Shown here: piece by piece, positions 1 through 64,000 of the stretch
Numbering within the stretch: the stretch's first letter is position 1
How the letters are laid out: every line of letters starts with the position of its first letter
NCBI RefSeq assembly: GCF_014224355.1
Contig: NZ_VNWP01000008.1
Span: 62,001-126,000, forward strand
DNA from: Synechococcus sp. BSA11S
GTDB lineage: Bacteria > Cyanobacteriota > Cyanobacteriia > PCC-6307 > Cyanobiaceae
Direction of reading: 5' to 3'
Length of the DNA stretch: 64,000 bases
The notes under the pieces: model-generated
What the model saw: only the letters and a program-made list of their open reading frames with translations
Database searches by the model: none
Told to the model about the DNA's origin: nothing
Made by a program: the position numbers and the translations under genes

Positions 1-697
1 CGCGCTGCTCCTGGTTGCCGTGGCGACCTTCGTTGATCGCGTCAGCAAGGCGACCCAGCACGAGCTGCACGGAGCGGACCGCGTCGTCGTTGCAGGGGAT
101 GGGGACGTCGGCGAGGTCGGGATCGCAGTTGGTGTCGAGCATCGACACCAGGGGGATGTCGAGCTTGCGGCACTCGAGCACAGCATTGTTCTCGCGGCGC
201 TGGTCCACCAGCACCACCACGTCCGGCAGGCGGCGCATGTTCTTCAGGCCACCGAGATACTTCTGCAGGCGCTCCAGCTCACGGCGCAGCACGGCCCCTT
301 CTTTCTTGGGGCGCATGGCGATGGCTCCGGAGCTCTCCATCCGCTCCAGATCCTTGAGGCGATCGATGCGGGCACGCATCGTGCTCCAGTTGGTGAGCAT
401 GCCACCCAGCCAGCGCTGGTTGACGTAGGCGGCGCCGCAGCGACTGGCCTCGATGGCAATCACCTCGGAGGCCTGTTTCTTGGTGCCCACGAAGAGGAAG
501 CGCTTGCCGCTGCGGGAGGCATTGCGGGTCCACTTGTAGGCATTGTTCATGCAGACGGCGGTCTGCACGAGATCAATGATGTGAACCCCATTGCGCGCGC
601 AATAGATGTAGCGCGACATCTTGGGATTCCAGCGACGCGTCTGGTGCCCGAAGTGGGCGCCAGCCTCCATCATCTCGGAGAGGGTGACAACAGCCAT
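1..697 (-). CDS. rpsB: 30S ribosomal protein S2 (3' end outside window)
   Basis: Small-subunit ribosomal protein S2, needed for 30S assembly and translation. The reading frame runs leftward from the ATG at 697 and leaves the window before its stop, giving about 232 residues of a family that is usually 230-260 long. The start [19 protein letters not shown] and the motifs [14 protein letters not shown] and RWLGGMLTN are diagnostic of S2. No other S2-like gene is nearby. In most bacteria tsf follows rpsB, so it would be expected just left of the window. The 139 bp upstream to the glycosyltransferase gene must hold its promoter and leader; I could not assign boxes there. Confidence 0.97.
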
Positions 698-836
698 GGT
701 TGGGAAGGGTTTCGGGTTCGCCTCCACCTGCCAGGGATCAGACGCGATGACCCGAAAGGAGGATCACCGGTGCCGACTGAGCACCCGAAACGGACAGGTG
801 TGCGGTTTGTTAAGGACGCTCCAAGCTACCAAACGG

Positions 837-1769
837 TCAGCGAAGGCCTGCAGCGTGCGCCTCTCGGAACAGAGCTCGCACCCCCAGGCGGTTGAGGGGC
901 AGCCGCAGCAGCTCCATGGCCAGAGCGTTGTGGCCGTGGCGAATCAGCCAGGCCAGCAGCGGCCTGAGCGTGCGCTCGTTGAGCAGACCCCCCAGGGTGA
1001 GCAGCTCCCAGAGCAGGCGGTGCCACCAGGTGAACTGAATGATGAAGCGCACCCGCCGGGTGGGGTGCTTGCGGTAGAAAACCAGCCCCATGCGGGCCCG
1101 TTCCTGCTCGATCCGCACCAGATCAGGCAATTGCTCGAGGCTGAGGGCCGGGTGCCAGTGGTATCCCACAGCCGCCGGGCAGCGCACCAGCTCAACCCCC
1201 AGTCGGCGCAGCCGCTCGCCCAGCTCCAGGTCCTCCCAGCCGTAGAGGCGGAAGCCCGTATCGAACAGGCCGGCCCTCTCCAGCACCTGGCGATCAATCG
1301 CCACGTTGCCCGTGGCGAAGTAGGCCCAGGAGTGATCGCTCAGCTTGTGGGGCTCGCTGGTGGGATCATCGAAATTGGCGGTGTTGATCACGGCTCCGTA
1401 GGTGAAGCAGAGCCGATTGCCGCTCTGCCGCCAGCGGGCCTCCAGAGCCCGGGCATGCTCCAGCAGAAAGGAGCTGGTGACCACCAGATCACTGTCGATG
1501 AACACGATCACGTCACCGCGAGCCTCATCCACGCCCCGGTTGCGGCCCTCGGCGGGCCCGCCATGGTCCTGCTCGATCAGGCGCACATGGGGGAATCGCG
1601 GGGCTTCCTGCCGCAGCCAAGCGGCGGTGCCATCGGTGGAGCCGTCGTCGACCACCACCACCTCGTAACCCTCCAGCGGAAGGCCCAGCTGCTGATCCTC
1701 GAGGGCGAGCAGGGCCTTCTCCAGGATCGGGCGGCGGTTGTAGGTGGGGATGACGACGCTGGGGAACAT
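837..1769 (-). CDS. family 2 glycosyltransferase
   Basis: Inverting GT-A glycosyltransferase that transfers a sugar from a nucleotide sugar, probably in cell-envelope polysaccharide synthesis; the substrate cannot be read from sequence. The N-terminus SVVIPTYNR, the nucleotide-binding VVVVDDGSTDG and the metal-binding DSD in VIVFIDSDL are the GT2 hallmarks, and GWEDLELGERL is the acceptor-side ED motif. The start MFPSVVIPTYN at 1769 puts the fold at the N-terminus as usual; an in-frame ATG at 1796 would add nine residues. The gene stands alone between rpsB and a small basic protein gene, with no sugar-pathway neighbours. Confidence 0.85.
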   Translation of the reverse strand: MFPSVVIPTYNRRPILEKALLALEDQQLGLPLEGYEVVVVDDGSTDGTAAWLRQEAPRFPHVRLIEQDHGGPAEGRNRGVDEARGDVIVFIDSDLVVTSSFLLEHARALEARWRQSGNRLCFTYGAVINTANFDDPTSEPHKLSDHSWAYFATGNVAIDRQVLERAGLFDTGFRLYGWEDLELGERLRRLGVELVRCPAAVGYHWHPALSLEQLPDLVRIEQERARMGLVFYRKHPTRRVRFIIQFTWWHRLLWELLTLGGLLNERTLRPLLAWLIRHGHNALAMELLRLPLNRLGVRALFREAHAAGLR

Positions 1770-1851
1770 GGCTGGCGGCCGGTGGGAGTGGGGCATGAAA
1801 AAGGGATCCCTCAGGATCCCCACGCCCCGGAGGGCGAAACCAGCGCCAGGC

Positions 1852-2007
1852 TCAGTCGGCGGCGCCGCCGTTGTTGGCGGTGCCGGTGACGCCGTTGCCG
1901 GCCCCTTCACCGCGGCCGTCGTTGCGGAGCTTGCGCTTCTTGAACTTACGGGCGTAGGCGCGGTTGCGTTCCTGTTTTTCCTTTTTCAGATTCCTGCGTT
2001 TCGACAT
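1852..2007 (-). CDS. small very basic protein, 51 aa
   Basis: A short frame from ATG 2007 to TGA 1852 encodes 51 residues. The first 30 are dense in Lys/Arg (starting MSKRRNLKKEKQERNRAYAR, then KFKKRKLRN). The last 20 are a Gly/Asn/Ala-rich flexible tail. The basic helix suggests RNA or ribosome binding, as in small ribosome-associated proteins, but no domain is recognisable. It sits between the glycosyltransferase and devA genes in the same direction. The strong basic bias and absence of a competing frame support a real gene. Function unknown. Confidence 0.6.
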   Translation of the reverse strand: MSKRRNLKKEKQERNRAYARKFKKRKLRNDGRGEGAGNGVTGTANNGGAAD

Positions 2008-2064
2008 GGAATGTCTTGTGCTCTTGAGAGAATCACCAGCCTACCAAGAACGCCCGATCCTCCC

Positions 2065-2814
2065 TCAGGCGGTCGGCTCAGGCACCGGGGCGGCCATCAG
2101 GCGTCCGTCCTCCATCTGCACCAGGCGGTCGGCCACATCCAGGATGCGCGGGTCGTGGGTCACCATCAGCACGGCGCAGTGCTGTTCTCGAGCCAACCGC
2201 TTGAGCAGATCCACCACCTCTCGGCCACTTTGCTTGTCGAGGGCGGCGGTGGGTTCATCGGCCAGCAGCAGGCGGGGGTGGGCTGCCAGGGCCCGGGCGA
2301 TCGCCACCCGTTGCTTCTGGCCCCCTGAGAGTCCATGGGGAAGTTTGTCGAGATGATCGCCGAGGCCGACGGCCCGCAGCCACTCCCGCGCCTGATCACG
2401 CCGGGCCCGGTAGCTGAGGTCAGGGAGGAGGTCGGAGCCCATCTGCACATTCTGCTCGGCGCTGAGGCAGCGCAGCAGGTTGTGCCCCTGGAAGATCATG
2501 CCGATGCAGCGGCGCAGCTGCTGCCGTTGCTTGCGGCTGGAGCCGTTCAGCTCCTGCCCCAGCACCCGCACGCTGCCCTGCTGGACCTGGCGCAGAGCTC
2601 CCACCAGGGTGAGCAGGGTGGTCTTGCCGCAGCCCGAGGGGCCAGTGAGCAGGACCACCTCGCCGGGCTGGATCGTCAGATTCACCTTCTGCAGCACCTG
2701 GCGGCGCATCTCCCCGGCGCCGTACCAGTGGCTGAGACCATCCACCTGAACCATCGGCAGGGGGGCTCCCGCCGGGGCGGCGCTCGAGCGCTGCGGTGAA
2801 ACGGAGGTGGTCAT
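2065..2814 (-). CDS. devA: DevA-type ABC exporter ATPase subunit
   Basis: Cytoplasmic ATPase of a DevBCA/MacB-like tripartite exporter. Walker A is GPSGCGKTT, the ABC signature is LSGGQKQRVAIARAL, Walker B is LLLADEPTAAL and the H-loop is VMVTHD. The family QGHNLL Q-loop is present. In filamentous cyanobacteria DevBCA exports heterocyst glycolipids; in unicellular forms the substrate is unknown, probably an envelope lipid or a toxic compound. The start MTTSVSPQR at 2814 is preferred; an in-frame ATG at 2829 is possible. It is last of devB-devC-devA, which are nearly contiguous and so form one operon. Confidence 0.9.
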   Translation of the reverse strand: MTTSVSPQRSSAAPAGAPLPMVQVDGLSHWYGAGEMRRQVLQKVNLTIQPGEVVLLTGPSGCGKTTLLTLVGALRQVQQGSVRVLGQELNGSSRKQRQQLRRCIGMIFQGHNLLRCLSAEQNVQMGSDLLPDLSYRARRDQAREWLRAVGLGDHLDKLPHGLSGGQKQRVAIARALAAHPRLLLADEPTAALDKQSGREVVDLLKRLAREQHCAVLMVTHDPRILDVADRLVQMEDGRLMAAPVPEPTA

Positions 2815-2832
2815 GGCGGCGCCGGGCAAGGG

Positions 2833-4020
2833 TCAGAAGATCTCGGCTGGGTCGGCATCCGCCAGGCGGCGCATTGCCATGCCGGCGGAGCCCATGCACA
2901 TCACCAGGATCAGAGTGAACACCGTCACGGCTCTCGGGGTGTCCATGCTGACCGGCAGCCGGGTGGCCGATCGGACAAGGGCGTAGAGGCCCTGGCCGGC
3001 GGCATAGGCCGGCAGATAGCCCAGCAGGGCCAGCAGCAGACCCTCCCGGGCCACCACCCCCAGGAGGGTGGACAGGCGGTAGCCCATCGCCATCAGGGTG
3101 GCGTACTCGGGCAGGTGATCACTCACATCGCTGTAGAGGATCTGGTACACGATCACGCAGCCGACGATGAAGCCCATGGCCGCCCCGAGCGTGAAGATGA
3201 AGCCGATGGCCGTGCTGCTGCGCCAGTAGTCCTTCTCGAAGTCCATGAAGCCCTGCTTCGTGAACACGTTCACGTCTTTGGGCAGAGAAGCCTTGAGGCG
3301 CCGGATCACCACCTCGGGATCCGCTCCGGGGCGCAGGCGGATCAGTCCCACTTCGATGCTGCCGGGGGGGGTGTTGGGCAGCAGCTGCAGGTAGGTCTCG
3401 CGGCTGGTGAGAATGTTGCCGTCGGCTCCGAACGAGACCCCGAGAGCCACCAGGCCTCCGACCCGGACACGCTTGCCGCCGATCTCGCTCTCCACGGTGC
3501 GGCCGTCCCGGAACCATTCGGCCACGGGACCGAACTCGGGCCGGGAGAGTTCATCGAACAGCACCCGTCCCCGCTGGTTGAGCACCTTGGCCTTGGACGC
3601 CAGGGCGGGATCGGTGAAAAGAGGATCGCCCGGCTCGAAGCCCAGGGCCAGGATCGAGCGGGTGCTGCGATCTTCAGGATTGCGCCAGATCACCAGATTC
3701 CAGTGCACCGGCGTGATGCCGGCCACGTCGGGATCGGCCAGGGTCTGGACCAGGCGCCGACGGGGGAAGCCCTCCATGCTCACCGAACTGCTGGAGCGGG
3801 GGCTTAGCAGCACCAGATCGGTGTCGAACAGCTTGTGCACCGTGACGCTGGCGTCGAACAGGCCGTCGCGGAAGCCGAACTGCATGAACATCAGGATTCC
3901 GGCGAAGCTGATGCCCGCCAGGGCCACCGCCAGCCGGGCCGGTTGCCGGGTGAGCAGCAGCCAGGCCAGGGGAATCCGGCGCCAGCTCCAGATCTCGCGC
4001 AGCCCCGGCAGCCCGCTCAT
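2833..4020 (-). CDS. devC: DevC-type ABC exporter permease
   Basis: Inner-membrane permease of the DevBCA exporter, a MacB/FtsX-fold protein of 395 residues. It has one membrane segment near the N-terminus (LAVALAGISFAGILMFMQFG), a periplasmic domain of about 200 residues and three C-terminal membrane segments (starting FIFTLGAAMGFIVGCVIVYQ). The N-terminal IPLAWLLLTRQPARL is typical of DevC. It overlaps the end of devB by 4 bp and lies 18 bp upstream of devA, indicating one transcript and coupled translation. Its partners are the DevA ATPase and the DevB adaptor. Confidence 0.9.
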   Translation of the reverse strand: MSGLPGLREIWSWRRIPLAWLLLTRQPARLAVALAGISFAGILMFMQFGFRDGLFDASVTVHKLFDTDLVLLSPRSSSSVSMEGFPRRRLVQTLADPDVAGITPVHWNLVIWRNPEDRSTRSILALGFEPGDPLFTDPALASKAKVLNQRGRVLFDELSRPEFGPVAEWFRDGRTVESEIGGKRVRVGGLVALGVSFGADGNILTSRETYLQLLPNTPPGSIEVGLIRLRPGADPEVVIRRLKASLPKDVNVFTKQGFMDFEKDYWRSSTAIGFIFTLGAAMGFIVGCVIVYQILYSDVSDHLPEYATLMAMGYRLSTLLGVVAREGLLLALLGYLPAYAAGQGLYALVRSATRLPVSMDTPRAVTVFTLILVMCMGSAGMAMRRLADADPAEIF

Positions 4021-4931
4021 GACTCGAAGCGGATCACGGTCTTGAGGCCGGCTCGGTCCCGGACCCGGGGAATGTCGGCCGGATCGAGGGCGAGGCGCAC
4101 CTCGACGATGCGGGCATCGGCATCACCGGTGGGGTCGGTGGAGAGCACATCCCGTTGGCGCACCTGGGGACTGATCCGGATCACCCGGCCGTTGAGTGTG
4201 CCGCTGAAGCCTCCGTGCTCACTGGTGATGGTCGCCCGCTGACCCAGCTGAACTCGGTTGATGTCGCTCTCGTACACCTCGGCGAGCACCTCCATCTGGT
4301 CGCTGGCCCCCAGCTCGAGGATGCCGTCATCCCCCGGACGTTCACCCACCCGGGCCTGAAGGCTGAGCACGGTGCCGCTGAACGGGGCCCGCAGCTCGGT
4401 GTTGACCAGATCGGCTTCGGTTTTCACCAGTTCGTCCTGGGCTTCCCGCAGGTCTCCCTTGAGTTCCACCAGGGTGAGTTCACGGCTTTCCAGGTCGGCT
4501 GCCGGTGTGGCGCCCGCCTTGGCCAGCTGGCGGTAACGGGAGATTTCCCGCCCCAGCAGGGTCACCTGGTCCTGGAGGTTGGCGATGCGGCTCTGCAGCA
4601 GGCGCCGCTGGGCCTGCAGGGCTGGACCGGTGTCAAAGGTGGCCAGCAGCTGACCGGCCTGCACCCGCTCACCCTCCTCCACCAGCATCCGGGTGATGCG
4701 GGGACTGCCGCCGATGCCGGTGATCGGGGCGGCCAGCCTGCGGATGTCGCCTGCCGGCTCAAGCCGTCCGAGGGCCGAAACCGCTTCGAGCTTTCTGGGC
4801 TCGGAGGTGGTCTGCGGTGAGGCCACCGGTTGGTTGCCCAGCTGGCCGCGGAGGATCAGGGTGATGGGCCCAGCCAGCAGCAGGGTGACGGCGGCGCCGA
4901 TCAGCAACGGTCGGCGTCCCAGCCGGGTCAT
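4017..4931 (-). CDS. devB: DevB-type membrane-fusion protein (HlyD family)
   Basis: Periplasmic adaptor linking the DevC permease to an outer-membrane channel. It has an N-terminal membrane anchor (PLLIGAAVTLLLAGPITLIL), a lipoyl-like half-motif (LVEEGERVQAGQLLATFDTG), a long alpha-helical hairpin (QAQRRLLQSRIANLQ onward) and the second lipoyl half (LRAPFSGTVLSLQARVGE), then a beta-barrel. Length is 304 aa. The start MTRLGRRP at 4931 overlaps the end of pcyA by 4 bp, so this exporter is cotranscribed with bilin biosynthesis; the overlap may simply be compaction. Confidence 0.9.
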   Translation of the reverse strand: MTRLGRRPLLIGAAVTLLLAGPITLILRGQLGNQPVASPQTTSEPRKLEAVSALGRLEPAGDIRRLAAPITGIGGSPRITRMLVEEGERVQAGQLLATFDTGPALQAQRRLLQSRIANLQDQVTLLGREISRYRQLAKAGATPAADLESRELTLVELKGDLREAQDELVKTEADLVNTELRAPFSGTVLSLQARVGERPGDDGILELGASDQMEVLAEVYESDINRVQLGQRATITSEHGGFSGTLNGRVIRISPQVRQRDVLSTDPTGDADARIVEVRLALDPADIPRVRDRAGLKTVIRFES

Positions 4932-5692
4932 GCCGGAAAGTCGGGATCGTCGAACAGCAGTTGTTCGATGTAGCGATCCGCCCAGCTCGGGTTGAACGCC
5001 TTCTCCAGCACACGGCGAGTCTTGTCGTTTCGTTTCTGTTGCTGGCAATATGAGAGCTGCCCGTGATAACGAAGAACCGTAGCGGGGTCGTCGCTGCTCC
5101 GCTCCGGCATGCTCGCCACGGCCTGGCCCATCACCCCCAGCAGACCCGCCACCTCCTCGAGGAACCAACCCTCCTCCTGGGCCGTCACAGGCCGCACGAA
5201 ACGCACGTGTGGGGAAAAGATGCTGCCCCAGGCAGGCAGCTCGCGCGGCTGGCTGTAGGGGTGTCTGGGCAGATCCTCCAGGCCCGCCACGATGGCCTCA
5301 GGCAGACCCTCGCGGGTGGGGGAGAGATCGGCGATCGCGGCGGACACTCCAGCCTGGGTGGCGACGATGTCGGCCCCGAAGACTGGCAGGTCGTAGCGCG
5401 GATCCGGAAAGAACACGCAGTGCAGGATCTGCAGACCCGCTCCGAGTCGTGCGGTCTCCAGGTGCAGCTTGCGCAGGCCGCGGCAACGGCGCAGCTCATT
5501 GCGGATGAACAGCTGTTCGCCGTCGAGGCTGCCGCTGATCGCCTCCAGATCCGCCTCGATCGCCAGGGGGACCAGCTCAGGCAGATCGCTCCAGCTGCTG
5601 CGGATCCTGTCGGCCAGCGCGTCCACCAGGGGATGCAGGCCGGTTTCGGGGGGGCGCTGTTCGGGGCTGGGGGCGGGGACGGTGGAGGTCAC
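4928..5692 (-). CDS. pcyA: phycocyanobilin:ferredoxin oxidoreductase
   Basis: Ferredoxin-dependent bilin reductase that converts biliverdin IXalpha to phycocyanobilin, the chromophore of phycocyanin and allophycocyanin. The 254-residue product has the family blocks IRNELRRCRGLRKLHLE, LQILHCVFFPDPRYDLPVFG (catalytic Asp in the last part), HVRFVRPVT and the C-terminal YCQQQKRNDKTRRVLEKAFN. The start is a GTG at 5692 (VTSTVPAPSPEQ), because farther-upstream in-frame codons encode sequence unlike the family. Its presence fits phycobilisome use, as does apcF at 16.9 kb. It leads the pcyA-devBCA cluster and is divergent from the M16 peptidase genes. Confidence 0.95.
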   Translation of the reverse strand: MTSTVPAPSPEQRPPETGLHPLVDALADRIRSSWSDLPELVPLAIEADLEAISGSLDGEQLFIRNELRRCRGLRKLHLETARLGAGLQILHCVFFPDPRYDLPVFGADIVATQAGVSAAIADLSPTREGLPEAIVAGLEDLPRHPYSQPRELPAWGSIFSPHVRFVRPVTAQEEGWFLEEVAGLLGVMGQAVASMPERSSDDPATVLRYHGQLSYCQQQKRNDKTRRVLEKAFNPSWADRYIEQLLFDDPDFPA

Positions 5693-5747
5693 GGGGCAGC
5701 CTCGGCCAGCAGAATGAAGATCCTGCCACGTCCGTTCGGCGCTCCCG

Positions 5748-7046
5748 TTGCCCCAATCTTTCCGCCCCCCGCTCCAGGCTGCCGACAGCTTCGAGGATCC
5801 CCGCCTGCTGCGTCTCCCCAACGGGGTGGAGGTGGTGAGCCTGAATCAGGAGCAGGCTCCCCTGGTGTGCCTTGATTTCTGGTGCCGGGCCGGCAGCGCC
5901 GGCGAAGGGCCAGACCAGGCGGGGATGGCCCACTTCCTGGAGCACATGGTCTTCAAGGGCAGCGAGCGCCTGGAGGCGGGGGAATTCGATCGTCGCGTCG
6001 AGTCCCTGGGCGGGAGCAGCAATGCCGCCACGGGCTTCGATGACGTGCACTTCCACGTGCTCGTGCCACCGGAGGGGGTGGCCGAGGCCCTCGACCTGCT
6101 GCTCGATCTGGTGCTGAAGCCGCGCCTCGACCCCGGCGACTTTCAGATGGAGCGCCAGGTGGTGCTGGAAGAACTGGCCCAGAGCGAGGATCAGCCCGAG
6201 GAGGTGGCCTTCCAGCGCCTGCTCTCCCTGGCCTGTCCCCAGCACCCCTACGGACGTCCGATCCTGGGGGATCGTTCGGCGCTGAAGGCTCAGAACCCCG
6301 AGCGCATGGCGGCCTTCCATCGCAACAGCTACCGGCCCAGGCGCTGCAGCCTGGCCCTGGCCGGTGCGATTGATGGCCTGGTCCTCGACGATCTGCTGGC
6401 GGGCAGTGCCCTGGCCGATCTCGAACCCGTGCCCTCTTCCGCCCTTCCCGGGGCCCTGCCACCGCCCGCCGGCCCTGACCTGGCGCTTCGCCCCGGTGTC
6501 CATGAGCTGCGGCTGCCACGGCTGGAGGCGGCCCGCCTGCTGATGGCCTGGCAACTTCCCGCGGCCGCCGATCTGGAGGCCGTGGCCGGCGCCGATCTGC
6601 TCACCAGCCTGATGGCGGAGGGCCGCCGCAGCCGCCTGGTGCAACGCCTGCGCGAGGACCGGCGGCTGGTGGAGAGTGTCGACCTGGATCTCAATGTGCT
6701 GGAGGCCGGCAGCCTGGCCCTGCTGGAGGCGGTCTGCGCTCCCGAGCAGGTGGCGGCGGTGGAGGAGCAGATCGCAGAGGTCTGGCGGGAGCTCTGTTGC
6801 ACCCCTCCCGCGGAGAGTGAGCTGGAGCGCGCCCGCCGTCTGGTGGCGAATGGTTACCGGTTCGGTCTGGAGTCGGCGTCCTCGGTGGCTGGTCTGATCG
6901 GTCACCAGTGCCTCTGGGGGCGACTGCAGCCGCTGCGCCATCCCCTCGAGCTGCTGCAGCGCTGGAGTGTGGAGCGCCTCGGCGCTGAACTCCTGCCGTT
7001 GCTGGCCCCCGAGCGGGCCTGCCGTCTGCTGGCCCTGCCCGCATGA
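5748..7046 (+). CDS. M16 family zinc peptidase, catalytic subunit
   Basis: Processing-peptidase-like metalloprotease of the pitrilysin/MPP family. The inverted zinc motif HFLEHM (HxxEH) lies near residue 64, and the downstream glutamate falls in the block LEELAQSEDQPEEVAFQRL. At 432 residues it is one of the short two-domain forms that work as pairs. The start is a TTG at 5748. The next gene overlaps by 4 bp and encodes a homologue without the zinc motif, so the two probably form a heterodimer. Substrates are unknown. Confidence 0.9.
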   Translation: MPQSFRPPLQAADSFEDPRLLRLPNGVEVVSLNQEQAPLVCLDFWCRAGSAGEGPDQAGMAHFLEHMVFKGSERLEAGEFDRRVESLGGSSNAATGFDDVHFHVLVPPEGVAEALDLLLDLVLKPRLDPGDFQMERQVVLEELAQSEDQPEEVAFQRLLSLACPQHPYGRPILGDRSALKAQNPERMAAFHRNSYRPRRCSLALAGAIDGLVLDDLLAGSALADLEPVPSSALPGALPPPAGPDLALRPGVHELRLPRLEAARLLMAWQLPAAADLEAVAGADLLTSLMAEGRRSRLVQRLREDRRLVESVDLDLNVLEAGSLALLEAVCAPEQVAAVEEQIAEVWRELCCTPPAESELERARRLVANGYRFGLESASSVAGLIGHQCLWGRLQPLRHPLELLQRWSVERLGAELLPLLAPERACRLLALPA

Positions 7047-8371
7047 GCAGCACCACAACCACAACCCTGCCGCCCCTGCCCCAGCCCGAGCGCTTCCAGC
7101 TTCCTGGGGGCTGCCCGGTGTCGGTGCTGCGCCGCGGCGGTCCCGCGATCCTCTCCGCCAGGCTCTGGATCCGTGGCGGCAGCGCCGCCGACCCCCCGGG
7201 CCAGCGTGGTCGCTCCCAGCTGCTGGCGGGTCTGCTCAGCCGCGGCTGCGGCGAGCTCAGTGGTGATCAGCTGGCCGATCTGGTGGAGGGTCTCGGCGAT
7301 GACCTCCGCTGCGAGGCCAGTGAAGATGCCCTGGTGATCAGTCTGAAGTGCGCCAGCGACGACGCGCCGACTCTGCTGCCCCTGCTGGAGGCGATGGTGC
7401 AGCGCCCCTGGCTCGATCCCGATCAGATCAGTCTCGAGCGGCAACTCAACCTGCAGACCCTCGCCCGCCTGCGCGAAGACCCCTTCCAGCAGGCCCACGA
7501 CCTGCTGCAGTCCCATCTCTATGGTCAGGGCCCCTATGGCCACGACCCCCTCGGGGTGGAGGAGGAGCTGGCCGGGCTCGACCGTTCCCGGCTGCTGGAG
7601 GCCGCTGCGGACCTGGGCGGCCAGGGGGCGGCCCTGGTGCTGGTGGGTCGCCCCCCCCGGGATCTGGAGCAGCTGCTGCATCCGGCCGATGCACCGATCT
7701 GGACCGCCCGGCCCCCGCTGGCGCTGCCCGGCCAGCAGGGGGAGGCCTCCCCGGCCCTGGTGCGGGAGGAGCAGGACACCGAACAGCTGGTGCTGCTGCT
7801 CGGTGCCAGCACGGTGCCGCTGGGCGATCCCCGCTCCCTGGCCCTGCGTCTGCTGCAGTGCCACCTGGGGGTGGGCATGTCGAGTCGTTTGTTCGTGGCT
7901 CTGCGGGAAGAGCACGGCCTGGCTTACGACGTGGGGGTGCACGCCCCGGCCCGTTGTGGTGCCTCTCCCTTCGTGTTTCATCTCTCCAGTTCCGCCGAAC
8001 GGGCCACTGAGGCCACCAGGGAGTTGCTCTCCGAGTGGCAGCGCCTGCTGGATCAGCCCCTGAGCGAGTCCGAACTGGCCCTGGCCCTGGCCAAGTTCCG
8101 CGGCGCCTCCGCCGCTGGCCGCCAGACCTGCGGTCAGATCGCCAGCCGTCAGGCGATGGTGCTCGGCCATGGCCTCGGTTGGTCCTACGCCGATGACGCC
8201 CTTCGACGCGCCGGGAGCCTCGATCCCGCCACGCTGCACGCCGTGGCCCGGCAACTGCTGGGCCGGCCGAGCCTGAGCCTCTGCGGACCGCCCCAGGCCC
8301 TGAACGCCGCCGCGCAGGTCTGGGGCGCTCACCCGCTGGGCCGCTCGTCACCGGAGCAGGGGGTGAGCTGA
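7043..8371 (+). CDS. M16 family peptidase homologue, non-catalytic subunit
   Basis: Partner of the preceding M16 peptidase. It has the same fold (LWIRGGSAADPPGQRG corresponds to the WCRAGSAGEGPDQAG block of the first protein). Where the catalytic copy has HFLEHM, this one reads LLAGLLSRGCGE, so the zinc ligands are absent. Such inactive subunits shape the substrate chamber in MPP-type heterodimers. The C-terminal half keeps the VGMSSRLFVALREEHGLAYD block. The ATG overlaps the previous stop by 4 bp, implying translational coupling. Its 3' end overlaps the convergent sipA gene by 43 bp. Confidence 0.88.
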   Translation: MSSTTTTTLPPLPQPERFQLPGGCPVSVLRRGGPAILSARLWIRGGSAADPPGQRGRSQLLAGLLSRGCGELSGDQLADLVEGLGDDLRCEASEDALVISLKCASDDAPTLLPLLEAMVQRPWLDPDQISLERQLNLQTLARLREDPFQQAHDLLQSHLYGQGPYGHDPLGVEEELAGLDRSRLLEAAADLGGQGAALVLVGRPPRDLEQLLHPADAPIWTARPPLALPGQQGEASPALVREEQDTEQLVLLLGASTVPLGDPRSLALRLLQCHLGVGMSSRLFVALREEHGLAYDVGVHAPARCGASPFVFHLSSSAERATEATRELLSEWQRLLDQPLSESELALALAKFRGASAAGRQTCGQIASRQAMVLGHGLGWSYADDALRRAGSLDPATLHAVARQLLGRPSLSLCGPPQALNAAAQVWGAHPLGRSSPEQGVS

Positions 8372-8616
8372 TCGGAGTCCAGCAGGAAGGTGCCACGCCG
8401 GAAGCGCACCGCCAGCTGGTTGATCGCCCTGAGTCCCATCACCTGGCCGACTTCGTCGGCGTCGACCAGGTCGGGGGGACGCAGCATCGGCATCGGATCG
8501 GCCGTCTTGAGGTACGACAACCGGGCCGTGATCCGCACCAAGTCGCCAACGCTGAAGGCTTGGGCCTCCGGTTCCGAGGGCGTCACGGCGGGTTGGTCGG
8601 GGGAGCTCATCGCCAC
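8329..8616 (-). CDS. sipA: SipA-like regulatory protein (DUF3148)
   Basis: Small cyanobacterial regulator that binds the histidine kinase NblS (Hik33), a sensor of high light and nutrient stress. The SH3-like core is clear: FSVGDLVRITARLSYLKTAD, then PMPMLRPPDLV and VRFRRGTFLLDSDQL. These match the known SipA pattern of GDxVR, KTAxPMPMLRPP and FLLDS. The product is 95 aa, slightly longer than usual because of a charged N-terminal tail; an ATG two codons in (8610) is equally possible. It converges on, and overlaps, the M16 homologue gene. Confidence 0.85.
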   Translation of the reverse strand: MAMSSPDQPAVTPSEPEAQAFSVGDLVRITARLSYLKTADPMPMLRPPDLVDADEVGQVMGLRAINQLAVRFRRGTFLLDSDQLTPCSGDERPSG

Positions 8617-8671
8617 CGCTGTTCAGCTGGCCTCCACTACAGCAGGATGGGGGCAGCCAATCACCCTTCAT

Positions 8672-9247
8672 GTGCGGGCCTTAGCCAACTGGAGCGGTGC
8701 CCTCGTGGGGTTGCTGCTGATCGTCATGGGTGGTCTGATCCAGGCCGCCATTCCCCTGCCCCTGGCCGGGGGAGGCCTGCGCCTGCTGGATCTGCCCGTC
8801 ACCGCTCAGGTCCCGGCCCTGCTGCTCACGGCCCTGGTCTGCGGCCCCAGGCCGGCCCTGCTGGCGGCGGTGGCCTACCTCAGTCTTGGCCTGCTGGTGC
8901 TGCCGGTGTTCCATTCCGGCGGTGGCATGGCCTACCTGCTAGATCCGAGCTTCGGTTTCCTGGCCGGCTTCGTGCCGGCCGCCTGGGTGAGTGGTCGGCT
9001 GGCCCGCCAGGAGGGGATGGGGCAGTTGCTGGGTCTGCTGGGCGCGGCCTGCTTCGGCCTGGTGGTGATTCAGCTGTGCGGCATCGCCAACCTGTTGCTG
9101 GGGGCCCTGGCGGGGCGCTGGAGTGCCGGTCTGCCCGATCTGCTGATCGCCTACAGCCTGGGGCCGCTGTTGTCCCAGCTGGTGCTCTGCTGCGGTGTGG
9201 CGGTGCTGGCCTGGCCCCTGCGCCGGATCCTGCTGGTGGAACCATGA
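8672..9247 (+). CDS. bioY: BioY family biotin transporter (S component)
   Basis: Integral membrane substrate-binding component of an ECF-type biotin uptake system. About six hydrophobic segments span a 191-residue protein, including ALVGLLLIVMGGLIQAAIPL, VPALLLTALVCGPRPALLA and the family block GGGMAYLLDPSFGFLAGFV. The likely start is GTG 8672 (VRALANWSG); sequence before this in frame is not BioY-like and overlaps sipA on the other strand. No EcfAT genes are adjacent, so it may act alone or share an energising module. Its stop overlaps the lspA start by 4 bp. Confidence 0.88.
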   Translation: MRALANWSGALVGLLLIVMGGLIQAAIPLPLAGGGLRLLDLPVTAQVPALLLTALVCGPRPALLAAVAYLSLGLLVLPVFHSGGGMAYLLDPSFGFLAGFVPAAWVSGRLARQEGMGQLLGLLGAACFGLVVIQLCGIANLLLGALAGRWSAGLPDLLIAYSLGPLLSQLVLCCGVAVLAWPLRRILLVEP

Positions 9248-9723
9248 GCCGGGCGGTCAGCTCCGCTCGCCGCCACGCCTGGTCGGTGGCCGCGTTGGTG
9301 CTGGTGCTCGACCAGCTCACCAAGGCGTGGGCCTCGGCCGTCCTGCCGTCCGGCCTGGCGGAGCCGCTGCTGCCGGGGCTGTTGCGTCTGCGGCTGGTGT
9401 TCAACACCGGGGCTGCCTTCAGCCTGTTCACCGGTGCAGCCGTCTGGCTGGGGGTGGTGAGTCTGGCGGTGGGGCTGCTGCTGGTGGTCTGGATCCAGCG
9501 CCATCCCGAGATGCCGCGCTGGCAGTGGCTGGGGCTCGGATCCTTGCTGGGAGGGGCCGTGGGCAATGGCATCGACCGCTGGCGTCTCGGCGGTGTCGTC
9601 GATTTTCTCGAGTTCGTGCCTGTTCAGTTCCCGGTGTTCAACGTCGCCGACGTGGCGATCAACGTGGCGGTGGTCTGCCTGATCCTCGATCTGTGGGAGG
9701 GACGCCCCCGTGAGCGCCGTTGA
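9244..9723 (+). CDS. lspA: lipoprotein signal peptidase (signal peptidase II)
   Basis: Membrane aspartyl protease that removes the signal peptide of diacylglyceryl-modified prolipoproteins. The two catalytic aspartates lie in GGAVGNGIDRW and in the downstream FPVFNVADVAINVAV. The family start LVLVLDQLTKAWA and FNTGAAFSLF are also present. The protein is 159 aa with four membrane segments, a normal length. The ATG lies inside the bioY stop (ATGA), and the 3' end overlaps the GTG of the penicillin-binding protein gene, giving the operon bioY-lspA-pbp-GTPase gene. Confidence 0.95.
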   Translation: MSRAVSSARRHAWSVAALVLVLDQLTKAWASAVLPSGLAEPLLPGLLRLRLVFNTGAAFSLFTGAAVWLGVVSLAVGLLLVVWIQRHPEMPRWQWLGLGSLLGGAVGNGIDRWRLGGVVDFLEFVPVQFPVFNVADVAINVAVVCLILDLWEGRPRERR

Positions 9724-11911
9724 GGGCCTGAAGCGGCAGCTGGTTCAGCTGCAGCGTCCTTCGGGTGCTCAGGTGGAGATCCACCTTGCCGGCCAGCCCT
9801 CCCGACGGGTGCCCCTCCATGGCGGCGTGGTTCGCCTTGGCCGTGACCCTGGCCTGGAGCTGACCCTCGACCACCCCGCCGTCAGCAAGCAGCACGCCCG
9901 GCTGGAGCTGGTGGGAGGCCACGACTGGTTGATCCGTGACGCCGGCTCCACCAACGGACTGTTCTGGCGTGGCCGGCGCATCCGGGAGCTGCTGCTGCGG
10001 GATGGCGATGTGGTCCGTTTCGGTCCCCCGGCGGAACCCGGCCTGCCGGAGCTGGTGTTCGAGCGCCAGCCGAGCCCCCGCGGGCTGCGGCTTGCCCGCG
10101 GGGCCAGTCTGGCCCTGGCGGGTCTGGCTTCGGGAGGGGTGCTGCTGCTGGGGGTGGCCTGGCTGTGGACCCCGGTGCGGGGCAGCCTGGCGCCGGTGCG
10201 GGGCCCGCTTGCCCTCTACGACCGGCTCAATCGCCCCCTCAGTTCGGCGGATTCCAGCGAGCACCGCGAAAACGACGCGCTCTCCGATTTCCCCCCGGTG
10301 CTGGTGGACGCTCTGCTCGCCAGTGAGGACAGCCGTTTCTGGTGGCATCCGGGGGTGGACCCGATCGGCACCGTACGGGCGCTGGCCACCAACGTCCTGG
10401 GCGGGCGCGTGCTCGAGGGTGGCAGCACCCTCACCCAGCAACTGGCCCGCAGCCTCTATCCGGAGCAGGTGGGCCAGGGGGAAACCCTGATCCGAAAGTG
10501 GCGGGAGCTGCTGGTGGCGCTGCAGCTGGAGGGCCGTTTCAGCAAGGGCGACCTGCTGCTCAGCTACCTCAACCGGGTGTATCTGGGGGTGGGATGGGGC
10601 TTCGAAGATGCCGCCCGCCACTACTTCGCCAAACCTGCGGCCCAGCTCAGCCTCGAGGAAGCGGCGTTGCTGGTGGGCCTGCTGCCCTCCCCCAATGGCC
10701 ACGATCCCTGCATCAACCCCCAGGCGGCGCTCGAGGCCCGCAACGTGGTGCTGCTGAAGATGGCTGACAGCGGCCGACTGAGCGCCGACCAGGCCCGCCG
10801 TTCCCGTCGCAGCCCCATCCGGCTGGGCAGCCAGGCCTGCCGCAGCGGAACCCGGCGGCCCGCGCCCTACTACATCGACCAGGTGCGACTCGACCTGGAG
10901 CGACTGCTGGGGGCGGATGTGGCGGAGGAGGGAAATTTCCTGGTGGAGACCTATCTGGATCCGTCGGTGCAGCAGGTGGTGGAGCGGGAGCTGCGCCGTC
11001 GCCTGGCGGCTTCGGGGTCGCTGGGGGTGACGCAGGGGGCCGTCGTGCTGCTGGACAGCCGCAACGGCGGCGTGGTCGCCATCGCCGGGGGGCGTGACTA
11101 CCGCACCAGCCAGTACAACCGGGCCAGCCAGGCCTTGCGTCAGCCCGGCAGCACCTTCAAGCTCTTCACTTACCTGGCGGCCCTGCAACGGGGCATCGGG
11201 CCGGGCGAGGCCATCAGCTGCAGCCCTCTGAGCTGGGGCGGACAGTCGTTCTCCAGTGGCTGCTCGGGCAGCCTCAGCCTGCGCCAGGCCTTCGCCATCA
11301 GCAGCAACACCGCGGCCCTGCGGCTGGCCAGGCGGGTGGGGCTGGACGCGGTGGTGCAGCAGGCTGAGGACCTTGGCATCAGCTCCAGCCTCAGCCCGGT
11401 GCCGGGCCTGACCCTCGGCCAGAGCGAGGTGCGCCTGATCGAGCTCACAGCCGCCTATGCCGCCGTGGCCAACGACGGGGTCTGGCACGCTCCCACCACG
11501 ATCCGTCGCCTCACCGACGCCGAAACCTGCGGGGGTCTCAGCAGCGACAGCTGCCGCAGCCGCAGCAGCGACGGCGATCAGCCGAACCGGGCCATCCAGG
11601 CCGGGCGCAGCGTGCTCAAGCCCGAGGTCGCCCGCACCATGCAGGGGCTGCTGCGGGCCGTGGTCCGCTCCGGCACGGGTCGGGCGGCGTCCGTCGGGGG
11701 GCAGGAAGGCGGCAAGACCGGCACCACCAACGGAGCCCGTGATCTGCTTTTCATCGGGTATGAGCCTCGTCGTCACTGGGTGATGGGCATCTGGCTCGGC
11801 AACGACAACAACAGCCCCACCCGCAGCAGCAGTGCCCTCGCCGCCGCTCTCTGGGGCGACATCATGCGTCAGGCCTCCCCCAGCCCTGGCACTCCCGCGG
11901 CAAAGCCCTGA
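9710..11911 (+). CDS. class A penicillin-binding protein with N-terminal FHA domain
   Basis: Bifunctional peptidoglycan glycosyltransferase/transpeptidase. Residues about 20-115 form a forkhead-associated domain (VRLGRDPGLELTLDHPAVSK with the phosphothreonine-binding pattern, then RDAGSTNGLFWRG). A membrane anchor follows near residue 130-155. The GT51 domain shows ALLASEDSRFWWHPGVDPIG and GGSTLTQQLARSLYPE. The transpeptidase domain has the active serine in QPGSTFKLF, SSN in AISSNTAALR and KTGT in GGKTGTTNGA. The cytosolic FHA domain suggests control by a Ser/Thr kinase. The start is a GTG at 9710, overlapping lspA. Confidence 0.93.
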   Translation: MSAVEGLKRQLVQLQRPSGAQVEIHLAGQPSRRVPLHGGVVRLGRDPGLELTLDHPAVSKQHARLELVGGHDWLIRDAGSTNGLFWRGRRIRELLLRDGDVVRFGPPAEPGLPELVFERQPSPRGLRLARGASLALAGLASGGVLLLGVAWLWTPVRGSLAPVRGPLALYDRLNRPLSSADSSEHRENDALSDFPPVLVDALLASEDSRFWWHPGVDPIGTVRALATNVLGGRVLEGGSTLTQQLARSLYPEQVGQGETLIRKWRELLVALQLEGRFSKGDLLLSYLNRVYLGVGWGFEDAARHYFAKPAAQLSLEEAALLVGLLPSPNGHDPCINPQAALEARNVVLLKMADSGRLSADQARRSRRSPIRLGSQACRSGTRRPAPYYIDQVRLDLERLLGADVAEEGNFLVETYLDPSVQQVVERELRRRLAASGSLGVTQGAVVLLDSRNGGVVAIAGGRDYRTSQYNRASQALRQPGSTFKLFTYLAALQRGIGPGEAISCSPLSWGGQSFSSGCSGSLSLRQAFAISSNTAALRLARRVGLDAVVQQAEDLGISSSLSPVPGLTLGQSEVRLIELTAAYAAVANDGVWHAPTTIRRLTDAETCGGLSSDSCRSRSSDGDQPNRAIQAGRSVLKPEVARTMQGLLRAVVRSGTGRAASVGGQEGGKTGTTNGARDLLFIGYEPRRHWVMGIWLGNDNNSPTRSSSALAAALWGDIMRQASPSPGTPAAKP

Positions 11912-13503
11912 TGCCTCGCCTGCGGCTCTGGATCTGGCTGGCGGTGGCCCTGGCCGCGATCGTGGCCCTCTCGCTGCTGCTGCAGGCCTTCAACAGTCTG
12001 GTGTGGCAGCTCAGTTACCTCCTGCCGCCAGCCCTGGTGGGCCCCCTGCTGCTGCTGGTGCTGGGCGGCGGCGGCGTGCTGCTGCTGCGCCTGGCCTGGC
12101 CCTGGCTGCGGGCCTGGCGCACCCCCAGACAGGTGCCTGGCCCTGGCCAGGGCCCCCTTCCCGCCCCCAGCAGTCGCCAGGAGGCGGTGGGCCAGCAACT
12201 GCGGGCGATTGATCCTGTGCTGGAACGGGTGCGGGATCAAGTCGCCCGCGAAGCTCTGCGCCAGGAACGCGACCGGGTCGAGGCGGAGCTCGCCCGGGGC
12301 GATCTGGTGCTGGTGGTGTTCGGCAGCGGCTCCGCCGGCAAGACCTCCCTGATCCGCGCCCTGCTCGATCAGGTGGTGGGCCAGGTGGGGGCGGCGATGG
12401 GGTCCACCACCACCTGCCTCACCTATCGGTTGCGTCTGAAGGGGCTTCAGCGGGGGCTGCAGCTGGTGGACACCCCGGGCATTCTCGAGTCCGGCCGCGA
12501 CGGCCAGGAGAGGGAGCTGGCGGCCCGTCAGCAGGCGGCCCGGGCCGATCTGCTCGTGCTGGTGGTGGATGGTGATCTGCGCGCTGCAGAATTTCAGGTG
12601 TTCGAGGCCCTCGCCAGCCTGGGGAAACGGCTGGTGCTGGTGCTGAACAAGTGCGATCTGCGCGGCGAGGAGGAGGAGCGGCGACTGCTGGCCCTGCTGC
12701 GCCAGCGCTGTGCCGGCAGGATCACCCCTGACGATGTGATCCCCGCCGCAGCGGCCCCCCAGTCGATCCCCAGGCCCGGCGGCCGGCCCCTTCAGCCTGG
12801 TCCGGAGGTGGACGCCCTGCTGCGTCGCCTCTCGGCGGTGCTCCACCAGGACGGTGAGGAGCTGATCGCCGACAACATCCTGCTGCAGAGTCAGCGCCTC
12901 AGCGACGCCAGCCGCGCCCTGCTCTCGCGCCAGCGTCGCCAGGACGGGGAGGCGATCATCGATCGCTACATGTGGATCGGTGCCGGGGTGCTGGTGGTCA
13001 ATCCGTTGCCGGTGGTGGATCTGCTCGGCACCGCGGCCGTGAATGCCCAGATGGTGGTGGAGCTGGGCCGGGTCTACGGGGTGACCCTGACGCGGGAGGC
13101 GGGGCAGGATCTGGCCCTCTCGGTGGGGCGCACCCTGGCGGGCCTTGGGGTGATCAAGGGGGGGCTGGGGTTGATCACCACGGCCCTGAGCCTGAATCTG
13201 CCGGCGCTGGTGGTCAGCAAAGCTGTGCAGGGGGTGAGTGCCGCCTGGTTGACGCGCATTGCGGGCCTCAGCTTCCTCACCTATTTCGAGCAGGGTCAGG
13301 ACTGGGGTGACGGAGGTCTGCAGGAGGTGGTGCAGCGCCAGTACGACCTCAACCGGCGGGAGGGAGCGTTGCGCGGGTTTCTGGAGGTGGCCCTGCGCCG
13401 GGTGGTGGAACCACTGCAGCGCCGGCGGGACCGGCAGTTGCCTCCACGCCCAGGGCCTCGGGGGGAGGGGGCTGGAGGGGGCCCCGGGCATCGAGCACCG
13501 TGA
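11911..13503 (+). CDS. membrane-anchored GTPase with DUF697-like C-terminus
   Basis: Era/YcjF-type P-loop GTPase at the membrane. Two N-terminal hydrophobic segments (LAVALAAIVALSLLLQAF and ALVGPLLLLVLGGGGVLLLR) precede the G domain: Walker A FGSGSAGKTSLI near residue 140, G2 threonines in GSTTTCLTY, G3 DTPGI and G4 NKCD. The C-terminal third (starting YMWIGAGVLVVNPLPVVDLL) matches the DUF697 helical membrane module. Such proteins are common in cyanobacteria with no firm function. The ATG shares a base with the previous stop. The last 50 codons overlap a small gene on the other strand; the Pro/Gly/Arg-rich end may be dispensable. Confidence 0.85.
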   Translation: MPRLRLWIWLAVALAAIVALSLLLQAFNSLVWQLSYLLPPALVGPLLLLVLGGGGVLLLRLAWPWLRAWRTPRQVPGPGQGPLPAPSSRQEAVGQQLRAIDPVLERVRDQVAREALRQERDRVEAELARGDLVLVVFGSGSAGKTSLIRALLDQVVGQVGAAMGSTTTCLTYRLRLKGLQRGLQLVDTPGILESGRDGQERELAARQQAARADLLVLVVDGDLRAAEFQVFEALASLGKRLVLVLNKCDLRGEEEERRLLALLRQRCAGRITPDDVIPAAAAPQSIPRPGGRPLQPGPEVDALLRRLSAVLHQDGEELIADNILLQSQRLSDASRALLSRQRRQDGEAIIDRYMWIGAGVLVVNPLPVVDLLGTAAVNAQMVVELGRVYGVTLTREAGQDLALSVGRTLAGLGVIKGGLGLITTALSLNLPALVVSKAVQGVSAAWLTRIAGLSFLTYFEQGQDWGDGGLQEVVQRQYDLNRREGALRGFLEVALRRVVEPLQRRRDRQLPPRPGPRGEGAGGGPGHRAP

Positions 13504-13603
13504 TCAGACCGAGATAGAGCACACCGATCAGGATCGAGACGACTCCGGTGACGATGGCCACCCAGCGTCCGCGCGGGTTGGTCTGGGGCTGTTGTTGGCT
13601 CAT
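13349..13603 (-). CDS. small single-pass membrane protein
   Basis: An 84-residue protein with a hydrophilic N-terminus (MSQQQPQTNPRGR), one clear membrane helix (WVAIVTGVVSILIGVLYLGL) and a Pro/Ala/Gly-rich tail. The N-terminal half looks like small conserved cyanobacterial membrane proteins. The tail is low-complexity and lies opposite the last 155 bp of the GTPase gene, so one of the two 3' ends may be run-on sequence. It sits 13 bp before the end of the PLP decarboxylase gene in the same direction. Function unknown. Confidence 0.6.
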   Translation of the reverse strand: MSQQQPQTNPRGRWVAIVTGVVSILIGVLYLGLITVLDARGPLQPPPPEALGVEATAGPAGAAVVPPPGAGPPPETRATLPPAG

Positions 13604-13616
13604 GGAGGTTGTGGTG

Positions 13617-15083
13617 TCATGGCTGGGTTGGCCCCGGGCTCCCGGCCTCCAGTGACCGCCCGACCACCGCGGCGAGGCGCTCGAGGTGCTCCGGTTGGGT
13701 GTGGGGATTGCCCAGCACTGCTTTGAGATGGTGCCGCCCCTGGTAGCGGGGACGGGAGAGCATCAGGTCATGGGCCAGCAGCTGCTGCCGGCAGCGCTCC
13801 GACCAGCACTTGCAGCCTTCCGCATCCAGCTGGCTGGGCCGGAAGGCCAGCAGGTGCAGCGGGCCGCTCAGCAGGGTGAGCTGCTGCGGGTCGAGCGTCT
13901 CGTGCAACAGCTGCTGCAGGCAGCGCCGCCGCTGAATCGCTCCTTCGATCACGGCTTCGATGCCATCGAGGCCCAGCTGGCGCAGGCCGAGCCACAGTTT
14001 GAGGATCTCCGCGCTGCGGGTCCCCTGCAGCCCGCACTCGCCGCCATGGCCCCCTTCGCGGCTGAGCTCCATGTAGGGCAGGCCCGTGGCGAAGCTCCGC
14101 TCCAGAGCCGAGGGGTCGGCCAGCAGCAGCAGGGAGGAGGTCTTGGTGATCCCCAGCAGTTTCTGGGGGTTGATCGTGAGCGAATCCGCCAGCCCCAGGC
14201 CCTCCACCCGCTGGCGATGACGCTCACTCAGGCCCAGCACTCCCCCGATCGCCGCATCGACGTGCAGCCAGACGCCATGGCGGCGGCAGACGGCGGCGAG
14301 CTCCACCAGGGGGTCCACGGCTCCGCGCACCGTGGTGCCGGCCGTGGCGACCAGGGCGATCACCGGAACGCCGGCTTGCGCGAGGTCCGCCAGGCTCTGG
14401 GCCACCACCGCAGGCTTCAGGCGACCATCGCCGTCGAGGGGGAGCCGCCGCAGGGCTCCGGCCGGAAGACCCATCACCATCACCGCCTTCTCCAGCGAGG
14501 TGTGGCTGTCCTGGCCGCAGAGCACCACGGCCTGGGGTGCGCCGCGCAGGCCGCGGCTCTCCCGGGCGGTGACCAAGGCCATCAGATTGCTGAGGCTGCC
14601 GCCGCTGGCGGGCACTCCGCCGGCGGCGTCGCCAAGGCCCAGCCGCCGGCCCAGCCAGCCGCACAGACTCTGCTCCAGTCGGCTCAGCGATGGCGAGAGC
14701 TCCTCGGCCAGCAGGTTGTTGTTCAGTCCGGCGCAGATCAGATCTCCCACCAGCGATGCGCTCAGGGGAGGTGGATCGAGGTGGGCCAGAGCGCCTGGAT
14801 GGTTGGGGTTGTAGGCCCCCTCCATCACGAGGTGCAGATCGGCGAGCAACCTCTCGGCGCCGAGGCCGTGGCCTTCCGGCTCCACAGCCGGCAGCAGACT
14901 CAGCCCCGGCAGGGGAGGACGGCTCAGCGCCGAACCCAGCCAGTGGCAGAGCTGATGGGAGGCGTCCTGCAGGAAGGCCTCCAGATCCGCATCGAAGCCA
15001 TCCGGCGCGGCGAAGGGTGGGGGGTCGAGCGCCCGCTCCAGGTGAGGCGAGACGGCCAAGGGCAAGGCGGTCGGGGCCCTCAT
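13617..15083 (-). CDS. PLP-dependent group II amino-acid decarboxylase
   Basis: Pyridoxal-5'-phosphate decarboxylase of the glutamate/diaminobutyrate/aromatic amino-acid decarboxylase family, 488 aa. Visible marks are the substrate-side AYNPNHPGALAHL, the cofactor-stacking GQDSHTSLEKA, ATAGTTVRGAVDPL, the aspartate motif VWLHVDAAIGGVLGL, and the Schiff-base lysine in TINPQKLLGITKTSS. The region normally reading HK at the lysine is altered to NPQK, and HVDAAWGG is HVDAAIGG, so substrate choice may differ from classic enzymes. Which amino acid is used cannot be decided here. Confidence 0.85.
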   Translation of the reverse strand: MRAPTALPLAVSPHLERALDPPPFAAPDGFDADLEAFLQDASHQLCHWLGSALSRPPLPGLSLLPAVEPEGHGLGAERLLADLHLVMEGAYNPNHPGALAHLDPPPLSASLVGDLICAGLNNNLLAEELSPSLSRLEQSLCGWLGRRLGLGDAAGGVPASGGSLSNLMALVTARESRGLRGAPQAVVLCGQDSHTSLEKAVMVMGLPAGALRRLPLDGDGRLKPAVVAQSLADLAQAGVPVIALVATAGTTVRGAVDPLVELAAVCRRHGVWLHVDAAIGGVLGLSERHRQRVEGLGLADSLTINPQKLLGITKTSSLLLLADPSALERSFATGLPYMELSREGGHGGECGLQGTRSAEILKLWLGLRQLGLDGIEAVIEGAIQRRRCLQQLLHETLDPQQLTLLSGPLHLLAFRPSQLDAEGCKCWSERCRQQLLAHDLMLSRPRYQGRHHLKAVLGNPHTQPEHLERLAAVVGRSLEAGSPGPTQP

Positions 15084-15173
15084 TCTCTCTTGTGATGTGC
15101 GTGCCCCGGGGGCCTTCCGGTGATGGGCTGTCAGTCTCGGGGGGGTCCTGCGTCACAGCAGTCGTCGGTGTCG

Positions 15174-15683
15174 ATGCCCTCTCCAGCCCCGCTGCCCGTC
15201 GGCAGCCAGCAGCTCTGGATGGAGCGCTTGCTCAGGGTGGCGAGCCGGGCGGGAGAGGCTGGTGAAATTCCCGTGGCCGCGGTCGTTCTCGACTCAGCCG
15301 GCCGTGCCCTGGGCTGGGGAACGAACCGGCGGCACCGGCAGCAGGATCCCCTCGGCCATGCCGAACTGGTGGCCATGTCCCAGGCTGCTCACCTGAGAAA
15401 CGACTGGCGGTTCAATTCCTGCACCCTGCTGGTGACCCTGGAGCCCTGCCCGATGTGTGCGGGCGCCTTGATCCAGGCCCGCATGGGACGAGTGGTGTTC
15501 GCTGCCGGCGACCCCAAGCGCGGAGCTCTGGGGGGCTGCCTGAACCTGGCCCTCGATCCCAGCGCCCATCACCACATGGAGGTGGGCCAGGCGGCGCTGA
15601 AGGGTGAGGCCAGGGAGTTGCTGGAGGACTGGTTCAGGCGCCGTCGGCGCCGTCAGGCAACGGTGGCAAACGGCTGGGACTGA
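15174..15683 (+). CDS. tadA: tRNA-specific adenosine deaminase
   Basis: Zinc deaminase that makes inosine at wobble position 34 of tRNA-Arg(ACG). The proton-shuttle HAE is in PLGHAELVAM, and the zinc cysteines are in LEPCPMCAGALIQ. The following ARMGRVVFAAGDPKRGALGG and the C-terminal helix match TadA. The start MPSPAPLPVG at 15174 is preferred; an in-frame ATG at 15120 adds 18 atypical residues. Length is 169 aa from this start. Its 3' end overlaps the convergent aminotransferase gene by 31 bp. Confidence 0.92.
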   Translation: MPSPAPLPVGSQQLWMERLLRVASRAGEAGEIPVAAVVLDSAGRALGWGTNRRHRQQDPLGHAELVAMSQAAHLRNDWRFNSCTLLVTLEPCPMCAGALIQARMGRVVFAAGDPKRGALGGCLNLALDPSAHHHMEVGQAALKGEARELLEDWFRRRRRRQATVANGWD

Positions 15684-16861
15684 CGGAAGGCGGGTAGTTC
15701 CGTTTCCAGCAGGTTGAGCAGCAGGTCGACGTTCTCAGGCTGGCTGTTGTACCCCATCAGGCCGATCCGCCAGACCTTGCCGGCAAGGGCTCCAAGCCCA
15801 CCGCCCACCTCGATGCCATGGGTGTTGAGCAGGTGGAGCGCAAAGGCCTTGCCGTCGATCCCCTCGGGAATGCGCACCGTGGTGAGGGTGGGCAGGCGCA
15901 GGTGCTCGGGCACGTGGAGTTCCAGTCCGAGGCGCTCCAGGCCCGCCCAGAGACGTTCGGCGTTGCTGCGGTGTCGGCTCCAGGCGTTCTCCAGGCCCTC
16001 TTCGGCGAGCAGGCGCAGGGCTTCGCGCATGCCGAAGTTCATGTTCACCGGAGCGGTGTGGTGGTAAACCCGGTTGCTGCCCCAGTACTGGTTGAGCAGC
16101 GACACATCCAGGTACCAGTTGGGCACTTTGCCGGTGCGGGCGGCCAGCTTGGCTTCGGCACGCTCCCCCATGGTGAAGGGGCCGAGGCCAGGAGGGCAGC
16201 TCAGCCCCTTCTGGCTGCAGCTGTAGGCGAGGTCCACCCCCCAGGCATCGAGATGCAGGGGCACGGCTCCCAGGGAGGTGACCGTGTCGAGCAGGAGAAG
16301 GCAGTCGTAGCGGCGGCAGAGCTCACCGATCCCTTCCATCGGCTGGCAGACGCCGGTGGAGGTTTCGGCATGGACCATCGCCAGGATGGCCGGTCGGTGG
16401 GTGTCGAGGGCCTGCTCGATCTCCTTCAGCGTGAAGGCCTCACCCCAGGGCCGCTCGATCGTGGCCACCTCGGCCCGGTAGCGACCGGCCATGTCCACCA
16501 GCCGCAGACCGAAGTAGCCCTTCACCGCCACCAGCACCTTGTCGCCGGGCTCCACCGTGTTGGCCAGGGTGGCCTCCATGGCGGCACTGCCCGTGCCGCT
16601 CATGGGGATGGTGAGGCGATTCTCGGTCTGCCAGGCGTAGCGCAGCAGATCCTGAACCTCTCCCATCAGCTCGATGTAGAGCGGGTCGAGATGGCCGATC
16701 GGGGTGCGAGCAAGCGACTGCAGCACCGTGGGGTGGGCATTGGATGGCCCTGGGCCGAGCAGAAGACGGTCGGGGGTGGCGATCGGCCCCAGCTGCAGGC
16801 GATGGCGGTTGCTCACGGCGGTCGCCGAGGAGGTGGAAGGGGAGGAGGACAGGGTGACCAA
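15653..16861 (-). CDS. class V aminotransferase (alanine/serine-glyoxylate type)
   Basis: PLP enzyme of the AGT family, probably detoxifying photorespiratory glyoxylate with serine or alanine as donor. Diagnostic sequences are LLLGPGPSNAHPTVL near the N-terminus, IPMSGTGSAAMEATLAN, the PLP-phosphate region LLLDTVTSLG, the Schiff-base lysine in YSCSQKGLSCPPGLGP and the C-terminal GGLGALAGKVWRIGLMG. Length 402 aa; the first 25 residues are Ser/Thr-rich, so the true start may be a later codon. Older cyanobacterial annotations name this gene a soluble hydrogenase 42-kDa subunit; the sequence supports the aminotransferase. Confidence 0.92.
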   Translation of the reverse strand: MVTLSSSPSTSSATAVSNRHRLQLGPIATPDRLLLGPGPSNAHPTVLQSLARTPIGHLDPLYIELMGEVQDLLRYAWQTENRLTIPMSGTGSAAMEATLANTVEPGDKVLVAVKGYFGLRLVDMAGRYRAEVATIERPWGEAFTLKEIEQALDTHRPAILAMVHAETSTGVCQPMEGIGELCRRYDCLLLLDTVTSLGAVPLHLDAWGVDLAYSCSQKGLSCPPGLGPFTMGERAEAKLAARTGKVPNWYLDVSLLNQYWGSNRVYHHTAPVNMNFGMREALRLLAEEGLENAWSRHRSNAERLWAGLERLGLELHVPEHLRLPTLTTVRIPEGIDGKAFALHLLNTHGIEVGGGLGALAGKVWRIGLMGYNSQPENVDLLLNLLETELPAFRQSQPFATVA

Positions 16862-16920
16862 GGCCTGCAGCGCAACGAAGGAACGGTGTACGTCAGCCTA
16901 AGCAGAGGGCCATCGGCTCC

Positions 16921-17439
16921 TCAGCCGACCCTCAAATCGGAGGCGGCCAGGCCGCGGGCCATGTGCTCGAACGGGACCTGGATCAGATCCACAGGCTCCA
17001 GGCCCGCATCCGACAGCCGCTCGGCCAGCACCTCCCCCAGCAGCACGATGCTGCGCACCGTTGGACCGGTGGGCACACCAAGGCTCTTGTAGGTGTCGTC
17101 GAGGCCGTTGAGCACCCGCTCGTTGAGGATGGTGGGATCGTCGGCCACCAGCGCGTAGCTGGCATAGCGCAGGAAATAGTCCATGTCCCGCAGGCAGGCG
17201 GCCAGCCGTCGGGTGGTGTAGGCGTTGCCGCCGGGAAGCAGAAGCTCGGGGTCCTGCTCGAACAGGCGGCGGCTGGCGTCCCGCACGATCTCCGCCGCCT
17301 CCCGATTGATCATCTCCACGGCCGCCAGGCGCACCTCGGCCTGTGCGTGGTACGTGGCGATGCGGTCGATCGCCGCACGATCGAGATAGCGCCCCAGCTG
17401 GTCATACCGGCCGATCAGGCCGGTGATGGCATCGCGCAT
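16921..17439 (-). CDS. apcF: allophycocyanin beta-18 subunit
   Basis: Beta-type allophycocyanin of the phycobilisome core, which together with ApcE forms a terminal-emitter trimer passing energy to photosystem II. The 172-residue protein carries the chromophore cysteine in RRLAACLRDMDYFLRYA and the methylated-asparagine context GGNAYTTRR. LGVPTGPTVRSI is also family-specific. ApcF rather than ApcB is indicated by its divergent N-terminus (MRDAITGLIGRYDQLGRYLD) and its isolated position. It is divergent from glnA across 251 bp that carry an NtcA-like site. Confidence 0.88.
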   Translation of the reverse strand: MRDAITGLIGRYDQLGRYLDRAAIDRIATYHAQAEVRLAAVEMINREAAEIVRDASRRLFEQDPELLLPGGNAYTTRRLAACLRDMDYFLRYASYALVADDPTILNERVLNGLDDTYKSLGVPTGPTVRSIVLLGEVLAERLSDAGLEPVDLIQVPFEHMARGLAASDLRVG

Positions 17440-17583
17440 GACGTTGAGATCGTCGCACCTGGAGCGGAAGCTAGCACCCGTGTTTGGCCAAAACCCTGTC
17501 CAGCCATGGGATCTGGCCAATCTGACAGAAACGGTTACGCATCCTGGCCCCATGGCGGCTCCCTGGGGTTGTCCGGATTGAGG

Positions 17584-17597
17584 GTTACAACGGTTAC
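17584..17597 (+). promoter_or_regulatory. NtcA-like binding site upstream of glnA
   Basis: The 14-mer GTTACAACGGTTAC has the form GTT-N8-TAC, one base off the cyanobacterial NtcA consensus GTA-N8-TAC. It ends 93 bp before the glnA ATG, a typical distance for an NtcA-activated promoter, though I see no strong -10 box in this GC-rich region. glnA is a classic target of NtcA, the CRP-family nitrogen regulator. The site could also affect the divergent apcF gene. Confidence 0.45.
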
Positions 17598-17690
17598 CGG
17601 AGGCTGCCTGTCCCGGTCGGACGATCGGCCGCGGCGGTCGCCCTCCGGTGCCTGCAGCCTCCGCCCCCTCCAAACCGCCTCTGCCTCCCC

Positions 17691-19112
17691 ATGGTCAGCT
17701 CAGCTCAGGATGTGCTTCGCCGGATCAAGGACGAGGGTCTCGAGCTGATCGACCTCAAGTTCGCCGACCTCCATGGCAAATGGCAGCACCTCACCGTCTG
17801 CGCCGAGATGCTCGATGAGGAGGCCTTCCGCACGGGCCTGGCCTTCGATGGCTCTTCGATCCGCGGCTGGAAGGCGATCAATCAATCGGACATGGCGATG
17901 GTGCCCGATCCGGCCACGGCCTGGATCGATCCGTTTTTCCGTCACAAGACCCTCAGCCTGATCTGCTCGATCCGGGAGCCCCGCAGCGGGCAGCCCTATG
18001 GACGCTGCCCCAGGGCGCTGGCCGAGCGGGCGCTGGCCCATCTGGCCGGCACGGGCCTGGCCGACACGGCCTTCTTCGGACCGGAACCGGAGTTCTTCCT
18101 GTTCGAGGACGTCCGCTACAGCTCCAGCGAGGCCGGCTGCTCCTACAGCGTCGACTCGATCGAAGCCCCCTGGAATTCCGGTCGGCTGGAGGAGGGGGGG
18201 AACCTCGCCTACAAGATGAATCTCAAGGAGGGGTATTTCCCATTACCACCCAATGATGTCTTTCAGGACATCCGCAGCGAGATGCTGCTGACCCTGGGGC
18301 AACTGGGGGTCCCGATCGAGAAGCATCACCACGAGGTGGCGGCCGCCGGCCAGCAGGAGCTGGGCATGAAGTTCGCGGAGCTGATCAGCGCGGCCGACAA
18401 TGTGATGACCTACAAATATGTGGTGCGCAACGTGGCCCGCAGGTACGGCCGCACCGCCACCTTCATGCCCAAGCCGGTGTTCGCCGACAACGGCAGTGGC
18501 ATGCACGTGCATCAGAGCCTCTGGAAAGGGGGGCAACCCCTGTTCTTCGGTCTGGGCACCTACGCCGACCTCTCCCAGACGGCCCGCTGGTACATCGGCG
18601 GTCTGCTCAGGCATGCCCCCAGCTTCCTGGCCTTCACCAACCCCACCACCAACAGCTACAAGCGCCTGGTGCCCGGCTTCGAGGCACCTGTGAACCTGGT
18701 GTATTCCCAGGGGAACCGCTCGGCGGCCGTGCGCATCCCCCTCAGCGGCGACAACCCCAGGGCGAAGCGCCTCGAGTTCCGCACCGGCGATGCCATGGCC
18801 AACCCCTACCTGGCCTTTTCAGCGATGCTGATGGCAGGACTCGATGGAATCCGCCAGCAGATCGATCCTGGCGACGGAATGGATCTGGATCTGTTCGAGT
18901 TGGCTGCCGAGGACCTGGAGCATGTCGCCACGGTGCCCGCGTCGCTCAGCGGCGCCCTGGAAGCCCTCGAGGCCGACAAGGACTACCTGCTCGCCGGGGA
19001 TGTGTTCAGCGACGACCTGATCAGCAACTGGATCGCCCTCAAGTACGAGGAGGTGCAGCAGTTGCGGCAACGACCCCATCCCTACGAGTTCAGCCTGTAT
19101 TACGACGCCTGA
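17691..19112 (+). CDS. glnA: glutamine synthetase type I
   Basis: Dodecameric enzyme that condenses ammonia and glutamate to glutamine, the entry point of nitrogen assimilation. The 473-residue protein shows the Asp50 region FDGSSIRGW, the metal and glutamate motifs [13 protein letters not shown] and [16 protein letters not shown], the ATP-binding [18 protein letters not shown] and the [10 protein letters not shown] loop. At the adenylylation loop, where enterobacterial enzymes have NLYDLP, it reads DLFELAAED, so the modifiable tyrosine is Phe. This fits control by inactivating peptides instead. The ATG at 17691 is preceded by the NtcA-like site. Confidence 0.97.
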
Positions 19113-19323
19113 GCTGGGCCAGGGCACTGGTGTGGAGGTGGCGGGCACGCTCCCGCCGGCGAGCCCAGGCCCGCTGCTGCCCGACGACTTCCCGGCGATC
19201 GCCGGGGTCGTGATGGAGGGTGATCTGGGCCAGTTCGGCGGCATGGCGTCGTCGCTGGCGGCGGTGGGCCCGTGCCCAGGCCAGGAAGGTGGCGTCGATC
19301 TGTTGACTGGATGCAGGGCCCAT
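19090..19323 (-). CDS. small Arg/Ala-rich hypothetical protein
   Basis: A 77-residue basic protein (begins [20 protein letters not shown], then [14 protein letters not shown]), predicted helical and rich in Arg, Ala and His. It is convergent with glnA and overlaps its last 23 bp, filling an otherwise empty 366-bp gap before the methyltransferase gene. No family is recognised. The start MGPASSQQ at 19323 is plausible. High GC makes chance frames of this size common, so this is a moderate call. Confidence 0.45.
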
Positions 19324-19478
19324 GGCCGGAGCTCCCGATGACCTGGAGCCATTCTGTAGCGGTTGCTACCGGAGCCTGGCTTGTCTTCGCAGGGCTTCAC
19401 GCCCCTGTGGCGCTCGCAGCCAGGGAATGAATCGGCTGAAATGAAGGGCCCTTGCCGCGGTCTTCCCACCGGCACCCC

Positions 19479-20540
19479 ATGCCCGACACCGTCAGTAAAT
19501 TCGCCTATCAGGCCCTGCAGCAGGGCAAGACGATCATGGGTCTGGCCCACAAGGAGCTGGGAGCCCGGCTGATGCGTCTGGTCGATCCCCAGGGGGTCCC
19601 CAAGACGGTGCCGGTGCCGCCGCAGATGAGCCTGGCCCTCAAGGCCTCGATGGACCGGCTGCTGGAGACCGACTGGCAGGAGGCCGAGAGCGGTCTCTAT
19701 CCACCCTCCCTGCTCTTTGATGCCCCGTGGCTCGACTGGGCGGCCCGCTACCCCCTGGTCTGGCTCGAGACTCCCCGGCAGTGGAACCGCCGCACCCAGC
19801 GCAAGGTGCGGGATCTTCCCAGGCACGTTCGCCTGGAGGACTATCCCTCCTATTACCTGCAGAACTTTCACCATCAGACCGATGGCTACCTGAGCGACCA
19901 TTCCGCCGCGCTCTACGACCTCCAGGTTGAAATCCTCTTCAACGGCAGCGCCGATGCCATGCGCCGCCGGCTGATCAGCCCTCTGCAGCGGGGGCTGAGG
20001 GCCTTCGCCCAGCGCTCTCCTGGTCAGCTGCGCCTGCTGGATGTGGCCACGGGCACCGGCCGGACCCTGCGCCAGCTGCGTGGTGGCCTCCCTGAGATCC
20101 AGCTGGTGGGCCTCGACCTCTCCGCCTCCTACCTGCGTGAAGCCAACCGTTGCCTCAGCCAGCTGCCGGGTGAGTTGCCCCAGCTGGTGCAGGGCAACGC
20201 CGAGAGCCTTCCCTTCGCCGACGCCACCTTCCAGGCGGTGAGCTGTGTGTTCCTCTTCCACGAGCTTCCCGGTGAAGCCCGTCAGAACGTTCTGCAGGAA
20301 TGTTTCCGGGTGATCGAACCCGGTGGCGTGCTGGTGCTGGCCGACTCGATCCAGCTGGCCGATTCACCCGAGTTCTCCGTCGCGCTGGAGAATTTCCGCC
20401 GGGCCTTCCATGAGCCCTACTACCGCGATTACATCTCTGACGACATCGAAGCCCGCCTCGGCCAGGCCGGCTTCAGCGGGATCAGCGCCCGCTCCCATTT
20501 CATGACCCGGGTCTGGTCCGCCACCAAGCCCCTGACTTGA
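19479..20540 (+). CDS. SAM-dependent methyltransferase (UbiE-like)
   Basis: Class I methyltransferase of 353 aa. Motif I is LLDVATGTGRTLRQL near residue 187, the acidic ribose-binding end of beta-2 is VGLDLSASYLREA, and motif II/III are SLPFADATFQAVSCVFLFHEL and FRVIEPGGVLVLADS. The N-terminal 170 residues (including RLEDYPSYYLQNFHHQTDGY) are an extension typical of a cyanobacterial group near UbiE/MenG. The substrate may be a quinone or lipid but is unknown. The start MPDTVSKFAYQ at 19479 avoids an atypical 9-residue extension. Confidence 0.82.
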   Translation: MPDTVSKFAYQALQQGKTIMGLAHKELGARLMRLVDPQGVPKTVPVPPQMSLALKASMDRLLETDWQEAESGLYPPSLLFDAPWLDWAARYPLVWLETPRQWNRRTQRKVRDLPRHVRLEDYPSYYLQNFHHQTDGYLSDHSAALYDLQVEILFNGSADAMRRRLISPLQRGLRAFAQRSPGQLRLLDVATGTGRTLRQLRGGLPEIQLVGLDLSASYLREANRCLSQLPGELPQLVQGNAESLPFADATFQAVSCVFLFHELPGEARQNVLQECFRVIEPGGVLVLADSIQLADSPEFSVALENFRRAFHEPYYRDYISDDIEARLGQAGFSGISARSHFMTRVWSATKPLT

Positions 20541-20633
20541 GTGAAGTCCGAGCCTGAGCACATCACTCCCCCTCCTGAGGCAGACCTTGCAGATTCTGAA
20601 TAGTTTTCACAGACATCTGTGCGCGTTAGACCC

Positions 20634-21032
20634 ATGACCAATCCGTTCCATCTGCGTTGGTTGCAGGGCTGGACTTTTCAGACGGTGCTGATGGAAGGAC
20701 ACGTCCAGATCGAAGCTCACGGCTACGGCATCCGCCTGCGCACCCCTCTTTTGGCAGGGGAGAGTCCACGCGCCGGAGCCGACAGACTGGTGCTTCAGGA
20801 GGACCGCCGGCGCCGCTCCCTGCATCACGCCTGGCGTCGGGGCCAGCTTCAGCGCCCCACCCCGGCCTCTGTGGCCGCTGTCCCGCCGCTGAGTGATCCG
20901 GCCGTCGACCCCCTGACCCTCCCCGTCCCCCCCAAGGAGGTTCTCTTCGCCAGCGGAGGCCTGTTCTCCGAGGGCAGCCCCTACCTGGTGGGTCTGCTGG
21001 AGGAGGCCCCCCAGCCGCTGCTGGCCGTTTAG
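20634..21032 (+). CDS. hypothetical protein
   Basis: A 132-residue soluble protein beginning MTNPFHLRWLQGWTFQTVLM, with a likely beta-rich first half (EGHVQIEAHGYGIRLRTPLL) and a Pro-rich linker. No catalytic motif or membrane helix is visible. ATG 20634 follows a 93-bp gap after the methyltransferase. Its 3' end overlaps by 4 bp the end of a convergent small membrane protein gene. The absence of a good opposite-strand alternative and the sensible composition support it. Family and function are not recognised. Confidence 0.6.
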   Translation: MTNPFHLRWLQGWTFQTVLMEGHVQIEAHGYGIRLRTPLLAGESPRAGADRLVLQEDRRRRSLHHAWRRGQLQRPTPASVAAVPPLSDPAVDPLTLPVPPKEVLFASGGLFSEGSPYLVGLLEEAPQPLLAV

Positions 21033-21358
21033 CGCAACAGCCACCAGGCCAGGAGCATCCCGAGCCCGCCCCAGCGCAGGGCCTTCCAGAGCACCGTCTC
21101 CTGCCACCGGCTGGCGCGCAGAGCGGTGGGCAGGGGATCCAGCAACCGTTGACCCAGCTCAAGCCGTTGGTTCAACCGTCGCCAGCTGCTGGAGAGGTCT
21201 CCGGGGCTCTCCGCTTCCGCGGCGGACAGCCGCTTCCCCTGAGAGGCCACCGTGAGCAGGGTGGAGAGCCCATGCAACCAGCCGGATCGGCGACGGATCA
21301 ACCGCTTGAGCGGTCGACGGAATCGGCGACCCGGTCGACGCCGCGAAGGGAAGGCCAT
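21029..21358 (-). CDS. basic hypothetical protein with C-terminal membrane helix
   Basis: A 109-residue protein: an Arg-rich N-terminus (MAFPSRRRPGRRFRRPLKRL), a helical middle (SSSWRRLNQRLELGQRLLDP) and a C-terminal hydrophobic stretch (ALRWGGLGMLLAWWLL). The start ATG at 21358 lies 9 bp from the ATG of the divergent gene at 21368, so promoters must overlap the coding regions. A GTG at 21382 is an alternative start. No known domain is recognised; it may be a small tail-anchored membrane protein. Confidence 0.5.
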   Translation of the reverse strand: MAFPSRRRPGRRFRRPLKRLIRRRSGWLHGLSTLLTVASQGKRLSAAEAESPGDLSSSWRRLNQRLELGQRLLDPLPTALRASRWQETVLWKALRWGGLGMLLAWWLLR

Positions 21359-21367
21359 CGCGTCAGG

Positions 21368-21715
21368 ATGGATCTTCACCACGTCCTCCGTCCAGTGCCG
21401 CTTTCTTCAGCGCCCGCTGCCCCCCCACGGAGCGGATCCCCCCAGACCTGGCCGGATTCCAGCCGCCAGCTGGCGGAGGAGCTCCAGCGGCTGCTGGCCA
21501 TCGACGGCCGAGACTGGCATGCCCAGAAGGGGCACAAGCCCAGGCGAGCGGCTGAGCAGGTGGCTGCAGCCCTGGTGCATCTGCTCTCTGAGCAGAGCCC
21601 GCCCCAGCGCCTTGAGGGTGATGCCCAGCGACGGGCGATCGAACTGCTCGAGCATGGGCTGGCCTGGCTGAAGGGGGACCTGCGCGACCCCGGTTGCCCC
21701 AGCCACGGCCACTGA
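21368..21715 (+). CDS. conserved picocyanobacterial protein (DUF6439-like)
   Basis: The 115-residue product has a Pro/Ser-rich start, then a conserved-looking helical region with QLAEELQRLLAIDGRDWH, AQKGHKPRRAAEQVAAALVH, and the C-terminal LAWLKGDLRDPGCPSHGH. I associate this pattern with a picocyanobacterial domain of unknown function (DUF6439); that name is from memory. ATG 21368 is chosen because the in-frame sequence upstream lies opposite the divergent gene. No function is known. Confidence 0.6.
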   Translation: MDLHHVLRPVPLSSAPAAPPRSGSPQTWPDSSRQLAEELQRLLAIDGRDWHAQKGHKPRRAAEQVAAALVHLLSEQSPPQRLEGDAQRRAIELLEHGLAWLKGDLRDPGCPSHGH

Positions 21716-21740
21716 ATCAACGAGATTCCTGGTCTGGGGT

Positions 21741-22163
21741 TCAGACCCGGTGTCGCTGGGCCGCCAGCTGCAGGCGGTTGCCCCGCTCGCTCCAGCGCAC
21801 GTCGTCGAAGCAGTGGTGAATCAGGAAGAAACCTCTGCCGCAGCAGGCATCACTGCGCTCGGGCAGTTCGTTGGAGCGGGCGCACACCGGCACACCACAG
21901 CCCTCATCCTGGATCTGCCAGATCACCCAGTGGGGGGTGAGGATCCGGCGGATGCGCAGGCACTTGCCTGGATCACCGCCATTGCCGTGCCTGACCGCAT
22001 TGACCAGGGCCTCCTGGAGTCCGAGTTGCAGCTCCGCCAGGTTGGCGGCTGTTTCCATCGGCTCGAGCAGCAGCTCCACCAGTGGTGCGAGCTGCAGGGT
22101 GGAGGGAGTGATGAAATCGGTCCACCGCAGCGGAGTGATCAGGCGCCGAAGCATCCACACCAA
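21741..22163 (-). CDS. RsbW-like anti-sigma regulatory factor (HATPase)
   Basis: Small GHKL-type ATP-binding protein, 140 aa. The N box is in LQEALVNAVRHGNGGDPG, the G1 region is WQIQDEGCGVPV, and the G2-like glycine motif is CGRGFFLIHHCFDDV. These match stand-alone RsbW/SpoIIAB-type serine kinases that bind sigma factors or anti-sigma antagonists. No anti-anti-sigma or sigma gene is adjacent, so the partner is unknown. It is the last of two leftward genes after the GUN4 protein gene. Confidence 0.8.
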   Translation of the reverse strand: MVWMLRRLITPLRWTDFITPSTLQLAPLVELLLEPMETAANLAELQLGLQEALVNAVRHGNGGDPGKCLRIRRILTPHWVIWQIQDEGCGVPVCARSNELPERSDACCGRGFFLIHHCFDDVRWSERGNRLQLAAQRHRV

Positions 22164-22205
22164 CCAGGGCTGAATTTGACCCTAACGCTCCGTGCCGCCC
22201 CCGGC

Positions 22206-22931
22206 TCAACGGGTGCTGATTCTTTGTTGCACGGCCGGGTGGTTGAGCAGGGCGTCCATCAGCCGAACGCCGCGCAACTGATTGATCAGGGGCATGTGGC
22301 CCTCCGGCGCCTCCAGGTTCCACTGGAACGCACTGGGGTAGCGGGTCCAGGTGCCCTCACACTTCCAGCCCAGCCTGGGCCAGAGCTGCTCCCAGCGGCC
22401 GTTGCAGGCCCGCAGCAGTCTTCTCTGCACGGAGAATCCGAAGCGGGCCCGTGAGTAGACCACCCAGAGCCGATCGAGGCTGGTCAGATCGAGGGGGGGC
22501 ATGGGAGCCACCTCGCTGTAATAGACGTAGCCCCGCCGCATCGCTTCAGCTCCGGCCAGCTGCCTGAGCACCTCGCTGGTGATCCGGTCCGCCTGCTCGA
22601 AGCGGCGCTGGGCCAGGGCCTCCTGCAGAGAGGCGTAGGAGATGCCGGCATCACTCCCCACTCGCAGCCAACCGTCCGGATGGCCCTCGAGCAAAGCGGT
22701 CCTGTGGCTGTCGTCCTGGGCCATCAAGGCCTGAACCCAGACCCCAGCGATCCAGTCGTCCCCCTCGGGATCGTGGCGCGAGAGGGCGTCCAGCAACAGG
22801 GGGCGCAGCTCCGGGAGGCGGGCCTCGATCTGGGGAAGCAGACTCCGCCGCTGCCGAGGAGAGCTCGAACCGAAGCGCTCGAGCAGCAGTTCGGCGCTGG
22901 CCGTGGCGGAAGCGGGTGGACCGGAAAGCAT
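22206..22931 (-). CDS. GUN4 domain protein
   Basis: Porphyrin-binding GUN4 family protein. True GUN4 binds protoporphyrin IX and Mg-protoporphyrin and stimulates magnesium chelatase in chlorophyll synthesis. The 241-residue protein has a helical N-terminal domain (LLPQIEARLPELRPLLLDAL) and a C-terminal GUN4 core (LDRLWVVYSRARFGFSVQRR, FQWNLEAPEGHMPLINQLRG). The core follows family spacing, including the Phe/Trp-rich binding cleft. The start MLSGPPASATAS at 22931 is preferred. It could be the chelatase regulator or one of the paralogues many cyanobacteria carry. Confidence 0.85.
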   Translation of the reverse strand: MLSGPPASATASAELLLERFGSSSPRQRRSLLPQIEARLPELRPLLLDALSRHDPEGDDWIAGVWVQALMAQDDSHRTALLEGHPDGWLRVGSDAGISYASLQEALAQRRFEQADRITSEVLRQLAGAEAMRRGYVYYSEVAPMPPLDLTSLDRLWVVYSRARFGFSVQRRLLRACNGRWEQLWPRLGWKCEGTWTRYPSAFQWNLEAPEGHMPLINQLRGVRLMDALLNHPAVQQRISTR

Positions 22932-23002
22932 GGAGTTCGGCGGGCCTGAGCCTGGCCTGCGTGGGCCCACTATGTCAGGCAAGGTCCGTGGGGTGGGGCG
23001 CG

Positions 23003-24115
23003 ATGGCGTCGTGGCTGGCGATCGATGCCTTCCTGCAAGGCGAGGGAGCGGTGCTGGATGTGCGTAGCCCGGCGGAGTTCGCCCAGGGGCACATCCCCGG
23101 AGCCCGCAACCTGCCCCTGTTCAGCGACCATGAGCGGGCTGAGGTGGGGCTGACCTACAAGCAGCGGGGTTCCCAGCAGGCGGTTCGAGCGGGGCTGGCC
23201 CTGGTGGGCCCCAAGCTGGCGGTCCTCGGCGATGGGCTCCTCGCCCACCATCAGGCCGCTGGCGGTGGGCCCCTGCGCATCCATTGCTGGCGCGGCGGCA
23301 TGCGCTCCGCCAGCATCGGCTGGCTGGCCGAAACCCTCGGGCTGCCCGTACAGCTGCTGGAGGGGGGCTACAAGGCCTATCGCCGCTGGGTGCTGGCCCG
23401 CTTCGAGCGCTCCTGGCCCCTGCGCCTGCTGGGGGGGCGCACCGGCACCGGCAAGACCGACCTGCTGCTGGAGCTGGCCCATCGCGGCCTGGCCGTGGTC
23501 GATCTCGAAGGCCTGGCCCACCACCGCGGCAGCAGCTTCGGAGGCCTCGGGATGCCACCCCAGCCAAGCAACGAGCACTATGAGAACCGGCTGGCGGCGT
23601 CCCTGGATGCCTGCCGTGGGGCCGAGGCGATCTGGCTGGAGGCCGAAAGTGCCCAGGTGGGGCGCTGCCGCATTCCCGCAGGCCTCTGGCGGCAGATGCA
23701 GAACGCTGCGGTGCTGGAGATCCGTCGCCCGCTCAGCGAGCGGTTGCGACGGCTGGTGCAGGTGTACGGGGGGCAGGACCCTGAAGCCCTCTCGGAGGCC
23801 ACCCGGCGGATCGCCCGGCGGCTGGGACCCGCCCGCACCCAGGCGGCCCTGGCGGCGATTGAGAGTCGCGACTGGAGCGAGGCCTGCCGTTGGATGCTCG
23901 ACTACTACGACCGCTGCTACGACCACGAGCTGGAGCGGCAGCGCAAGCGGCCGGTGGCCGGCGCCAGCCACAGCTCTCTGGAGCTTCACGACTGGGATGA
24001 GCGGCGTGCGGCCGACTGGCTGCGGGAGCAGGGTTGGCTGGCCAGCGCTGCTGGAGCCGGCCCGGAAGATCAAGCCCATGTGAACCCTGAAGGCGGGATC
24101 GGAGGCTCTGCTTAG
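23003..24115 (+). CDS. mnmH: tRNA 2-selenouridine synthase
   Basis: Enzyme (SelU/YbbB) that replaces the sulfur of 2-thiouridine at wobble uridine 34 with selenium through geranylated intermediates. It has an N-terminal rhodanese domain with [19 protein letters not shown] and the catalytic cysteine in [12 protein letters not shown], then a P-loop domain with [16 protein letters not shown]. The C-terminal [14 protein letters not shown] matches the family. Length 370 aa from ATG 23003; an upstream in-frame ATG overlaps the divergent GUN4 gene. No selD is visible nearby, so use of selenium depends on genes elsewhere. Confidence 0.92.
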
Positions 24116-24137
24116 GATCGGACTTTGCCCCACCCCG

Positions 24138-24539
24138 ATGACGGCCATTCAGTTCTTTCGCGGGGTGGACGAGCCCGTGGTTCCCGATATCCGGCTGACC
24201 CGCTCCCGCGATGGACGAACCGGCCAGGCCCTGTTCGTGTTCGAGCAACCCCAGGCGCTCGCCCCTGAAACCATGGGCGACATCACCGGCATGTTCCTGC
24301 TCGACGAGGAAGGTGAACTGGTCACGCGGGAGGTGAAGGCCCGCTTCGTGAACGGCAAACCCAGTGCCCTCGAGGCCACCTACACCTGGAAGACGGAAGA
24401 GGACTTCGGCCGCTTCATGCGTTTCGCCGAGCGCTACGCCGCCGGCCATGGTCTCGGCTTCGCCGAGAAGGACGGGGAGCCCGACACCCCGGACGCCAGT
24501 CCCGATCCGGGCGCCGAGGGCGAACCCGCAGACGCTTGA
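24138..24539 (+). CDS. psb28: photosystem II assembly factor Psb28
   Basis: Cytoplasmic-side PSII assembly protein that binds CP47-containing intermediates. The family core is complete: [38 protein letters not shown]-like [17 protein letters not shown] and [18 protein letters not shown]. The 133-aa product has an acidic Asp/Glu/Pro-rich tail of about 20 residues beyond the usual end. Its stop overlaps the TTG start of the next permease gene, so the three genes psb28 and two AI-2E permeases may be cotranscribed. Confidence 0.95.
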
Positions 24540-25609
24540 AATTCGGGCAGTGGCTGGGCCTGGCGGCCATCATCGCCGCCGTGGCCCTGCTCTGGAACCT
24601 GCGGGGGCTGCTGTTGCAGCTGTTTGCCGCCGTGGTGCTGGCCCTGGCGATCTGCACCCTGGTGGGCGCCGTGCGCGAGCGTCTGGGTTGCCCCAGGCCC
24701 CTGGCTCTGGTGATCAGCCTGGTGGGACTGGCCATGGTGGTGGTGGTGGGCAGTGCCGTGCTGATTCCTCCCTTCGTGGAGCAGTTCGCGGAGCTGCTGG
24801 CCAAGCTGCCCGATGCGGCTGATGTGCTGATCGGCCTGGCGCGCCGGGTGCTCTCCAACGTGAGCCGGATCCTCTATGGCCGCCATGACGGCTCGCTGGA
24901 GTGGTTGCAGCAGCTCTGGCCGTCCGAGGGGCCCAGTCCCGAAGTGGTGGCGGGTGGTCTTGGAGGGGGAGCAATGCGGCTGCTGGGCCTGGCCAGCAAC
25001 CTGGGCAGCGGCACCCTGCAGTTTGTCTTCGTGATAGCGGTGAGCCTGATGCTGGCGGTGCAACCCACCGCCTACCGCGGTGTGCTGGTGCTGCTGGCCC
25101 CTTCCTTCTACCGCCGCCGCTTCAGGCGTGTGCTGGATCTCTGCGGAGCGGCCCTCAGCGCCTGGATGGTGGGGGTGGTGATCAGCTCCCTGTTCGTGGC
25201 TCTGCTGGCGGGCGTCGGCCTGTCGCTGCTTGGGGTGAAGCTGGTGGTGGCCAATGCCCTGCTGGCGGGCCTGCTCAATGTGATTCCGAACGTGGGTCCC
25301 ACCCTGAGCACGGTGTTCCCGATGTCGGTGGCTCTGCTCGACGCCCCCTGGAAGGCCCTGGCCGTGCTCGGCCTCTACGTGGTGGTTCAGCACCTGGAGA
25401 GCTATGTGATCACCCCATCGGTGATGCACGCCAAAGTGCACCTGCTGCCGGGCCTCACCCTCACGGCCCAGTTCCTGTTCACGATTCTGTTCGGACCGCT
25501 GGGGCTGCTGCTGGCTCTGCCGATGGCCGTGTGCGTCCAGGTGATCGTGCGCGAGGTGATCATCCACGACATCCTGGATCCCTGGAAGCGTCAGCGCCTG
25601 TCCCCATGA
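24536..25609 (+). CDS. AI-2E family permease (first copy)
   Basis: Polytopic membrane protein of the AI-2E/PerM (UPF0118) family, 357 aa with about eight membrane segments. Typical landmarks are the paired N-terminal helices ([20 protein letters not shown]), the soluble middle ([20 protein letters not shown]) and the C-terminal [20 protein letters not shown] and [19 protein letters not shown]. Members export small molecules or ions; some are Na+/H+ antiporters. The start is a TTG at 24536 overlapping the psb28 stop. The adjacent paralogue suggests a tandem duplication. Confidence 0.88.
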
Positions 25610-26607
25610 ACGGCCGTGCCCTGCTGGGGACCCTCGCCCTGGTGCTGCTGGCGCTGCTGGTGTGGGAACTGCGCTGGGTGCTGCTGGTGCTCTTCGGGGC
25701 CGTGGTGCTGGCCGTGGCGCTGGACGTGCCGGTGAGCCTCCTGCGCCGTCGCCTGCCCCTGAACCGTCCCAGCGCCGTGGCCCTGGTGATGGCGGCCCTG
25801 GTGGTGGTGGGCTGGAAGGTGTCCGACCTCTTGCTTCCTGAACTGTTGCAGCAGGCCAACCAGCTCACCCAGTTGCTGCCCGTGCTGTTGCAGCGGCTGG
25901 GGGACCTGGCGGGAGGCTCCACGGCCTTTCGCGGCCTCGAAGACAGGCTGCTGGAGCTGGCCACCTGGGAGAAACTGCAGCCCCTGGGCAGTCAGCTGCT
26001 GGGGGTGGCCGGAGGCGCCGCCAATTCCACCATCCAGATCCTGCTGATGGTGCTTCTGGCGATCCTGCTGGCCCTGGATCCAAGGCCGCACCAACGGCTG
26101 GTGCTGGCCGCCACGCCCCAGTTCTGGCGCGGTTCGATGCAGTCGCTGCTGCGGGAGTCGCGCCAGGCGCTCGGCGGCTGGCTGGCAGGGATGACGCTCT
26201 CGGCGGTCACCGTGTTCCTCCTCACCTGGGCTGGTCTGGCCCTGCTTCAGGTTCCCCTGGCCCTGCTGAGCGGACTGGTCTGCGGTCTGCTCACCTTTGT
26301 GCCCACGATCGGCCCCACGGTGGCCACGCTTCTGCCCCTGGCGGTGGCCCTGCTGATCTCCCCTGCCAAGGTGGTCCAGGTGCTGATGCTGCGGCTGCTG
26401 CTGCAGAACGCCGAAGCCTTCGTTCTCACCCCCCTGCTGCTCAGCCGCACGGTCAACCTGCTGCCCACCGTGGCCCTGATGGCCCAGTTGAGCCTGGGCG
26501 CTCTGCTCGGCCTGCCCGGAGTGCTGCTGGCTCTGCCGCTGGTGGTGGTGCTGCAGGTGATCTCTCAGCGCGTGCTGGTGGAGCAGATGATGGATCGCTG
26601 GACCTGA
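25606..26607 (+). CDS. AI-2E family permease (second copy)
   Basis: Paralogue of the preceding permease, 333 aa, with the same layout: N-terminal helices (ALVLLALLVWELRWVLLVLF), soluble segment (LPELLQQANQLTQLLPVLLQ) and the signature FVPTIGPTVATLLPLAVALL near the C-terminus. The ATG overlaps the previous stop by 4 bp. The two copies differ clearly in the loops, so this is an old duplication and the products may form a hetero-oligomer or transport different substrates. It converges on a short membrane protein gene. Confidence 0.88.
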   Translation: MNGRALLGTLALVLLALLVWELRWVLLVLFGAVVLAVALDVPVSLLRRRLPLNRPSAVALVMAALVVVGWKVSDLLLPELLQQANQLTQLLPVLLQRLGDLAGGSTAFRGLEDRLLELATWEKLQPLGSQLLGVAGGAANSTIQILLMVLLAILLALDPRPHQRLVLAATPQFWRGSMQSLLRESRQALGGWLAGMTLSAVTVFLLTWAGLALLQVPLALLSGLVCGLLTFVPTIGPTVATLLPLAVALLISPAKVVQVLMLRLLLQNAEAFVLTPLLLSRTVNLLPTVALMAQLSLGALLGLPGVLLALPLVVVLQVISQRVLVEQMMDRWT

Positions 26608-26793
26608 TCAGCGGTAGTGGCGGATCAGACTGGGCGTGAGCACCAGCACCGCCACGGCCAGGGGATGCTGCTGCATGGCCGTCACCAGCGACGACCAGGT
26701 GAAATGGTCAAGCAGGAGCCGCAGTTCCGACCTCAGATCCCCGAGCGCCAACAGGACCAGCAGCAGTGGGATCAGCGGCGGGACGCGCGGCAT
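26608..26793 (-). CDS. small membrane protein downstream of secF
   Basis: A 61-residue protein starting MPRVPPLIPLLLVLLALGDL, with two hydrophobic segments (the second is HPLAVAVLVLTPSLI) and a short linker with LRSELRLLLDHFTW. The ATG at 26793 overlaps the secF stop (TGATG), pointing to translational coupling. The composition and tight placement argue for a real gene, and it looks like small conserved picocyanobacterial membrane proteins. Whether it works with SecDF is unknown. Confidence 0.65.
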   Translation of the reverse strand: MPRVPPLIPLLLVLLALGDLRSELRLLLDHFTWSSLVTAMQQHPLAVAVLVLTPSLIRHYR

Positions 26794-27824
26794 CAAGCCA
26801 CGCCCGCTGGCGTCGCCCCATTCCCGGCACTGGGTCCGACGAAGCCCTTGCCACTGAGCAGAGGCAGCAGGGTGGGGGCCAGGCCGATGCTCGACCAGCT
26901 GCCCACGCTGATGCCGAAGGTGAGGGCCACGGAGAACCAGAACAGACTGCTGCCGCCGAAGAAGAGGATCCCCAGCAGGGGCAGCAGCGTGGTGAGGGAG
27001 GTGTAGATCGAGCGGGTCAAGGTGGCATCCACGGCCACGTCCACCTGCTCACTGAAGGGAGCTCCCCCCAGGTTGGCCTTCTGCTCGCGGATCCGGTCGA
27101 AGACCACCACGGTGTCGTTCACCGAATACCCGGCCACGGTGATCAGGGCCACGGCGAAGAGGGAATCCACTTCGATTCCCCGCAGCAACCCGAGCCAGGC
27201 GAACAGCCCGGTGGTGATCAGCACGTCGTGGGCCAGGCAGAGAATCGCCAGAAAGGCGAACACCCTGTCGTAGCGGAGCGTGATGTAGAGGGCGATGGCC
27301 GCGAAGCTGACCAGCAGGGAAATGAGGCTGCTGCGCAGCAACTGCGCCCCCAGGGTGGGCCCGATCGTGTCAACTGAGGTGCCGCCGTCCTTGAAGGGCC
27401 CCAGGCTGGCGGCCAGCTGCTGGATCACGCTGGTTCCCTGCCCGGCGCTGAGGCTGGGCAGACGCAGCTCGATCGAGCGACCCTGGTCGAGCACCTGCAC
27501 CGGAGCGCCAGCGAGGCCTGGCGCTGCCTGACCGTTCTCAGCGGGAAGCTGGAGGGTTCCGAGACTGGCGCTCACCTCGGGCACGGTGATCGCCGAGCAG
27601 TCGGGCTCGCAGGCCCTCTCCATCTGGATTCGGGTGCCACCGGTGAAGTCGAGGCCGGGCTTGAGCGGCGCGCCGATGGCGGGGTTGAGCCAGCAGAGGG
27701 CCATGCCGATCAGGCTGATCAGGCAGGCCACGACCGAACCCCACCAGGCGATGCGCCGGTGGCGCGTGATGCGGAAGTACTGGATCGGTGCTGAGGCGCC
27801 CGATCCCGACGGGGAGGAAGTCAT
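26793..27824 (-). CDS. secF: protein translocase subunit SecF
   Basis: Six-helix subunit that with SecD uses the proton gradient to pull proteins across the SecYEG translocon. The 343-residue protein shows a first helix near residue 30-50, the periplasmic start PGLDFTGGTRIQME and the C-terminal membrane block with AGYSVNDTVVVFDRIREQKA, FGGSSLFWFSVALTFG and VGSWSSIGLAP. The V-D-T-V-V-F-D-R region is the SecF signature. It lies 6 bp downstream of secD in one operon and continues into a small membrane protein gene. Confidence 0.95.
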   Translation of the reverse strand: MTSSPSGSGASAPIQYFRITRHRRIAWWGSVVACLISLIGMALCWLNPAIGAPLKPGLDFTGGTRIQMERACEPDCSAITVPEVSASLGTLQLPAENGQAAPGLAGAPVQVLDQGRSIELRLPSLSAGQGTSVIQQLAASLGPFKDGGTSVDTIGPTLGAQLLRSSLISLLVSFAAIALYITLRYDRVFAFLAILCLAHDVLITTGLFAWLGLLRGIEVDSLFAVALITVAGYSVNDTVVVFDRIREQKANLGGAPFSEQVDVAVDATLTRSIYTSLTTLLPLLGILFFGGSSLFWFSVALTFGISVGSWSSIGLAPTLLPLLSGKGFVGPSAGNGATPAGVA

Positions 27825-27830
27825 GGATGC

Positions 27831-29345
27831 TCAGGCGGCTGGCGAGGGCCGCTGGCGGCTGGGCAGGAAGTAGCTGGGGCGCCGCAGGGTGGGGTAACTC
27901 ATCATCAGGCGCAGAAGCACGCGGGTGCAGGAGAGGGCGGTGAACAGGCTGAGCAGCAGACCGATGCCGAGGGTGACCGCAAATCCCTTGACCAGGCCGG
28001 TGCCCAGGGCGAAGAGGGCGATGCAGCTGATCAGGCCGGTGACATGGCCATCGAGGATTGAGGAGAAGGCCAGGGAGAAGCCGCCGTCGATCGAGCGGAT
28101 CAGGGTGTTACCGGAGCGAAGTTCCTCCTTCACCCGCTCGAAGATGAGCACATTGGCGTCCACCGCCATGCCGATCGAGAGGATGAATCCGGCGATGCCC
28201 GGCAGGGTCAGGGTGACGGGAATCAGGGCGTAGCTGGCGAGGTTGAAGAGGGCATAGAGGCTGAGAGCCACCACGGCCACGGCTCCGGGGAGCCGATAGA
28301 CCACCACCATGAACACCGCCACCAGGGCCAGGCCTGCCAGGGCCGCCACCAGGCTGGTGCGGATGTTCTCAGCCCCCAGCAGGGGGCCGACGGTGCGCAC
28401 CTCGAGGATCTTCACCGGAAGGGGCAGGGAGCCCCCCCGCAGTTGAACCTCCAGATCGCGGGCTTCCTCGGCTGTGAAGTTGCCGGTGATGCTGGCGGCC
28501 CCACCGGTGATGCCGGCCGCGGCGAACTCCTGGCTCACGGAGGCTTCGCTGATCGAGCGACCATCCAGGACGATGCCCAGCAGCCTGTCGCTGCCCGCAA
28601 TCGACTGGGTCAGGCGGGCAAAGGCCTCACCCCCCTGGCGGTTGAAGGTGAGCGTCACATCCCAGCCCGTGCCGGTCTGCTGCTGCTGGCGGCCAGCGGT
28701 GACCAGGTCCTTGCCGGTGAGGGCCGCCGGCTCGTAGAGGGACACCACCCGTTTGTTCACCTCCTCGAGCAGGGCTTCGATCTGCTCGGTTTCGCCGGCC
28801 CCTTGAGGCACGGAGACCCCGAGTTCTCGCAAGGCCCTGGCCAGATCTTCCTCCGGAAAGCTGGGCGTGGCGGCCGGCGGTTGTCCTGGCGGGGTGGTTG
28901 GAGACGGATCCGGTGTCGTGCGCCTGCGGCTGAGGTCGAGCACCGACTGGGCCTGGCGCTTCAGCCGCAGCAGCCCCTGCATCTCCTGCTCGGTGCCGGG
29001 CTTCTGGGCGCGGAATTCGAGCAGGGCCGTGGTGCCGAACACCTTGGCCGCCCTGGTGGGGTCCTGTTCGCCGGGCAGTTGCAGCACCAGCTGGTCGTCT
29101 CCGATGGTCTGGAGGGTGGATTCGGCCACTCCAAGGCCGTTCACACGGCGGTCGAGCACCTCCTTGACGGCCTCCAGCTGCTCCTTTCTCACTGTTTTGA
29201 TCGCACCCGCGGGCATCACCTGCAGGGTGAGCTGGCTGCCGCCGCGAAGATCCAGCCCAAGCTGCAGGGGAAAACTGAACAGAACGGCCCCGGCGGCGAT
29301 CGCCAGGGCCAGGATCAGGGCGAACAACCCCTGCTGGCGTGCCAT
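27831..29345 (-). CDS. secD: protein translocase subunit SecD
   Basis: RND-type subunit of the SecDF export motor, 504 aa. The N-terminus LGLDLRGGSQLTLQV follows the first helix. The P1 periplasmic region carries LDRRVNGLGVAES. A low-complexity insert (around residues 135-165, rich in Thr and Pro) sits in the head region. The C-terminal membrane domain has the conserved GMAVDANVLIFERVKEELRS. It ends 6 bp before secF and starts one base from the pdhB stop. Confidence 0.95.
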   Translation of the reverse strand: MARQQGLFALILALAIAAGAVLFSFPLQLGLDLRGGSQLTLQVMPAGAIKTVRKEQLEAVKEVLDRRVNGLGVAESTLQTIGDDQLVLQLPGEQDPTRAAKVFGTTALLEFRAQKPGTEQEMQGLLRLKRQAQSVLDLSRRRTTPDPSPTTPPGQPPAATPSFPEEDLARALRELGVSVPQGAGETEQIEALLEEVNKRVVSLYEPAALTGKDLVTAGRQQQQTGTGWDVTLTFNRQGGEAFARLTQSIAGSDRLLGIVLDGRSISEASVSQEFAAAGITGGAASITGNFTAEEARDLEVQLRGGSLPLPVKILEVRTVGPLLGAENIRTSLVAALAGLALVAVFMVVVYRLPGAVAVVALSLYALFNLASYALIPVTLTLPGIAGFILSIGMAVDANVLIFERVKEELRSGNTLIRSIDGGFSLAFSSILDGHVTGLISCIALFALGTGLVKGFAVTLGIGLLLSLFTALSCTRVLLRLMMSYPTLRRPSYFLPSRQRPSPAA

Positions 29346-29346
29346 C

Positions 29347-30330
29347 TCAGATCGTGCCTGCCTTGAGCTGCCGGGCCGCCTCGACGATCTGCCGGGGCTG
29401 GATGATGGTCAGATTCTCCAAGGCGCCGTTGTAAGGGGTGGGAATGTCCTGGCTGGAGAGGCGCACGGGCCGGGCGTCGAGATCGTCGAAGCAGTGCTCG
29501 GTGATCAGGGCCAGCAGTTCGGCGCCGATGCCGCCGGTCTTCATGCACTCCTCCACCACCAGCACCTTGTGGGTCTTGCGGATCGATCGGGTGATGGTCT
29601 CGAGGTCGAAGGGCTTGAGGCTGACCAGATCGATCAGTTCCACACTGACGCCATCGGCCTCGAGCTGCTCCACCGCCTTGAGGCAGTGGTAGCGCATGCG
29701 TGAGTAGGTGAGGATCGTCACGTCCTTGCCCTCGCGCACCACCTCGGCCTGGTCGAGGGAGCAGATGTAATCCCCTTCGGGGATGTCCTCGCTGAGGTTG
29801 TAGAGGAGCACATGCTCGAAGAAGAGCACGGGGTTGTTGTCGCGGATCGCGGCCTTCATCAGCCCCTTGGCATTGGTGGGGGTGCTCACCGCCACGATCT
29901 TGATGCCGGGGACGGCGTGGAAGTAGGCCTCCAGGCGCTGGCTGTGCTCTGCGCCCAGCTGGCGCCCCACTCCACCGGGGCCGCGCACCACGGTGGGAAT
30001 GGTGTAGTTGCCGCCGCTGGTGTAGCGCAGCATCCCCATGTTGTTGGAGATCTGGTTGAAGGCCAGCAGCAGGAAGCCCATGTTCATGCCCTCCACGATC
30101 GGGCGCAGGCCCGTCATCGCGGCCCCGACGGCCATGCCGGTGAAGCTGTTCTCGGCGATCGGGGTGTCCAGAACCCGCAGTTCGCCGTACTTCTCGTAGA
30201 GATCCTTGGTCACTTTGTAGGACCCGCCATACTGGCCGACGTCCTCCCCGATCACGCACACGTAGGGGTCTCGGGCCATCTCCTCGTCGATGGCGTCACG
30301 CAGGGCGTTGAAGAGAAGGGTCTCGGCCAC
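29347..30330 (-). CDS. pdhB: pyruvate dehydrogenase E1 component beta subunit
   Basis: Thiamine-diphosphate enzyme subunit that, with PdhA, decarboxylates pyruvate to feed acetyl-CoA synthesis. The 327-aa product starts at a GTG ([20 protein letters not shown] after the first residue pattern) and shows [39 protein letters not shown] and the C-terminal [17 protein letters not shown]. The alpha subunit is not adjacent, as is usual in cyanobacteria. It lies one base upstream of secD, probably in one long transcript with secDF. Confidence 0.96.
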
Positions 30331-30411
30331 GAACGGTGTGCGAACCCGGCAGGTGCCGGTGGAGCGGCCAACTTATCTCAGGCGACGGCTCGCGGGAGCT
30401 GACCGGTGGGC

Positions 30412-30507
30412 TCACCCACCGGCGGCGAACGTGGCCAGCAGCAGCACCGAGAGCAGCATGCCCGGGGAGAGCAGCAGGGCCAGCAGGCCGAGGTCGTGGG
30501 GAGTCAT
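30412..30507 (-). CDS. 31-residue single-helix membrane peptide
   Basis: A short frame from ATG 30507 to TGA 30412 encodes 31 residues: a few polar residues (MTPHDLGL), one transmembrane helix made mostly of Leu/Ala (LLALLLSPGMLLSVLLLATF) and a small Gly-Ala end. It resembles the size and layout of tiny thylakoid subunits such as PetN, PetL, Psb30 or NdhQ, but I cannot match it to any. It lies between a DUF3082 protein gene and pdhB, in the same direction, with 24 bp and 81 bp gaps. Confidence 0.5.
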   Translation of the reverse strand: MTPHDLGLLALLLSPGMLLSVLLLATFAAGG

Positions 30508-30531
30508 GGCGGTAACGGGCTGGCCTGAAGA

Positions 30532-30846
30532 CTAGGAAGGCTCGCCCTGGTCCACCGGCAGCAAGCTGCGAATGAAGACAAGGGTCAACCCCAGGGCGAC
30601 GAAAGCGAAGGTGAAGGTGGCCAGAAAGCTCATGCCCACCACCAGGGTCTTCATGGCCGTGCCGATGCTCTGGGCGAAGGGCTTGCTGTAGTGGGGGGGA
30701 TGCAGGCTGTACCAGGCCACCACCCGCTGGCTCAGGCCCAGGCAGACCCAGGCCAGCAGCCCGCTGGTGAGGGCGCCGGAGAGAAAACTGAGCGGACCCT
30801 TGCGGGGTGCGCCCGGCTGTGACTCGATGGGCTCCGGAGCGCTCAT
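30532..30846 (-). CDS. DUF3082 membrane protein
   Basis: Cyanobacterial/plastid membrane protein of unknown function, 104 aa. A polar N-terminus ([20 protein letters not shown]) is followed by helix 1 ([20 protein letters not shown]), the loop [20 protein letters not shown] and helix 2 ([20 protein letters not shown]). The helix-loop-helix with the [16 protein letters not shown] pattern matches what I recall of DUF3082. The start ATG overlaps the ispE stop by 4 bp, so it is translated from the rsmA-ispE transcript. Confidence 0.8.
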
Positions 30847-31865
30847 GGGGCCTCGTCTGGTTGCAGAATCCTGACGCCCATGCTGCTGCAGCGGCAGCAC
30901 CAGGCCTCGAAGCCCCCAGCGGCCAGGGCATCCCCGAGCTGACCACGGGCCGCTTCGGCCCGCTCCAGACCGGCGAAGAGGGCGAACAGGCTCGGCCCTG
31001 ACCCACTCATGGCCACCGCCAGGGGATCCCTGGCCTGACGCAGCAGGCTCAGCCCCAGACGCACACTCTCCTGCTCCGGCTCCACCACCGCCTGCAGGTC
31101 GTTGCGCAGGGGCGGCAGGCCCCGCTCCCCCCGCAGGGCGGCCAGCAGCGCTCCGCCGCGCAGGCTCTGCCGACGCTGCTCGAAGTCGCTCTCGCAGGCG
31201 AGATAGAAATCCCCCCTGAGCTCACGGCAGCGGCCGTAGGCCCAGGGGGTGGAGACACTGGCGGCTGGATCCTTGATCAGCAGCACCGCCAGGTCTTCGG
31301 CCCCCTGGGCTCCCACCCCCTGGGGGCCAGCCTCGGGCAGCTTCACGGGCTCGAGGATTTCCCCCCGGCCGAAGCAGAGCTGGGTGCCGCCGGTCAGGGT
31401 GAAGGGAACATCCGAACCCAGCTCCCCCGCCAGCAGTCGCAGCTCGTCGGTGTCGAGCTTCAAACCCCAGACCTGGCTGAGCCCCAACAGGGCAGCGGCC
31501 CCGTCGCTGGAGCCCCCGGCCAGGCCGGCGCCGATCGGGATGCGTTTCTCCAGCTCGATCGTGGCCCCCAGATCAGGCCTGCCGGCGTGCTGCCTGAGGC
31601 ACTCGGCGGCCCGCACCACCAGGTTGCCTCCATCGGTGGGGAGGCGGCTGTCCTGGCAGCGCAGCAGGATCGCGCCATCGCTTCGGGGCTCGATCGCCAG
31701 GCGATCGGCCAGATCGAGGCTCTGCATCACCATCGCCAGCTCATGGAAGCCATCGCCCCGCAGCCCGAGCACCTCCAGATGCAGGTTGATCTTGGCCGGT
31801 GCCTCCACCAGCAGCGGAGCCGCGCTGATGTCCTGGAGCAAGGGGTCAACCATGGGACGGGTCAT
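30843..31865 (-). CDS. ispE: 4-diphosphocytidyl-2-C-methyl-D-erythritol kinase
   Basis: GHMP kinase of the MEP isoprenoid pathway that phosphorylates CDP-methylerythritol. It shows [20 protein letters not shown] at the start, the GHMP phosphate loop [20 protein letters not shown] and the C-terminal [10 protein letters not shown]. Length 340 aa, with a linker insertion around residues 190-215 that is longer than in E. coli. Either ATG 31865 or ATG 31853 could start it. It overlaps the rsmA end by about 20 bp. Confidence 0.95.
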
Positions 31866-32706
31866 CGGGGAAGGGGGAGAACGACATGGCTGGGTTCTCT
31901 GCGGTGGGACCCAGCTGCCGGGTCAGCTCCACCCACTGCTGCGGGGAGAGTTCCTGGGGCCTCTGCTGCAGGACAACCCCGGCGCGCCCGGCCCGCTCGG
32001 CCAGCTCCCCTTCGCTCCAGAGCCCGGCCAGGGTGTTGCGCAGCATCTTGCGCCGGGCGGCGAAGCAACGCCTGAGCAGGCCCTCCAGCCGCCCGGCCAG
32101 CTCGGGCTGAAGCCGCCCTGATGGCGGCAGCGGATCGAGCACGATCACCTCCGACATCACCCGGGGGGGTGGCTGGAAGCAGCGCGGGGGAACGGTGCAG
32201 ACCGAACGGCAGCTCGCCAGCAGTTGCAGGCGAACACTCAGGGCGCTGAAGGCGCTGCTGCCGGCCACCGCCCGGATCCGCTCACCCACCTCCTGCTGCA
32301 CCAGCAGCACGAGCCGCCGGTAGGGAACGGCCATGGGGCGGTCGAGCCGACCCACCAGCCGCTCCAGCAGGGGCCCGGTGATGTTGTAGGGGATGTTGGC
32401 CACCACCTTGTCGGCCAGGGGCAGATCCAGGCGCAGCACATCCCCCTCCAGCAACTGGAACCTTCGATCGCCTGCGAAGCGCTGACGCAGGCCCGCCACC
32501 AGGTCGCGGTCGAGTTCGATGGCCTGCAGCTCCGCCAGCGGCGTGGCCAGCAGCCGCTCCGTGAGGGCTCCGCGGCCAGGACCCACCTCGAGCACGCTCT
32601 CCCCGGGCTGCAGGTCGGCCGCCGCCACGATCCGCTCGAGCACGGTGGCATCGGTGAGCCAGTGCTGACCGAAGCGCTTGCGGGTGCGGTGGCCCCCGAA
32701 GGACAT
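31846..32706 (-). CDS. rsmA: 16S rRNA dimethyladenosine transferase
   Basis: KsgA-type enzyme that dimethylates A1518 and A1519 in 16S rRNA during 30S maturation. The start block [18 protein letters not shown], motif [24 protein letters not shown] and motif [20 protein letters not shown] (NIPY) are diagnostic, as is [17 protein letters not shown]. Length 286 aa from [11 protein letters not shown] at 32706. It is first in the rsmA-ispE-DUF3082 cluster and divergent from a small secreted protein gene. Confidence 0.96.
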
Positions 32707-32836
32707 GGGCGTGGACGGGTGGAACACCCAGATTGCCCGGCCGGGTTGCCGATCCCTGGCTAGGTCTGGAGCACAGACCTGCCTGGCCGCGATGCGCCCC
32801 GTCCAGATCCGCTCCTTCCTCCCCTCCAGGTCAGCC

Positions 32837-33127
32837 ATGGCCTGGTTGCTGCCCTGGGGCCGGGGCCTTGCAGCTGCGGTCCTGCTCTCCCTGGTCGGGC
32901 TGGCGCCGGCACGCTCCGGCAGCGTCAGCGCCGACTCCGTCTGGGACAAGGGCAATGCCCTGCAGAGGGCCCGGCAACTGGTGCCGCGGGGGGCCGTACC
33001 GGGGCGGCATCGCTGTCAGGAGATGACGGTGGGCATGGGCAACTACCGCTACCGCTGCACGGTGGAGTACAGCCAGCCCGAGCCGCTGCAACCGCTGCAA
33101 CCGGATGATCCTCAGCCGTCCCCCTGA
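32837..33127 (+). CDS. small secreted protein with two cysteines
   Basis: A 96-residue protein with a signal peptide (MAWLLPWGRGLAAAVLLSLV, then GLAPARSGS as a likely cleavage region). The mature part carries two cysteines, in GRHRCQEMTVGMGNYRYRC, that could pair, and a Gln/Pro-rich tail. An in-frame ATG at 32792 would give a longer N-region. It looks like small periplasmic proteins common in picocyanobacteria, with no known role. The last 16 bp overlap the truncated yraN-like gene on the other strand. Confidence 0.65.
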   Translation: MAWLLPWGRGLAAAVLLSLVGLAPARSGSVSADSVWDKGNALQRARQLVPRGAVPGRHRCQEMTVGMGNYRYRCTVEYSQPEPLQPLQPDDPQPSP

Positions 33128-33393
33128 GCCGTTTCCAGTCCCTCCAGGCGCAGCCAGCGCACCGGACCCGCCGCTGGCGGCAGGGGCACCAGGGCGCAGA
33201 CCACCTCCAGGGGCAGCTGGGCCTGGTGGGGGTGTTCGGCCAGCCAGCAGCTCAGGGCCCTGGCCAGACGTCGACGCTTGACGATTCCCAGGGCAGCCAC
33301 GCCCCAGCCATCGGCGCCACAGCGCCGGCGGCCCTTCACCTCCACCACCAGCAGCCGGCCGGGTTTGGCCACCACCAGGTCGAGACGTACCAT
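33112..33393 (-). pseudogene. yraN: YraN-family (UPF0102) nuclease-like gene, 5' end missing
   Basis: The frame encodes the C-terminal 93 residues of a YraN-like protein. The catalytic-type segment LDLVVAKPGRLLVVEVKGRR keeps the D and E-x-K residues. The usual first 35-45 residues, with the GxxGE motif and WRCRWGE, are absent: immediately before MVRLDLV the DNA changes to AT-richer sequence followed by a serine recombinase gene. I infer that the mobile element inserted at about 33385-33400 and cut the gene. I could not find the missing part elsewhere in the window. Translation from the ATG at 33393 is possible but would give an incomplete fold. Confidence 0.7.
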
Positions 33394-33415
33394 AGCCCTA
33401 AAAACAACAACCGTG

Positions 33416-35272
33416 ATGACCGCTCGAGCCCGCCGCTGCTTCTCCTACGCACGGGTCAGCTCAGGCCATCAGGCCCAGCGGGGGGACGGCATCCAGCGTC
33501 AGGTGCAGCAGGCTGACGCCTGGGCCGCTGCCCGTGGGCTCACCCTTGATGACAGCCTCGCTCTGGTTGATCCAGGCCGCTCCGCGAGCAAGGGTCATCA
33601 CCTCAAGGAAGGTGCTGCCCTGCATCGCTTCCTGGCCGCCGCCAAGGCTGGCGACCTGGGCGCATCGCCAGTCCTGTTGATCGAGGACTTCACCCGCCTC
33701 TCGCGTCTGGAGCCGCTCGACAGCCTTGATCAGATCGTCTCGCCCCTGGTCCGCGCTGGCGTCGAGATCGTCACTCTGGAAGATGGCGCCAGCTACACCC
33801 TGGAGCGCCTCAACCGCGATCCGTCCTGTCTAGTGGTGCTGGTGGTGAAGTCTCAGGCCGCCGCCGACTACGCCCGCAAGCTGAGCGGTTACATCACCCA
33901 GCGCCGCGCCGCCAATCGGGCCGACATCCTCAACGGCAAGCCTGTCTGCATCGGCTGGGCGCCGTCCTGGATCGAGTGGAATGAAAAGGGGCAGCGTTGG
34001 CAGTTCACCCCTTACGTCGCCACGGTCAGGCGGCTGGTGGAACTGAGCTGGGAGCACGGTCAGCAGGTGACCTGCCGGACGCTCAACACCGAAGGGCATC
34101 TCAGCCCGGCGGGACTACCATGGTCACAGCGCACTGTTGCTGCTGTCCTGCAAAGCGCCGCCATCCATGGCGCCAGGCGGGTGTCTGCCCCGGGCCACGC
34201 TGATGAGGTGAAAGCCTGGCGGGCTGAGTGCGCCCGCCTGACTGAGCAGAACAGGACCGGCGCGGACCTGCCACCGAAGCCCAAGCGCACCTACTCCGAG
34301 GCGGCAGACACCTTCCCCGCCATCCTCACCGCCGAAGAACACGCTGCCCTGTTGGCAACGATGAAGGCACGTGTTGCCAGCCCGCAAGAAAAGGGTCGTC
34401 GTGATCGGGTGCACTTCATTGGCCAGGGCATCACCACTTGCACATGCGGCGGCCCGATTGGTGCTCGCAGTGTGAAACCCCGCAGACGTAGCGGGGTGAA
34501 GGGCGAACAGCGTTACGTCTACTTGATATGCCGCGCCAGGGAACGCGGGCAGACCGGCTGCAGTGTGCCGCCGATAAGGGTTGAACCGGTCCATGCCGCC
34601 CTGCTCACCCGCCTGCGGGGTGATGCACTGGCGCAACTGGTTGATGGCGGTGGTGATGGTCACCTGGCGGCGCTGCTGGCCCGCCAGGGGCAACTCACCT
34701 ACGAGCTGGCGCAGGTGGAGAGCCGCGCCGCCAATGCCGCCGCTGCCCTGCGTGATCGGGCCATGGCTGGTGCTGCGGCGGTGGCGGTGTATGAGCAGGC
34801 CGTCGAGGAAGCAGCGGCTGCCGTGGTCGCCACCAAGGAGGCACTGGCGGGGGTGGCGGCAGAGATCCGCGCCATCCAGACCCAACCATCAGCAGGCGCC
34901 GCAGCCGAACAAGTCCAGGGAATGCTGCAGGACTTTGCTGCCGGTGATGACACACCAGAACAGCGACGAACGATCAACACCCTGCTCAGGCGGCTGGGGG
35001 TGCAGATCCTGCTGGATGCCAAAGGACAGCGGATGGCCTTGGTGGTTGGTGATGGTGAACCTGACTGGCAGCCGCTGGTGCCTGGCATGGCGCTGCAGAA
35101 CCTGCAACGCGGGCAGGCCGACACCGACTACGCCCGCCCGCAGGTCGAGAGCATGGAGCAGCTGCTGGCGAAGGTGGCGGAAGCCGTCGCCAGCGGTGGG
35201 TCGGCATGGGTGGAGCTGCCTGGTGGCGGGCGGGTTGAGATCGGGCCTGACGGGCAGGTGACGGCCCGCTGA
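33416..35272 (+). CDS. large serine recombinase (integrase)
   Basis: Site-specific recombinase expected to integrate and excise the element. The resolvase-type catalytic domain begins CFSYARVSSGHQAQRGDGIQ, with the nucleophile at about Ser15, followed by LIEDFTRLSRLEPLD. The recombinase domain spans roughly residues 165-270. A zinc-ribbon is seen in TTCTCGGPIGARS plus the later YLICRARERGQTGC. A coiled-coil follows (ELAQVESRAANAAAALRDRA). The 618-aa length fits the large serine class. ATG 33416 (GTG 33413 is also possible) lies next to the broken yraN gene, as expected for an integrase at attL. Confidence 0.93.
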   Translation: MTARARRCFSYARVSSGHQAQRGDGIQRQVQQADAWAAARGLTLDDSLALVDPGRSASKGHHLKEGAALHRFLAAAKAGDLGASPVLLIEDFTRLSRLEPLDSLDQIVSPLVRAGVEIVTLEDGASYTLERLNRDPSCLVVLVVKSQAAADYARKLSGYITQRRAANRADILNGKPVCIGWAPSWIEWNEKGQRWQFTPYVATVRRLVELSWEHGQQVTCRTLNTEGHLSPAGLPWSQRTVAAVLQSAAIHGARRVSAPGHADEVKAWRAECARLTEQNRTGADLPPKPKRTYSEAADTFPAILTAEEHAALLATMKARVASPQEKGRRDRVHFIGQGITTCTCGGPIGARSVKPRRRSGVKGEQRYVYLICRARERGQTGCSVPPIRVEPVHAALLTRLRGDALAQLVDGGGDGHLAALLARQGQLTYELAQVESRAANAAAALRDRAMAGAAAVAVYEQAVEEAAAAVVATKEALAGVAAEIRAIQTQPSAGAAAEQVQGMLQDFAAGDDTPEQRRTINTLLRRLGVQILLDAKGQRMALVVGDGEPDWQPLVPGMALQNLQRGQADTDYARPQVESMEQLLAKVAEAVASGGSAWVELPGGGRVEIGPDGQVTAR

Positions 35273-35734
35273 TCAGGCCTTGGCGCGGCTGGCGGCCACA
35301 CGGCAGCGGGTGGAGCAGAACTGGGCGGTGGACCGCTTCGGCGTGAAGCTGGTGCCGCAGTGCTCGCAGGTGATCGGCTGCTTCTCTTGGCGATGCTTGG
35401 CGCGGTGGCGGGCGACACGTTGGCGGTTCAGGGTCGCGTCACGGCAGCACCGACATTCGCCGTCCGAGGCCAGCTCGGTGCTCTCCGCCTGAAGGCTCCG
35501 CAACTCATTGCGCTCAATGATTCGCAGCCGACTGGCGAAGGTTTCGCCGCAGGTCTGGCAAGCGGCCAGGTGGAAGACGTAGGTGGTGGTCATCTCAAAC
35601 CTTGAATCGCCCTCCGCGAAGTCGTCGATGACGGAGATGTAGGTGGGGTGGACCTTGGTGGCCGTCGGCCAGCAGGTAAGGCGCTCCAGCTGGGCCAGGA
35701 GTGCCCCCTGCCGCCGCCCGAGCTGGTTGGCCAT
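35273..35734 (-). CDS. zinc-finger protein of the mobile element
   Basis: A 153-residue cytoplasmic protein with two cysteine clusters: LAACQTCGETFASR near the middle and a C-terminal treble-clef-like finger (ITCEHCGTSFTPKRS, then FCSTRCRVAASRA). A third pair is in DGECRCCRD. These are probably zinc-binding and could contact DNA or RNA. MANQLGRRQGALL at 35734 is the preferred start; codons farther upstream run into the first dyad of the 35.8-kb repeat array, which would then act as its promoter/operator. It converges with the recombinase gene, stop to stop. Confidence 0.7.
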   Translation of the reverse strand: MANQLGRRQGALLAQLERLTCWPTATKVHPTYISVIDDFAEGDSRFEMTTTYVFHLAACQTCGETFASRLRIIERNELRSLQAESTELASDGECRCCRDATLNRQRVARHRAKHRQEKQPITCEHCGTSFTPKRSTAQFCSTRCRVAASRAKA

Positions 35735-35777
35735 GAAGTAGCTGCGTGCGTCCATGCGTGGCCAGGTTGCCCCTGGT

Positions 35778-35913
35778 GTCATTACCCCTTAGCGTAACGG
35801 GGCAGTGCTGTTACGTCAAGAGGTAACGGCACCAGGTACTGGCCGAGCCCTTGGAGTCATTACGGCTTGGCGTAACACCATCCCCTGTTACGTCAAGGGG
35901 TAATGGTTCCAGG
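35778..35913. repeat. two ~58-bp direct repeats holding four 16-bp dyads
   Basis: Four 16-bp dyads of the form TTAC-N8-GTAA occur at 35782-35797, 35811-35826, 35860-35875 and 35888-35903. Read in one orientation they are TTACCCCTTAGCGTAA, TTACCTCTTGACGTAA, TTACGGCTTGGCGTAA and TTACCCCTTGACGTAA, with copies 2 and 4 inverted relative to 1 and 3. They fall in two larger imperfect direct repeats, 35778-35836 and 35856-35913. The array lies just upstream of the zinc-finger gene. It suits a cooperative repressor operator or replication iterons. A 12-bp part of the same motif recurs at 46099-46110. Confidence 0.85.
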
Positions 35914-36171
35914 GTGGATTGGAAATCCACGCCCTCGGCCAGCACCCGTTCAGCCACCTTCCACAATTCTTAACACTCTCATCCCACACCCCTAGTGCAA
36001 CCCTGCATCACATTGATAGTGTGCACTAAAGCATTGATGTGTGCCTTAGACATGCACTGATGCAGTGATAGCTGTGACACAACAGTTGCAGGGGCAGCGG
36101 TGTCAGCGGGCGGCGGGCGATTGCAGCGGCTGAATGTGACGTAGGGTCCGTGGAGTCGCCGCCAAACCCGC
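35914..36171. repeat. gene-free leader with iteron-like repeats
   Basis: This stretch has no credible gene and is AT-richer than its surroundings. Between 35993 and 36075 are short repeats: TAGTGCA (35993-35999) facing TGCACTA (36022-36028), CATTGATAGTGTGC (from 36011) repeated as CATTGATGTGTGC (from 36032), and TGCACTGATGCA (36053-36064). They sit 100-180 bp before the ribbon-helix-helix gene and 400 bp before the replication gene. They are candidate operator sites for the ribbon-helix-helix protein or replication-initiation iterons. Confidence 0.55.
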
Positions 36172-36348
36172 ATGGCATTCGCCCCGCCCCCGAACAAGCA
36201 GCAGGTCACGATCCGCTTCCAGCCCACCCTGCTGGAGAAGCTCAATGCCGCCGCTCAGCGTTCTGAGCTGGCCCGCGCTGAATACGTCCGCCGCATCGTC
36301 GAGCGCGCCCTTGAGCATGAGCCGCTGCCCGTTGTGCTCACGGACTGA
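36172..36348 (+). CDS. ribbon-helix-helix DNA-binding protein, 58 aa
   Basis: Small CopG/Arc-type regulator. After a short tail (MAFAPPPNKQ) comes the beta-strand QVTIRFQPTLLEKL, then two helices NAAAQRSELARAEYVRR and IVERALEHE. The alternating strand pattern and R-x-EYVRRIV are typical of RHH dimers. It is too short for most gene callers. It lies 100 bp before the primase/helicase gene and behind the 36.0-kb repeats, which suggests it controls element replication by binding there. It could also be the antitoxin half of a lost toxin pair. Confidence 0.72.
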   Translation: MAFAPPPNKQQVTIRFQPTLLEKLNAAAQRSELARAEYVRRIVERALEHEPLPVVLTD

Positions 36349-36448
36349 CCCGCCGGCATTGAAAAGGGGCAGGTAGCCCCGCCCCCTGTCCACCCCTGTC
36401 GCTGCCACTTTCCAGGGCAAACAGCGGCAGGGATCACTGAGCAACAAA

Positions 36449-39421
36449 GTGAGTTTAGCCGATTCCGACTCCAGTCAGCGCAGTGGCGCAACAGTCGGAA
36501 TCGTTTCAGACAGTGATCTGCAGGCAATGCCGCTTGATTGGCGGTTCGTGCCCGTCAAGGACAAGCATCCTGCGGATCTTCATGGCAACAAAGACCCCAA
36601 GGACTGGTTTGATCGCTTCCAGTTCGATGCTGACTTCTTCCTTGAGCTGAACGGCAACAGACCTGAAGCCCTTGGTCTGCTCACTGGCCCCGTCAGCGGT
36701 GTGCTGGTGGTGGATCTTGATGATCACGGCTGGCCTGAATCGTTCCAGAAGGAAAGCGGCCGCACTGTTGATGATTTGCCCAGCACCATTGCCTGGTCAA
36801 GCGGCAAACCAGGACGATCAGGTCGCGCTCTTGCTGTGCCGCAGGAGTGGTGGCCATACCTGCGAAACCGCAGAGCGTTCAACTCAGAGGATGGACGCAC
36901 CCTATGGGAACTGCGCTGGGATCGTCACCAGGCCGTCATCTGCGGCAGGCATCCACAGACAGGCGCCTATCACTGGCTGGAAGGCTGCAGCCCGCAGGAA
37001 CTTGGCGACCCAGCTGAAGCGCCGGAATGGTTGCTGGAACTGTTGCTGCAGGAGCAGTTTGATGACAAGGCACAGCCTGAACCAACTGAAGCTGATGCCA
37101 TTGAGGCGCTGCAGATCATCGGCTTCCTGCCGCCTCTGGAATACCAGGACCATGACTCCTGGCTGAAGGTCGGCATGGCATTGCATCACCTTGGCTGTGA
37201 TGTGACGCATTGGGTTGAATGGTCAAGGGCCATGCCAACCTTTGATGAGAAGGAATGTCATACCCGCTGGAAGTCATTCGGAAAATACAAAGGCCGCAAG
37301 ATCGGCATGGGCTCCCTACTGAAGTGGGGAGCGAAGCACGGGTACGCCAGGAGCAGATCGACAAGACCAGGCCCTACCTACCAACATGATCGCCATATTG
37401 CTGTTGCCGAAGGTGAAGCGGTTGCACCGCTCATTGCCCGTGAGTTCCAACGGCTCAGAGCCCAAGGGCCACCCATTGTCATCCTGCAAGACCCCTGCGG
37501 CTCAGGTAAGACCAAACATGCCCATGACATCAACAGGGCTCTGGCCACACTGCCTGACATCAAGCATGTGGTTTACGTCAACAGTAGCTATCGCAATCTG
37601 TCATTCCCTGCGCTGAATCGTTACGTCAAGCCTCCTGCCAGGCATCGTGATGTCGTGGAAGTTGAAGTGAAGTTTGATATTGTCCATCGCACCCGCAGGC
37701 GTGACCAGAAAGACGACGACCTGCCCGTTGTCGAGAGCGCCACCTGTCATTACGCCTGGAACCTTGGTGACTTCAAGCGGCAGGGTGCAAAGACAGGACA
37801 CATCAAGGGCTTCTGCAATGCCTGCCCACGCAAAGCAACCTGCAGCTTCATCTCTGAGCGTGATCGCTTCCTTGCGTTCTGGCAGAAGGGTCGCACGCAG
37901 TTCGTTCGCACCAACATTGACCTGCTGCCCTTTGTTATCAGCACGCTCCCTGATGAGCTGAAGGCCAAGACTGTCATCGTCTTTGATGAAGCCAATTTGA
38001 TCAGCAAGGCGCAGAGCATCAAGTATGAGATCGTCTATGAGCGGTTTGATACCTGGCTGCAATACCTGAGGAATGATGGGCGCTTCAGGAATGATGAACT
38101 GGCCCGTACTCTTGTGGAGCAGCTGCGCGACCTGGAGATCAACACGCCTAAAAACAAGCGTTATGGCCTTGATCCTGCTGATCTCAAGGAGTACATGAAG
38201 GATTGGATCGAAGCGTTCCGCGCTATCCATGGTGATCAGATCCCCGAACACTGGGCTGATCTCGCCACTGAACCAGTTGAGTCGCCGGATGACGTACACC
38301 CCGAACAGGAATCACAGCTCACTTCCCCTCTCCTGTTCCCTGCTGTTGCAGGTGCCCTTCTGGGCTTTTATGGCGCCATCCGCTCCGATGATCACCCTCA
38401 GGGAAAGGTCGAGCCACGCATTGCCCTAACCGTCCCATCTGATGCCCTGCAGCGTCTCATCCAGAACGTTGCAGGCGCTGTCGTTCTTGATGCCACTACG
38501 GACCCTGCTCACACTCTCTCCTGCCTCTCTGCTGATCCCGACGTGCCAGCCGCCACCCTCGCCACCAGAGCCGATACAGGCATTGACCGCATCCAGTTCA
38601 TTCAGATCCCATGCCTTGGCGCTCTTACTGCCAACCGCCGACCTACCCAAACGCAACGCCGTAATGCTCTCGCCGCTGCTATCGAAGATCACATCAAACA
38701 CAAGTACATCTGGGAAGGACACCCCCTGCCGCATGGACGGACACCATCTGTTGCCGTCATTGACCAAGGAAGTAAGGCACGCTCAGGTGACCTCAAGTGG
38801 CACGTTGATAATCGTGGCTCCAATGCTGCACGCTCCTGCGCTGCTCTCATCTGCTTTGGCCTGCCCTGGATCTCCATCGGTGATGCCAAAGCTACGTTCA
38901 CCGCTCATTACCCTGATGCCACTCAACAGGACTTTGATGCTTGGTATCTCAAGCAGGTCGGTGAAGAACTGATCCAAGGTATCCATCGACTCAGGCCCAT
39001 TGACCTTGATGCCGATGATCAGCTCCAGGTCTTTCTCGTCACCAATGCCGATCTCTCTGGCATGGGCATCGACATCACACAGGCCAAAGCCGAGGACTTC
39101 TCCTGGTTCGCTGCTGACCCGCACCGCCAGACAATCGCCAAGGCCAGCAACGATCTCGACGAGCTTTTCGGTCAAGGCGCCTTCCAGGTCACGCAGGCTG
39201 CCTTCTGCACCGCCTCAGGGACGCCTAGGAGCACCCTCAAGGCCGCCTTGCAGGCCTGCGGCATGTCCTGGGCTGATCTGCTGCTGCTGGCGCCCTGGAG
39301 GGCCGCTGACGCTGAGGACGCTGCACGACCCCGCCCACGCGGACGGCCCCGCAAGCTCCAGATCCATCCAGCAGTGGCCTGGCTGGCTGCTCAACCTGCT
39401 GGTTTCTGGGCCAGAAAATAA
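36449..39421 (+). CDS. primase/helicase replication protein
   Basis: A 990-residue replication protein of plasmid/phage-satellite type. The N-terminal part resembles a prim-pol domain (LGLLTGPVSGVLVVDLDDHG near residue 75, giving the D-x-D metal site). A PriCT-2-like domain follows (HDSWLKVGMALHHLGCDVTH to RKIGMGSLLKWG, residues about 235-295). The second half is a helicase-like ATPase with Walker A ILQDPCGSGKT near residue 345 and Walker B VIVFDEAN near 510; four cysteines lie in GFCNACPRKATCSF. The start is GTG 36449 or possibly ATG 36527. This gene makes the element capable of autonomous replication. Confidence 0.8.
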   Translation: MSLADSDSSQRSGATVGIVSDSDLQAMPLDWRFVPVKDKHPADLHGNKDPKDWFDRFQFDADFFLELNGNRPEALGLLTGPVSGVLVVDLDDHGWPESFQKESGRTVDDLPSTIAWSSGKPGRSGRALAVPQEWWPYLRNRRAFNSEDGRTLWELRWDRHQAVICGRHPQTGAYHWLEGCSPQELGDPAEAPEWLLELLLQEQFDDKAQPEPTEADAIEALQIIGFLPPLEYQDHDSWLKVGMALHHLGCDVTHWVEWSRAMPTFDEKECHTRWKSFGKYKGRKIGMGSLLKWGAKHGYARSRSTRPGPTYQHDRHIAVAEGEAVAPLIAREFQRLRAQGPPIVILQDPCGSGKTKHAHDINRALATLPDIKHVVYVNSSYRNLSFPALNRYVKPPARHRDVVEVEVKFDIVHRTRRRDQKDDDLPVVESATCHYAWNLGDFKRQGAKTGHIKGFCNACPRKATCSFISERDRFLAFWQKGRTQFVRTNIDLLPFVISTLPDELKAKTVIVFDEANLISKAQSIKYEIVYERFDTWLQYLRNDGRFRNDELARTLVEQLRDLEINTPKNKRYGLDPADLKEYMKDWIEAFRAIHGDQIPEHWADLATEPVESPDDVHPEQESQLTSPLLFPAVAGALLGFYGAIRSDDHPQGKVEPRIALTVPSDALQRLIQNVAGAVVLDATTDPAHTLSCLSADPDVPAATLATRADTGIDRIQFIQIPCLGALTANRRPTQTQRRNALAAAIEDHIKHKYIWEGHPLPHGRTPSVAVIDQGSKARSGDLKWHVDNRGSNAARSCAALICFGLPWISIGDAKATFTAHYPDATQQDFDAWYLKQVGEELIQGIHRLRPIDLDADDQLQVFLVTNADLSGMGIDITQAKAEDFSWFAADPHRQTIAKASNDLDELFGQGAFQVTQAAFCTASGTPRSTLKAALQACGMSWADLLLLAPWRAADAEDAARPRPRGRPRKLQIHPAVAWLAAQPAGFWARK

Positions 39422-39545
39422 ATACCCCGATTTGGGCCAGGACTGCTTTGTGTAGTAGTAAAGCAGTCCTGGCCCACTGGCAGTGATTTGTTTGTACTAG
39501 CGCAGGGCTTCACCACAAAGCAGTCCTGGCCCAAATGAGGGTATT
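39421..39545. repeat. three-copy inverted repeat after the replication gene
   Basis: A 17-bp sequence TGGGCCAGGACTGCTTT occurs at 39433-39449 on the plus strand and, inverted, at 39460-39476 and 39517-39533, all perfect. The first two form a hairpin with a 10-bp loop. The first and third lie within larger 32-bp arms (39421-39452 and 39514-39545) that differ at two positions. It starts on the last base of the replication gene's stop codon. There is no T-run after it, so it is not a simple terminator; an origin, a resolution site or a packaging site are possible. Confidence 0.9.
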
Positions 39546-39565
39546 TAATTGCTGCTGCTGAAAGT

Positions 39566-39802
39566 GTGCCCTTGTTGAGAACTGTTCTCAGTCCTTGGCG
39601 CCCCCCGGGTGACCGCCTTCAGGCCGGCTCCAGTCGCATCAAGGACGCCATCGACCAGACAGGCATCGTCCCCTGGTGCGTCGGTGCCAGCCTCACCGCT
39701 TACGATGCCCTCAAGGGCCACGGCATCTCACGCATTCAGATCGACCTCGCCCTGGAGCAGCTGCGACGTGAAGATCAGGCTGACCAAGCTGAACTGTTCT
39801 GA
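39566..39802 (+). CDS. small hypothetical protein
   Basis: A 78-residue protein from a GTG at 39566 (or 39564 out of phase by two), ending at 39802. The sequence from SSRIKDAIDQTGIVPWCVGA to LALEQLRREDQADQAELF is helical and acidic at its end. It might be a small DNA-associated protein. It lies between the 39.5-kb inverted repeat and the HTH gene, in the same direction, and has the coding style of this element. No family recognised. Confidence 0.5.
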   Translation: MPLLRTVLSPWRPPGDRLQAGSSRIKDAIDQTGIVPWCVGASLTAYDALKGHGISRIQIDLALEQLRREDQADQAELF

Positions 39803-39844
39803 CTTGCCCGGCCACCCGTGATTAGCTGCGGCAGAATGATGGCT

Positions 39845-40489
39845 ATGGCAGAGACAAATCGGACACGACGCGGTAGAACCAACCCTGTAAAGACCGATAA
39901 GGGCACATATGGCAGTGAGCTGAAGACCCTTGATCGAATGCAGGAAGTGTGGGCACTTCGCATCCGGGGCTACAGCTTCCGGGCTATTGCAGCGCAAATG
40001 GGCATCAGTCCCAACACTGCTTGGCGTGACTGTCAGGAGGCACCTGATGGTGTGGCACTGATGGATGACACGTCCATCGCCCGCAGCCAGCTACTTGGTG
40101 GACACCGCATCCTGCTCAATCACCTGCTGAGTGAGATCGAGGAGCAGCGCCAGAACGGGCAGCGGGTGGTGGAGCTGGCGCCTGATGGCACGCCTGTCCG
40201 CACGACGGTGAAGCCGATGGACGCCAAGCTGATCGGCGAAGCCGGACGCTGCCTGGACCGGGCCGCCAGGTTGCTTGGCTTGCTCGACGGCCCCATCGAG
40301 GGCAGTGGCGGCAACCAGGTCACAAACATCACGTTGGCCGCGCCCAGCGATGGCTGCACCTTCGAGCAGCGCTGGTCCAGTACCAACACCACCACAGTGG
40401 ACGCCACGGCCACGGAGAGCCCCTCAGAGAGCCCCACAGGTGCCATTCAGGGCAGCTCAGGGGTGGACTCCCCCGCCCAGCCCTCCTGA
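39845..40489 (+). CDS. helix-turn-helix protein, terminase small subunit-like
   Basis: A 214-residue protein. The basic N-terminus (MAETNRTRRGRTNPVKTDKG) leads to a helix-turn-helix (LRIRGYSFRAIAAQMGISPN followed by TAWRDCQ). A helical core then contains KPMDAKLIGEAGRCLDRAAR and LLGLLDG, and a Ser/Thr/Pro-rich tail ends the protein. An HTH plus the AARLLGL pattern resembles small terminase or terminase-associated phage proteins that bind packaging sites. A terminase large subunit gene lies 2.6 kb downstream. A plain regulator is the alternative. Confidence 0.6.
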   Translation: MAETNRTRRGRTNPVKTDKGTYGSELKTLDRMQEVWALRIRGYSFRAIAAQMGISPNTAWRDCQEAPDGVALMDDTSIARSQLLGGHRILLNHLLSEIEEQRQNGQRVVELAPDGTPVRTTVKPMDAKLIGEAGRCLDRAARLLGLLDGPIEGSGGNQVTNITLAAPSDGCTFEQRWSSTNTTTVDATATESPSESPTGAIQGSSGVDSPAQPS

Positions 40490-40674
40490 GGGCGGCCAGA
40501 GGGGCATTCACTTCGGCGGCAGCAGGCCCTCCTCCACCGCTACATCCAGCATCCGCTGCGCCTTGGCATCAGCGACGCCACGGGCGTACCGGACAGACGG
40601 TCCAGGGCTGGGTGACCGAAAAAGTCAGCTGACGGATTTCGGTCAGCACCCTGGCCGCACGGACGCCCCTGCTA
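40490..40674. other. gene-poor gap with possible coding remnant
   Basis: No complete gene is seen. On the minus strand a short open stretch ending in a TGA near 40509 reads VRYARGVADAKAQRMLDVAV and then EEGLLPPK before the stop, without a good start codon. It could be the tail of a decayed gene. The stretch lies between the HTH gene and the end of the tyrosine recombinase gene. Confidence 0.3.
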
Positions 40675-41259
40675 TCAACCGCCAATCAATGCCAGCGCTG
40701 CCAATTCATCATTGGGCGTGACATCAACGTATCGAGCAAGCTGGTCTAGTGATGCGTGACCAGTGAAGCGTGAGATTGTCCGCAGGCTGGCACCACCCTG
40801 CGCCATTGTTGTAGCCAGACTGCGCCTGAAGCTATGGAGACTGATGCCAGTCGGCAGTTCAAGTCCATTCAATGTCTGCCGTAGTGCTAGGTCAGCCGCC
40901 TGTCTGGTCATAGGTTCAGCCAGGCCGAACCTGCCAGGGAAGGCTAGATCCTTTGGCCTTGGCTGCCGTCCATGCCTTTGTGCCCAGTGTTCACGATAAA
41001 GTTGTAGTTCTGCATTCAAGCGTTCGCCAATCTTCACTTCACGGGTCTTGCGTGTTTTGGTGGTTTGCTTGACAAACACGATGTGATCATCATGTATGGC
41101 ACCCCAACGCAGCTTGAGCGTTTCTGTGACACGGCTGCCTGTCCAGCGCATGACTGCCCACAGGCAGCGCTGTTCAGGTGATGGAGCCGCATTCAAGAGC
41201 CGCTCCAGGTCATCGGGTGTGAGGGTGCGTGCCTGACCGCTGCCATTGGTCTTGGGCAT
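40675..41259 (-). CDS. tyrosine recombinase, catalytic domain only
   Basis: A 194-residue member of the lambda-integrase superfamily. The catalytic residues are visible: Arg in MRWTGSRVTETLKLRW, the beta-hairpin lysine region VKQTTKTRKTREVKI, H-x-x-R in LHSFRRSLATTMAQGG, His in RFTGHASLDQLA and the nucleophile Tyr in RYVDV. The protein starts MPKTNGSGQARTLTPDDLER, so it lacks the N-terminal core-binding domain of ordinary integrases. It faces a cluster of GACAAGT repeats just upstream. It may recombine a site within the element, for example to resolve dimers, while the serine enzyme handles integration. Confidence 0.87.
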   Translation of the reverse strand: MPKTNGSGQARTLTPDDLERLLNAAPSPEQRCLWAVMRWTGSRVTETLKLRWGAIHDDHIVFVKQTTKTRKTREVKIGERLNAELQLYREHWAQRHGRQPRPKDLAFPGRFGLAEPMTRQAADLALRQTLNGLELPTGISLHSFRRSLATTMAQGGASLRTISRFTGHASLDQLARYVDVTPNDELAALALIGG

Positions 41260-41713
41260 GATGCCGACTTGTCTGCTGAATCCCATTCAGCCTACGACAA
41301 GTCAAAGCATTTAACAGGTGATCTGAGGGATTGTGTCAACGTCAAGTCGGCCATTCAAGGCGAGCCACTCAAGGCGACGGCTGGCACGGGCCGGCGTCCA
41401 GCGTGGCTGCTGCCTGAGCTGGCGGTAGCCGCCCACCTGTGCCGCCTGCGGGCCAGCACCCCGCCTGCCCGCCTGGGGGGTGCCTGCCTGCCCGCCTGGG
41501 GGTGCCTGAGCCGCCGCCTGCCCGCCTGCCCCTCAGCGGTACACCTGCCACTCTGACTTGTCTGCCCGTTGACCTTCTATCTAATACGACAAGTGGACTG
41601 TTACAGAGGCGGTCTGCCTGGTAGTCGCAGCTCCCACAAAACGACAAGTCGGCTGTAGATTGGAGGGGACCTGGCGGAGACATTCGACCTCCCCCGCCAG
41701 GGAGCCCCAAGCC
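41260..41713. repeat. gene-free repeat cluster upstream of the tyrosine recombinase
   Basis: No convincing gene lies here. The heptamer GACAAGT or its complement occurs five times, near 41267, 41296, 41558, 41590 and 41643. The outermost copies form a perfect 11-bp inverted pair, GCCGACTTGTC at 41263-41273 and GACAAGTCGGC at 41643-41653. Between them is a C-rich tandem repeat: CCTGCCCGCCTGGGGG at 41464-41479 and 41487-41502, plus a 12-bp partial copy at 41517. The heptamers are candidate binding sites for the adjacent recombinase. Confidence 0.6.
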
Positions 41714-42439
41714 ATGACTACCACTGCGACCCTCGGTCAGATCGACGTTGACGACCTGGAGGCAGGCTTCAGCGTCAGTATTCGCACGCTCCGGTCATCT
41801 GACCTGGCGGATGCCTTGCTGGGTGAATTCGACCGTCTGGGCTTCGGCCCAGCCATGGAGAGAGATCCGCTCACCTTTCAGCTTCAGCGTCTTGCCTGCT
41901 TCTCTACCCAGACCATCGAAGACCTGCCCGACGATCTGGCAGAAACAGCCGGCGAAACAATCGAGAACGCCATCGACACACTGAACGACCATGCACCGGA
42001 CGGCTGGCACCTTGGCTTCTCTGAAGGTGACGGCTCCGATCTGTGCTGGCAGCCGGTGAGCCTGCGGGCTCAACTCCAGGCTGTTGGCAGCCGTTGGGTT
42101 GCTGACGACTGGGACAAGCGCAGCCAGAACGATGCCATCGACGACATCATCGAACGCTTCGATGATTGCCCAGAATCCTTGCAGGACTTTGACCATTCCG
42201 ACTGGGTCAACCTGGCGGAGTGCTACACGCGTGATCTGTTGCGCCGTTGGGATCAGCAAGAGTCGGACATCCGCGAACTGTTCGACGACTACTGCGAGGC
42301 CATCGGCTGCACCAGTGCTCTGGAAGCGCTGGAAGGCCAGACCATCGAAGATCCCGACGACATGGCAGCCGCCTACGTCAATCTGGCGATGACCTGGGGA
42401 GCCCGGCTGCTGCTGGACGAGATCAACCCTGACCGCTGA
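41714..42439 (+). CDS. acidic hypothetical protein
   Basis: A 241-residue, strongly acidic protein (starts MTTTATLGQIDVDDLEAGFS) with dense Asp/Glu runs such as IEDLPDDLAETAGETIENA, DAIDDIIERFDDCPESLQDF and REQES-like regions near the C-terminus. No signal peptide, membrane helix or catalytic motif is visible. The charge pattern would suit a DNA-mimic or anti-restriction protein, but that is only a guess from composition. ATG 41714 follows the repeat cluster; the next gene starts 6 bp after the stop. Confidence 0.6.
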   Translation: MTTTATLGQIDVDDLEAGFSVSIRTLRSSDLADALLGEFDRLGFGPAMERDPLTFQLQRLACFSTQTIEDLPDDLAETAGETIENAIDTLNDHAPDGWHLGFSEGDGSDLCWQPVSLRAQLQAVGSRWVADDWDKRSQNDAIDDIIERFDDCPESLQDFDHSDWVNLAECYTRDLLRRWDQQESDIRELFDDYCEAIGCTSALEALEGQTIEDPDDMAAAYVNLAMTWGARLLLDEINPDR

Positions 42440-42445
42440 TCTGTC

Positions 42446-42766
42446 ATGGATCACCCCCAAGATCAGCTCACCACCGCCGCCGAACTGCTGACCGATGGCG
42501 TGCCGCGCAAGGATGCAGCCGAGCGCCTGGTGGAGCAATACGGCATCAGCACTGCCAGCGCTTACCGACGGCTGGCAGCCGCTGAGTCTGACGCCGGCGC
42601 TGAGCAGTCCTGCCGTCAGTGCTTCGACCTGGGCGAGTTCATCGCCGAGCAGTACGTGCAGCTGGTGCGCGGTGCTGCTGATGATGAAGCCAAGCTCAAC
42701 GCACTGGCCGGGCTCACCTCAGCCTGCAGCAAGCTGAAGCTACGGCACCTCAGCTTCGACCCCTGA
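42446..42766 (+). CDS. helix-turn-helix hypothetical protein
   Basis: A 106-residue protein with an HTH-like segment (LLTDGVPRKDAAERLVEQYG then ISTASAYRRLAAAE) and a helical end (AALTSACSKLKLRHLSF-like). The spacing of the two helices resembles homeodomain-like HTHs of phage small terminases and regulators. It follows the acidic protein gene by 6 bp and is followed by a likely terminator. It could be the packaging-site binder paired with the large terminase. Confidence 0.55.
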   Translation: MDHPQDQLTTAAELLTDGVPRKDAAERLVEQYGISTASAYRRLAAAESDAGAEQSCRQCFDLGEFIAEQYVQLVRGAADDEAKLNALAGLTSACSKLKLRHLSFDP

Positions 42767-42791
42767 GAATCACGATAATTCTCACGCCCAG

Positions 42792-42817
42792 GCGGTCCAC
42801 ATCGGGCCGCTTTTTTT
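42792..42817 (+). terminator. Rho-independent terminator
   Basis: GCGGTCC and GGGCCGC form an imperfect 7-bp stem around the loop ACATC, followed by seven T residues at 42811-42817. It lies 26 bp after the HTH gene stop and would end the 41.7-42.8 kb transcript. Confidence 0.75.
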
Positions 42818-43093
42818 GACCTGGTGGGCAGGATGGGAACCCACCATCACACCACAGGTGGGCACGATTGACCCGGGGTATGGTAGCGATTACCCAACCG
42901 CCAGGTACCAGTCCCACCAGATCCCCAACCAATACATATCACCTATCAACCTACCTGTAGCACAGCAAGAAGGGGGGTAGGGGCTCAATTTCTGAGCGCC
43001 GCAATACACAAGCCCGCCCACGAAAGTACCCTAAGTCTATGTTTCCCAGCCCGCAAGTTCTCAGCTAGGGTGAGCCCAACAAGTTTGTGGCCG
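42818..43093. other. AT-richer leader of the packaging genes
   Basis: No gene is seen. A second hairpin, TGGTGGG (42822-42828) facing CCCACCA (42840-42846), follows the terminator. The rest is AT-richer and presumably carries the promoter of the terminase gene. I could not assign clear -35/-10 boxes. Confidence 0.4.
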
Positions 43094-44572
43094 ATGGTCA
43101 GCACTGCACCTCCGGGTCCAATCCAGCAGCAGGTACTGGAGCCGAACAAGCTGCAGCAGCTGATGCTGGATGTGCCGTTGGATCACATCCTCGTAGCGGC
43201 GACAGCGAAGGCAACAGGCAAGACCTTCGGCATTGTGCTGCTGGTCATCAGGGACGCAAAGATCCTCAAGGATGAGTACCACTGCCTCATCACTCGTAGC
43301 ACATTCCAAGCGCTTCAAGAGCTGCAGACGCTGCTCTACAAGTATCTGACGCTGGCCTACCCGGGCACCACATGGAACGCGGGAGAGAACACATTCCGCA
43401 TTGGAGGCAAGTCAGCACCGTACGGCACATGTGAGCTGGCCTATTCCGCCAGCAGCCCTTTAGAGCAGATCAGGGCACAGAACAGGCTGCAGGGCCGCAG
43501 TAAGTGCGTGGCCATCCACGACGAAGTGGGTGTGATGCCTTCACCTGACTTCTACGACACCCTCGCCGGCATCATCAGAGCAAAGCCTGGGGTACAGACG
43601 CGGCAGGTGTTCCTGGCCAACCCCGGAGGCCCTGGGCATGTCTGGCTGAAGGAGAGGTTTGCGCTACCTGCTGGGCTGCCTGGGCCGATGCAGCCAAAGC
43701 GGTTCTGGAGCGCCACCTACGAGAAGTGGGTGGTGTTTGTCACGGCCAACGCCAGCATCAACCCGCACATCGACTGGGAGGCATACAAGCGCAACGTCGA
43801 GCTGATGGCCGGGGGAGACCCGGCGATGCTGGCGGCGCTGCTGGAGGGCCGGTGGGATCTGGACCTGGGCGGGTCGTTCTTCGCCAGCTGCTGGAGCCCG
43901 ACGCGGTGCCGTGTGGACATCAGGCCCGGGCAGATCAACCTCAAGACGCACAGCCCCAGGGCCTTCGTGTGCGGCGACTTCGGCTACAGCGCCCCGAGCT
44001 GCTTCTTTTTGGTCGTCCCTGATCCGCCGTTCATCGACTGCCCGAAGGGAAGCCTGCTGCTGGCTGATGAGCTGTATCTGGCAGCGCCTGGTGCTGGTGG
44101 GCGTCGGGACTGGCGGCGGGGGCCGTGCCTGAGTTCAGCGGAGCAGGCAGGGGTGCTGCGGCAGTGGCTGCAGCGGTGGGGTGTGGAACCTGAGGATCTG
44201 AAGGTCCTGGCGGATGACGCGGTGTTCAACCGGACCGGCAGTGAGAAGGGATCAACGGCTGAGGACTTCAGGGCCGGCGGTGTGCGGCTGCTGCCGGCGG
44301 AGAAGGCACGCACCCCCATGAACGTGGGCCTGGCGATGCTGAGAAACAGACTGAAGGCCACCGGGGTGGATCACGAGCGCCCGTGGCTGATGTGGAGCGT
44401 GGCGTGCGAGGGCCTGGAGGCCACCATGCCGAGCCTGCCGACGCACCCCCGGGACGTGGAGGTGATCGCCGACGGCACTGGAATTGACCATGCCGTGGAT
44501 GCGGTCAGGTACGCGGTGGCCTGGTATGGCAGCAGGTACACGAGTGGCTCCACGAACTACAGGGTCTGGTGA
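43094..44572 (+). CDS. terL: phage terminase large subunit
   Basis: DNA-packaging motor protein with an N-terminal ATPase and a C-terminal RNase H-like nuclease. The ATPase shows a Walker A-like ILVAATAKATGKTFGIVLL, the coupling-type segment LAYSASSPLEQIRAQNRLQG, and Walker B with catalytic Glu in CVAIHDEVGVM. The nuclease domain starts with AFVCGDFGYSAPSC, and later acidic residues lie in VLADDAVFN and IDHAVDAVRYA. Length is 492 aa from ATG 43094; a GTG at 43070 would add eight residues. No portal or capsid gene accompanies it. Confidence 0.88.
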   Translation: MVSTAPPGPIQQQVLEPNKLQQLMLDVPLDHILVAATAKATGKTFGIVLLVIRDAKILKDEYHCLITRSTFQALQELQTLLYKYLTLAYPGTTWNAGENTFRIGGKSAPYGTCELAYSASSPLEQIRAQNRLQGRSKCVAIHDEVGVMPSPDFYDTLAGIIRAKPGVQTRQVFLANPGGPGHVWLKERFALPAGLPGPMQPKRFWSATYEKWVVFVTANASINPHIDWEAYKRNVELMAGGDPAMLAALLEGRWDLDLGGSFFASCWSPTRCRVDIRPGQINLKTHSPRAFVCGDFGYSAPSCFFLVVPDPPFIDCPKGSLLLADELYLAAPGAGGRRDWRRGPCLSSAEQAGVLRQWLQRWGVEPEDLKVLADDAVFNRTGSEKGSTAEDFRAGGVRLLPAEKARTPMNVGLAMLRNRLKATGVDHERPWLMWSVACEGLEATMPSLPTHPRDVEVIADGTGIDHAVDAVRYAVAWYGSRYTSGSTNYRVW

Positions 44573-45069
44573 TGGGGCTGCGTAACAGCCTCAACTGGTC
44601 CGACACCGCCCTGTTGGCCCAGCAGGAGGCCTTGGCCCGACTGGCTGAGCCTGGTATCCGTCAGCTCAACGAGAACCGCCGCAGAGAGGCCTTGAGGCTG
44701 CGTGAGCTGTGGAGTCCGCTGGCTCCTCGATGCTGCGTGCGGCTCACCGAGCAGGCCTCTCGCCGATTCTATGGAGAAATTGTCTGCCGGCCTTCTGGCG
44801 TTGTGCCCATCGACGGAATTCTGGAAAGAGTCGAGGGTGAGCACGGCCTGATCCGTATCTTCTGGGTCTACCGAGATATCACCGCCCGAGGGGGCAACAA
44901 ACCCATCAGCGAGTTGGTCAGGGCTCACCGCTCAGAGATCGCAGCCAGGCAGCCGGAAGGGATCAGCGTGTGGGATGCCCGCGACATAGGGAGGGGGGCA
45001 GTTGCCCGTGCGGAGCGGCTCGAGCAGCCAAGCCCGACCCAGCCAAGCAACTACTGGTCGGACATCTGA
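44572..45069 (+). CDS. hypothetical protein after terminase
   Basis: A 165-residue protein whose ATG shares the last base of the terminase stop codon, so translation is probably coupled. It begins MGLRNSLNWSDTALLAQQEA, continues with a charged helical region (QLNENRRREALRLRELWS) and a beta-rich middle (RRFYGEIVCRPSGVVPIDGI), and has a Pro/Ser tail. No known domain is seen. Its position suggests a packaging or head-assembly accessory, where a portal gene would normally stand, but it is far too short for a portal. Confidence 0.6.
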   Translation: MGLRNSLNWSDTALLAQQEALARLAEPGIRQLNENRRREALRLRELWSPLAPRCCVRLTEQASRRFYGEIVCRPSGVVPIDGILERVEGEHGLIRIFWVYRDITARGGNKPISELVRAHRSEIAARQPEGISVWDARDIGRGAVARAERLEQPSPTQPSNYWSDI

Positions 45070-45179
45070 ACCAGCTGCTCAATGAATGTGCTCGGCGGGC
45101 CGCGGAAGTACCGAGCCGACAGAAGTTCTGGGAGTAGCTGGTAATTCGTAGCGCTCATCACTGGCTTTAGAATCAGGCT

Positions 45180-45320
45180 GTGAACAACCCAGACATGCCT
45201 GCAACCGGCAGCCACAGCAAGTGCGTCTTCGCCCTACGGCGCACTTCTGAGCGACAGGCTGTTGAGATCAAGCAGGAAACTGTTCTGAGTTACAAGCAGG
45301 CGCTGAGGTGGCCACGATGA
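45180..45320 (+). CDS. 46-residue hypothetical protein
   Basis: A short frame from GTG 45180 to TGA 45320 encodes 46 residues (VNNPDMPATGSHSKCVFALR, then RTSERQAVEIKQETVLSYKQ). Its stop overlaps the ATG of the next gene as ATGA, the usual coupling pattern in this element. This placement and a sensible basic composition are the only support. Confidence 0.4.
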   Translation: MNNPDMPATGSHSKCVFALRRTSERQAVEIKQETVLSYKQALRWPR

Positions 45321-46075
45321 GCGAATACGGTGAAGCTCTGGATCTCTACGTCAAAAGCCGAGAGCAGCTGGTCCTCGAAGCACTGGAGCCTGTGGTGGTC
45401 AATGCCATCGGGAAGCTGGAAGAGTTGATCGCCGCACTGCCTGGTGGCGATCTGGAGCGTGAATCGGCACTACAGCGACTGGTGGCAGTGAATGGGCCAG
45501 CCGAAGCCATATTGGCCCCCATCAATGATGCGCTGGCGAGTGAACTGAGCAGGGCCTTGGCGACATCAACGCCTGAAATCCGCCGCCGTGCTGCGGGGCG
45601 CCTGCCTGGCAGCCGCACCGATTTTCCGCAGCTGGATGCAGCGATGCTGCTGCGAGCGGTGGAAGTGGACGGCAAGAGCCTGGCGGACTGGACGAAGCGA
45701 ACCAGCCCCTCCCGCTGGATGGAGCAGCTGCTCCGGCGGGTGGAGACCGCCACCAGGGCTGGCTGGGAGCGTGACCAACGCGCTCGTGCACTGGCCAGTG
45801 AAGCGGCCGCCGCCATCAGCGCCACCGTTCGCAATGCCTTGCAGGTCACCGTGGACAGCGCCTTCTGGCAGCACGCACAGACCCAGCAGGAGATCACCTG
45901 GCGCACCGCACCGTCAATGGTGCAGCCAAGGGCCTGGCAATGGGTGACAGCAGCTGATGAAGGGGTGTGTTCAATCTGTCGGCCACTGCATCTGCAGATA
46001 GCAGCTGATCGCACTGCCTTCCCACCGATCCCTGCTCATCCACGTTGCAGGTGCAATCTGGAGCCGCTGAGCTAG
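45317..46075 (+). CDS. Mu F/SPP1 gp7-like minor head protein
   Basis: A 252-residue protein. The first 180 residues are helical (MSEYGEALDLYVKSREQLVL onward). The C-terminus carries the head-morphogenesis motif: WQWVTAADEGVCSICRPLHL with a C-x-x-C pair, then FPPIPAHPRCRCNLEPLS. This is the signature of the phage Mu gpF/SPP1 gp7 family, which joins the portal and helps scaffold or eject DNA. It normally follows a portal gene, which is missing here. ATG 45317 is preferred over the GTG three codons earlier. Confidence 0.78.
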   Translation: MSEYGEALDLYVKSREQLVLEALEPVVVNAIGKLEELIAALPGGDLERESALQRLVAVNGPAEAILAPINDALASELSRALATSTPEIRRRAAGRLPGSRTDFPQLDAAMLLRAVEVDGKSLADWTKRTSPSRWMEQLLRRVETATRAGWERDQRARALASEAAAAISATVRNALQVTVDSAFWQHAQTQQEITWRTAPSMVQPRAWQWVTAADEGVCSICRPLHLQIAADRTAFPPIPAHPRCRCNLEPLS

Positions 46076-46084
46076 GGATGCTTG

Positions 46085-46412
46085 TGAAAGCCCCACACTC
46101 AAGGGGTAACAGTTTTAGTCAGAAGTCTTGATCTCACCCCCGAGAGCAGCAGCACGATCTGGCGTTCTGGATCGAGGGGTATTACAACCGCGAACGCCGC
46201 CATTCAACGATCGGCTACGTCAGTCCGATCGACTACGAGCAGCGGTTCATCGCGACCTCTACACTTGCTCCTGTGAACCCCTGATCAGTGTCCACGAAAT
46301 CGGGGGAACCCCACAGTGCAGAAGTTGGTGGATAAGGTGCTGGCACTTATGGAGGCCAGTTCACCTGACGGGTGACTATTACGACCAGGCGCTCCTTGCA
46401 GGCAACTCAAAC
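46085..46412. mobile_element. IS3-family insertion sequence remnant
   Basis: This stretch contains the 3' end of an IS3-type transposase gene and its right terminal end. The sequence TGTCCACGAAATCGGGGGAA begins at 46289, directly after the transposase stop, and resembles IS3-family inverted-repeat ends. No left end was found. A 12-bp piece of the 35.8-kb dyad motif (TCAAGGGGTAAC, 46099-46110) lies just before the remnant. From about 46320 to 46412 I see nothing recognisable. Confidence 0.6.
46132..46284 (+). pseudogene. IS3-family transposase OrfB, C-terminal fragment
   Basis: The plus-strand frame ending at TGA 46282-46284 reads FWIEGYYNRERRHSTIGYVS and then PIDYEQRFIA. This is the conserved end of the DDE transposase of IS3-family elements, where NxxRxHSxLGYxSPxxYE is diagnostic. 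Only about 50 codons remain, and no start or upstream catalytic residues are present, so it is a decayed copy marking an old insertion at the boundary between the phage-like element and the envelope-machine island. Confidence 0.8.
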
Positions 46413-47474
46413 TCACTGGAGCTTCGCCCTCAGTGCCGCCCTTACGCGCTCGGCATACTTGTATATGTCACCAACAACATCTATCGGTACTTGCCTAGGC
46501 TCGGTTTCATCGAAAATCTCTACCTTCTTCTGTGAGCCATTAAAGTAAAGCCGTACAACGGCCTTCCAGCTATTCTGGTCAAGCAGTACATTGCAGTAGG
46601 TTTTGGTATCCTTCTCGGAGAGGCGGCTGGGATCAATCTCTGCGGCGCAGATAGCCCGTACAATGTAGAGGCCCTCCAGTTCCTCTGGCGTGGTGACGAT
46701 GCCATCATCTGGTACTTGCTCTTCCTCGACTGGTGGGTGCTCCTCTGCAGTCTTCTCACGGGCCATGGCCTCGCTGAGGCGGTCATTGATCCGATCGTTG
46801 ATGTAGAGCTTAACGGCATCGAGCACGATCGGCTTGAACTTTTCAAGTAGCTGGCCGCTGATCCGTTCAGCGGAATGGACACGCCGCGTCATCTCGCGCA
46901 CCAACCATTCGCTGGGGTCTGTCAACTCGGCACGTATCTGCTCCTTGACGCCACGAAGGTACTTAAGCCTCTCAGCAGCAGAGAGCAGCTTGTCAAGGTC
47001 GAACATCGACTTGGAAAGCTGCTTGATCTGATCGAGCGGGGCACTGCGCAGATCGAACAGGTCGACTTCTGCAAAGGGCTTAGTGTCCATCTTATTCTTA
47101 TCGTCCAAGTCGCTGAAGAACCTGAACAGACGCCCGTTGGTGAGGATTCCAATCCTTGCCCTGGTGGCATGAAAATACCGGGCGAGCTGCCCCATCTCGG
47201 CATCTTTTAGGTCAAGTGTGTAAGGCTTGGCTTCGACCAGGATCTTTGGCTCGCCGTTTTCCAGAACGGCATAGTCCACACGCTCACCCTGCTTGATGCC
47301 TGGCAGGTCTGCGGCGAATTCCGGCTTGACCTCCATCGGGTTGAAGATGTCGTAACCGAGTGCCTGCAGGAATGGGGCGATCAGGGCCATCTTTGTGGCC
47401 TCCTCGTTGGTGAGGCTCGGTCCTGCCTGCTGAGCACGTGCAGCGAGTGTCTGAAGGTGGTCGATCAGATCCAT
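46413..47474 (-). CDS. stand-alone HsdR N-terminal-like nuclease domain protein
   Basis: A 353-residue protein related to the N-terminal endonuclease domain of type I restriction R subunits. The nuclease motifs are ERVDYAVLENGEPKILVEAK, with the D and the E-x-K of a PD-(D/E)xK fold, after the helix EEATKMALIAPFLQALGYDI and the FNPMEVKPEFAAD block. No helicase domain, HsdM or HsdS is nearby. The second half has a helical stretch and an acidic linker (EEHPPVEEEQVPDDG). Start MDLIDHLQTLAARAQ at 47474. Such solo proteins are frequent in defence islands; whether it cuts DNA is not known. Confidence 0.78.
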   Translation of the reverse strand: MDLIDHLQTLAARAQQAGPSLTNEEATKMALIAPFLQALGYDIFNPMEVKPEFAADLPGIKQGERVDYAVLENGEPKILVEAKPYTLDLKDAEMGQLARYFHATRARIGILTNGRLFRFFSDLDDKNKMDTKPFAEVDLFDLRSAPLDQIKQLSKSMFDLDKLLSAAERLKYLRGVKEQIRAELTDPSEWLVREMTRRVHSAERISGQLLEKFKPIVLDAVKLYINDRINDRLSEAMAREKTAEEHPPVEEEQVPDDGIVTTPEELEGLYIVRAICAAEIDPSRLSEKDTKTYCNVLLDQNSWKAVVRLYFNGSQKKVEIFDETEPRQVPIDVVGDIYKYAERVRAALRAKLQ

Positions 47475-47620
47475 TTCCCGGGAGGTATTGCGAAAGAACA
47501 GAAGATTGACCCTCGTAGCTTGCACCTGCATCTCCCTTCACGCAATCTCTTTGGGTCTGGCTTAATCTCCTGTCGCGACGTGGGGCTTTTCATGCCGGGG
47601 CGCTCTTGATCCCTCGCTGC

Positions 47621-48415
47621 TCAGTTCTCCACAGGATCCAGCCCCGCAAGGACGGTGACGCTGCCCTGGCTACTCACCACCTCGACCCCATCGCTCCGCC
47701 GCGAGAAATGCCCGAGGTTCCGATCGGCTTTGCCCTGGCCGTCCTTGCTGAAGATCTCCACCGCGCCATTGTTCCAGAACACGTAAGTGCTGCGGTAGCC
47801 GTCAGCCCAACGCACGTTGTAGACGGTGTGGCCGTTGCTGTTGGTGAGGGCGCTGGCTTCGCAGGGCAGTTCCTTGGCGCTGGCATCGCGGTAGCTACGA
47901 AAGGTACAGGGCTCCCAAACAGATCCATCTCTAGAGCTAGCCGAAGAGGAGGGGCTAACTGTCTCCTGTGGTGGGAGCGGCCGCTCAGCGGCAGACCTCT
48001 CAGGGGGCTGGATCTCAGCGGGTGCACGAGCCTCCGTTTCATTGGTATCGCGGCGGCTCTCGGTCGTTGGTGCAAGATTCCTTTCTGGAGAGGAGGAATC
48101 ACTGGTGTTCGTCACGCTCCTGTTCAGGGAGGCGAGCCCAACCGCCATCACCAAGAACCCCGTCAAAGAGCCCAGCAGAAAGGACCAAGGGACGCCCGGC
48201 CGCGTCAGGGGGGATGCTGGAAAACGACTAGTTGACGCTGAGGGACCAGGAGGAGGGCCTGGAGGCCTGTTGATGCGGCCAGGTGGCCCTTTTGAATCGG
48301 ATGTCTCGAGAGATGGAGATGGTGGCTGGGGCGTGGGTTGGTCGAGCTCATGGAGCAGCTCTTCGGCGCGAGCGACGATGTCCTCGGGATCTCCCCGGCG
48401 CTCGCTCTGGCTCAT
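47621..48415 (-). CDS. single-pass membrane protein of the motor-linked cluster
   Basis: A 264-residue protein. The cytosolic first part begins MSQSERRGDPEDIVARAEEL and is rich in Pro and Ser. One membrane helix follows near residue 80-100 (SFLLGSLTGFLVMAVGLASL). The external part has a Ser/Glu/Pro linker and a C-terminal beta-type domain with WEPCTFRSYRDASAKELPCE and YNVRWADGYRSTYVFWNNGA, whose two cysteines may pair. It resembles nothing I can name. The ATG overlaps the end of the next upstream gene (48412) by 4 bp. It is last in the ZorA/B-like transcript. Confidence 0.65.
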   Translation of the reverse strand: MSQSERRGDPEDIVARAEELLHELDQPTPQPPSPSLETSDSKGPPGRINRPPGPPPGPSASTSRFPASPLTRPGVPWSFLLGSLTGFLVMAVGLASLNRSVTNTSDSSSPERNLAPTTESRRDTNETEARAPAEIQPPERSAAERPLPPQETVSPSSSASSRDGSVWEPCTFRSYRDASAKELPCEASALTNSNGHTVYNVRWADGYRSTYVFWNNGAVEIFSKDGQGKADRNLGHFSRRSDGVEVVSSQGSVTVLAGLDPVEN

Positions 48416-49080
48416 GACTGAGTCTCCGAGATCCTCAACAGGCGGCTGAGCAGATCCTGCTGGACCCGCAGTTGAGAGCGAAGCTCGTTGAGCTCGCTCT
48501 CCTGCCGGGTCATCTGCTGGCTCACCCGACGCTCGAGATTTTCCAGCCGGCGCAGGAGCATCGTCTGCTTCTCCTGTTCGGGGAAAGGACGATGGCGGGG
48601 CACCATCTGGCCTGGACTGAACAGAGTCCACCGTTGACCTCGCACCACCGGCTTGAAGACTGGGAGCGACTGCAACACCAGATCCTGTGGCCCCTCCAGG
48701 CCTTCGGGCCTGGGGAAGATCTGATGGAAGGACTCGCTCTCCAACAACCAAGACGGAGGATCAGCCTGAACCCAGACGACTGCGTCACCACTGGTGAGCT
48801 CGCAGAGTTGGAACACCGAGTCGGTCTCTGCCACGGTGAGGCGAAGGCCGCGCTGAGCAGTGGGGGTGAGCTCTGCCGGAGCCTGGTAGGCCGCCAGAGC
48901 CTGAGGGGAACGGCGCACCAGCCGGGTGAGCAGGAGCTCATCCACTGGCCATGGCCTTCGGGCCGGAGATTCGCCGGGCGGACCCAGCGGTGGAGCGGGC
49001 AGGGCCGTATGGGCCTGAAGCTGCTCGATGTCTCGCTCCAGTTGCAGCAGGCGATCGAGAGGTGAGGGTGTAGCGGCCAT
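48412..49080 (-). CDS. coiled-coil protein, paralogue of the gene at 51494
   Basis: A 222-residue soluble protein. A short N-terminal helix (PLDRLLQLERDIEQLQAH) leads to a domain of about 110 residues with VDELLLTRLVRRSPQALAAY and LQSLPVFKPVVRGQRWTLFS, then a C-terminal coiled coil (LLRRLENLERRVSQQM onward). The domain and the coiled-coil start (LENLERRV versus LANLERRI) match the plus-strand gene at 51494-52207, so the two are paralogues. The gene is one base from the MotB-like gene stop and overlaps the next gene by 4 bp. Confidence 0.7.
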   Translation of the reverse strand: MAATPSPLDRLLQLERDIEQLQAHTALPAPPLGPPGESPARRPWPVDELLLTRLVRRSPQALAAYQAPAELTPTAQRGLRLTVAETDSVFQLCELTSGDAVVWVQADPPSWLLESESFHQIFPRPEGLEGPQDLVLQSLPVFKPVVRGQRWTLFSPGQMVPRHRPFPEQEKQTMLLRRLENLERRVSQQMTRQESELNELRSQLRVQQDLLSRLLRISETQS

Positions 49081-49081
49081 C

Positions 49082-49687
49082 TCAACGGTCCTCCTGACGC
49101 GTGAAGCGAAGCTCGATGCGACGCCGCTCAGCTCGATCCTTCGTGTCGGCGGGAGCATAACGACCATCCGCAGCGATCAGGCTACCGGCGGAATAGGGGC
49201 GGATGATCAACCCCTGCTTGCCATTGGGATCAAGCCTGGCCCTGAGCTCATGGGCAACCGCTAGGGCGCGGAGCAGCCCTAAATCCGTGTTCGAGCCTGC
49301 ATTAAAGCCGCTGAGAGCGGAGGAGCTACTGGCCTTCGGCATCAGCAGATCGAGGTTGCTCATCCCTGGCGAGGGCTGACCATCGGTGTGGCCTATGACT
49401 TCTACGCTGTCGATTCGGTACTTCTTGATGATCTCGCGGATTTCCGGCAAACGGCGATCCAGGGCTCTTCTGAAGTCGGGACCGAGCACATAGCTGCCTG
49501 TGGTGAAGCGAAAGGACTCCCGCTCCGTCAGGGGGACGAGGGGTGGTTTTTCATTACTGGCCCGAGCCAGGGCAGCGACGGCCACGGTCAGCAGAAGGAT
49601 TAGAAGGCTGTTGCTGAGCAGATCGGTGTAACCGATCCAATAATTCGTGTCGCTGTCTCGGGAGCGCCGGCTAGAGCGAGCCATCAT
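49082..49687 (-). CDS. MotB/OmpA-like stator protein (ZorB-like)
   Basis: A 201-residue protein with an N-terminal basic tail, one membrane helix (NYWIGYTDLLSNSLLILLLT) and a periplasmic OmpA-like peptidoglycan-binding domain (IDSVEVIGHTDGQPSPG, later RRRIELRF). The Asp in GYTDLL sits exactly where MotB carries its proton-binding aspartate (AYADFM), so ion flow is plausible. This layout matches MotB and ZorB of Zorya defence. The ATG at 49687 overlaps the MotA-like gene's stop, the usual arrangement of stator pairs. No flagellar genes are near. Confidence 0.82.
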   Translation of the reverse strand: MMARSSRRSRDSDTNYWIGYTDLLSNSLLILLLTVAVAALARASNEKPPLVPLTERESFRFTTGSYVLGPDFRRALDRRLPEIREIIKKYRIDSVEVIGHTDGQPSPGMSNLDLLMPKASSSSALSGFNAGSNTDLGLLRALAVAHELRARLDPNGKQGLIIRPYSAGSLIAADGRYAPADTKDRAERRRIELRFTRQEDR

Positions 49688-51318
49688 CAACGGCCTCTAT
49701 CAGCATCTCGGCCATCGAGCCGCGCAAGGGATGCCAGGTTGAGAAGGCGGGACTCCAGATCCCCGAGTAGTTGGACAAGCCCCTGGCTTAGGTTCTGGGC
49801 GTAAAGGGTCGGCTGATCAAGTTGAGCCAGCGCGGATCGCTGGGTGTCGATCGCAGCACCAAGATCCTGCTGCAACTGGTTAGTCAGTTGCTCGATGGTC
49901 TCGCGGGCATGCTTGCTGCGCTCGGCCAGCAAGGCGTCATCCTCGAGCTTGGCGTTCTGCACAGTGGTCACGAAGGCGCTGGTGAGGTCATCGAGACGCA
50001 CCACATTGCGGTTCCAGTTGCTGAGCGCGGTCTCAAGGGCAGAGGCGAACACCTGGCAGCTTTCGGCAACGGAGGCATCGGCGGCTAGGCGAGCGCGGAC
50101 GGATTCGGCAACCTCCAGCGCAAGTTTGCGATCGCGCATGACCTCCAGGCGGGCTTCTCGGAGCTGCTTACTGGATTCAACAGCAGACTGGTTGCTCTGG
50201 TCCAGAGACATGCTCGCCTGCTGCAGGGACTGGATCTCCTTCTGAATCTGCTGGCTGGCCAGTCGGCAGGACTGCAGTTCTGTCTCCGCGGTCTTGGCGA
50301 GCAGCTTCCACTCCGCCTGGGTGGACATCAGTGAATCTCGCACATCGACAAGGCGAGCACTGAGGCCATCTGAGCTGGCTGTGATCTGTTCCTGTGACTC
50401 CTGCAGGCTCTGCACCGATTGCTGCAGGGTCGTGGCGAAGTCGGTGTCGCGAAAGGCCTGGGCGGCCTGCACGAAATCCTGCCCGCTCTCGTTGAAGGCG
50501 TTGGCCACGCTTCCCAGCTGTCGAACGGCAATCTGGGCCTGGGAGGTCAGGCTGGTATTCACGTCGAAGATCTCCTTAAGCTTGGCGGAAAAGGCATCCT
50601 TCATGGCCGACTCGACCGCGTTATAGACGGCCAGGGGCAGGTCGCCAGCTGACTTATTTAAGTCCTGAATCGACTTGCGCAGGGGAGCCATCACCTTGCT
50701 GTCGAGCTGCTGGGGAAGCACGGTCTCCAGCCAGCTGCTCAGCAGTGCTTCGCAGCGCTCCAGGCAGTTCCTGGTGCCGACGATCTGCGTCCAGATCAGC
50801 ACCAGCAAACTCAGAAACAGACCCAGCAGGCTCGTCTGAAATGCAGCCCCCATGGGTGCAACTATGCCTGAGAGGGCTGTCATTGTTTCTTCCGTGCTGG
50901 CATTCTTCGCCAGGGCTCCAGCAATCTCGCTCAGGCCGATAGTCAGGCCTGCAAAGGTACCCAGAAGGCCCAGGGAGATCAGGATGCCCGGGGCCTGCCG
51001 CAGCCAGCTCTGGGCCGACGCAGCTGTGATCTGACGGAAGACGAAGGGCAGGGAGATGGTCTCGATCTCGCCGGCGCTGAATTCGGCCGCATCGACCTGA
51101 TCGACATGAGACAGCAACGCGATGTAACGGTTCTTGATTCGCTCAAGGCGATCACCAAGCTCCGGAGCTTCCGAGTCGTCCTGGTGGAGCTGGGCCAGCC
51201 TGGCCGCCAGCGGCATGGTCAGACGCGCCAGCTGGCCGGAAAGGCCAATCGCCACGAATGCCACCGCCACCATCAAAAGCAGGATCACGACTTTCGAGAG
51301 GTTGATAAGAACATCCAT
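49687..51318 (-). CDS. MotA/ExbB-like protein with long coiled-coil tail (ZorA-like)
   Basis: A 543-residue membrane protein. Helix 1 is near residues 5-28 (LSKVVILLLMVAVAFVAIGL). The MotA/TolQ/ExbB core has PGILISLGLLGTFAGLTIGL and GAAFQTSLLGLFLSLLVLIW. The remaining 320 residues are a long coiled-coil-rich cytosolic tail (from APLRKSIQDLNKSAGD on). ZorA of Zorya systems has the same layout: a proton-channel domain and a long helical tail. The ATG at 51318 faces the plus-strand gene at 51494 across 175 bp. It pairs with the MotB-like protein. Confidence 0.82.
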   Translation of the reverse strand: MDVLINLSKVVILLLMVAVAFVAIGLSGQLARLTMPLAARLAQLHQDDSEAPELGDRLERIKNRYIALLSHVDQVDAAEFSAGEIETISLPFVFRQITAASAQSWLRQAPGILISLGLLGTFAGLTIGLSEIAGALAKNASTEETMTALSGIVAPMGAAFQTSLLGLFLSLLVLIWTQIVGTRNCLERCEALLSSWLETVLPQQLDSKVMAPLRKSIQDLNKSAGDLPLAVYNAVESAMKDAFSAKLKEIFDVNTSLTSQAQIAVRQLGSVANAFNESGQDFVQAAQAFRDTDFATTLQQSVQSLQESQEQITASSDGLSARLVDVRDSLMSTQAEWKLLAKTAETELQSCRLASQQIQKEIQSLQQASMSLDQSNQSAVESSKQLREARLEVMRDRKLALEVAESVRARLAADASVAESCQVFASALETALSNWNRNVVRLDDLTSAFVTTVQNAKLEDDALLAERSKHARETIEQLTNQLQQDLGAAIDTQRSALAQLDQPTLYAQNLSQGLVQLLGDLESRLLNLASLARLDGRDADRGR

Positions 51319-51493
51319 CAGGCTGAAGGGGGCGACAAAATCTGGTCGTGTTGTGTGACTGATATAGTAGATGTTTGCCCTCCACCATGCCTAAATCGAT
51401 TGGTCAGCGCTGGCTGCGCTGACGCCTCAAGCAACGCCACAGGCTTTTGTTAGGATGAGTTACCAAGGGGGGGGCTCGGTAAGGACGCCGACC
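51319..51493. promoter_or_regulatory. divergent intergenic region inside the motor cluster
   Basis: This 175-bp stretch separates the leftward MotA-like gene from the rightward coiled-coil gene, so it must carry two promoters. TATAGT at 51363-51368 is a possible plus-strand -10 box, without a clear -35. AAGGA at 51480-51484 is a Shine-Dalgarno-like sequence before the ATG at 51494 and supports that start. Confidence 0.35.
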
Positions 51494-52207
51494 ATGGAAG
51501 AAAGCAAGATTGTCGAATCTCTCAAGTTCCTGCTGAGCAGCGTCAAAAAGCTCAGTGACAGCTTCATTACCACCGAGAAGAAGCTCACACGCAGTTTCGA
51601 CAACGTCGCTGCTGATGTGGTTGATCTCCAAGAGCGCATTGAGTGGCTGGAGAAACAACTGGTCGATCTCAGTGATGGCGCCCTGGTATCTTCTCGCACG
51701 CAGATGACACCAGGGTTGCCCGTGCGCCCTGGTAGTGAAGAGCGAGTCGTGCCGGCTATCAATCTGCCCCTGGAGGACATTCTTGATGTGTATGCGAGCA
51801 CGCCGGCTCTGCTGGAACCCTTCAGTCGTCCCTGCAGCGTCAGTGCACGTACCCTCAGCGGTGAGATCGAGGAGGTGGAGCTGGAGATGTTTGTGCAGGG
51901 CACCACCTGGGCGCTGGAAGCCCTGGATGGGGTTTGGCTGCTGGTGCCCCGGCCGGGAACACTGGAGCGCAGAACGCAACTGGAATCCCTGGAGCGGCTC
52001 TACGCCATCGAAGGGGTAAAGGAATTGCCAGCCTTGCTGCAGCTCATCGAACCGGCCAGTGCCATGGTGGTGGTGCATGGGCGGCGCTGGCAGCTCAGGC
52101 AGAAGGGGCTCTTGAGCGTGAACCCCGATCCCCTCAGGGTCAGCACCGCTGAGAGATTGGCCAACCTGGAACGTCGCATCGCCAGGCTGGAAGGGACAAC
52201 CGGCTGA
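51494..52207 (+). CDS. coiled-coil protein on the opposite strand of the cluster
   Basis: A 237-residue soluble protein: an N-terminal coiled coil (ESLKFLLSSVKKLSDSFITT, through VVDLQERIEWLEKQLVDL), a 120-residue domain (LEDILDVYASTPALLEPFSR; LQLIEPASAMVVVHGRRWQL) and a short C-terminal coiled coil (ERLANLERRIARLE). The last two parts are alike in sequence and order to the product of the gene at 48412-49080. It is the only plus-strand gene in the cluster and stops one base from the convergent membrane-protein gene, so it is transcribed from its own promoter. ATG 51494 has a good ribosome-binding site. Confidence 0.72.
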   Translation: MEESKIVESLKFLLSSVKKLSDSFITTEKKLTRSFDNVAADVVDLQERIEWLEKQLVDLSDGALVSSRTQMTPGLPVRPGSEERVVPAINLPLEDILDVYASTPALLEPFSRPCSVSARTLSGEIEEVELEMFVQGTTWALEALDGVWLLVPRPGTLERRTQLESLERLYAIEGVKELPALLQLIEPASAMVVVHGRRWQLRQKGLLSVNPDPLRVSTAERLANLERRIARLEGTTG

Positions 52208-52208
52208 A

Positions 52209-53234
52209 TCAGGACGGTACCAGCACAACCCCTTTGTTGATGACCTCCCAAACCCCCTCGCGGATCTCCTGAACTTCGGCCGGTTCCCTCAGTTCAGCTG
52301 AGGACGTTGAGGCGCTCTCCTCGTACTCAAATATCCCCTTCTGAGGTTTGTTCGTCGTGAAACCGCAGAGGGTCTGAGCAGTGGGGCAGATCCAGTTCTT
52401 GCTTCCACGCTCAATCAGAAGATAGCTCCCACCCCCAGGGACATTGTGCAACTGGGTGTTGAAGATCGATGTGCCACGCGTCAAGGCATCCTCGGATTCC
52501 TGTGTGATATTGAGTTCTGCCTTGGTCATACTCCTGATGCGACTTCTGTCGTTGCTCAGCACGGCTGAGGTATAAGCAGCAGTCACCTCATCGGCATGGG
52601 AGACCGGCGGGGGTGGTACCGGAAGGAGAGAATCGATATGTGATGACTGAGATTCAGTAGGTGACGGAGTAGAAGGGAATGTGCTTTGGACTAGATAATG
52701 TTGCCTGAGCAACTGTAGTTGTTTGGCCAGATTGGCAATTCTGTCTTGTTGCTCTCCGAGTTCTCTCTTGTAGGTTTCTTCTTGGAGAGAGATCTTCAGC
52801 GCCACTTCACCTGCCTTCTGCTCGTGCCAGGTCATCAGCTTCTTGAGAGCAACCAAACCGTCAGGGGAGTGCATCATATTTCGTACGTTTTCATCAAGCT
52901 TTTTCAACCGCCGTCTTGCGTCTACTCGACTTGGACGAAGGACATACCAGTCCAAAGCCAAAGCACTCATTCCAGACAGCAGGCCAAGTCCTGCGATGAC
53001 TTTCCAGGTGATGTCCCAGGCATCAACTGAGTGTCGGACCGCAGGGGGCTGAACGGCAGGCAGTGGCGGTTGGTTCTCACTCTGCTCCGGGAAGGGTGTA
53101 TCAGGATCAGCGGGGGGGGGAGAGTTCTCATTCTGCGCCAGGGCAGGAAGTGCAAGGGCTATCAACATCGCCGTGGCTCCAGCCAGAATCAGCCGCAGAG
53201 GCGAGGGGGGAACTTGGAGCTTCAAGGGCTGCAT
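52209..53234 (-). CDS. exported or membrane-anchored coiled-coil protein
   Basis: A 341-residue protein. The N-terminus is a signal-peptide-like segment (LRLILAGATAMLIALALPAL, then AQNEN), followed by a Pro-rich stretch and a membrane helix (ITWKVIAGLGLLSGMSALAL). Past this is a coiled coil (KRELGEQQDRIANLAKQLQL) and a C-terminal domain with NVPGGGSYLLIERGSKNWIC. With cleavage, the protein would have one helix and a large domain on one side of the membrane. The C-terminal domain resembles in general layout the protein at 51494, but not clearly in sequence. Function unknown. Confidence 0.65.
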   Translation of the reverse strand: MQPLKLQVPPSPLRLILAGATAMLIALALPALAQNENSPPPADPDTPFPEQSENQPPLPAVQPPAVRHSVDAWDITWKVIAGLGLLSGMSALALDWYVLRPSRVDARRRLKKLDENVRNMMHSPDGLVALKKLMTWHEQKAGEVALKISLQEETYKRELGEQQDRIANLAKQLQLLRQHYLVQSTFPSTPSPTESQSSHIDSLLPVPPPPVSHADEVTAAYTSAVLSNDRSRIRSMTKAELNITQESEDALTRGTSIFNTQLHNVPGGGSYLLIERGSKNWICPTAQTLCGFTTNKPQKGIFEYEESASTSSAELREPAEVQEIREGVWEVINKGVVLVPS

Positions 53235-53265
53235 GGTGCAAGGGGAAATGCCAGATGGGGGATGT

Positions 53266-56200
53266 TCAGAAACGCTCTGCCCACTGCCGGGCAAGGGTGT
53301 TGATCAGGGCGCGCAGTCCGATTACGAAACCAGGTTCCGGCTCAAGATCGCTGATCTCCTGGTTGAGCTTCTCGAGGCAGATGGCGCGCGCCTGGATCTC
53401 CACCTCATCCCAGAGCTTGTCGAGGGAGATGAGCGTGCGGATGGGCAGGAGGCTGTTGATTCGTGAGGCTTTAAGAGCATCATCGTAGTTGCTCACAAAC
53501 CGACGCAATTCTGTGAGACTACCCAGCTCGTAGCTTTCAACAGACGTGGGTTTATCATCCTTGTCTTCATCAGTCTTGGCTTCATCCGGGAAGTCAATGC
53601 GATCCAGTGGTCCAAAGACCTTGCCATTGATAGCCAGCTCCTCACCAGTGATCATGGGGTCTTTTCTGGGGTCAAAGTCACCCGTCAGGTTGACTCCTTT
53701 GCTGATCAGGCCGCAAGCCGTCTCATCTTTGAAGGCATTGGAGAGTGTTGTGTCGGCAGGTCCCTGGCGACTATCGGGAAATCCTGAGCTCATGCGTTGC
53801 AGTTCCTCCATCAAGGTGTCGGCATCGCAGCCTGTGGAGAAGGCCCCACTCTCATCCAGCCAGTTGATGAAACGGGCGCCATTGCCCCCCAGGTAGACCG
53901 GAACTGGAGCCTGTCTTTGCAGGCGGCCCTCCCTCGCCAGGGCTTTGAGAACCAATCCGAGGTAGTGGTATATCCCACCAAAACTCACTGCCATCAGGCT
54001 CACGAAGGCCAACAGCTGCTTGTCCTGCTCGGCCCGATGAATGGGCATGCGATCCCGCAGCAGCTCATCGGACGCGTAGCGCAGACAATTGTCCAGCCAG
54101 CTGTTGAAATTTGGATCCTGGCGAAGCTTGGCATCGTCGTCAGTGATGTCTCCGGTGATTCCGGGGGCAAACAGAAAGCGGATGAAGGACGGCTTTGATT
54201 GAAGAATGCTTGTGCATATGTTGCGTCCGGCGAATGGGATGGAGACCTGGTGCAGCAGAGCATTCTCCTGCCAGATGCTGATGTCGGTGGTACCGCCGCC
54301 CACATCCAGGCAAGCGGTGTGAACCATCTGACGAGCGAGATAGTTGCCGAAATAACTGGCGAAGGCCACGGCCTCGGTTTGCAGGCCTCCTTCGCCACCA
54401 TCCTCCAACAGTTGATGCCTCAGCCCAGTCAGGGTTGTCAGGTCCTGGCAGAGGTCTCCCCACAGGCGCCGGTAGTTGCGCGCTTCATTCGGAGAAAAAG
54501 CGCTGGGGTACGACACCGACCAGTTCACTTCCGCCGCGCCACCTGTGGCGGCATTGCTGCTAATCAGCAGAGCCAGTTCCTTAAGGAAGGGCCTCTGGTA
54601 GTTCGGCTGGCGCCACTTGAATCCCGTGTGCACGCCAGCTCCCCGTAGCGCCAAGGTATTGGTGCTGGGCCATTGAACCCGGGCCTGGTGGTAGAGCTCG
54701 GGAACCTTCCCTCTGACCTCCTGCCAGCCGTGGGTGTTCAGGGCGGTTGAGGTCGGGGGATTGGAATCCTTGGGAAGCAGTGTCTCCGGGATGAAGAACT
54801 TGTAGAGCAGGTTCAGCTGGGTCTCTTTCTGAGCCAGCATCAGGGGAATGACGCGAGTCTCCAGGGGTTTGCGGGCCGGTCCTGAGCCATCGTTGATGAA
54901 GAAGTTGGTGAAGGAGGTGCCGAAGTCGATCCCCACGCGCCAGGCCGCTGATGCGTTTCCCGGCGGGGGAGGAGGATTGACCGGGATCAGACCGCATACC
55001 TGGCTCCTCTCAATCAACTTGATCAGGTCGGGGAAGCGCTGGCAGGTGAAGTACTTGACGTTTTCCTGCGCTTCGCGGCCCGTGTTGAGCTCATAGTCGC
55101 TGAAGCCATCAACGGTAAGGCCCGTGCTGCTGTCCTCGCAGAAGATATAGAAGCTCTTCCAGCTCATGTCGGGGATGTTCGGCCAGAGCATGATTACTGG
55201 CAGATCCTGATCGATTAGGTTCTGCTCCTTGATCGGGAAGGAACGGCTGATCGGGTAAAGATCTCGTTGGCCCTTGAGTGGCAGCATCAGCGTCACGTTG
55301 ATCGCCATGCCTCCGCCGGTCTGCACCACCCTCAGGGTGCAACTCCTGGAAAGTTCGACGCTGCTGAACAGCTCGCGCATTCGCTCCTGAAGTGGCAGCA
55401 GTGGCGTGACGGCACTGCCGTTCACCAGCGGCTGTCCTTCCAGGTGACTCGGCAACCAAGAATTGACAAGCGCCGATTCTCCAGGCAGCAGGTAGAGCTC
55501 CGGCAGGAAGATGTCATCGGGCGTGAGGACTTCGATCTTGCCGCCATAGAGCCGCAGGAGCTGGTCTTTGGCGAATCCCACCGATTCAAGTGTCGCCGCT
55601 TCATAAAGCGTGATTTCGTTGGCAGGAAGCCCCAGACGATTGGGCATCTCCGGATCGAGCAGGATCACCGGGCGACTTTGGGGGGGAGACTGCGGCAGGG
55701 GGCGTTCCCGGCGATCCCCCAGTGCCAGCTCGGCGTTGCTAGGGCTGGCCCCCCCTTTGGCGGCCCGCTTCAGTAGTGACACTGCCGTGGGGCGCGGCGG
55801 CAGGCTGGCGATCGGGTTGTCGGAGAGAATGGGGTCGAAGACCCCGTTGGTGCTGAGCCGCTGCATAAAGCCGCTCAACACCTCGGCCATCTGGGAGACC
55901 GTCGTCTGACTGTGGAGGTCAGGGGCTGTGAGAATGCCCTGGCTCACATGGCTGAGCCAACCAGCCAGCGCCTGACGGTGCTGGGCTCCCAGGAAGCTGG
56001 TGGGGACGCGGAAGCGGCCTTCAGCTGTCCACTTCATACCCGGAATCGAGGCGGACAGATGGACCGCCGGACAGAGCACCGTGGTCGGTGAAGTGAAGCC
56101 GATCACCACCCCGTTCACCCTGAGAACGTGCAGGATCTCCCAGGGGTTGCTGCCATCTGACAGCGCGAAGAGCGCTTTATCGCCGTTGGGTGTTGATCCG

Positions 56201-56592
56201 AACAGGCTGCGGGCGAAGGGGCCCACAGCTTCGTCCTGCCTCCCTATGTGCTCCGCCAGAGCTACCCGCTCCGCCTCCAGCTTGAGGCCATACATCTCCC
56301 ACAGGGCCACGGTGGCGAAGCAGCCGAAGAGTTCCTCAAGCAGGGCTGCGCGGGTTGGATAGCGGGGATTGAGCACCGCCTGCTCGAACTGCAGCGCCCG
56401 CGACCAGGGGGAGGGCAGGGAATTCACTCGGCTGCTCGCCACCTCGTAAACGAGGCTGTTGGCAATGGTGCCAAGGGTCTGCTGGTCGCGGCCCTGCCAC
56501 TCACCCGAGCGTGAGCCGCCCGCCAAGGGCGGGTCGGTTTTGGGGAACCAGGGGAACTGAAGGATGTTTTCTGAGGTGTTGTCAGGAGCCAT
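53266..56592 (-). CDS. large actin/Hsp70-fold ATPase
   Basis: A 1108-residue protein. The first 550 residues have no recognised fold (MAPDNTSENILQFPWFPKTD onward). Then comes an actin-type ATPase: phosphate-1 WRVGIDFGTSFTNFFIND near residue 552, phosphate-2 ACLDVGGGTTDISIW near 760, and the adenosine motif VYLGGNGARFINWL near 897. The C-terminus is charged and helical. Hsp70-like and SrfB-like virulence-associated proteins share this layout, but I cannot assign it. No membrane segment is visible, so it should act in the cytosol, with the tubulin-like GTPase encoded 24 bp upstream in the same transcript. Confidence 0.8.
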   Translation of the reverse strand: MAPDNTSENILQFPWFPKTDPPLAGGSRSGEWQGRDQQTLGTIANSLVYEVASSRVNSLPSPWSRALQFEQAVLNPRYPTRAALLEELFGCFATVALWEMYGLKLEAERVALAEHIGRQDEAVGPFARSLFGSTPNGDKALFALSDGSNPWEILHVLRVNGVVIGFTSPTTVLCPAVHLSASIPGMKWTAEGRFRVPTSFLGAQHRQALAGWLSHVSQGILTAPDLHSQTTVSQMAEVLSGFMQRLSTNGVFDPILSDNPIASLPPRPTAVSLLKRAAKGGASPSNAELALGDRRERPLPQSPPQSRPVILLDPEMPNRLGLPANEITLYEAATLESVGFAKDQLLRLYGGKIEVLTPDDIFLPELYLLPGESALVNSWLPSHLEGQPLVNGSAVTPLLPLQERMRELFSSVELSRSCTLRVVQTGGGMAINVTLMLPLKGQRDLYPISRSFPIKEQNLIDQDLPVIMLWPNIPDMSWKSFYIFCEDSSTGLTVDGFSDYELNTGREAQENVKYFTCQRFPDLIKLIERSQVCGLIPVNPPPPPGNASAAWRVGIDFGTSFTNFFINDGSGPARKPLETRVIPLMLAQKETQLNLLYKFFIPETLLPKDSNPPTSTALNTHGWQEVRGKVPELYHQARVQWPSTNTLALRGAGVHTGFKWRQPNYQRPFLKELALLISSNAATGGAAEVNWSVSYPSAFSPNEARNYRRLWGDLCQDLTTLTGLRHQLLEDGGEGGLQTEAVAFASYFGNYLARQMVHTACLDVGGGTTDISIWQENALLHQVSIPFAGRNICTSILQSKPSFIRFLFAPGITGDITDDDAKLRQDPNFNSWLDNCLRYASDELLRDRMPIHRAEQDKQLLAFVSLMAVSFGGIYHYLGLVLKALAREGRLQRQAPVPVYLGGNGARFINWLDESGAFSTGCDADTLMEELQRMSSGFPDSRQGPADTTLSNAFKDETACGLISKGVNLTGDFDPRKDPMITGEELAINGKVFGPLDRIDFPDEAKTDEDKDDKPTSVESYELGSLTELRRFVSNYDDALKASRINSLLPIRTLISLDKLWDEVEIQARAICLEKLNQEISDLEPEPGFVIGLRALINTLARQWAERF

Positions 56593-56616
56593 GGCGGCGG
56601 TTGTGGTGGTGGGGAG

Positions 56617-58122
56617 TCAGAAGCTGAGAGACCAGAGGGTGTCGGCCAGGCCTGCCACACCGTTATGGGGAATCTCCTTGGGAGACAGCTTGTCCATACG
56701 GACCTTGATGTCCTCGGCCATGTCCTGACGCTCCTCCTTCGTTGGTCGCGCTGAACCTCTTACGACTCGGCTCAGGGCGTTCTCATAGCTGGGATTGCGC
56801 TGAAGCAGGCTGGGGGTGAAAAGCTCCTGGTTGAAGCCCTCGCCCGTGTTGCTGCTGAACTGGTTGAGCCATTGCAGCAGGGTTTCGCTGTAAGCGTCGA
56901 TCGCCGACTTGAGGTTCAGTTCCTCAGTGCTACGGATGCTGGGGCGGCCTCCCTGGGTGCCCGTGGCCTTGCCGCTCGGTTGAAAGAACTGACGCGCCCA
57001 GGGTGCCCCACTGAGGAAAGCGCCCATTGACAGCTTCTGGGCCGTATCAAGTTCGAGACTGAAGTTGTTCAGCCAGGCCACCGCGAAACGGGCGCCGCGT
57101 GAGAGCCCCTGGCCGACGGCCTCATTGTCGGGAATGTCGTTCCAGCTGATCTGGTTGGGTGCGGCACGGCTGAGCACATAGGCATAGGCGTCCTCAGCTA
57201 CCGGCTGCAGGCTGTGGCGCAACCCCAGCGCCGCAAGCAACTCCACCACATGGGCGGCATTGCTCTGGGAGCGGCCACCGATGCTGAAGCCGTAGCGGGC
57301 CTTGATGTCGCTGCCGATCAGGTACACATGATCGAAGCAGGTGGTGCCGCTGCTGCGTAGATACTGCAGGGCGGCATCGGTGTTGAGCTGGAAGTTGCGG
57401 GCTTCGGCATGGACGCCGGTGCCCTCCTGGCCCTGGCCCTCGAAATCGAAGTAGGGCAGCAGCAGCGAGGCGTTGACGTGGACGCTGGTAAGGCCGAGCT
57501 CCCCGAGCCAGGACTTGAGCATCTGCCCGAGTGTGGGCACTCCCGAGGCTCCCGTTCCTCCGAAGACGCTGCCGAAGAGGTGGATGGTCGGAGCTTCCCC
57601 AGCACCGGCTGCAGCCTGGATATCACTGAGCATCTGTTGCCACTGCCCGGTCTGAGCTTCGCTGGCGAGGCTGACGCGGCTCATCACCGCCGAGCCGATC
57701 GGCGGTCGTCCACGGAAGCCCACGTCCAGTTCAGCGCTCTGTTCCTCCGGTGGGAACAAGCAGTCGAACAGCGCCGCAAGGCCACTGGCCTGGGTGCGGA
57801 GCACCGCCTTGGGGAACACCTGATCGAGGCTGATGGCCCCCGACGCCGTGCTCAGGGGGCTCCAAGTGCCGTAGTTGCGCAGCTCTCCGCGGGCGAAGCT
57901 CTCAGCCTTGTTTCCCAACAGGGCCCGCATCTTGTCGTAGCGGACGATGGCCGTCTGGGCGCGGGCCAGGAGTGTGCTCTGTTGATCGGGTTCGACCAGG
58001 AAGGTGCCTAGGCGGAGTGGCTGGCCGGTACCGGACTGCAGGAGACCGCAGGCATGGAGATGGCAGAGGGCTTCCAGACACTTGGCCCCGCTGCCTCCCA
58101 CACCGATGGCGAACAGGCTCAT
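56617..58122 (-). CDS. tubulin/FtsZ-like GTPase
   Basis: A 501-residue member of the bacterial tubulin-like family (Tubulin_2 group). The N-terminus LFAIGVGGSGAKCLEALCHL is the nucleotide-binding glycine loop, and the tubulin signature appears as HLFGSVFGGTGASGVPTLGQ near residue 186. A downstream YLIGSDIKARYGFSIGGRSQ fits the region before the central helix. Unlike FtsZ it is long and has a divergent C-terminal half. It probably polymerises or switches with GTP. It follows a four-helix membrane protein gene by one base and precedes the actin-fold ATPase gene. Confidence 0.8.
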   Translation of the reverse strand: MSLFAIGVGGSGAKCLEALCHLHACGLLQSGTGQPLRLGTFLVEPDQQSTLLARAQTAIVRYDKMRALLGNKAESFARGELRNYGTWSPLSTASGAISLDQVFPKAVLRTQASGLAALFDCLFPPEEQSAELDVGFRGRPPIGSAVMSRVSLASEAQTGQWQQMLSDIQAAAGAGEAPTIHLFGSVFGGTGASGVPTLGQMLKSWLGELGLTSVHVNASLLLPYFDFEGQGQEGTGVHAEARNFQLNTDAALQYLRSSGTTCFDHVYLIGSDIKARYGFSIGGRSQSNAAHVVELLAALGLRHSLQPVAEDAYAYVLSRAAPNQISWNDIPDNEAVGQGLSRGARFAVAWLNNFSLELDTAQKLSMGAFLSGAPWARQFFQPSGKATGTQGGRPSIRSTEELNLKSAIDAYSETLLQWLNQFSSNTGEGFNQELFTPSLLQRNPSYENALSRVVRGSARPTKEERQDMAEDIKVRMDKLSPKEIPHNGVAGLADTLWSLSF

Positions 58123-58123
58123 C

Positions 58124-58651
58124 TCAGCGCCCTCCCAGCAGACGGACGGCACCCGGCACCACGAACCTGTAGGTGCGGGGCGAGGCCAGCAGGGTGGGTA
58201 GCCAGAACAGGATCAGCACGTTGAATACCACGAAGACCATCACCAACAACCAGCCTCCTGGCGGCAAGGGGTAATAGTTCACCCCGCTCCCCTCGACTGG
58301 TGATGTCACCTGGATCTGCCAGATGAGCACAGTGAATAACAGCTGATAGAACCACCCCAGCAAGACCAGCAGGATAGTGGAGATCCACCATAGCGGCTGC
58401 ATTCTCCTTACTTCAGCGCCATTGCGGGGCTTCCCGTTCCAGGTGATGAAGATCCAGATGAACAGGGCGGTGATGCAGCTGAACCAGAGCACGGTGAAGG
58501 ATGGACTGCTGACCTGGGGCAGGAACACATTTAGGTCCTGACCCAGCAGAGCAGAGAAGACGTTGAGGAAGAGCAAGTTCTGGATTATGAAAACCCAGAG
58601 GATGCCAAAAGCAAAGGTGACCCCAAGCCAGATGTACTGAGTGGATCGCAT
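58124..58651 (-). CDS. four-helix membrane protein
   Basis: A 175-residue integral membrane protein with four hydrophobic segments: WLGVTFAFGILWVFIIQNLL, FTVLWFSCITALFIWIFITW, WWISTILLVLLGWFYQLLFT and GGWLLVMVFVVFNVLILFWL. The loops are short, with a basic stretch (KPRNGAEVRRMQ) after the second helix. No transporter or enzyme motif is visible. It ends one base before the tubulin-like gene and starts 12 bp after the vWA lipoprotein gene, so it may be the membrane anchor for the cytosolic ATPase and GTPase. Confidence 0.7.
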   Translation of the reverse strand: MRSTQYIWLGVTFAFGILWVFIIQNLLFLNVFSALLGQDLNVFLPQVSSPSFTVLWFSCITALFIWIFITWNGKPRNGAEVRRMQPLWWISTILLVLLGWFYQLLFTVLIWQIQVTSPVEGSGVNYYPLPPGGWLLVMVFVVFNVLILFWLPTLLASPRTYRFVVPGAVRLLGGR

Positions 58652-58663
58652 CGAGGAGAGGAT

Positions 58664-59950
58664 TCAGCTGTGTTGGTAGGCGACACATAGCGCAGCGGCA
58701 GGGGCGCTTGGGGTATCCGCCGCGATCTGCTGGCCCAGGGTTGTCATGAGCAGCAACAGACCTTCGGTCTGCTCCTTAGCGCCGGAGCGTTTGGGGTCGG
58801 TGCGGTCCCACTCAAGCCACCATTGATCCGGCAGGCTGCCGCGGGGAATTGTGGCCCGCAGCAGGCCGGAGGGTGCCGAACTGGTGATTTCGAGTTCTAG
58901 TCGTACGTTCGTGCCGGCCACACTCATGCTCCTGAGGCGAATCCCCCCGGGGTCGGTGGACCCACTCGGGGTGAGGGGGATGCGCTCGAGCCGCACCAGG
59001 CCTAGGTCAGGCCGGCTTGTGCCCCCAGTCCAGGGAGTGATCGTGGCCATAACGAGTCCGGTGGCCCCCGGATTCAGCCGAACGAACCCGTAGTCAGTGT
59101 TGTTGCTTGGCGAGTAGGTGATGTTCTCCAGGCGCACTGGGATCCCCGAGGCGCCCTTACTAGTGGGGGTTGCTGCCGCCGACTTGACCATCAGAGGTTG
59201 GGGCCCTGACTTGCCGCCAAGGAACGAGATTTCCTTGGTCGTCGTGCCCTTCTGGGCCATGGTCTTCTGGATCTCCGAAAGCAAGGATCGCACCTGTTCG
59301 GGCTTGCCTGTGGCGAGGAGGTAGAGGGGGCGGTTGAGTTTTCCGGTGTGGATGTTGACCCCCTGCGCATCGAAGACCTGCCCCTCGAAGGGAAGCTTCA
59401 GGGCCAGAACCCCTGCAGATGCGCCCTTGGCAAGATCCTTGCGGATGGCACCAATGAGGCTCGAGATGTCGCTCTGGTTCACCTCCAGGTCGCTCACCAG
59501 AAGTCTCAGGGGCGTAGCACCCTCTGCAGGCTGAACATCCCAAAGGGTCTGGAGGCTGGAGGCTACCGCCGGGTAGCCGCCGCAGCCCTTGAAGAAGCAG
59601 GGATCGGTGGCCTGCGTCACACGATCGGCACCGAGGTCCTGGGCCGAGCCAGCTCCGATGCGGAAGACCCGTGGGGAAAGCCCCTGGGTCCTCGCGGAGA
59701 GATTCACGGCTTGGAGCAGGTTGCGCCAGCTGGTGGCATCGGCCGCGGTGGAATGACCGAGCATCGAGCCACTCCCATCGATGCCGATCAATACCTCGGA
59801 GGATGTCCTGAGGTTGCCCTTGGAGGCCTCAACGTTCTTCCCTGGTTCAGCTATACCGCGGTTGACACAGTCAGGTAATTCGGGAGTGCAGCCCAGCAAC
59901 ATCGCCAATGAAAGCAGTGCCAGGGTGACTGGATATGGTGTGACTCTCAT
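58664..59950 (-). CDS. von Willebrand factor A lipoprotein
   Basis: A 428-residue exported lipoprotein. The signal peptide ends in the lipobox LLGC with the lipidated cysteine at residue 21. A vWA domain follows with the MIDAS motif VLIGIDGSGSMLGHS (D-x-S-x-S at 58-62) and the later LRLLVSDLEVNQSD. After it comes a beta-rich domain (PVRLENITYSPSNNTDYGFV onward). vWA domains bind protein partners through a metal. lspA at 9.2 kb would process its precursor. It overlaps the end of the nuclease gene by 4 bp (ATGA). Confidence 0.8.
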   Translation of the reverse strand: MRVTPYPVTLALLSLAMLLGCTPELPDCVNRGIAEPGKNVEASKGNLRTSSEVLIGIDGSGSMLGHSTAADATSWRNLLQAVNLSARTQGLSPRVFRIGAGSAQDLGADRVTQATDPCFFKGCGGYPAVASSLQTLWDVQPAEGATPLRLLVSDLEVNQSDISSLIGAIRKDLAKGASAGVLALKLPFEGQVFDAQGVNIHTGKLNRPLYLLATGKPEQVRSLLSEIQKTMAQKGTTTKEISFLGGKSGPQPLMVKSAAATPTSKGASGIPVRLENITYSPSNNTDYGFVRLNPGATGLVMATITPWTGGTSRPDLGLVRLERIPLTPSGSTDPGGIRLRSMSVAGTNVRLELEITSSAPSGLLRATIPRGSLPDQWWLEWDRTDPKRSGAKEQTEGLLLLMTTLGQQIAADTPSAPAAALCVAYQHS

Positions 59951-60843
59951 GTGACCACGCCCTCGGGATCAGGTAGACGCAGTTCGTATGTCCCCGAACT
60001 CCACGGCCACAACCTAGCCCCCACTGAGACAGACTCCATTCTGGGATGGAACGGCTCGACTTGGTCGGGTTGGGAAATGGAGCAAACGTCTAAAGGATGC
60101 ACAATGCCAAAAGTCGAAACATTTGAACGCCAGCTTCTCTGTGATAGCAGAGATCGTCGCCCTCGAGAGATCCCCACCTGTCTAGATCCTCTTCCCTCAA
60201 AAGCAAGACTTTCGCACGCTTCCCCATCTCCATTTCCGTCGAGATAGTTATGGCCCTGTCGCAACAGCTCCTGAGCACGGGCATATGAGCCTATCTCACT
60301 GCAGCGGTAGCGGCGACCACCAGGGGTAGTGCTATTAGGCATCGTGACGCCTCGTCGGCTGCGGCGGAAGTCCCAAGGTCTGGTGATTCCCCCGGGCACC
60401 TGCCACACCCCATGTCGGCGACGGGAGGCTCGGTCCTCAGCTTCGAGGTAGGCCTTGGCGTCGCACTTTCCCAGGTACTTCCGGTAGGCGAAGGCCTGAC
60501 CATTTTCCACGAGAGCCCTGTTGATGTTCACCTCTCCGATCACCTCCGCCACAGTGCGGCCGTAGCGATCGACCGCTTGCGGCTTGAGTGTCACAGTAGA
60601 CCCAACCCGAAGGCGTTTCTGCAAGTAGCTGCGGGCACTTGCGCCAAAGGGGGCCTGGGCCATCTCAGGTGCATCGATGCAGCCCAGGCGAATTGTCATA
60701 GTCTGCTGGCCCTGCTGCACCCGGATGGTGTCCCCGTCACCGATGGAGATGACTCTGGCTTTGTTACCAGAAGAGTACGGAGCGCATCCGATGGTGGTCA
60801 TCGAGGCAATCAATGTAAATCCAAAGATCGTGGGGAGTCGCAT
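59947..60843 (-). CDS. thermonuclease-family lipoprotein with excalibur domain
   Basis: A 298-residue exported nuclease. A signal peptide with lipobox-like TTIGC (Cys20) precedes a staphylococcal nuclease domain: ARVISIGDGDTIRV, the catalytic IRLGCIDAPEMAQAPFG with Arg and Glu, and DRYGRTVAEV with the second Arg. A calcium-binding excalibur motif follows (YRCSEIGSYARAQELL, then YLDGNGDGEACESL). The last 85 residues look unlike any domain and may result from a frameshift that removed the natural stop after the excalibur motif. First gene of the leftward cluster, so its promoter lies in 60844-60960. Confidence 0.82.
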   Translation of the reverse strand: MRLPTIFGFTLIASMTTIGCAPYSSGNKARVISIGDGDTIRVQQGQQTMTIRLGCIDAPEMAQAPFGASARSYLQKRLRVGSTVTLKPQAVDRYGRTVAEVIGEVNINRALVENGQAFAYRKYLGKCDAKAYLEAEDRASRRRHGVWQVPGGITRPWDFRRSRRGVTMPNSTTPGGRRYRCSEIGSYARAQELLRQGHNYLDGNGDGEACESLAFEGRGSRQVGISRGRRSLLSQRSWRSNVSTFGIVHPLDVCSISQPDQVEPFHPRMESVSVGARLWPWSSGTYELRLPDPEGVVT

Positions 60844-60968
60844 TCACCCAGTGTCTCCCTCCCATAGAGAATCTGCCATCCCCCTTTCGGGGGAGCCTGG
60901 GGGTAGTACTAGGTCATGGGGAAGTGGGAGTCACAGCGGGGAATAGCGTGCATTGAGCACCGAAGTGG
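60844..60968. promoter_or_regulatory. upstream region of the envelope-machine cluster
   Basis: No gene is seen. A perfect hairpin TCCCCCTTTCGGGGGA lies at 60879-60894, 36 bp before the nuclease gene start. It may be an operator or an mRNA leader structure for the leftward cluster, or a left-over of the neighbouring transposon remnant. I could not assign promoter boxes. Confidence 0.35.
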
Positions 60969-61253
60969 TTGCGGCGGTGTACATGTCTCCCCTCATCAGA
61001 GCAGGCCCGGCCGCTGATCGAGAAGTGGCTGGAGGAGGGCACGGCCAATGCGGCCGAGATCCTCAGGCGCCTGATCCGGCTGGCCCCGGAGAAGTACCAC
61101 GAGGGGCAGCTGCGCTCGATGGAGCGGCGCGTCAGGGAATGGCGCGCTGCCCGCGCCGAGCAGCTGTTGGAGGGGATGCGAGTCGCCGGAAAGGGGGTGC
61201 CCACAGGGAAGAGGCCGATTCCTGTCGCGACACCAATTGGCGGTAACACTTAA
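60969..61253 (+). pseudogene. transposase remnant (IS21/Mu-type integrase, fragment)
   Basis: The plus frame contains ARPLIEKWLEEGTANAAEIL, then YHEGQLRSMERRVREWRAAR. The pattern of a QLRxxxRRVREWR helix is typical of the DNA-binding region of IS21/IS481-like integrase-type transposases, just before the catalytic core. No DDE residues follow; the frame stops at 61253 near TTGGCGGTAACACTTAATGA, which resembles an IS terminal end. I read it as a decayed insertion. A small functional DNA-binding protein is a weaker alternative. Confidence 0.6.
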
Positions 61254-61428
61254 TGATGCAAAGCGACCGGTCAACTTCATTGTCGGCGGACATGAAGCGG
61301 TCCAGAACCTCAAGCAGCTCCGCCAGCACCCGCCTAATTGCAGGCCCCTGCTCGGGGTGGTGAACGGCGGTGAAGGCGCGAGCGGTCAAGCGTGCCTCGA
61401 TCTCCTGCAGAGCATTGGCGGTGTCCAT
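61132..61428 (-). CDS. hypothetical protein, probably altered by an insertion
   Basis: A 98-residue frame starting MDTANALQEIEARLTARAFT. The first 60 residues are a sensible helical protein (PAIRRVLAELLEVLDRFMSA). The last 35 run into the transposon remnant on the other strand and are Arg/Pro-rich, so the original C-terminus was probably replaced by the insertion. No domain is recognised. It is a likely broken gene; expression is doubtful. Confidence 0.35.
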   Translation of the reverse strand: MDTANALQEIEARLTARAFTAVHHPEQGPAIRRVLAELLEVLDRFMSADNEVDRSLCIIKCYRQLVSRQESASSLWAPPFRRLASPPTAARRGQRAIP

Positions 61429-61812
61429 CAGCAGCTGGGGGATATCAACGGTTGCCGGGGGGCCGGGTGGTGCATCCAGCTGTTGCTTGCAAAACCCGCA
61501 TAGAAAGCCTCAGGCGTGGCGGAAGGTCGTTTGGCGGCGCTCCGGCATGCTGGGCTGGGAAAAAGCTGCGAGTCCATCAGAGATCATGGGGTATCTCCCA
61601 AAGGGGCTGAGCGATTTTCTGAAGGGTTCTCCCGGGCTCAGGGCGTTTCTCGATATGGAGCCCATCTCTGAGAGCGATCATGATCAGCAACGAGCTGATG
61701 GTGGATGTCGAGGTCAAGAAGACAATATCCAGCCTGCAAAGCGCAAGGCACAACCATAATCATCCTTAGGTAAGGCTATTTGCGGCAGAAGTCGGATCAA
61801 GAAGGTACTCCT
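61429..61812. other. gene-poor gap
   Basis: No supported gene. On the plus strand, an open stretch ending near 61759 includes the readable peptide MGYLPKGLSDFLKGSPGLRA followed by an acidic tail, which could be a remnant. GC is lower than in core DNA. The end of the Nmad3-like gene lies at 61813. Confidence 0.3.
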
Positions 61813-62751
61813 TTAGGGTATGCCTTCAGTGATTTTGGATACTTGTGAAAGCGCGAGTTGTCTCTCTTGCTTGACACTTGGCACGGTGATGCCGTTTCCG
61901 ACAATGCTTGCCACCCAGTTTTTGGCTTCTGGATAGCAATTACAGTCCAGAACAAACTCCTGTCCTTTCCCAACAGTCTGCAAAATGGCTTCATCCTCCG
62001 TTCTCGACCAGCGTCCCGGATCCGAGTGATAAGAGATTGCCGGACGGCCCTCTGCCGGATGAAGCCACCTCGGTAGGCTCCATACGCTGCGAGTGCATCC
62101 TTCTTTCGAAAGGCGCAAGTCCTCTCTCATCAGCAAGAACTTGCCTCCTCCAAATTCTGCAGTGGGTGAAAATTCAGAGTGATCGCGTGCAATGTAGATG
62201 GTATTGCGATGGTCGCAGTAGTGATGAGGATTGGCGGCGTGCGGGTGTTCAATGATCCAAGGGTACTTTCTGACACATTCCGCTCGATTCGTGGCAATCG
62301 GTAGCACGTCCCCAACTTCCAGCCAGCCGAAGATGACATGCAGGTGAGGAGCTCCCTTCGCATAACGCCATCTACCGTTTCGTAGCTGTACAGATCGAAA
62401 CCATCCAAAAAACAAGAAGACATCACCAACTCCAACTCCTTGCGATTGCAGGTGGCTCTGGGCCTGTTGCGCTTGTCCAAGAGCGGGACGCCACCCATCC
62501 TTTCGCTTTGACTTCCGCCGATGTAGATCCGGGTCGAGATGAACCCGGCTTGAGATGCGGTGTTGATTCTTGCTGAGATCGGTCAGGATCTTGTCCAAAT
62601 CGATCTCTGTCTCGGCATCAAGGTCCTCGAACGTATCTTGGTCGTGGGATGAGGGTATCGGCAGTGGTAGTAGTCGTCCATCTGGCAGGATTGGACTTGG
62701 CATGCCTCCATAGGAGGAATCAAATCCCTTTCTGGAAAGAATCAGCTTCAT
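61813..62751 (-). CDS. Nmad3-like protein (nucleotide modification associated)
   Basis: A 312-residue protein that begins MKLILSRKGFDSSYGGMPSP, then ILPDGRLLPLPIPS. This opening is the one I associate with the nucleotide-modification-associated domain 3 family, found in phages and bacterial islands near DNA base-modification genes. It also has RVHLDPDLHRR, GAPHLHVIFGWLEVGDVLPI and HYCDHRNTIYIARDHSEF, rich in His and Asp, which may line an active site. No membrane or signal segment. It overlaps the following Nmad2-like gene as ATGA. The exact reaction is unknown; the assignment is from motif memory. Confidence 0.72.
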   Translation of the reverse strand: MKLILSRKGFDSSYGGMPSPILPDGRLLPLPIPSSHDQDTFEDLDAETEIDLDKILTDLSKNQHRISSRVHLDPDLHRRKSKRKDGWRPALGQAQQAQSHLQSQGVGVGDVFLFFGWFRSVQLRNGRWRYAKGAPHLHVIFGWLEVGDVLPIATNRAECVRKYPWIIEHPHAANPHHYCDHRNTIYIARDHSEFSPTAEFGGGKFLLMREDLRLSKEGCTRSVWSLPRWLHPAEGRPAISYHSDPGRWSRTEDEAILQTVGKGQEFVLDCNCYPEAKNWVASIVGNGITVPSVKQERQLALSQVSKITEGIP

Positions 62752-63323
62752 GCAGCTTCCATCTCATCTGAATCTCTATTCATCTGGTTCCCGCGAGGCA
62801 GAGATTCGAGCCATCCAAGAAGATCATTGCATAGCCCTCCTCGCTCAATCTTTTTGTGACCTGGCCCCTTCTTGATAATCTCCAGTAAGTAGCTTGGGAT
62901 TTCAATGGCCCTTGCGCCAAAGTACCAGAACTTATTGCAGATCAGAACACTTCCACCGCTAAGGTCTCGATCGGTGTCGGAGGTACTATGAAACGGATTC
63001 GGACGTTGATGCCAACCTTCTGTGCCACGATAGTAGATGTTGTCGCCACATCGATCGGAATAGCTGCCGTCAAACCTGGGGATCTTGCAGGTATATTCAG
63101 GAAGACTGCCATAGTCTGCCATTGATACAACCTCGTCCACTCTTCCAGCGTAGACAAGTTTCTTGTTGCCTACTGTCTTGACGGATCCTGTGGCAATGAT
63201 GTAATCACCTCTTCGTGCTGCCTTTCTGATCTTTGGCTTGCAGGTGGCCAGGGTCAGGAACCCTCCATAGGGATTGGGGGCGAACCCCAGATCATATGGG
63301 ATGACATAGGAAAACACACTCAT
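62748..63323 (-). CDS. Nmad2-like protein (nucleotide modification associated)
   Basis: A 191-residue protein starting MSVFSYVIPYDLGFAPNPYG, followed by GFLTLATCKPKIRKAARRGD and YIIATGSVKTVGNKKLVYAG. This YxxxYDxGFAPNP, TLATCKPxIRxxAxxGD pattern is what I recall for the nucleotide-modification-associated domain 2 family. The rest has VDEVVSMADYG and DNIYYRG. The start at 63323 fits the family; an ATG at 63347 adds eight residues. It is first of the two-gene unit and probably acts with the Nmad3-like protein. No methyltransferase or thymidylate-synthase-like gene is near. Confidence 0.72.
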   Translation of the reverse strand: MSVFSYVIPYDLGFAPNPYGGFLTLATCKPKIRKAARRGDYIIATGSVKTVGNKKLVYAGRVDEVVSMADYGSLPEYTCKIPRFDGSYSDRCGDNIYYRGTEGWHQRPNPFHSTSDTDRDLSGGSVLICNKFWYFGARAIEIPSYLLEIIKKGPGHKKIERGGLCNDLLGWLESLPRGNQMNRDSDEMEAA

Positions 63324-63377
63324 CAACTTGCACGCTGGGTTCTGCATGAACTGTCTTGCTTGCTGCCATCTTCTGCA

Positions 63378-63395
63378 ATCCCCCATGCGGGGGAT
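63378..63395. repeat. perfect hairpin upstream of the Nmad2-like gene
   Basis: ATCCCCC and GGGGGAT pair around the 4-bp loop ATGC, 55 bp before the Nmad2-like start. It may be a leader hairpin or the end of the island. A similar C/G hairpin lies at 60879-60894. Confidence 0.5.
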
Positions 63396-63482
63396 CAGGG
63401 CTTCACCGCAATCAGCAAGTATGAGAGTCTGCACGGCATTCCCTGCCTCCGACCTCATCAAGCCACGGCGCACTGAGCCGCC

Positions 63483-64000
63483 ATGTCCACCCGATTGATC
63501 ACCCCCTCTCAGCTCGCGCTTTTCGGTCGCAGCCCGATGGTGGGTGCCTGGTGGGAGGAACTGGAGGCGCGGAAACTCTTCCAGGGGGAGAGGCCCGAGC
63601 CCAAAGCTCTGGAGAAGCAGCTCTTTGATGATGGCCTGCGTCATGAACAGGTGCTGCTGGATCGGCTCGAGGCCGCCGGCCACTCCGTTGTCCGTTTGAG
63701 CGGCCTTCAGAGCCAGGAGACCTATGCCGCCACCCGAGAGGCCATGGCGGCCGGGGTGGAGTTTGTGCATCAGGCGTCCCTGCGCAACGGCGAGATGCGG
63801 GGCTCAGCTGACCTGCTGCGTCGCATCCCCGGCACCTCGGAGCTGGGGACCTGGAGCTACGTGCCGATCGAGTGCAAGCTCTCCAGCAAGCCCCGCACCA
63901 CCTTCCTGGTGCAGGCCCTCGCCTACGTCGACCTGCTTACCCCCCTGCTCAGCCAGAGGCCCGAGCGCTTTGAGCTTTACCTGGGCGGCGGAAGGTTTCA
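63483..64000 (+). CDS. RecB-like nuclease (TM0106 family), 3' end outside window
   Basis: The frame from ATG 63483 runs to the window end, 172 residues so far. It starts MSTRLITPSQLALFGRSPMV and shows the PD-(D/E)xK-type motif GEMRGSADLLRRIPG, then YVPIECKLSSKPRTTFLVQA with E-x-K and a conserved downstream QxxxY (VQALAYVDLL). This is the N-terminal nuclease domain of the TM0106/RecB-like family, often fused to a helicase-like part. The GC-rich codon use is that of the left core region, so the island appears to end before it. Confidence 0.82.
   Translation, partial: MSTRLITPSQLALFGRSPMVGAWWEELEARKLFQGERPEPKALEKQLFDDGLRHEQVLLDRLEAAGHSVVRLSGLQSQETYAATREAMAAGVEFVHQASLRNGEMRGSADLLRRIPGTSELGTWSYVPIECKLSSKPRTTFLVQALAYVDLLTPLLSQRPERFELYLGGGRF

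Follow-up and report, generated by a model that had tools for sequence, protein, structure and literature searches.

A candidate stem-loop replication origin directly behind a Prim-Pol rep gene in an integrated phage-like element of Synechococcus

We found a nested inverted repeat that begins at the stop codon of a primase gene (rep) in the window, the whole stretch of 64,000 nucleotides of Synechococcus sp. BSA11S DNA analyzed here. Judging from its sequence and from related loci, this stem-loop is probably the cis-acting replication origin of an integrated phage-like element, with the product of the adjacent rep gene as the initiator. We favor an origin because rep is also followed immediately by inverted repeats at three loci with a homologous Rep half (L033, L043, and L094), because the 3′ flanks of 16 divergent rep genes are enriched for repeats in two orientations, and because a second element in the same genome (L093) separates the structure from packaging. 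An earlier note on this DNA had regarded the structure as reminiscent of a replication origin, a resolution site, or a packaging site, and the comparison with relatives lends support to the first of these.

To our knowledge, few origins of integrated phages or satellites of picocyanobacteria have been mapped, and the reading favored here, in which iteron-like repeats next to the Prim-Pol rep of a cyanobacterial phage-like element form a stem-loop origin, would be a variation on a known type. Under a rule of looking for two-orientation repeats immediately behind primase genes, such origins would become testable, and candidate replicons for Synechococcus/Cyanobium vectors would be at hand.

Structure of the inverted repeat and its adjacent gene

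The stem-loop consists of copies of one unit, TGGGCCAGGACTGCTTT, arranged as nested inverted repeats (Table 1). Copies A, B, and C are identical over all 17 nt. The earlier note had reported three exact copies, one in plus and two in inverted orientation, and a perfect 17-bp hairpin; its coordinates and copy number were right, and the A/B stem is indeed perfect. It had also placed the start of the structure at the primase stop codon, which agrees with the left outer arm beginning at the T of the rep stop TAA (39419–39421). Its value of 32 bp for the outer arms matches the number of complementary positions (32 of 34; 39419–39452/39514–39547), but the arm length is 34 nt. Within these arms lies a perfect core of 23 bp (39430–39452/39514–39536). 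AT-rich shoulders span 39414–39432 and 39534–39556, and the center (39477–39516) has an AT content of 48%.

Table 1. Features around the stem-loop, and repeat units in the rep 3′ flanks of related loci (positions are those of the window)
Feature	Position	Strand	Description
rep gene	36449..39421	+	Prim-Pol, PriCT_2, ATPase/helicase-like half, and C-terminal HTH; proposed initiator
C-terminal HTH-like domain of Rep (~residues 895–955)	39131..39313	+	Proposed DNA-binding part; AF2 helices
Partial fourth copy	39407–39414	+	8-bp core TGGGCCAG, inside the rep 3′ end
Left outer arm	39419–39452	+	Starts on the T of the rep TAA; AT-rich shoulder AAATACCC
Repeat copy A	39433–39449	+	TGGGCCAGGACTGCTTT, 17 nt; direct reading and repeat search
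Repeat copy B	39460–39476	−	Inverted TGGGCCAGGACTGCTTT; with A, perfect 17-bp hairpin with 10-nt loop
Right outer arm	39514–39547	−	Terminates in AT-rich shoulder GGGTATTTA
Repeat copy C	39517–39533	−	Inverted TGGGCCAGGACTGCTTT; pairs with A in the long stem
78-aa ORF	39566..39802	+	Matches the in-frame C-terminal end of the L093 915-aa Rep (47% identity, 57 aa)
HTH protein	39818..40489	+	Putative TerS by position; HTH_23 weak, PHROG 645 E 3.5e-12; 89% identical in L093
Flank repeat unit, L032			GAAGGCAT
Flank repeat unit, L033/L043			ATGGGAAATGGGACA, also TTGTCCCA
Flank repeat unit, L034			TTCACATGTGAA
Flank repeat unit, L035/L044			GGGGGGACA
Flank repeat unit, L037/L045			GGTTGGAA
Flank repeat unit, L040			AGGTTGAG

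The nested inverted repeat is far above chance expectation. The only perfect inverted repeats in the 64-kb window with arms of at least 13 nt and a loop of at most 150 nt were those of the stem-loop (arms of 23 and 17 nt), whereas 100 dinucleotide shuffles yielded no arm longer than 16 nt. The fold z-scores were −6.8 (RNA) and −6.9 (DNA), and none of the shuffles folded equally well. In addition, the 17-mer occurs at a single locus in the 2.88-Mb host genome.

The adjacent Rep matched the Pfam models Prim-Pol (E 9e-15) and PriCT_2 (E 6e-17), and its ATPase-like half carries DPCGSGKT and DEAN motifs. This helicase half matched no Pfam model, and the SF3, D5, and VapE models gave no match to Rep; the same was true of a PDB sequence search with the Rep profile and of an NCBIfam search at E 0.01. 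The AF2 model of full-length Rep was too poor for use; the C-terminal domain modeled in isolation gave HTH-like helices at a pLDDT of ~80–90. Among PDB folds, the best matches to this domain were mostly HTH repressors, none of them significant.

Comparison within the host genome and with relatives

The genes downstream of rep are a small ORF, an HTH gene (TerS-like by position), a tyrosine integrase, a TerL-like gene, and a Mu F/SPP1 gp7-like gene. A second element in the host genome, L093 (G000:C34), shares this packaging module at 90–95% DNA identity (L093 8857–16066 against window 39694–46314), with the TerS-like protein 89%, the tyrosine integrase 100%, and the TerL-like protein 98% identical. 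The DNA homology begins at window position 39694, and the HTH gene is the first gene of the common module. Upstream of it, L093 encodes another Rep, of the D5 type and 915 aa long, and repeats of the GTGGACGTTGA type lie inside the 3′ end of that rep. The inverted repeat of the window is absent from L093 DNA and has no other copy in the host genome. Because L093 combines nearly the same packaging genes with another Rep and other repeats, the inverted repeat is part of the replication module and not of the packaging module. Furthermore, from its similarity to the L093 Rep, the 78-aa ORF is probably a remnant, the C-terminal tail, of a previous rep, marking a mosaic junction between replication and packaging modules; the tail may have been left behind when the rep cassette was exchanged. 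The two elements offer a natural test of Rep–origin specificity and compatibility.

The helicase/HTH half of Rep is homologous to those of L033, L043, and L094, and all three loci have inverted repeats directly 3′ of rep, with sequences unlike that of the window. Between L033 and L043, whose Reps are 63% identical, the spacer has diverged, whereas the ATGGGAAATGGGACA/TTGTCCCA blocks and a TCTCTCT core are kept; for these two flanks, neither fold energy nor repeat cover was significant on its own. In L094, nested inverted repeats follow right after the rep stop, with perfect outer arms of 15 bp (GCAATTGTCTTTTTC) and inner arms matching at 15 of 16 positions, and the 3′ flank has a fold z-score of −8.6. 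A Prim-Pol domain was undetectable in these three Reps; L033 has a DUF3854 domain, and L094 matched no Pfam model. Since the three loci keep the repeats without a detectable Prim-Pol domain, the repeat feature follows the helicase/HTH half.

The earlier note had proposed searching relatives for conservation of the structure. Repeats recur at the same position in many of them; the same 17-nt unit was present in no close relative in the collections searched. No Rep relative closer than the L033 lineage was found in the viral or genome contigs searched, the stem-loop DNA was absent from the 59 other genomes searched, and a DNA similarity search in phages gave no match. The exact 17-mer had one match in viral contigs; it sits inside a gene, and we took it as chance.

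We collected 20 loci with homologous primases within the family of the host; the source of L108/L033 is a Synechococcus of that same family. Directly 3′ of many of these rep genes is a non-coding stretch in which one short unit is repeated in both orientations. The unit differs by rep lineage, and pairs of Reps at 61–76% identity have a unit in common (examples in Table 1). An earlier score based on any repeated 8-mer gave a noisy signal where coding DNA is GC-rich, and it was replaced by a two-orientation measure, which counts 7-mers occurring at least three times, in both orientations, within 400 bp. By this measure, 8 of the 16 non-redundant rep 3′ flanks of the first set, in which the pattern had been noticed before it was measured, ranked within the top 5% when set against 5,123 background windows (p = 3.5e-7, binomial). 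A second set comprised 14 loci found later with the PriCT_2 profile, of which ~12 are independent. Three of these (L153, in which GGAGGCA occurs 12 times; L155, in which CGTGAAA occurs 8 times; and L154) were in the top 5%, and many gave no signal. About half of the relatives' rep 3′ flanks are not repeat-rich by the two-orientation measure. Two-orientation repeats 3′ of rep are a tendency among these genes and are not universal.

The pattern is strong in the cultured cyanophage S-LBS1 (MG271909.1), in which 11 copies of AGGTTAGG in both orientations lie directly behind the primase gene (L115 7133–7538). This region is a candidate origin on the basis of its repeats, which the text of the S-LBS1 genome paper does not mention. 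Conversely, comparable 3′ repeats were absent from the plasmid homologues, including pANS, and L031, which has a Prim-Pol half 49% identical to that of the window and a VapE-type helicase, has no such repeats. Separately, a TCTCTCT/AGAGAGA tract occurs among the repeats of otherwise unrelated flanks (L033, L034, L035, L036, L041, and L043). It may be a common melting or host-factor site and is absent in the window.

Alternative explanations

The hairpins could act in RNA, as a bidirectional transcription terminator or an RNA-level barrier between rep and the packaging genes. A hairpin does lie directly at the stop codon, it is very stable as RNA, and the minus strand has a weak terminator-like match (39443–39424). 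However, neither hairpin is followed by a T-tract on the coding strand (a U-tract in the transcript), in line with the earlier note's rejection of a terminator, and no Rfam family matched above its gathering score. The relatives also point away from a terminator: their repeats are many and short, in both orientations, often spread over 200–300 bp rather than forming one hairpin, and the L033 and L043 flanks are not RNA-structured beyond chance. We therefore regard action in RNA as improbable. The downstream TerS-like HTH protein (39818–40489) might instead bind the stem-loop as an operator or pac site. Pac sites often lie near terS, and the large gene that comes next is the HTH gene, here as in L033/L043, L031, and L094. 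Against this, L093 encodes the 89% identical HTH protein and the 98% identical TerL-like protein without the inverted repeat, of which the genome has no other copy, and the repeats of the relatives vary with rep lineage. An operator or pac site is thus quite unlikely, and the packaging site that the earlier note had listed among its options has lost ground.

Another possibility retains the structure as part of an origin but changes its mode of action. In RSF1010, the single-strand initiation sites ssiA and ssiB are hairpins recognized by the RepB′ primase (PMC4234260), and the hairpins of the window might similarly be read as single-stranded DNA by the Prim-Pol domain of Rep during strand-displacement replication. 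The domain needed for this is present, yet L033, L043, and L094 keep inverted repeats at this position with no detectable Prim-Pol, and we give such a mechanism little chance, slightly less than a pac site. Least probable of all, in our judgment, is a mobile inverted-repeat element (MITE) or a recombination or attachment site. Long inverted arms at the ends, with TA-rich DNA on either side, would suit such an element, and two recombinase genes lie nearby; however, the structure is single-copy in the genome and missing from the 59 other genomes, its sole viral-contig match looks like chance, and the relatives keep the feature at the same position.

Known systems and proposed mechanism

An origin directly behind a primase gene has precedents. 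In the Sulfolobus plasmid pRN1, replication depends on a stem-loop of 100 nt that lies immediately 3′ of orf904, a Prim-Pol/helicase/HTH gene, and that still functions at another place on the plasmid, and Bordetella phage BIP-1 has a predicted stem-loop 3′ of a rep gene whose product has PriCT_2 (PMC4234260). The window resembles both in having, just behind a Prim-Pol rep, a large stem-loop of ~100 nt, kept in position and poorly conserved in sequence, and it resembles pRN1 in a Rep that combines Prim-Pol, helicase, and C-terminal HTH parts, the HTH of the window being predicted. Unlike the window, pRN1 has an SF3 helicase and a stem-loop without repeated units, whereas in the window one unit, present three to four times, makes up the arms, and three homologues of the window Rep use another N-terminus. 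In PICI, the origin lies directly 3′ of rep, sometimes with the terS gene next (PMC6092414). The order rep, putative origin, and terS-like gene in the window is similar to that of PICI/SaPI, and in both cases the repeats immediately behind rep vary from element to element. The two iteron sets around an AT-rich region in PICI contrast with the long inverted arms and the center of 48% AT found here.

Repeats recognized by an initiator are also known in other satellites. The initiator of the phage satellite PLE has inverted sub-repeats as iterons (PMC7145576), and P4 alpha, a fused primase-helicase, binds the origin repeats (ori-crr) through its C-terminal HTH (PMC4234260). Rep shares with P4 alpha the fused primase-helicase arrangement and, by prediction, the C-terminal HTH, but the P4 primase is of the Toprim type, with no homology in the searches done. 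Rep is likewise a cyanobacterial primase-helicase as in the CyRepA1 replicons pSYSA and pANS, and its Prim-Pol half is 34% identical to a pANS protein annotated as CyRepA1 family. The origin of pSYSA, however, involves a transcribed region upstream of the gene (PMC9978351), and pANS has no 3′ repeats comparable to those of the window.

If the stem-loop is an origin, replication might proceed as follows. After excision or induction, the C-terminal HTH of Rep would bind the oppositely oriented repeats. Copy A could pair either with C, as the long stem, or with B, as the short hairpin; these would be alternative folds able to extrude when the DNA is supercoiled, and the AT-rich shoulders might open. 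Unwinding by the ATPase half of Rep would follow, and the Prim-Pol half would make primers for the host replisome. The binding step calls for caution because, in pRN1, Rep was not seen to bind the stem-loop specifically (PMC4234260).

More broadly, phage-like elements of picocyanobacteria may carry exchangeable Rep–ori cassettes, in which the origin usually lies directly 3′ of rep and consists of Rep-specific repeats, arrayed or palindromic, whose sequence changes with rep lineage. Cassette swaps would let near-identical packaging modules coexist without replication incompatibility, and the window origin would switch between the mutually exclusive hairpins A–B and A–C. Taken as a whole, this combined picture is doubtful, and we offer it tentatively.

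Extent of the element

The element starts with a large serine integrase, and homology with all eight same-genus relatives ends at 33384, beside this gene. By this comparison, 33384 is the left island edge; with that boundary 6 kb off, the stem-loop is unlikely to be where the serine integrase attaches the element. The right island edge was not found on the contig. Further downstream, window positions 46413–63770 encode HSDR_N, Nmad2, Nmad3, and SNase-domain proteins, together with weak FtsA- and tubulin-like matches, and by content this region is a defense-like or cargo cluster.

What the first reader, a model, noticed from the sequence alone, without database searches (positions are those of the whole stretch)
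46413..60843. Envelope-spanning cluster joining a ZorAB-like motor with actin-like and tubulin-like NTPases
Seen directly: closely spaced genes for MotA/ExbB-like and MotB/OmpA-like proteins, a 1108-residue actin/Hsp70-fold ATPase (three actin motifs), a tubulin-like GTPase with GGTGASG, a vWA lipoprotein, a nuclease lipoprotein, three other membrane proteins and two coiled-coil paralogues. Known: ZorA/ZorB proton channels drive Zorya antiphage systems, and vWA and nuclease modules occur in conflict systems. Inference: this is a motor-linked machine spanning the envelope with two cytoskeletal NTPases. No ZorC, ZorD or ZorE-like protein is present, so it is not a known Zorya type as far as I know.
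Basis: partly seen in the sequence, partly recalled or inferred. Interest (0 to 1): 0.93.

Follow-up and report, generated by a model that had tools for sequence, protein, structure and literature searches.

The report
Motor-linked actin-and-tubulin membrane gene system
This is a mobile bacterial gene set, conserved across several phyla, that joins a tubulin-like and an actin-like protein to envelope proteins and often to a flagellar/Zorya-type ion motor; what it does is untested, but it looks like a defence-type relative of a barely studied family described in 2010.

Summary
The genes are real. MotA/MotB-like proteins match solved ZorA/ZorB, with the channel Asp invariant. AlphaFold models of the 1108-aa and ~500-aa proteins match actin/Hsp70 and tubulin/FtsZ folds. 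The unit is not a chance cluster: in 38 distinct loci the actin-like gene follows the tubulin-like gene in 36, the small membrane gene precedes it in 36, and the vWA-like gene lies nearby in 33. It occurs in Cyanobacteria, Acidobacteria, Clostridia and Bacteroidota-like contigs; MotA-MotB lies just downstream in the Acidobacteria and in two near-identical Bacteroidota-like contigs. MotAB is an optional module, absent from some near-complete genomes. The cluster is cargo of an element of at least 43 kb inserted at 33384; relatives sit on plasmids, and two actin-like paralogues carry caspase domains. It is not Zorya (no ZorC, D or E). The nearest known kind is the FtsZl1-vWA-OmpA system (Makarova and Koonin 2010), plus the tubulin/HSP70 conflict systems of Kaur 2020. 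A by-product: 31 of 63 canonical cyanobacterial FtsZl1 loci also sit near MotB-like genes. Best reading: an NTPase-gated envelope sensor/effector complex, optionally motor-coupled, probably conflict-related. Function and filament formation are inferred, not shown.

The parts
58664..59950 (-). vWA-like (MIDAS motif DGSGSM) lipoprotein, core
   Evidence: within 4 kb of tub in 33/38 loci; motif and lipobox conserved; vWA fold only weakly supported
58124..58651 (-). TM175: small membrane protein with 4-5 hydrophobic segments, core
   Evidence: directly upstream of tub in 36/38 loci; hydrophobic segments
56617..58152 (-). short tubulin/FtsZ-superfamily protein (GGTGASG), core; more likely start ATG at 58122
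   Evidence: Tubulin_2 in 34/35 homologues; AF2 + Foldseek tubulin/CetZ/FtsZ; hhalign to canonical FtsZl1 97%
53266..56592 (-). 1108-aa actin/Hsp70-fold ATPase, core
   Evidence: phosphate-1 DFGTSFTN, phosphate-2 DVGGGTTD, GGNG
52209..53294 (-). TM361: one-TM protein whose C-terminal domain is shared with cc250a
51455..52207 (+). cc250a: coiled-coil + shared C-terminal domain, opposite strand as in relatives
49687..51318 (-). MotA/ZorA-like ion-channel subunit with long cytoplasmic helical tail (optional module)
49082..49690 (-). MotB/ZorB-like subunit, TM Asp23 and OmpA-type peptidoglycan-binding motif
48412..49167 (-). cc251b: paralogue of cc250a, follows MotB
47621..48415 (-). TM376: one-TM protein, close relatives only (ORF open to 48751, true start probably 48415)
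59947..60843 (-). SNase + Excalibur lipoprotein, accessory
   Evidence: in 3 of 9 near relatives
46413..47531 (-). HSDR_N (type I/IIG restriction-like) protein, accessory
   Evidence: absent from relatives' loci
33384..64000 (.). window part of an integrative element (at least 43 kb) carrying the cluster; left junction at 33384
   Evidence: collinearity with 5 congeners stops at 33384; continuation of the interrupted region lies on contig C12

Best explanation
An envelope-associated, nucleotide-gated system carried as cargo on mobile elements. Its core is a vWA-like lipoprotein, a small membrane protein, a short tubulin-superfamily GTPase and a large actin/Hsp70-fold ATPase, with one to several coiled-coil adaptor proteins sharing a C-terminal domain. 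Proposed working: the lipoprotein and membrane protein sense an envelope disturbance such as phage or foreign-DNA entry; the membrane protein passes this to the GTPase-ATPase pair, which switches or assembles on the cytoplasmic face and triggers a response. In lineages with MotA-MotB, a ZorAB-like pentamer:dimer channel anchored to peptidoglycan adds ion-driven force or signalling through its long cytoplasmic tail. Shown here: gene content, domain assignment, co-inheritance, mobility. Inferred: GTP/ATP turnover, ion flow, assembly, sensing, and a conflict (anti-phage or anti-element) role.
For: Core order kept across phyla; tub and actin distances correlate r=0.963 over 35 loci, maximum of 2000 permutations 0.214. 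Patchy: 11/151 family and 27/386 phylum genomes. Inserted element at 33384, congeners uninterrupted; relatives on cyanobacterial plasmids. Two paralogues fused to caspase domains. ZorAB-like channel with invariant Asp. Island neighbours: Nmad2, Nmad3, HSDR_N, RapA/SNF2-type helicase. Kaur 2020 (PMC7159879) placed vWA/tubulin/HSP70 NTPase systems among conflict systems.
Against: No PADLOC model hits the actin, tubulin, vWA-like or adaptor proteins. There is no constant effector enzyme: SNase and HSDR_N are not conserved. PADLOC hits among flanking genes are few and have no control. The MotAB partner is common beside canonical FtsZl1, which could be a housekeeping function. No polymerisation or NTPase evidence exists. 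Foldseek TM-scores for the tubulin-like model are low (0.2-0.28), so regions outside the nucleotide-binding domain may have diverged too far to polymerise.
Confidence: 0.5

Rival explanations
1. Membrane-remodelling or envelope-transport machine, as proposed for FtsZl1 (Makarova and Koonin 2010): the tubulin- and actin-like proteins build a scaffold at the inner membrane that shapes membrane or moves cargo, with MotAB and the lipoprotein linking it to peptidoglycan and outer membrane.
For: Same component types as vWA-FtsZl1-OmpA operons; MotB near 31 of 63 canonical cyanobacterial FtsZl1 loci; tubulin homologous to FtsZl1 over its N-terminal domain; AF2 models match filament formers BeeR, MreB and CetZ.
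Against: Patchy, mobile-element-borne distribution and caspase-fused paralogues fit conflict better than a housekeeping role. No filament evidence.
Confidence: 0.25
2. Surface adhesion, gliding or force-transmission machine analogous to the Myxococcus Agl-Glt focal adhesion (MotAB-type motor, MreB-type actin, outer-membrane vWA lipoprotein CglB).
For: Same three part types: ion motor, actin fold, vWA-like lipoprotein. CglB known from own knowledge; cited in the reference list seen.
Against: Motor absent from several genomes that keep the core; no Glt-type trans-envelope proteins recognised; patchy mobile distribution; core also in Clostridia without MotAB.
Confidence: 0.1
3. Segregation or maintenance system of the mobile element (TubZ/ParM-like).
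For: Carried on an integrative element and on plasmids; contains both a tubulin- and an actin-fold protein.
Against: No TubR/ParR-like DNA-binding partner identified; the most conserved partners are membrane or lipoproteins; the MotAB module has no obvious place in partitioning; also chromosomal.
Confidence: 0.05
4. A new Zorya subtype, with the actin and tubulin proteins replacing ZorC/D/E as effectors of ZorAB.
For: ZorA/ZorB-like pair matching solved structures.
Against: ZorAB is not constant: the core occurs without any strong MotB homologue in near-complete genomes; no ZorC/D/E/F/G hits; homologous MotAB pairs also with canonical FtsZl1.
Confidence: 0.1

Closest known systems
FtsZl1-vWA-OmpA systems (Makarova and Koonin 2010, PMC2875224)
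   Same: vWA-type protein, tubulin-superfamily protein, OmpA-domain membrane protein, further membrane proteins; cyanobacteria included. In cyanobacteria the canonical FtsZl1 operon also carries homologous MotA and MotB.
   Different: Here the tubulin is ~500 aa without the long coiled-coil and C-terminal parts and sits at separate loci; a large actin-fold ATPase is a core partner; the vWA-like protein is a lipoprotein of another family; no linked protein kinase or GTPase in the cluster. The 2010 main text does not mention MotA or an actin partner.
GTPase-centric (DO-GTPase/GAP1-N2) conflict systems with tubulin, HSP70 and vWA (Kaur et al. 2020, PMC7159879)
   Same: Tubulin, Hsp70-fold and vWA components near the membrane, predicted conflict role.
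   Different: No DO-GTPase or GAP1 recognised in this cluster (no specific profile for them was run); tubulin and HSP70 themes are described there as non-overlapping within GAP1-N2 systems, here actin/Hsp70 and tubulin go together; MotA not mentioned there.
Zorya (ZorAB + CD / E / FG)
   Same: ZorAB-like channel with long cytoplasmic tail, channel Asp and peptidoglycan-binding MotB domain.
   Different: No ZorC, D, E, F or G; motor is optional; actin- and tubulin-fold partners.
Myxococcus Agl-Glt gliding machinery (from own knowledge)
   Same: MotAB-type motor, actin-fold protein, vWA lipoprotein.
   Different: No tubulin in Agl-Glt; no Glt homologues identified here; motor facultative here.

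Membership tests
Zorya | ZorA/ZorB-type motor pair | tested here: met
   PADLOC and solved-structure matches
Zorya | ZorC+ZorD, ZorE, or ZorF+ZorG partner | tested here: not met
   No such PADLOC hit among the ten cluster proteins scanned; TM175 and TM376 were not scanned
Zorya | ZorAB present in every system | tested here: not met
   Core without any MotB homologue in G048, G500, G501 and without a strong one in G201, G228, G233, G267, G296, G343
Zorya | Anti-phage activity | not testable with these tools
   needs phage challenge
FtsZl1-vWA-OmpA system | Tubulin_2/FtsZl1-type GTPase domain | tested here: met
   hhalign 97%, E 9e-11 over N-terminal 228 columns; 34/35 members hit Tubulin_2
FtsZl1-vWA-OmpA system | Long coiled-coil plus helical C-terminal region (about 1000-1100 aa) | tested here: not met
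   ~500 aa against 1080-1130 aa at separate loci of the same genomes
FtsZl1-vWA-OmpA system | Linked vWA protein | tested here: inconclusive
   MIDAS-like lipoprotein, 33/38 loci; whole vWA fold not confirmed
FtsZl1-vWA-OmpA system | Linked OmpA-domain protein | tested here: met
   MotB-like OmpA domain in the window and 11 further aligned sequences; absent from some loci
DO-GTPase/GAP1 conflict systems | DO-GTPase and GAP1 genes | tested here: inconclusive
   none recognised by Pfam, NCBIfam or PADLOC scans of the cluster, but no specific GAP1/DO-GTPase profile was run
Tubulin/FtsZ superfamily (tub protein) | GTP-binding T4 glycine loop and tubulin fold | tested here: met
   GGTGA.G invariant in 35 sequences; Foldseek prob 1.00 to tubulin/CetZ/FtsZ, TM 0.2-0.28
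Tubulin/FtsZ superfamily (tub protein) | T7 catalytic loop and polymerisation | not tested
   no residue-level structural superposition available
Actin/Hsp70/MreB fold (actin protein) | phosphate-1, phosphate-2 and adenosine motifs, actin-type fold | tested here: met

The most novel reading that the evidence does not exclude
A trans-envelope machine in which a ZorAB-type ion motor, a tubulin-type GTPase and an actin-type ATPase work as one device, with the canonical FtsZl1 systems as its widespread sister form: a motor-plus-cytoskeleton class of bacterial immunity or envelope machine.
Probability: 0.3. Interest if true: 0.92.

Novelty: new variant of a known kind. Interest (0 to 1): 0.74.

Why it matters
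It ties three poorly understood things together. (1) Tubulin- and actin-fold proteins occur as a near-obligatory pair in one operon outside cell division. (2) The 'OmpA' partner of FtsZl1 systems in cyanobacteria is a MotB-type stator with a MotA partner, which gives the 2010 orphan family a testable energy source. (3) The Zorya-type motor appears as a swappable module used by at least two tubulin-based systems. A relative sits on a plasmid of the culturable cyanobacterium Picosynechococcus sp. PCC 7003, so deletion and phage challenge are practical.

Tried and rejected
Pfam MotA_ExbB search of the own genome found nothing: the model is too insensitive for this clade. PDB sequence profile for the tubulin found nothing, so a fold comparison was used. 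Pfam scans of the vWA-like family gave no VWA hit in 29 members and, in a set that also held FtsZl1-operon vWA proteins, one VWA_2 hit at 0.07. INPHARED phages: no actin-like hit; IMG/VR scan with the actin profile: none. A TerD-like reading of two proteins in L151 (recalled motif) was not supported by Pfam for the one tested and was dropped. The link to SrfABC (weak Pfam SrfB 0.38) was dropped. PADLOC scan of 110 flanking proteins gave scattered hits without a control: not used as evidence of defence islands. PDB search did not confirm the recombinase at the left junction; it stays a motif-level reading. No Rfam RNA or tRNA at the insertion site. A first profile comparison for vWA used a contaminated reference set and was redone with a clean one.
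Full report
OBSERVATION. The window lies in a 2.88 Mb cyanobacterial genome (G000, contig C41; relatives named are Synechococcus and related strains). The cluster at 46413-60843 is on the minus strand except cc250a (51455-52207, plus). Spacing is operon-like: vWA/SNase and MotA/MotB overlap by 4 bases, actin follows tub by 24 bases, TM361 overlaps the end of actin.

DOMAIN CALLS. MotA-like: ZorA1 4.3e-12 in PADLOC; a family profile hits solved ZorA chains at 2.7e-8. MotB-like: ZorB1 8.9e-9; profile to solved MotB/ZorB chains 6.4e-11 and 4.3e-9, with the transmembrane Asp aligned to the ZorB Asp and invariant in 12 sequences from two phyla. Tubulin-like: Pfam Tubulin_2 just under its cut-off in the window (1.1e-5), but 34 of 35 homologues hit it and 10 hit the Tubulin/FtsZ GTPase model. 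The AF2 model (pLDDT 85, pTM 0.89) matches tubulins, CetZ and FtsZ in all 50 hits listed (best E 6e-5, prob 1.00, TM 0.2-0.28), so the nucleotide domain is conserved and the rest has diverged. Actin-like: FtsA in 28 and MreB in 16 of 38 homologues; AF2 model (pLDDT 85) matches the BeeR bacterial actin filament (2e-8), MreB and DnaK; the first ~550 residues precede the actin motifs and are uncharacterised. vWA-like lipoprotein: DGSGSM motif and lipobox are conserved, but the vWA fold is only weakly supported.

A CONSERVED UNIT. In the same family 11 of 151 genomes carry the tubulin-like gene; the nine loci examined have vWA-like, TM175, tub, actin in that order. In 386 cyanobacterial genomes 27 carry the actin-like gene. 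A names-bearing scan and context maps add Acidobacteria (L037, L038) and Clostridia (L039, L040); IMG/VR contigs add L150-L154, of Bacteroidota-like or unknown host. Over 38 distinct loci the actin-like gene follows tub on the same strand within 1.5 kb in 36, TM175 precedes it directly in 36, and the vWA-like gene is within 4 kb in 33; several exceptions are contig ends or insertions. Pairwise distances of tub and actin correlate with r=0.963 over 35 loci (maximum of 2000 permutations 0.214), as expected for co-inheritance; shared species history contributes.

THE MOTOR IS A MODULE. MotA-MotB follows actin and one or two adaptor genes in Acidobacteria (L037, L038: 3-TM 601/752-aa protein plus ZorB-like protein) and follows actin directly in L153/L154 (ZorA2 6e-5, ZorB1 1.9e-7). 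In the window's relatives it is present at most loci, but absent at L014 and L016. The L014 genome encodes MotA-MotB-cc251b on another contig; the L016 genome and the two Clostridia have no MotB homologue. Cross-reading, six further near-complete genomes with the core (G201, G228, G233, G267, G296, G343) have no MotB match. So the quartet plus adaptor proteins is the constant core.

SISTER SYSTEM. Canonical FtsZl1 (~1080-1130 aa, Tubulin_2 E ~1e-110) sits at other loci, often in the same genome. It is homologous to tub over the N-terminal 228 columns (hhalign 97%, 9e-11). In L129, L132 and L134 its operon reads vWA (clear vWA profile match, 92.6%) - FtsZl1 - MotA - MotB. Of 49 strong MotB hits in 292 cyanobacteria, 31 lie within 12 kb of a canonical FtsZl1 gene and 4 beside the actin-like gene; 31 of 63 FtsZl1 loci have MotB. 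The OmpA-type partner noted in 2010 is, in cyanobacteria at least, a MotB-type protein with a MotA neighbour; the 2010 main text does not contain 'MotA' (its supplements were not readable here).

MOBILITY AND CONTEXT. Left of 33384 the window is collinear with five congeners (81-86% identity); every alignment stops there, while the congeners continue through the same (UPF0102/YraN-like, by inspection) gene into an ABC transporter. The continuation lies on contig C12 in this genome, so at least 43 kb is inserted. GC drops from 0.66-0.71 to 0.56-0.64. Relatives occur on plasmids of Picosynechococcus PCC 7003, 73109 and 8807, NIES-970 and Gloeothece PCC 7822. Island neighbours include Nmad2, Nmad3, a RecB/helicase-like ORF and a large P-loop GTPase-like ORF (inspection) and a RapA/SNF2-like helicase. 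Two cyanobacterial paralogues of the actin-like protein start with a caspase domain. Together these favour a conflict role, without proving it.

MECHANISM. Shown: parts, folds of the two NTPases, channel residues, co-inheritance, mobility. Inferred: an envelope signal is read by the lipoprotein and TM175, passed to the tub/actin pair, and answered by an unidentified effector or by membrane disturbance; MotAB adds force or signalling where present. In Zorya, ion flow, peptidoglycan binding and the ZorA tail are needed for function (PMC11890865), which makes an active channel here plausible.

KNOWN KINDS. Not Zorya by two tested features. Not a plain FtsZl1 system by tubulin length and the actin partner. 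Not shown to be a DO-GTPase/GAP1 system. It works like a hybrid of these; filed as a new variant of the FtsZl1-vWA-OmpA kind. Literature searches for an actin + tubulin + MotAB system returned no description of one, within a library that lacks most subscription journals and all preprints.

Noticed in passing
L129:4470-11354, L132:4668-11334, L134:5807-15145: Canonical cyanobacterial FtsZl1 operons read vWA - FtsZl1 - MotA - MotB; 31 of 63 FtsZl1 loci in 292 genomes have a MotB homologue within 12 kb.
   Followed up: partly
L094:7878-11177 and L095:8785-12648: Actin-like paralogues with an N-terminal caspase domain; L095 keeps a vWA-like gene and a MotB fragment alongside.
   Followed up: partly
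window 33384: Sharp end of collinearity with five congeners: insertion into a conserved gene; recombinase-like ORF with a YARVSS motif begins at the junction, not confirmed by PDB search.
   Followed up: partly
window 36449-46075: Phage-like genes: integrase-like ORF 40675-41286, Phage_Mu_F-like protein 45308-46075 (E 1e-4), and large ORFs that look like a primase and terminase by inspection.
   Followed up: no
window 61813-63770: Nmad3 and Nmad2 (nucleotide-modification-associated domains) side by side, E 1.6e-73 and 3e-51.
   Followed up: no
L182:9167-14483 (67167-72483 in window numbering, past the window end): 857-aa P-loop GTPase-like ORF next to a 909-aa RapA/SNF2-like helicase, in the same island.
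   Followed up: no
L014 and L138 (genome G124): Core and MotA-MotB-cc251b module lie on different contigs of one genome, so the motor module can be encoded in trans.
   Followed up: partly
L151:15682-16863: Two tandem ~192-aa paralogues after the actin-like gene; they looked TerD-like by eye but Pfam gave no match to the one tested.
   Followed up: partly
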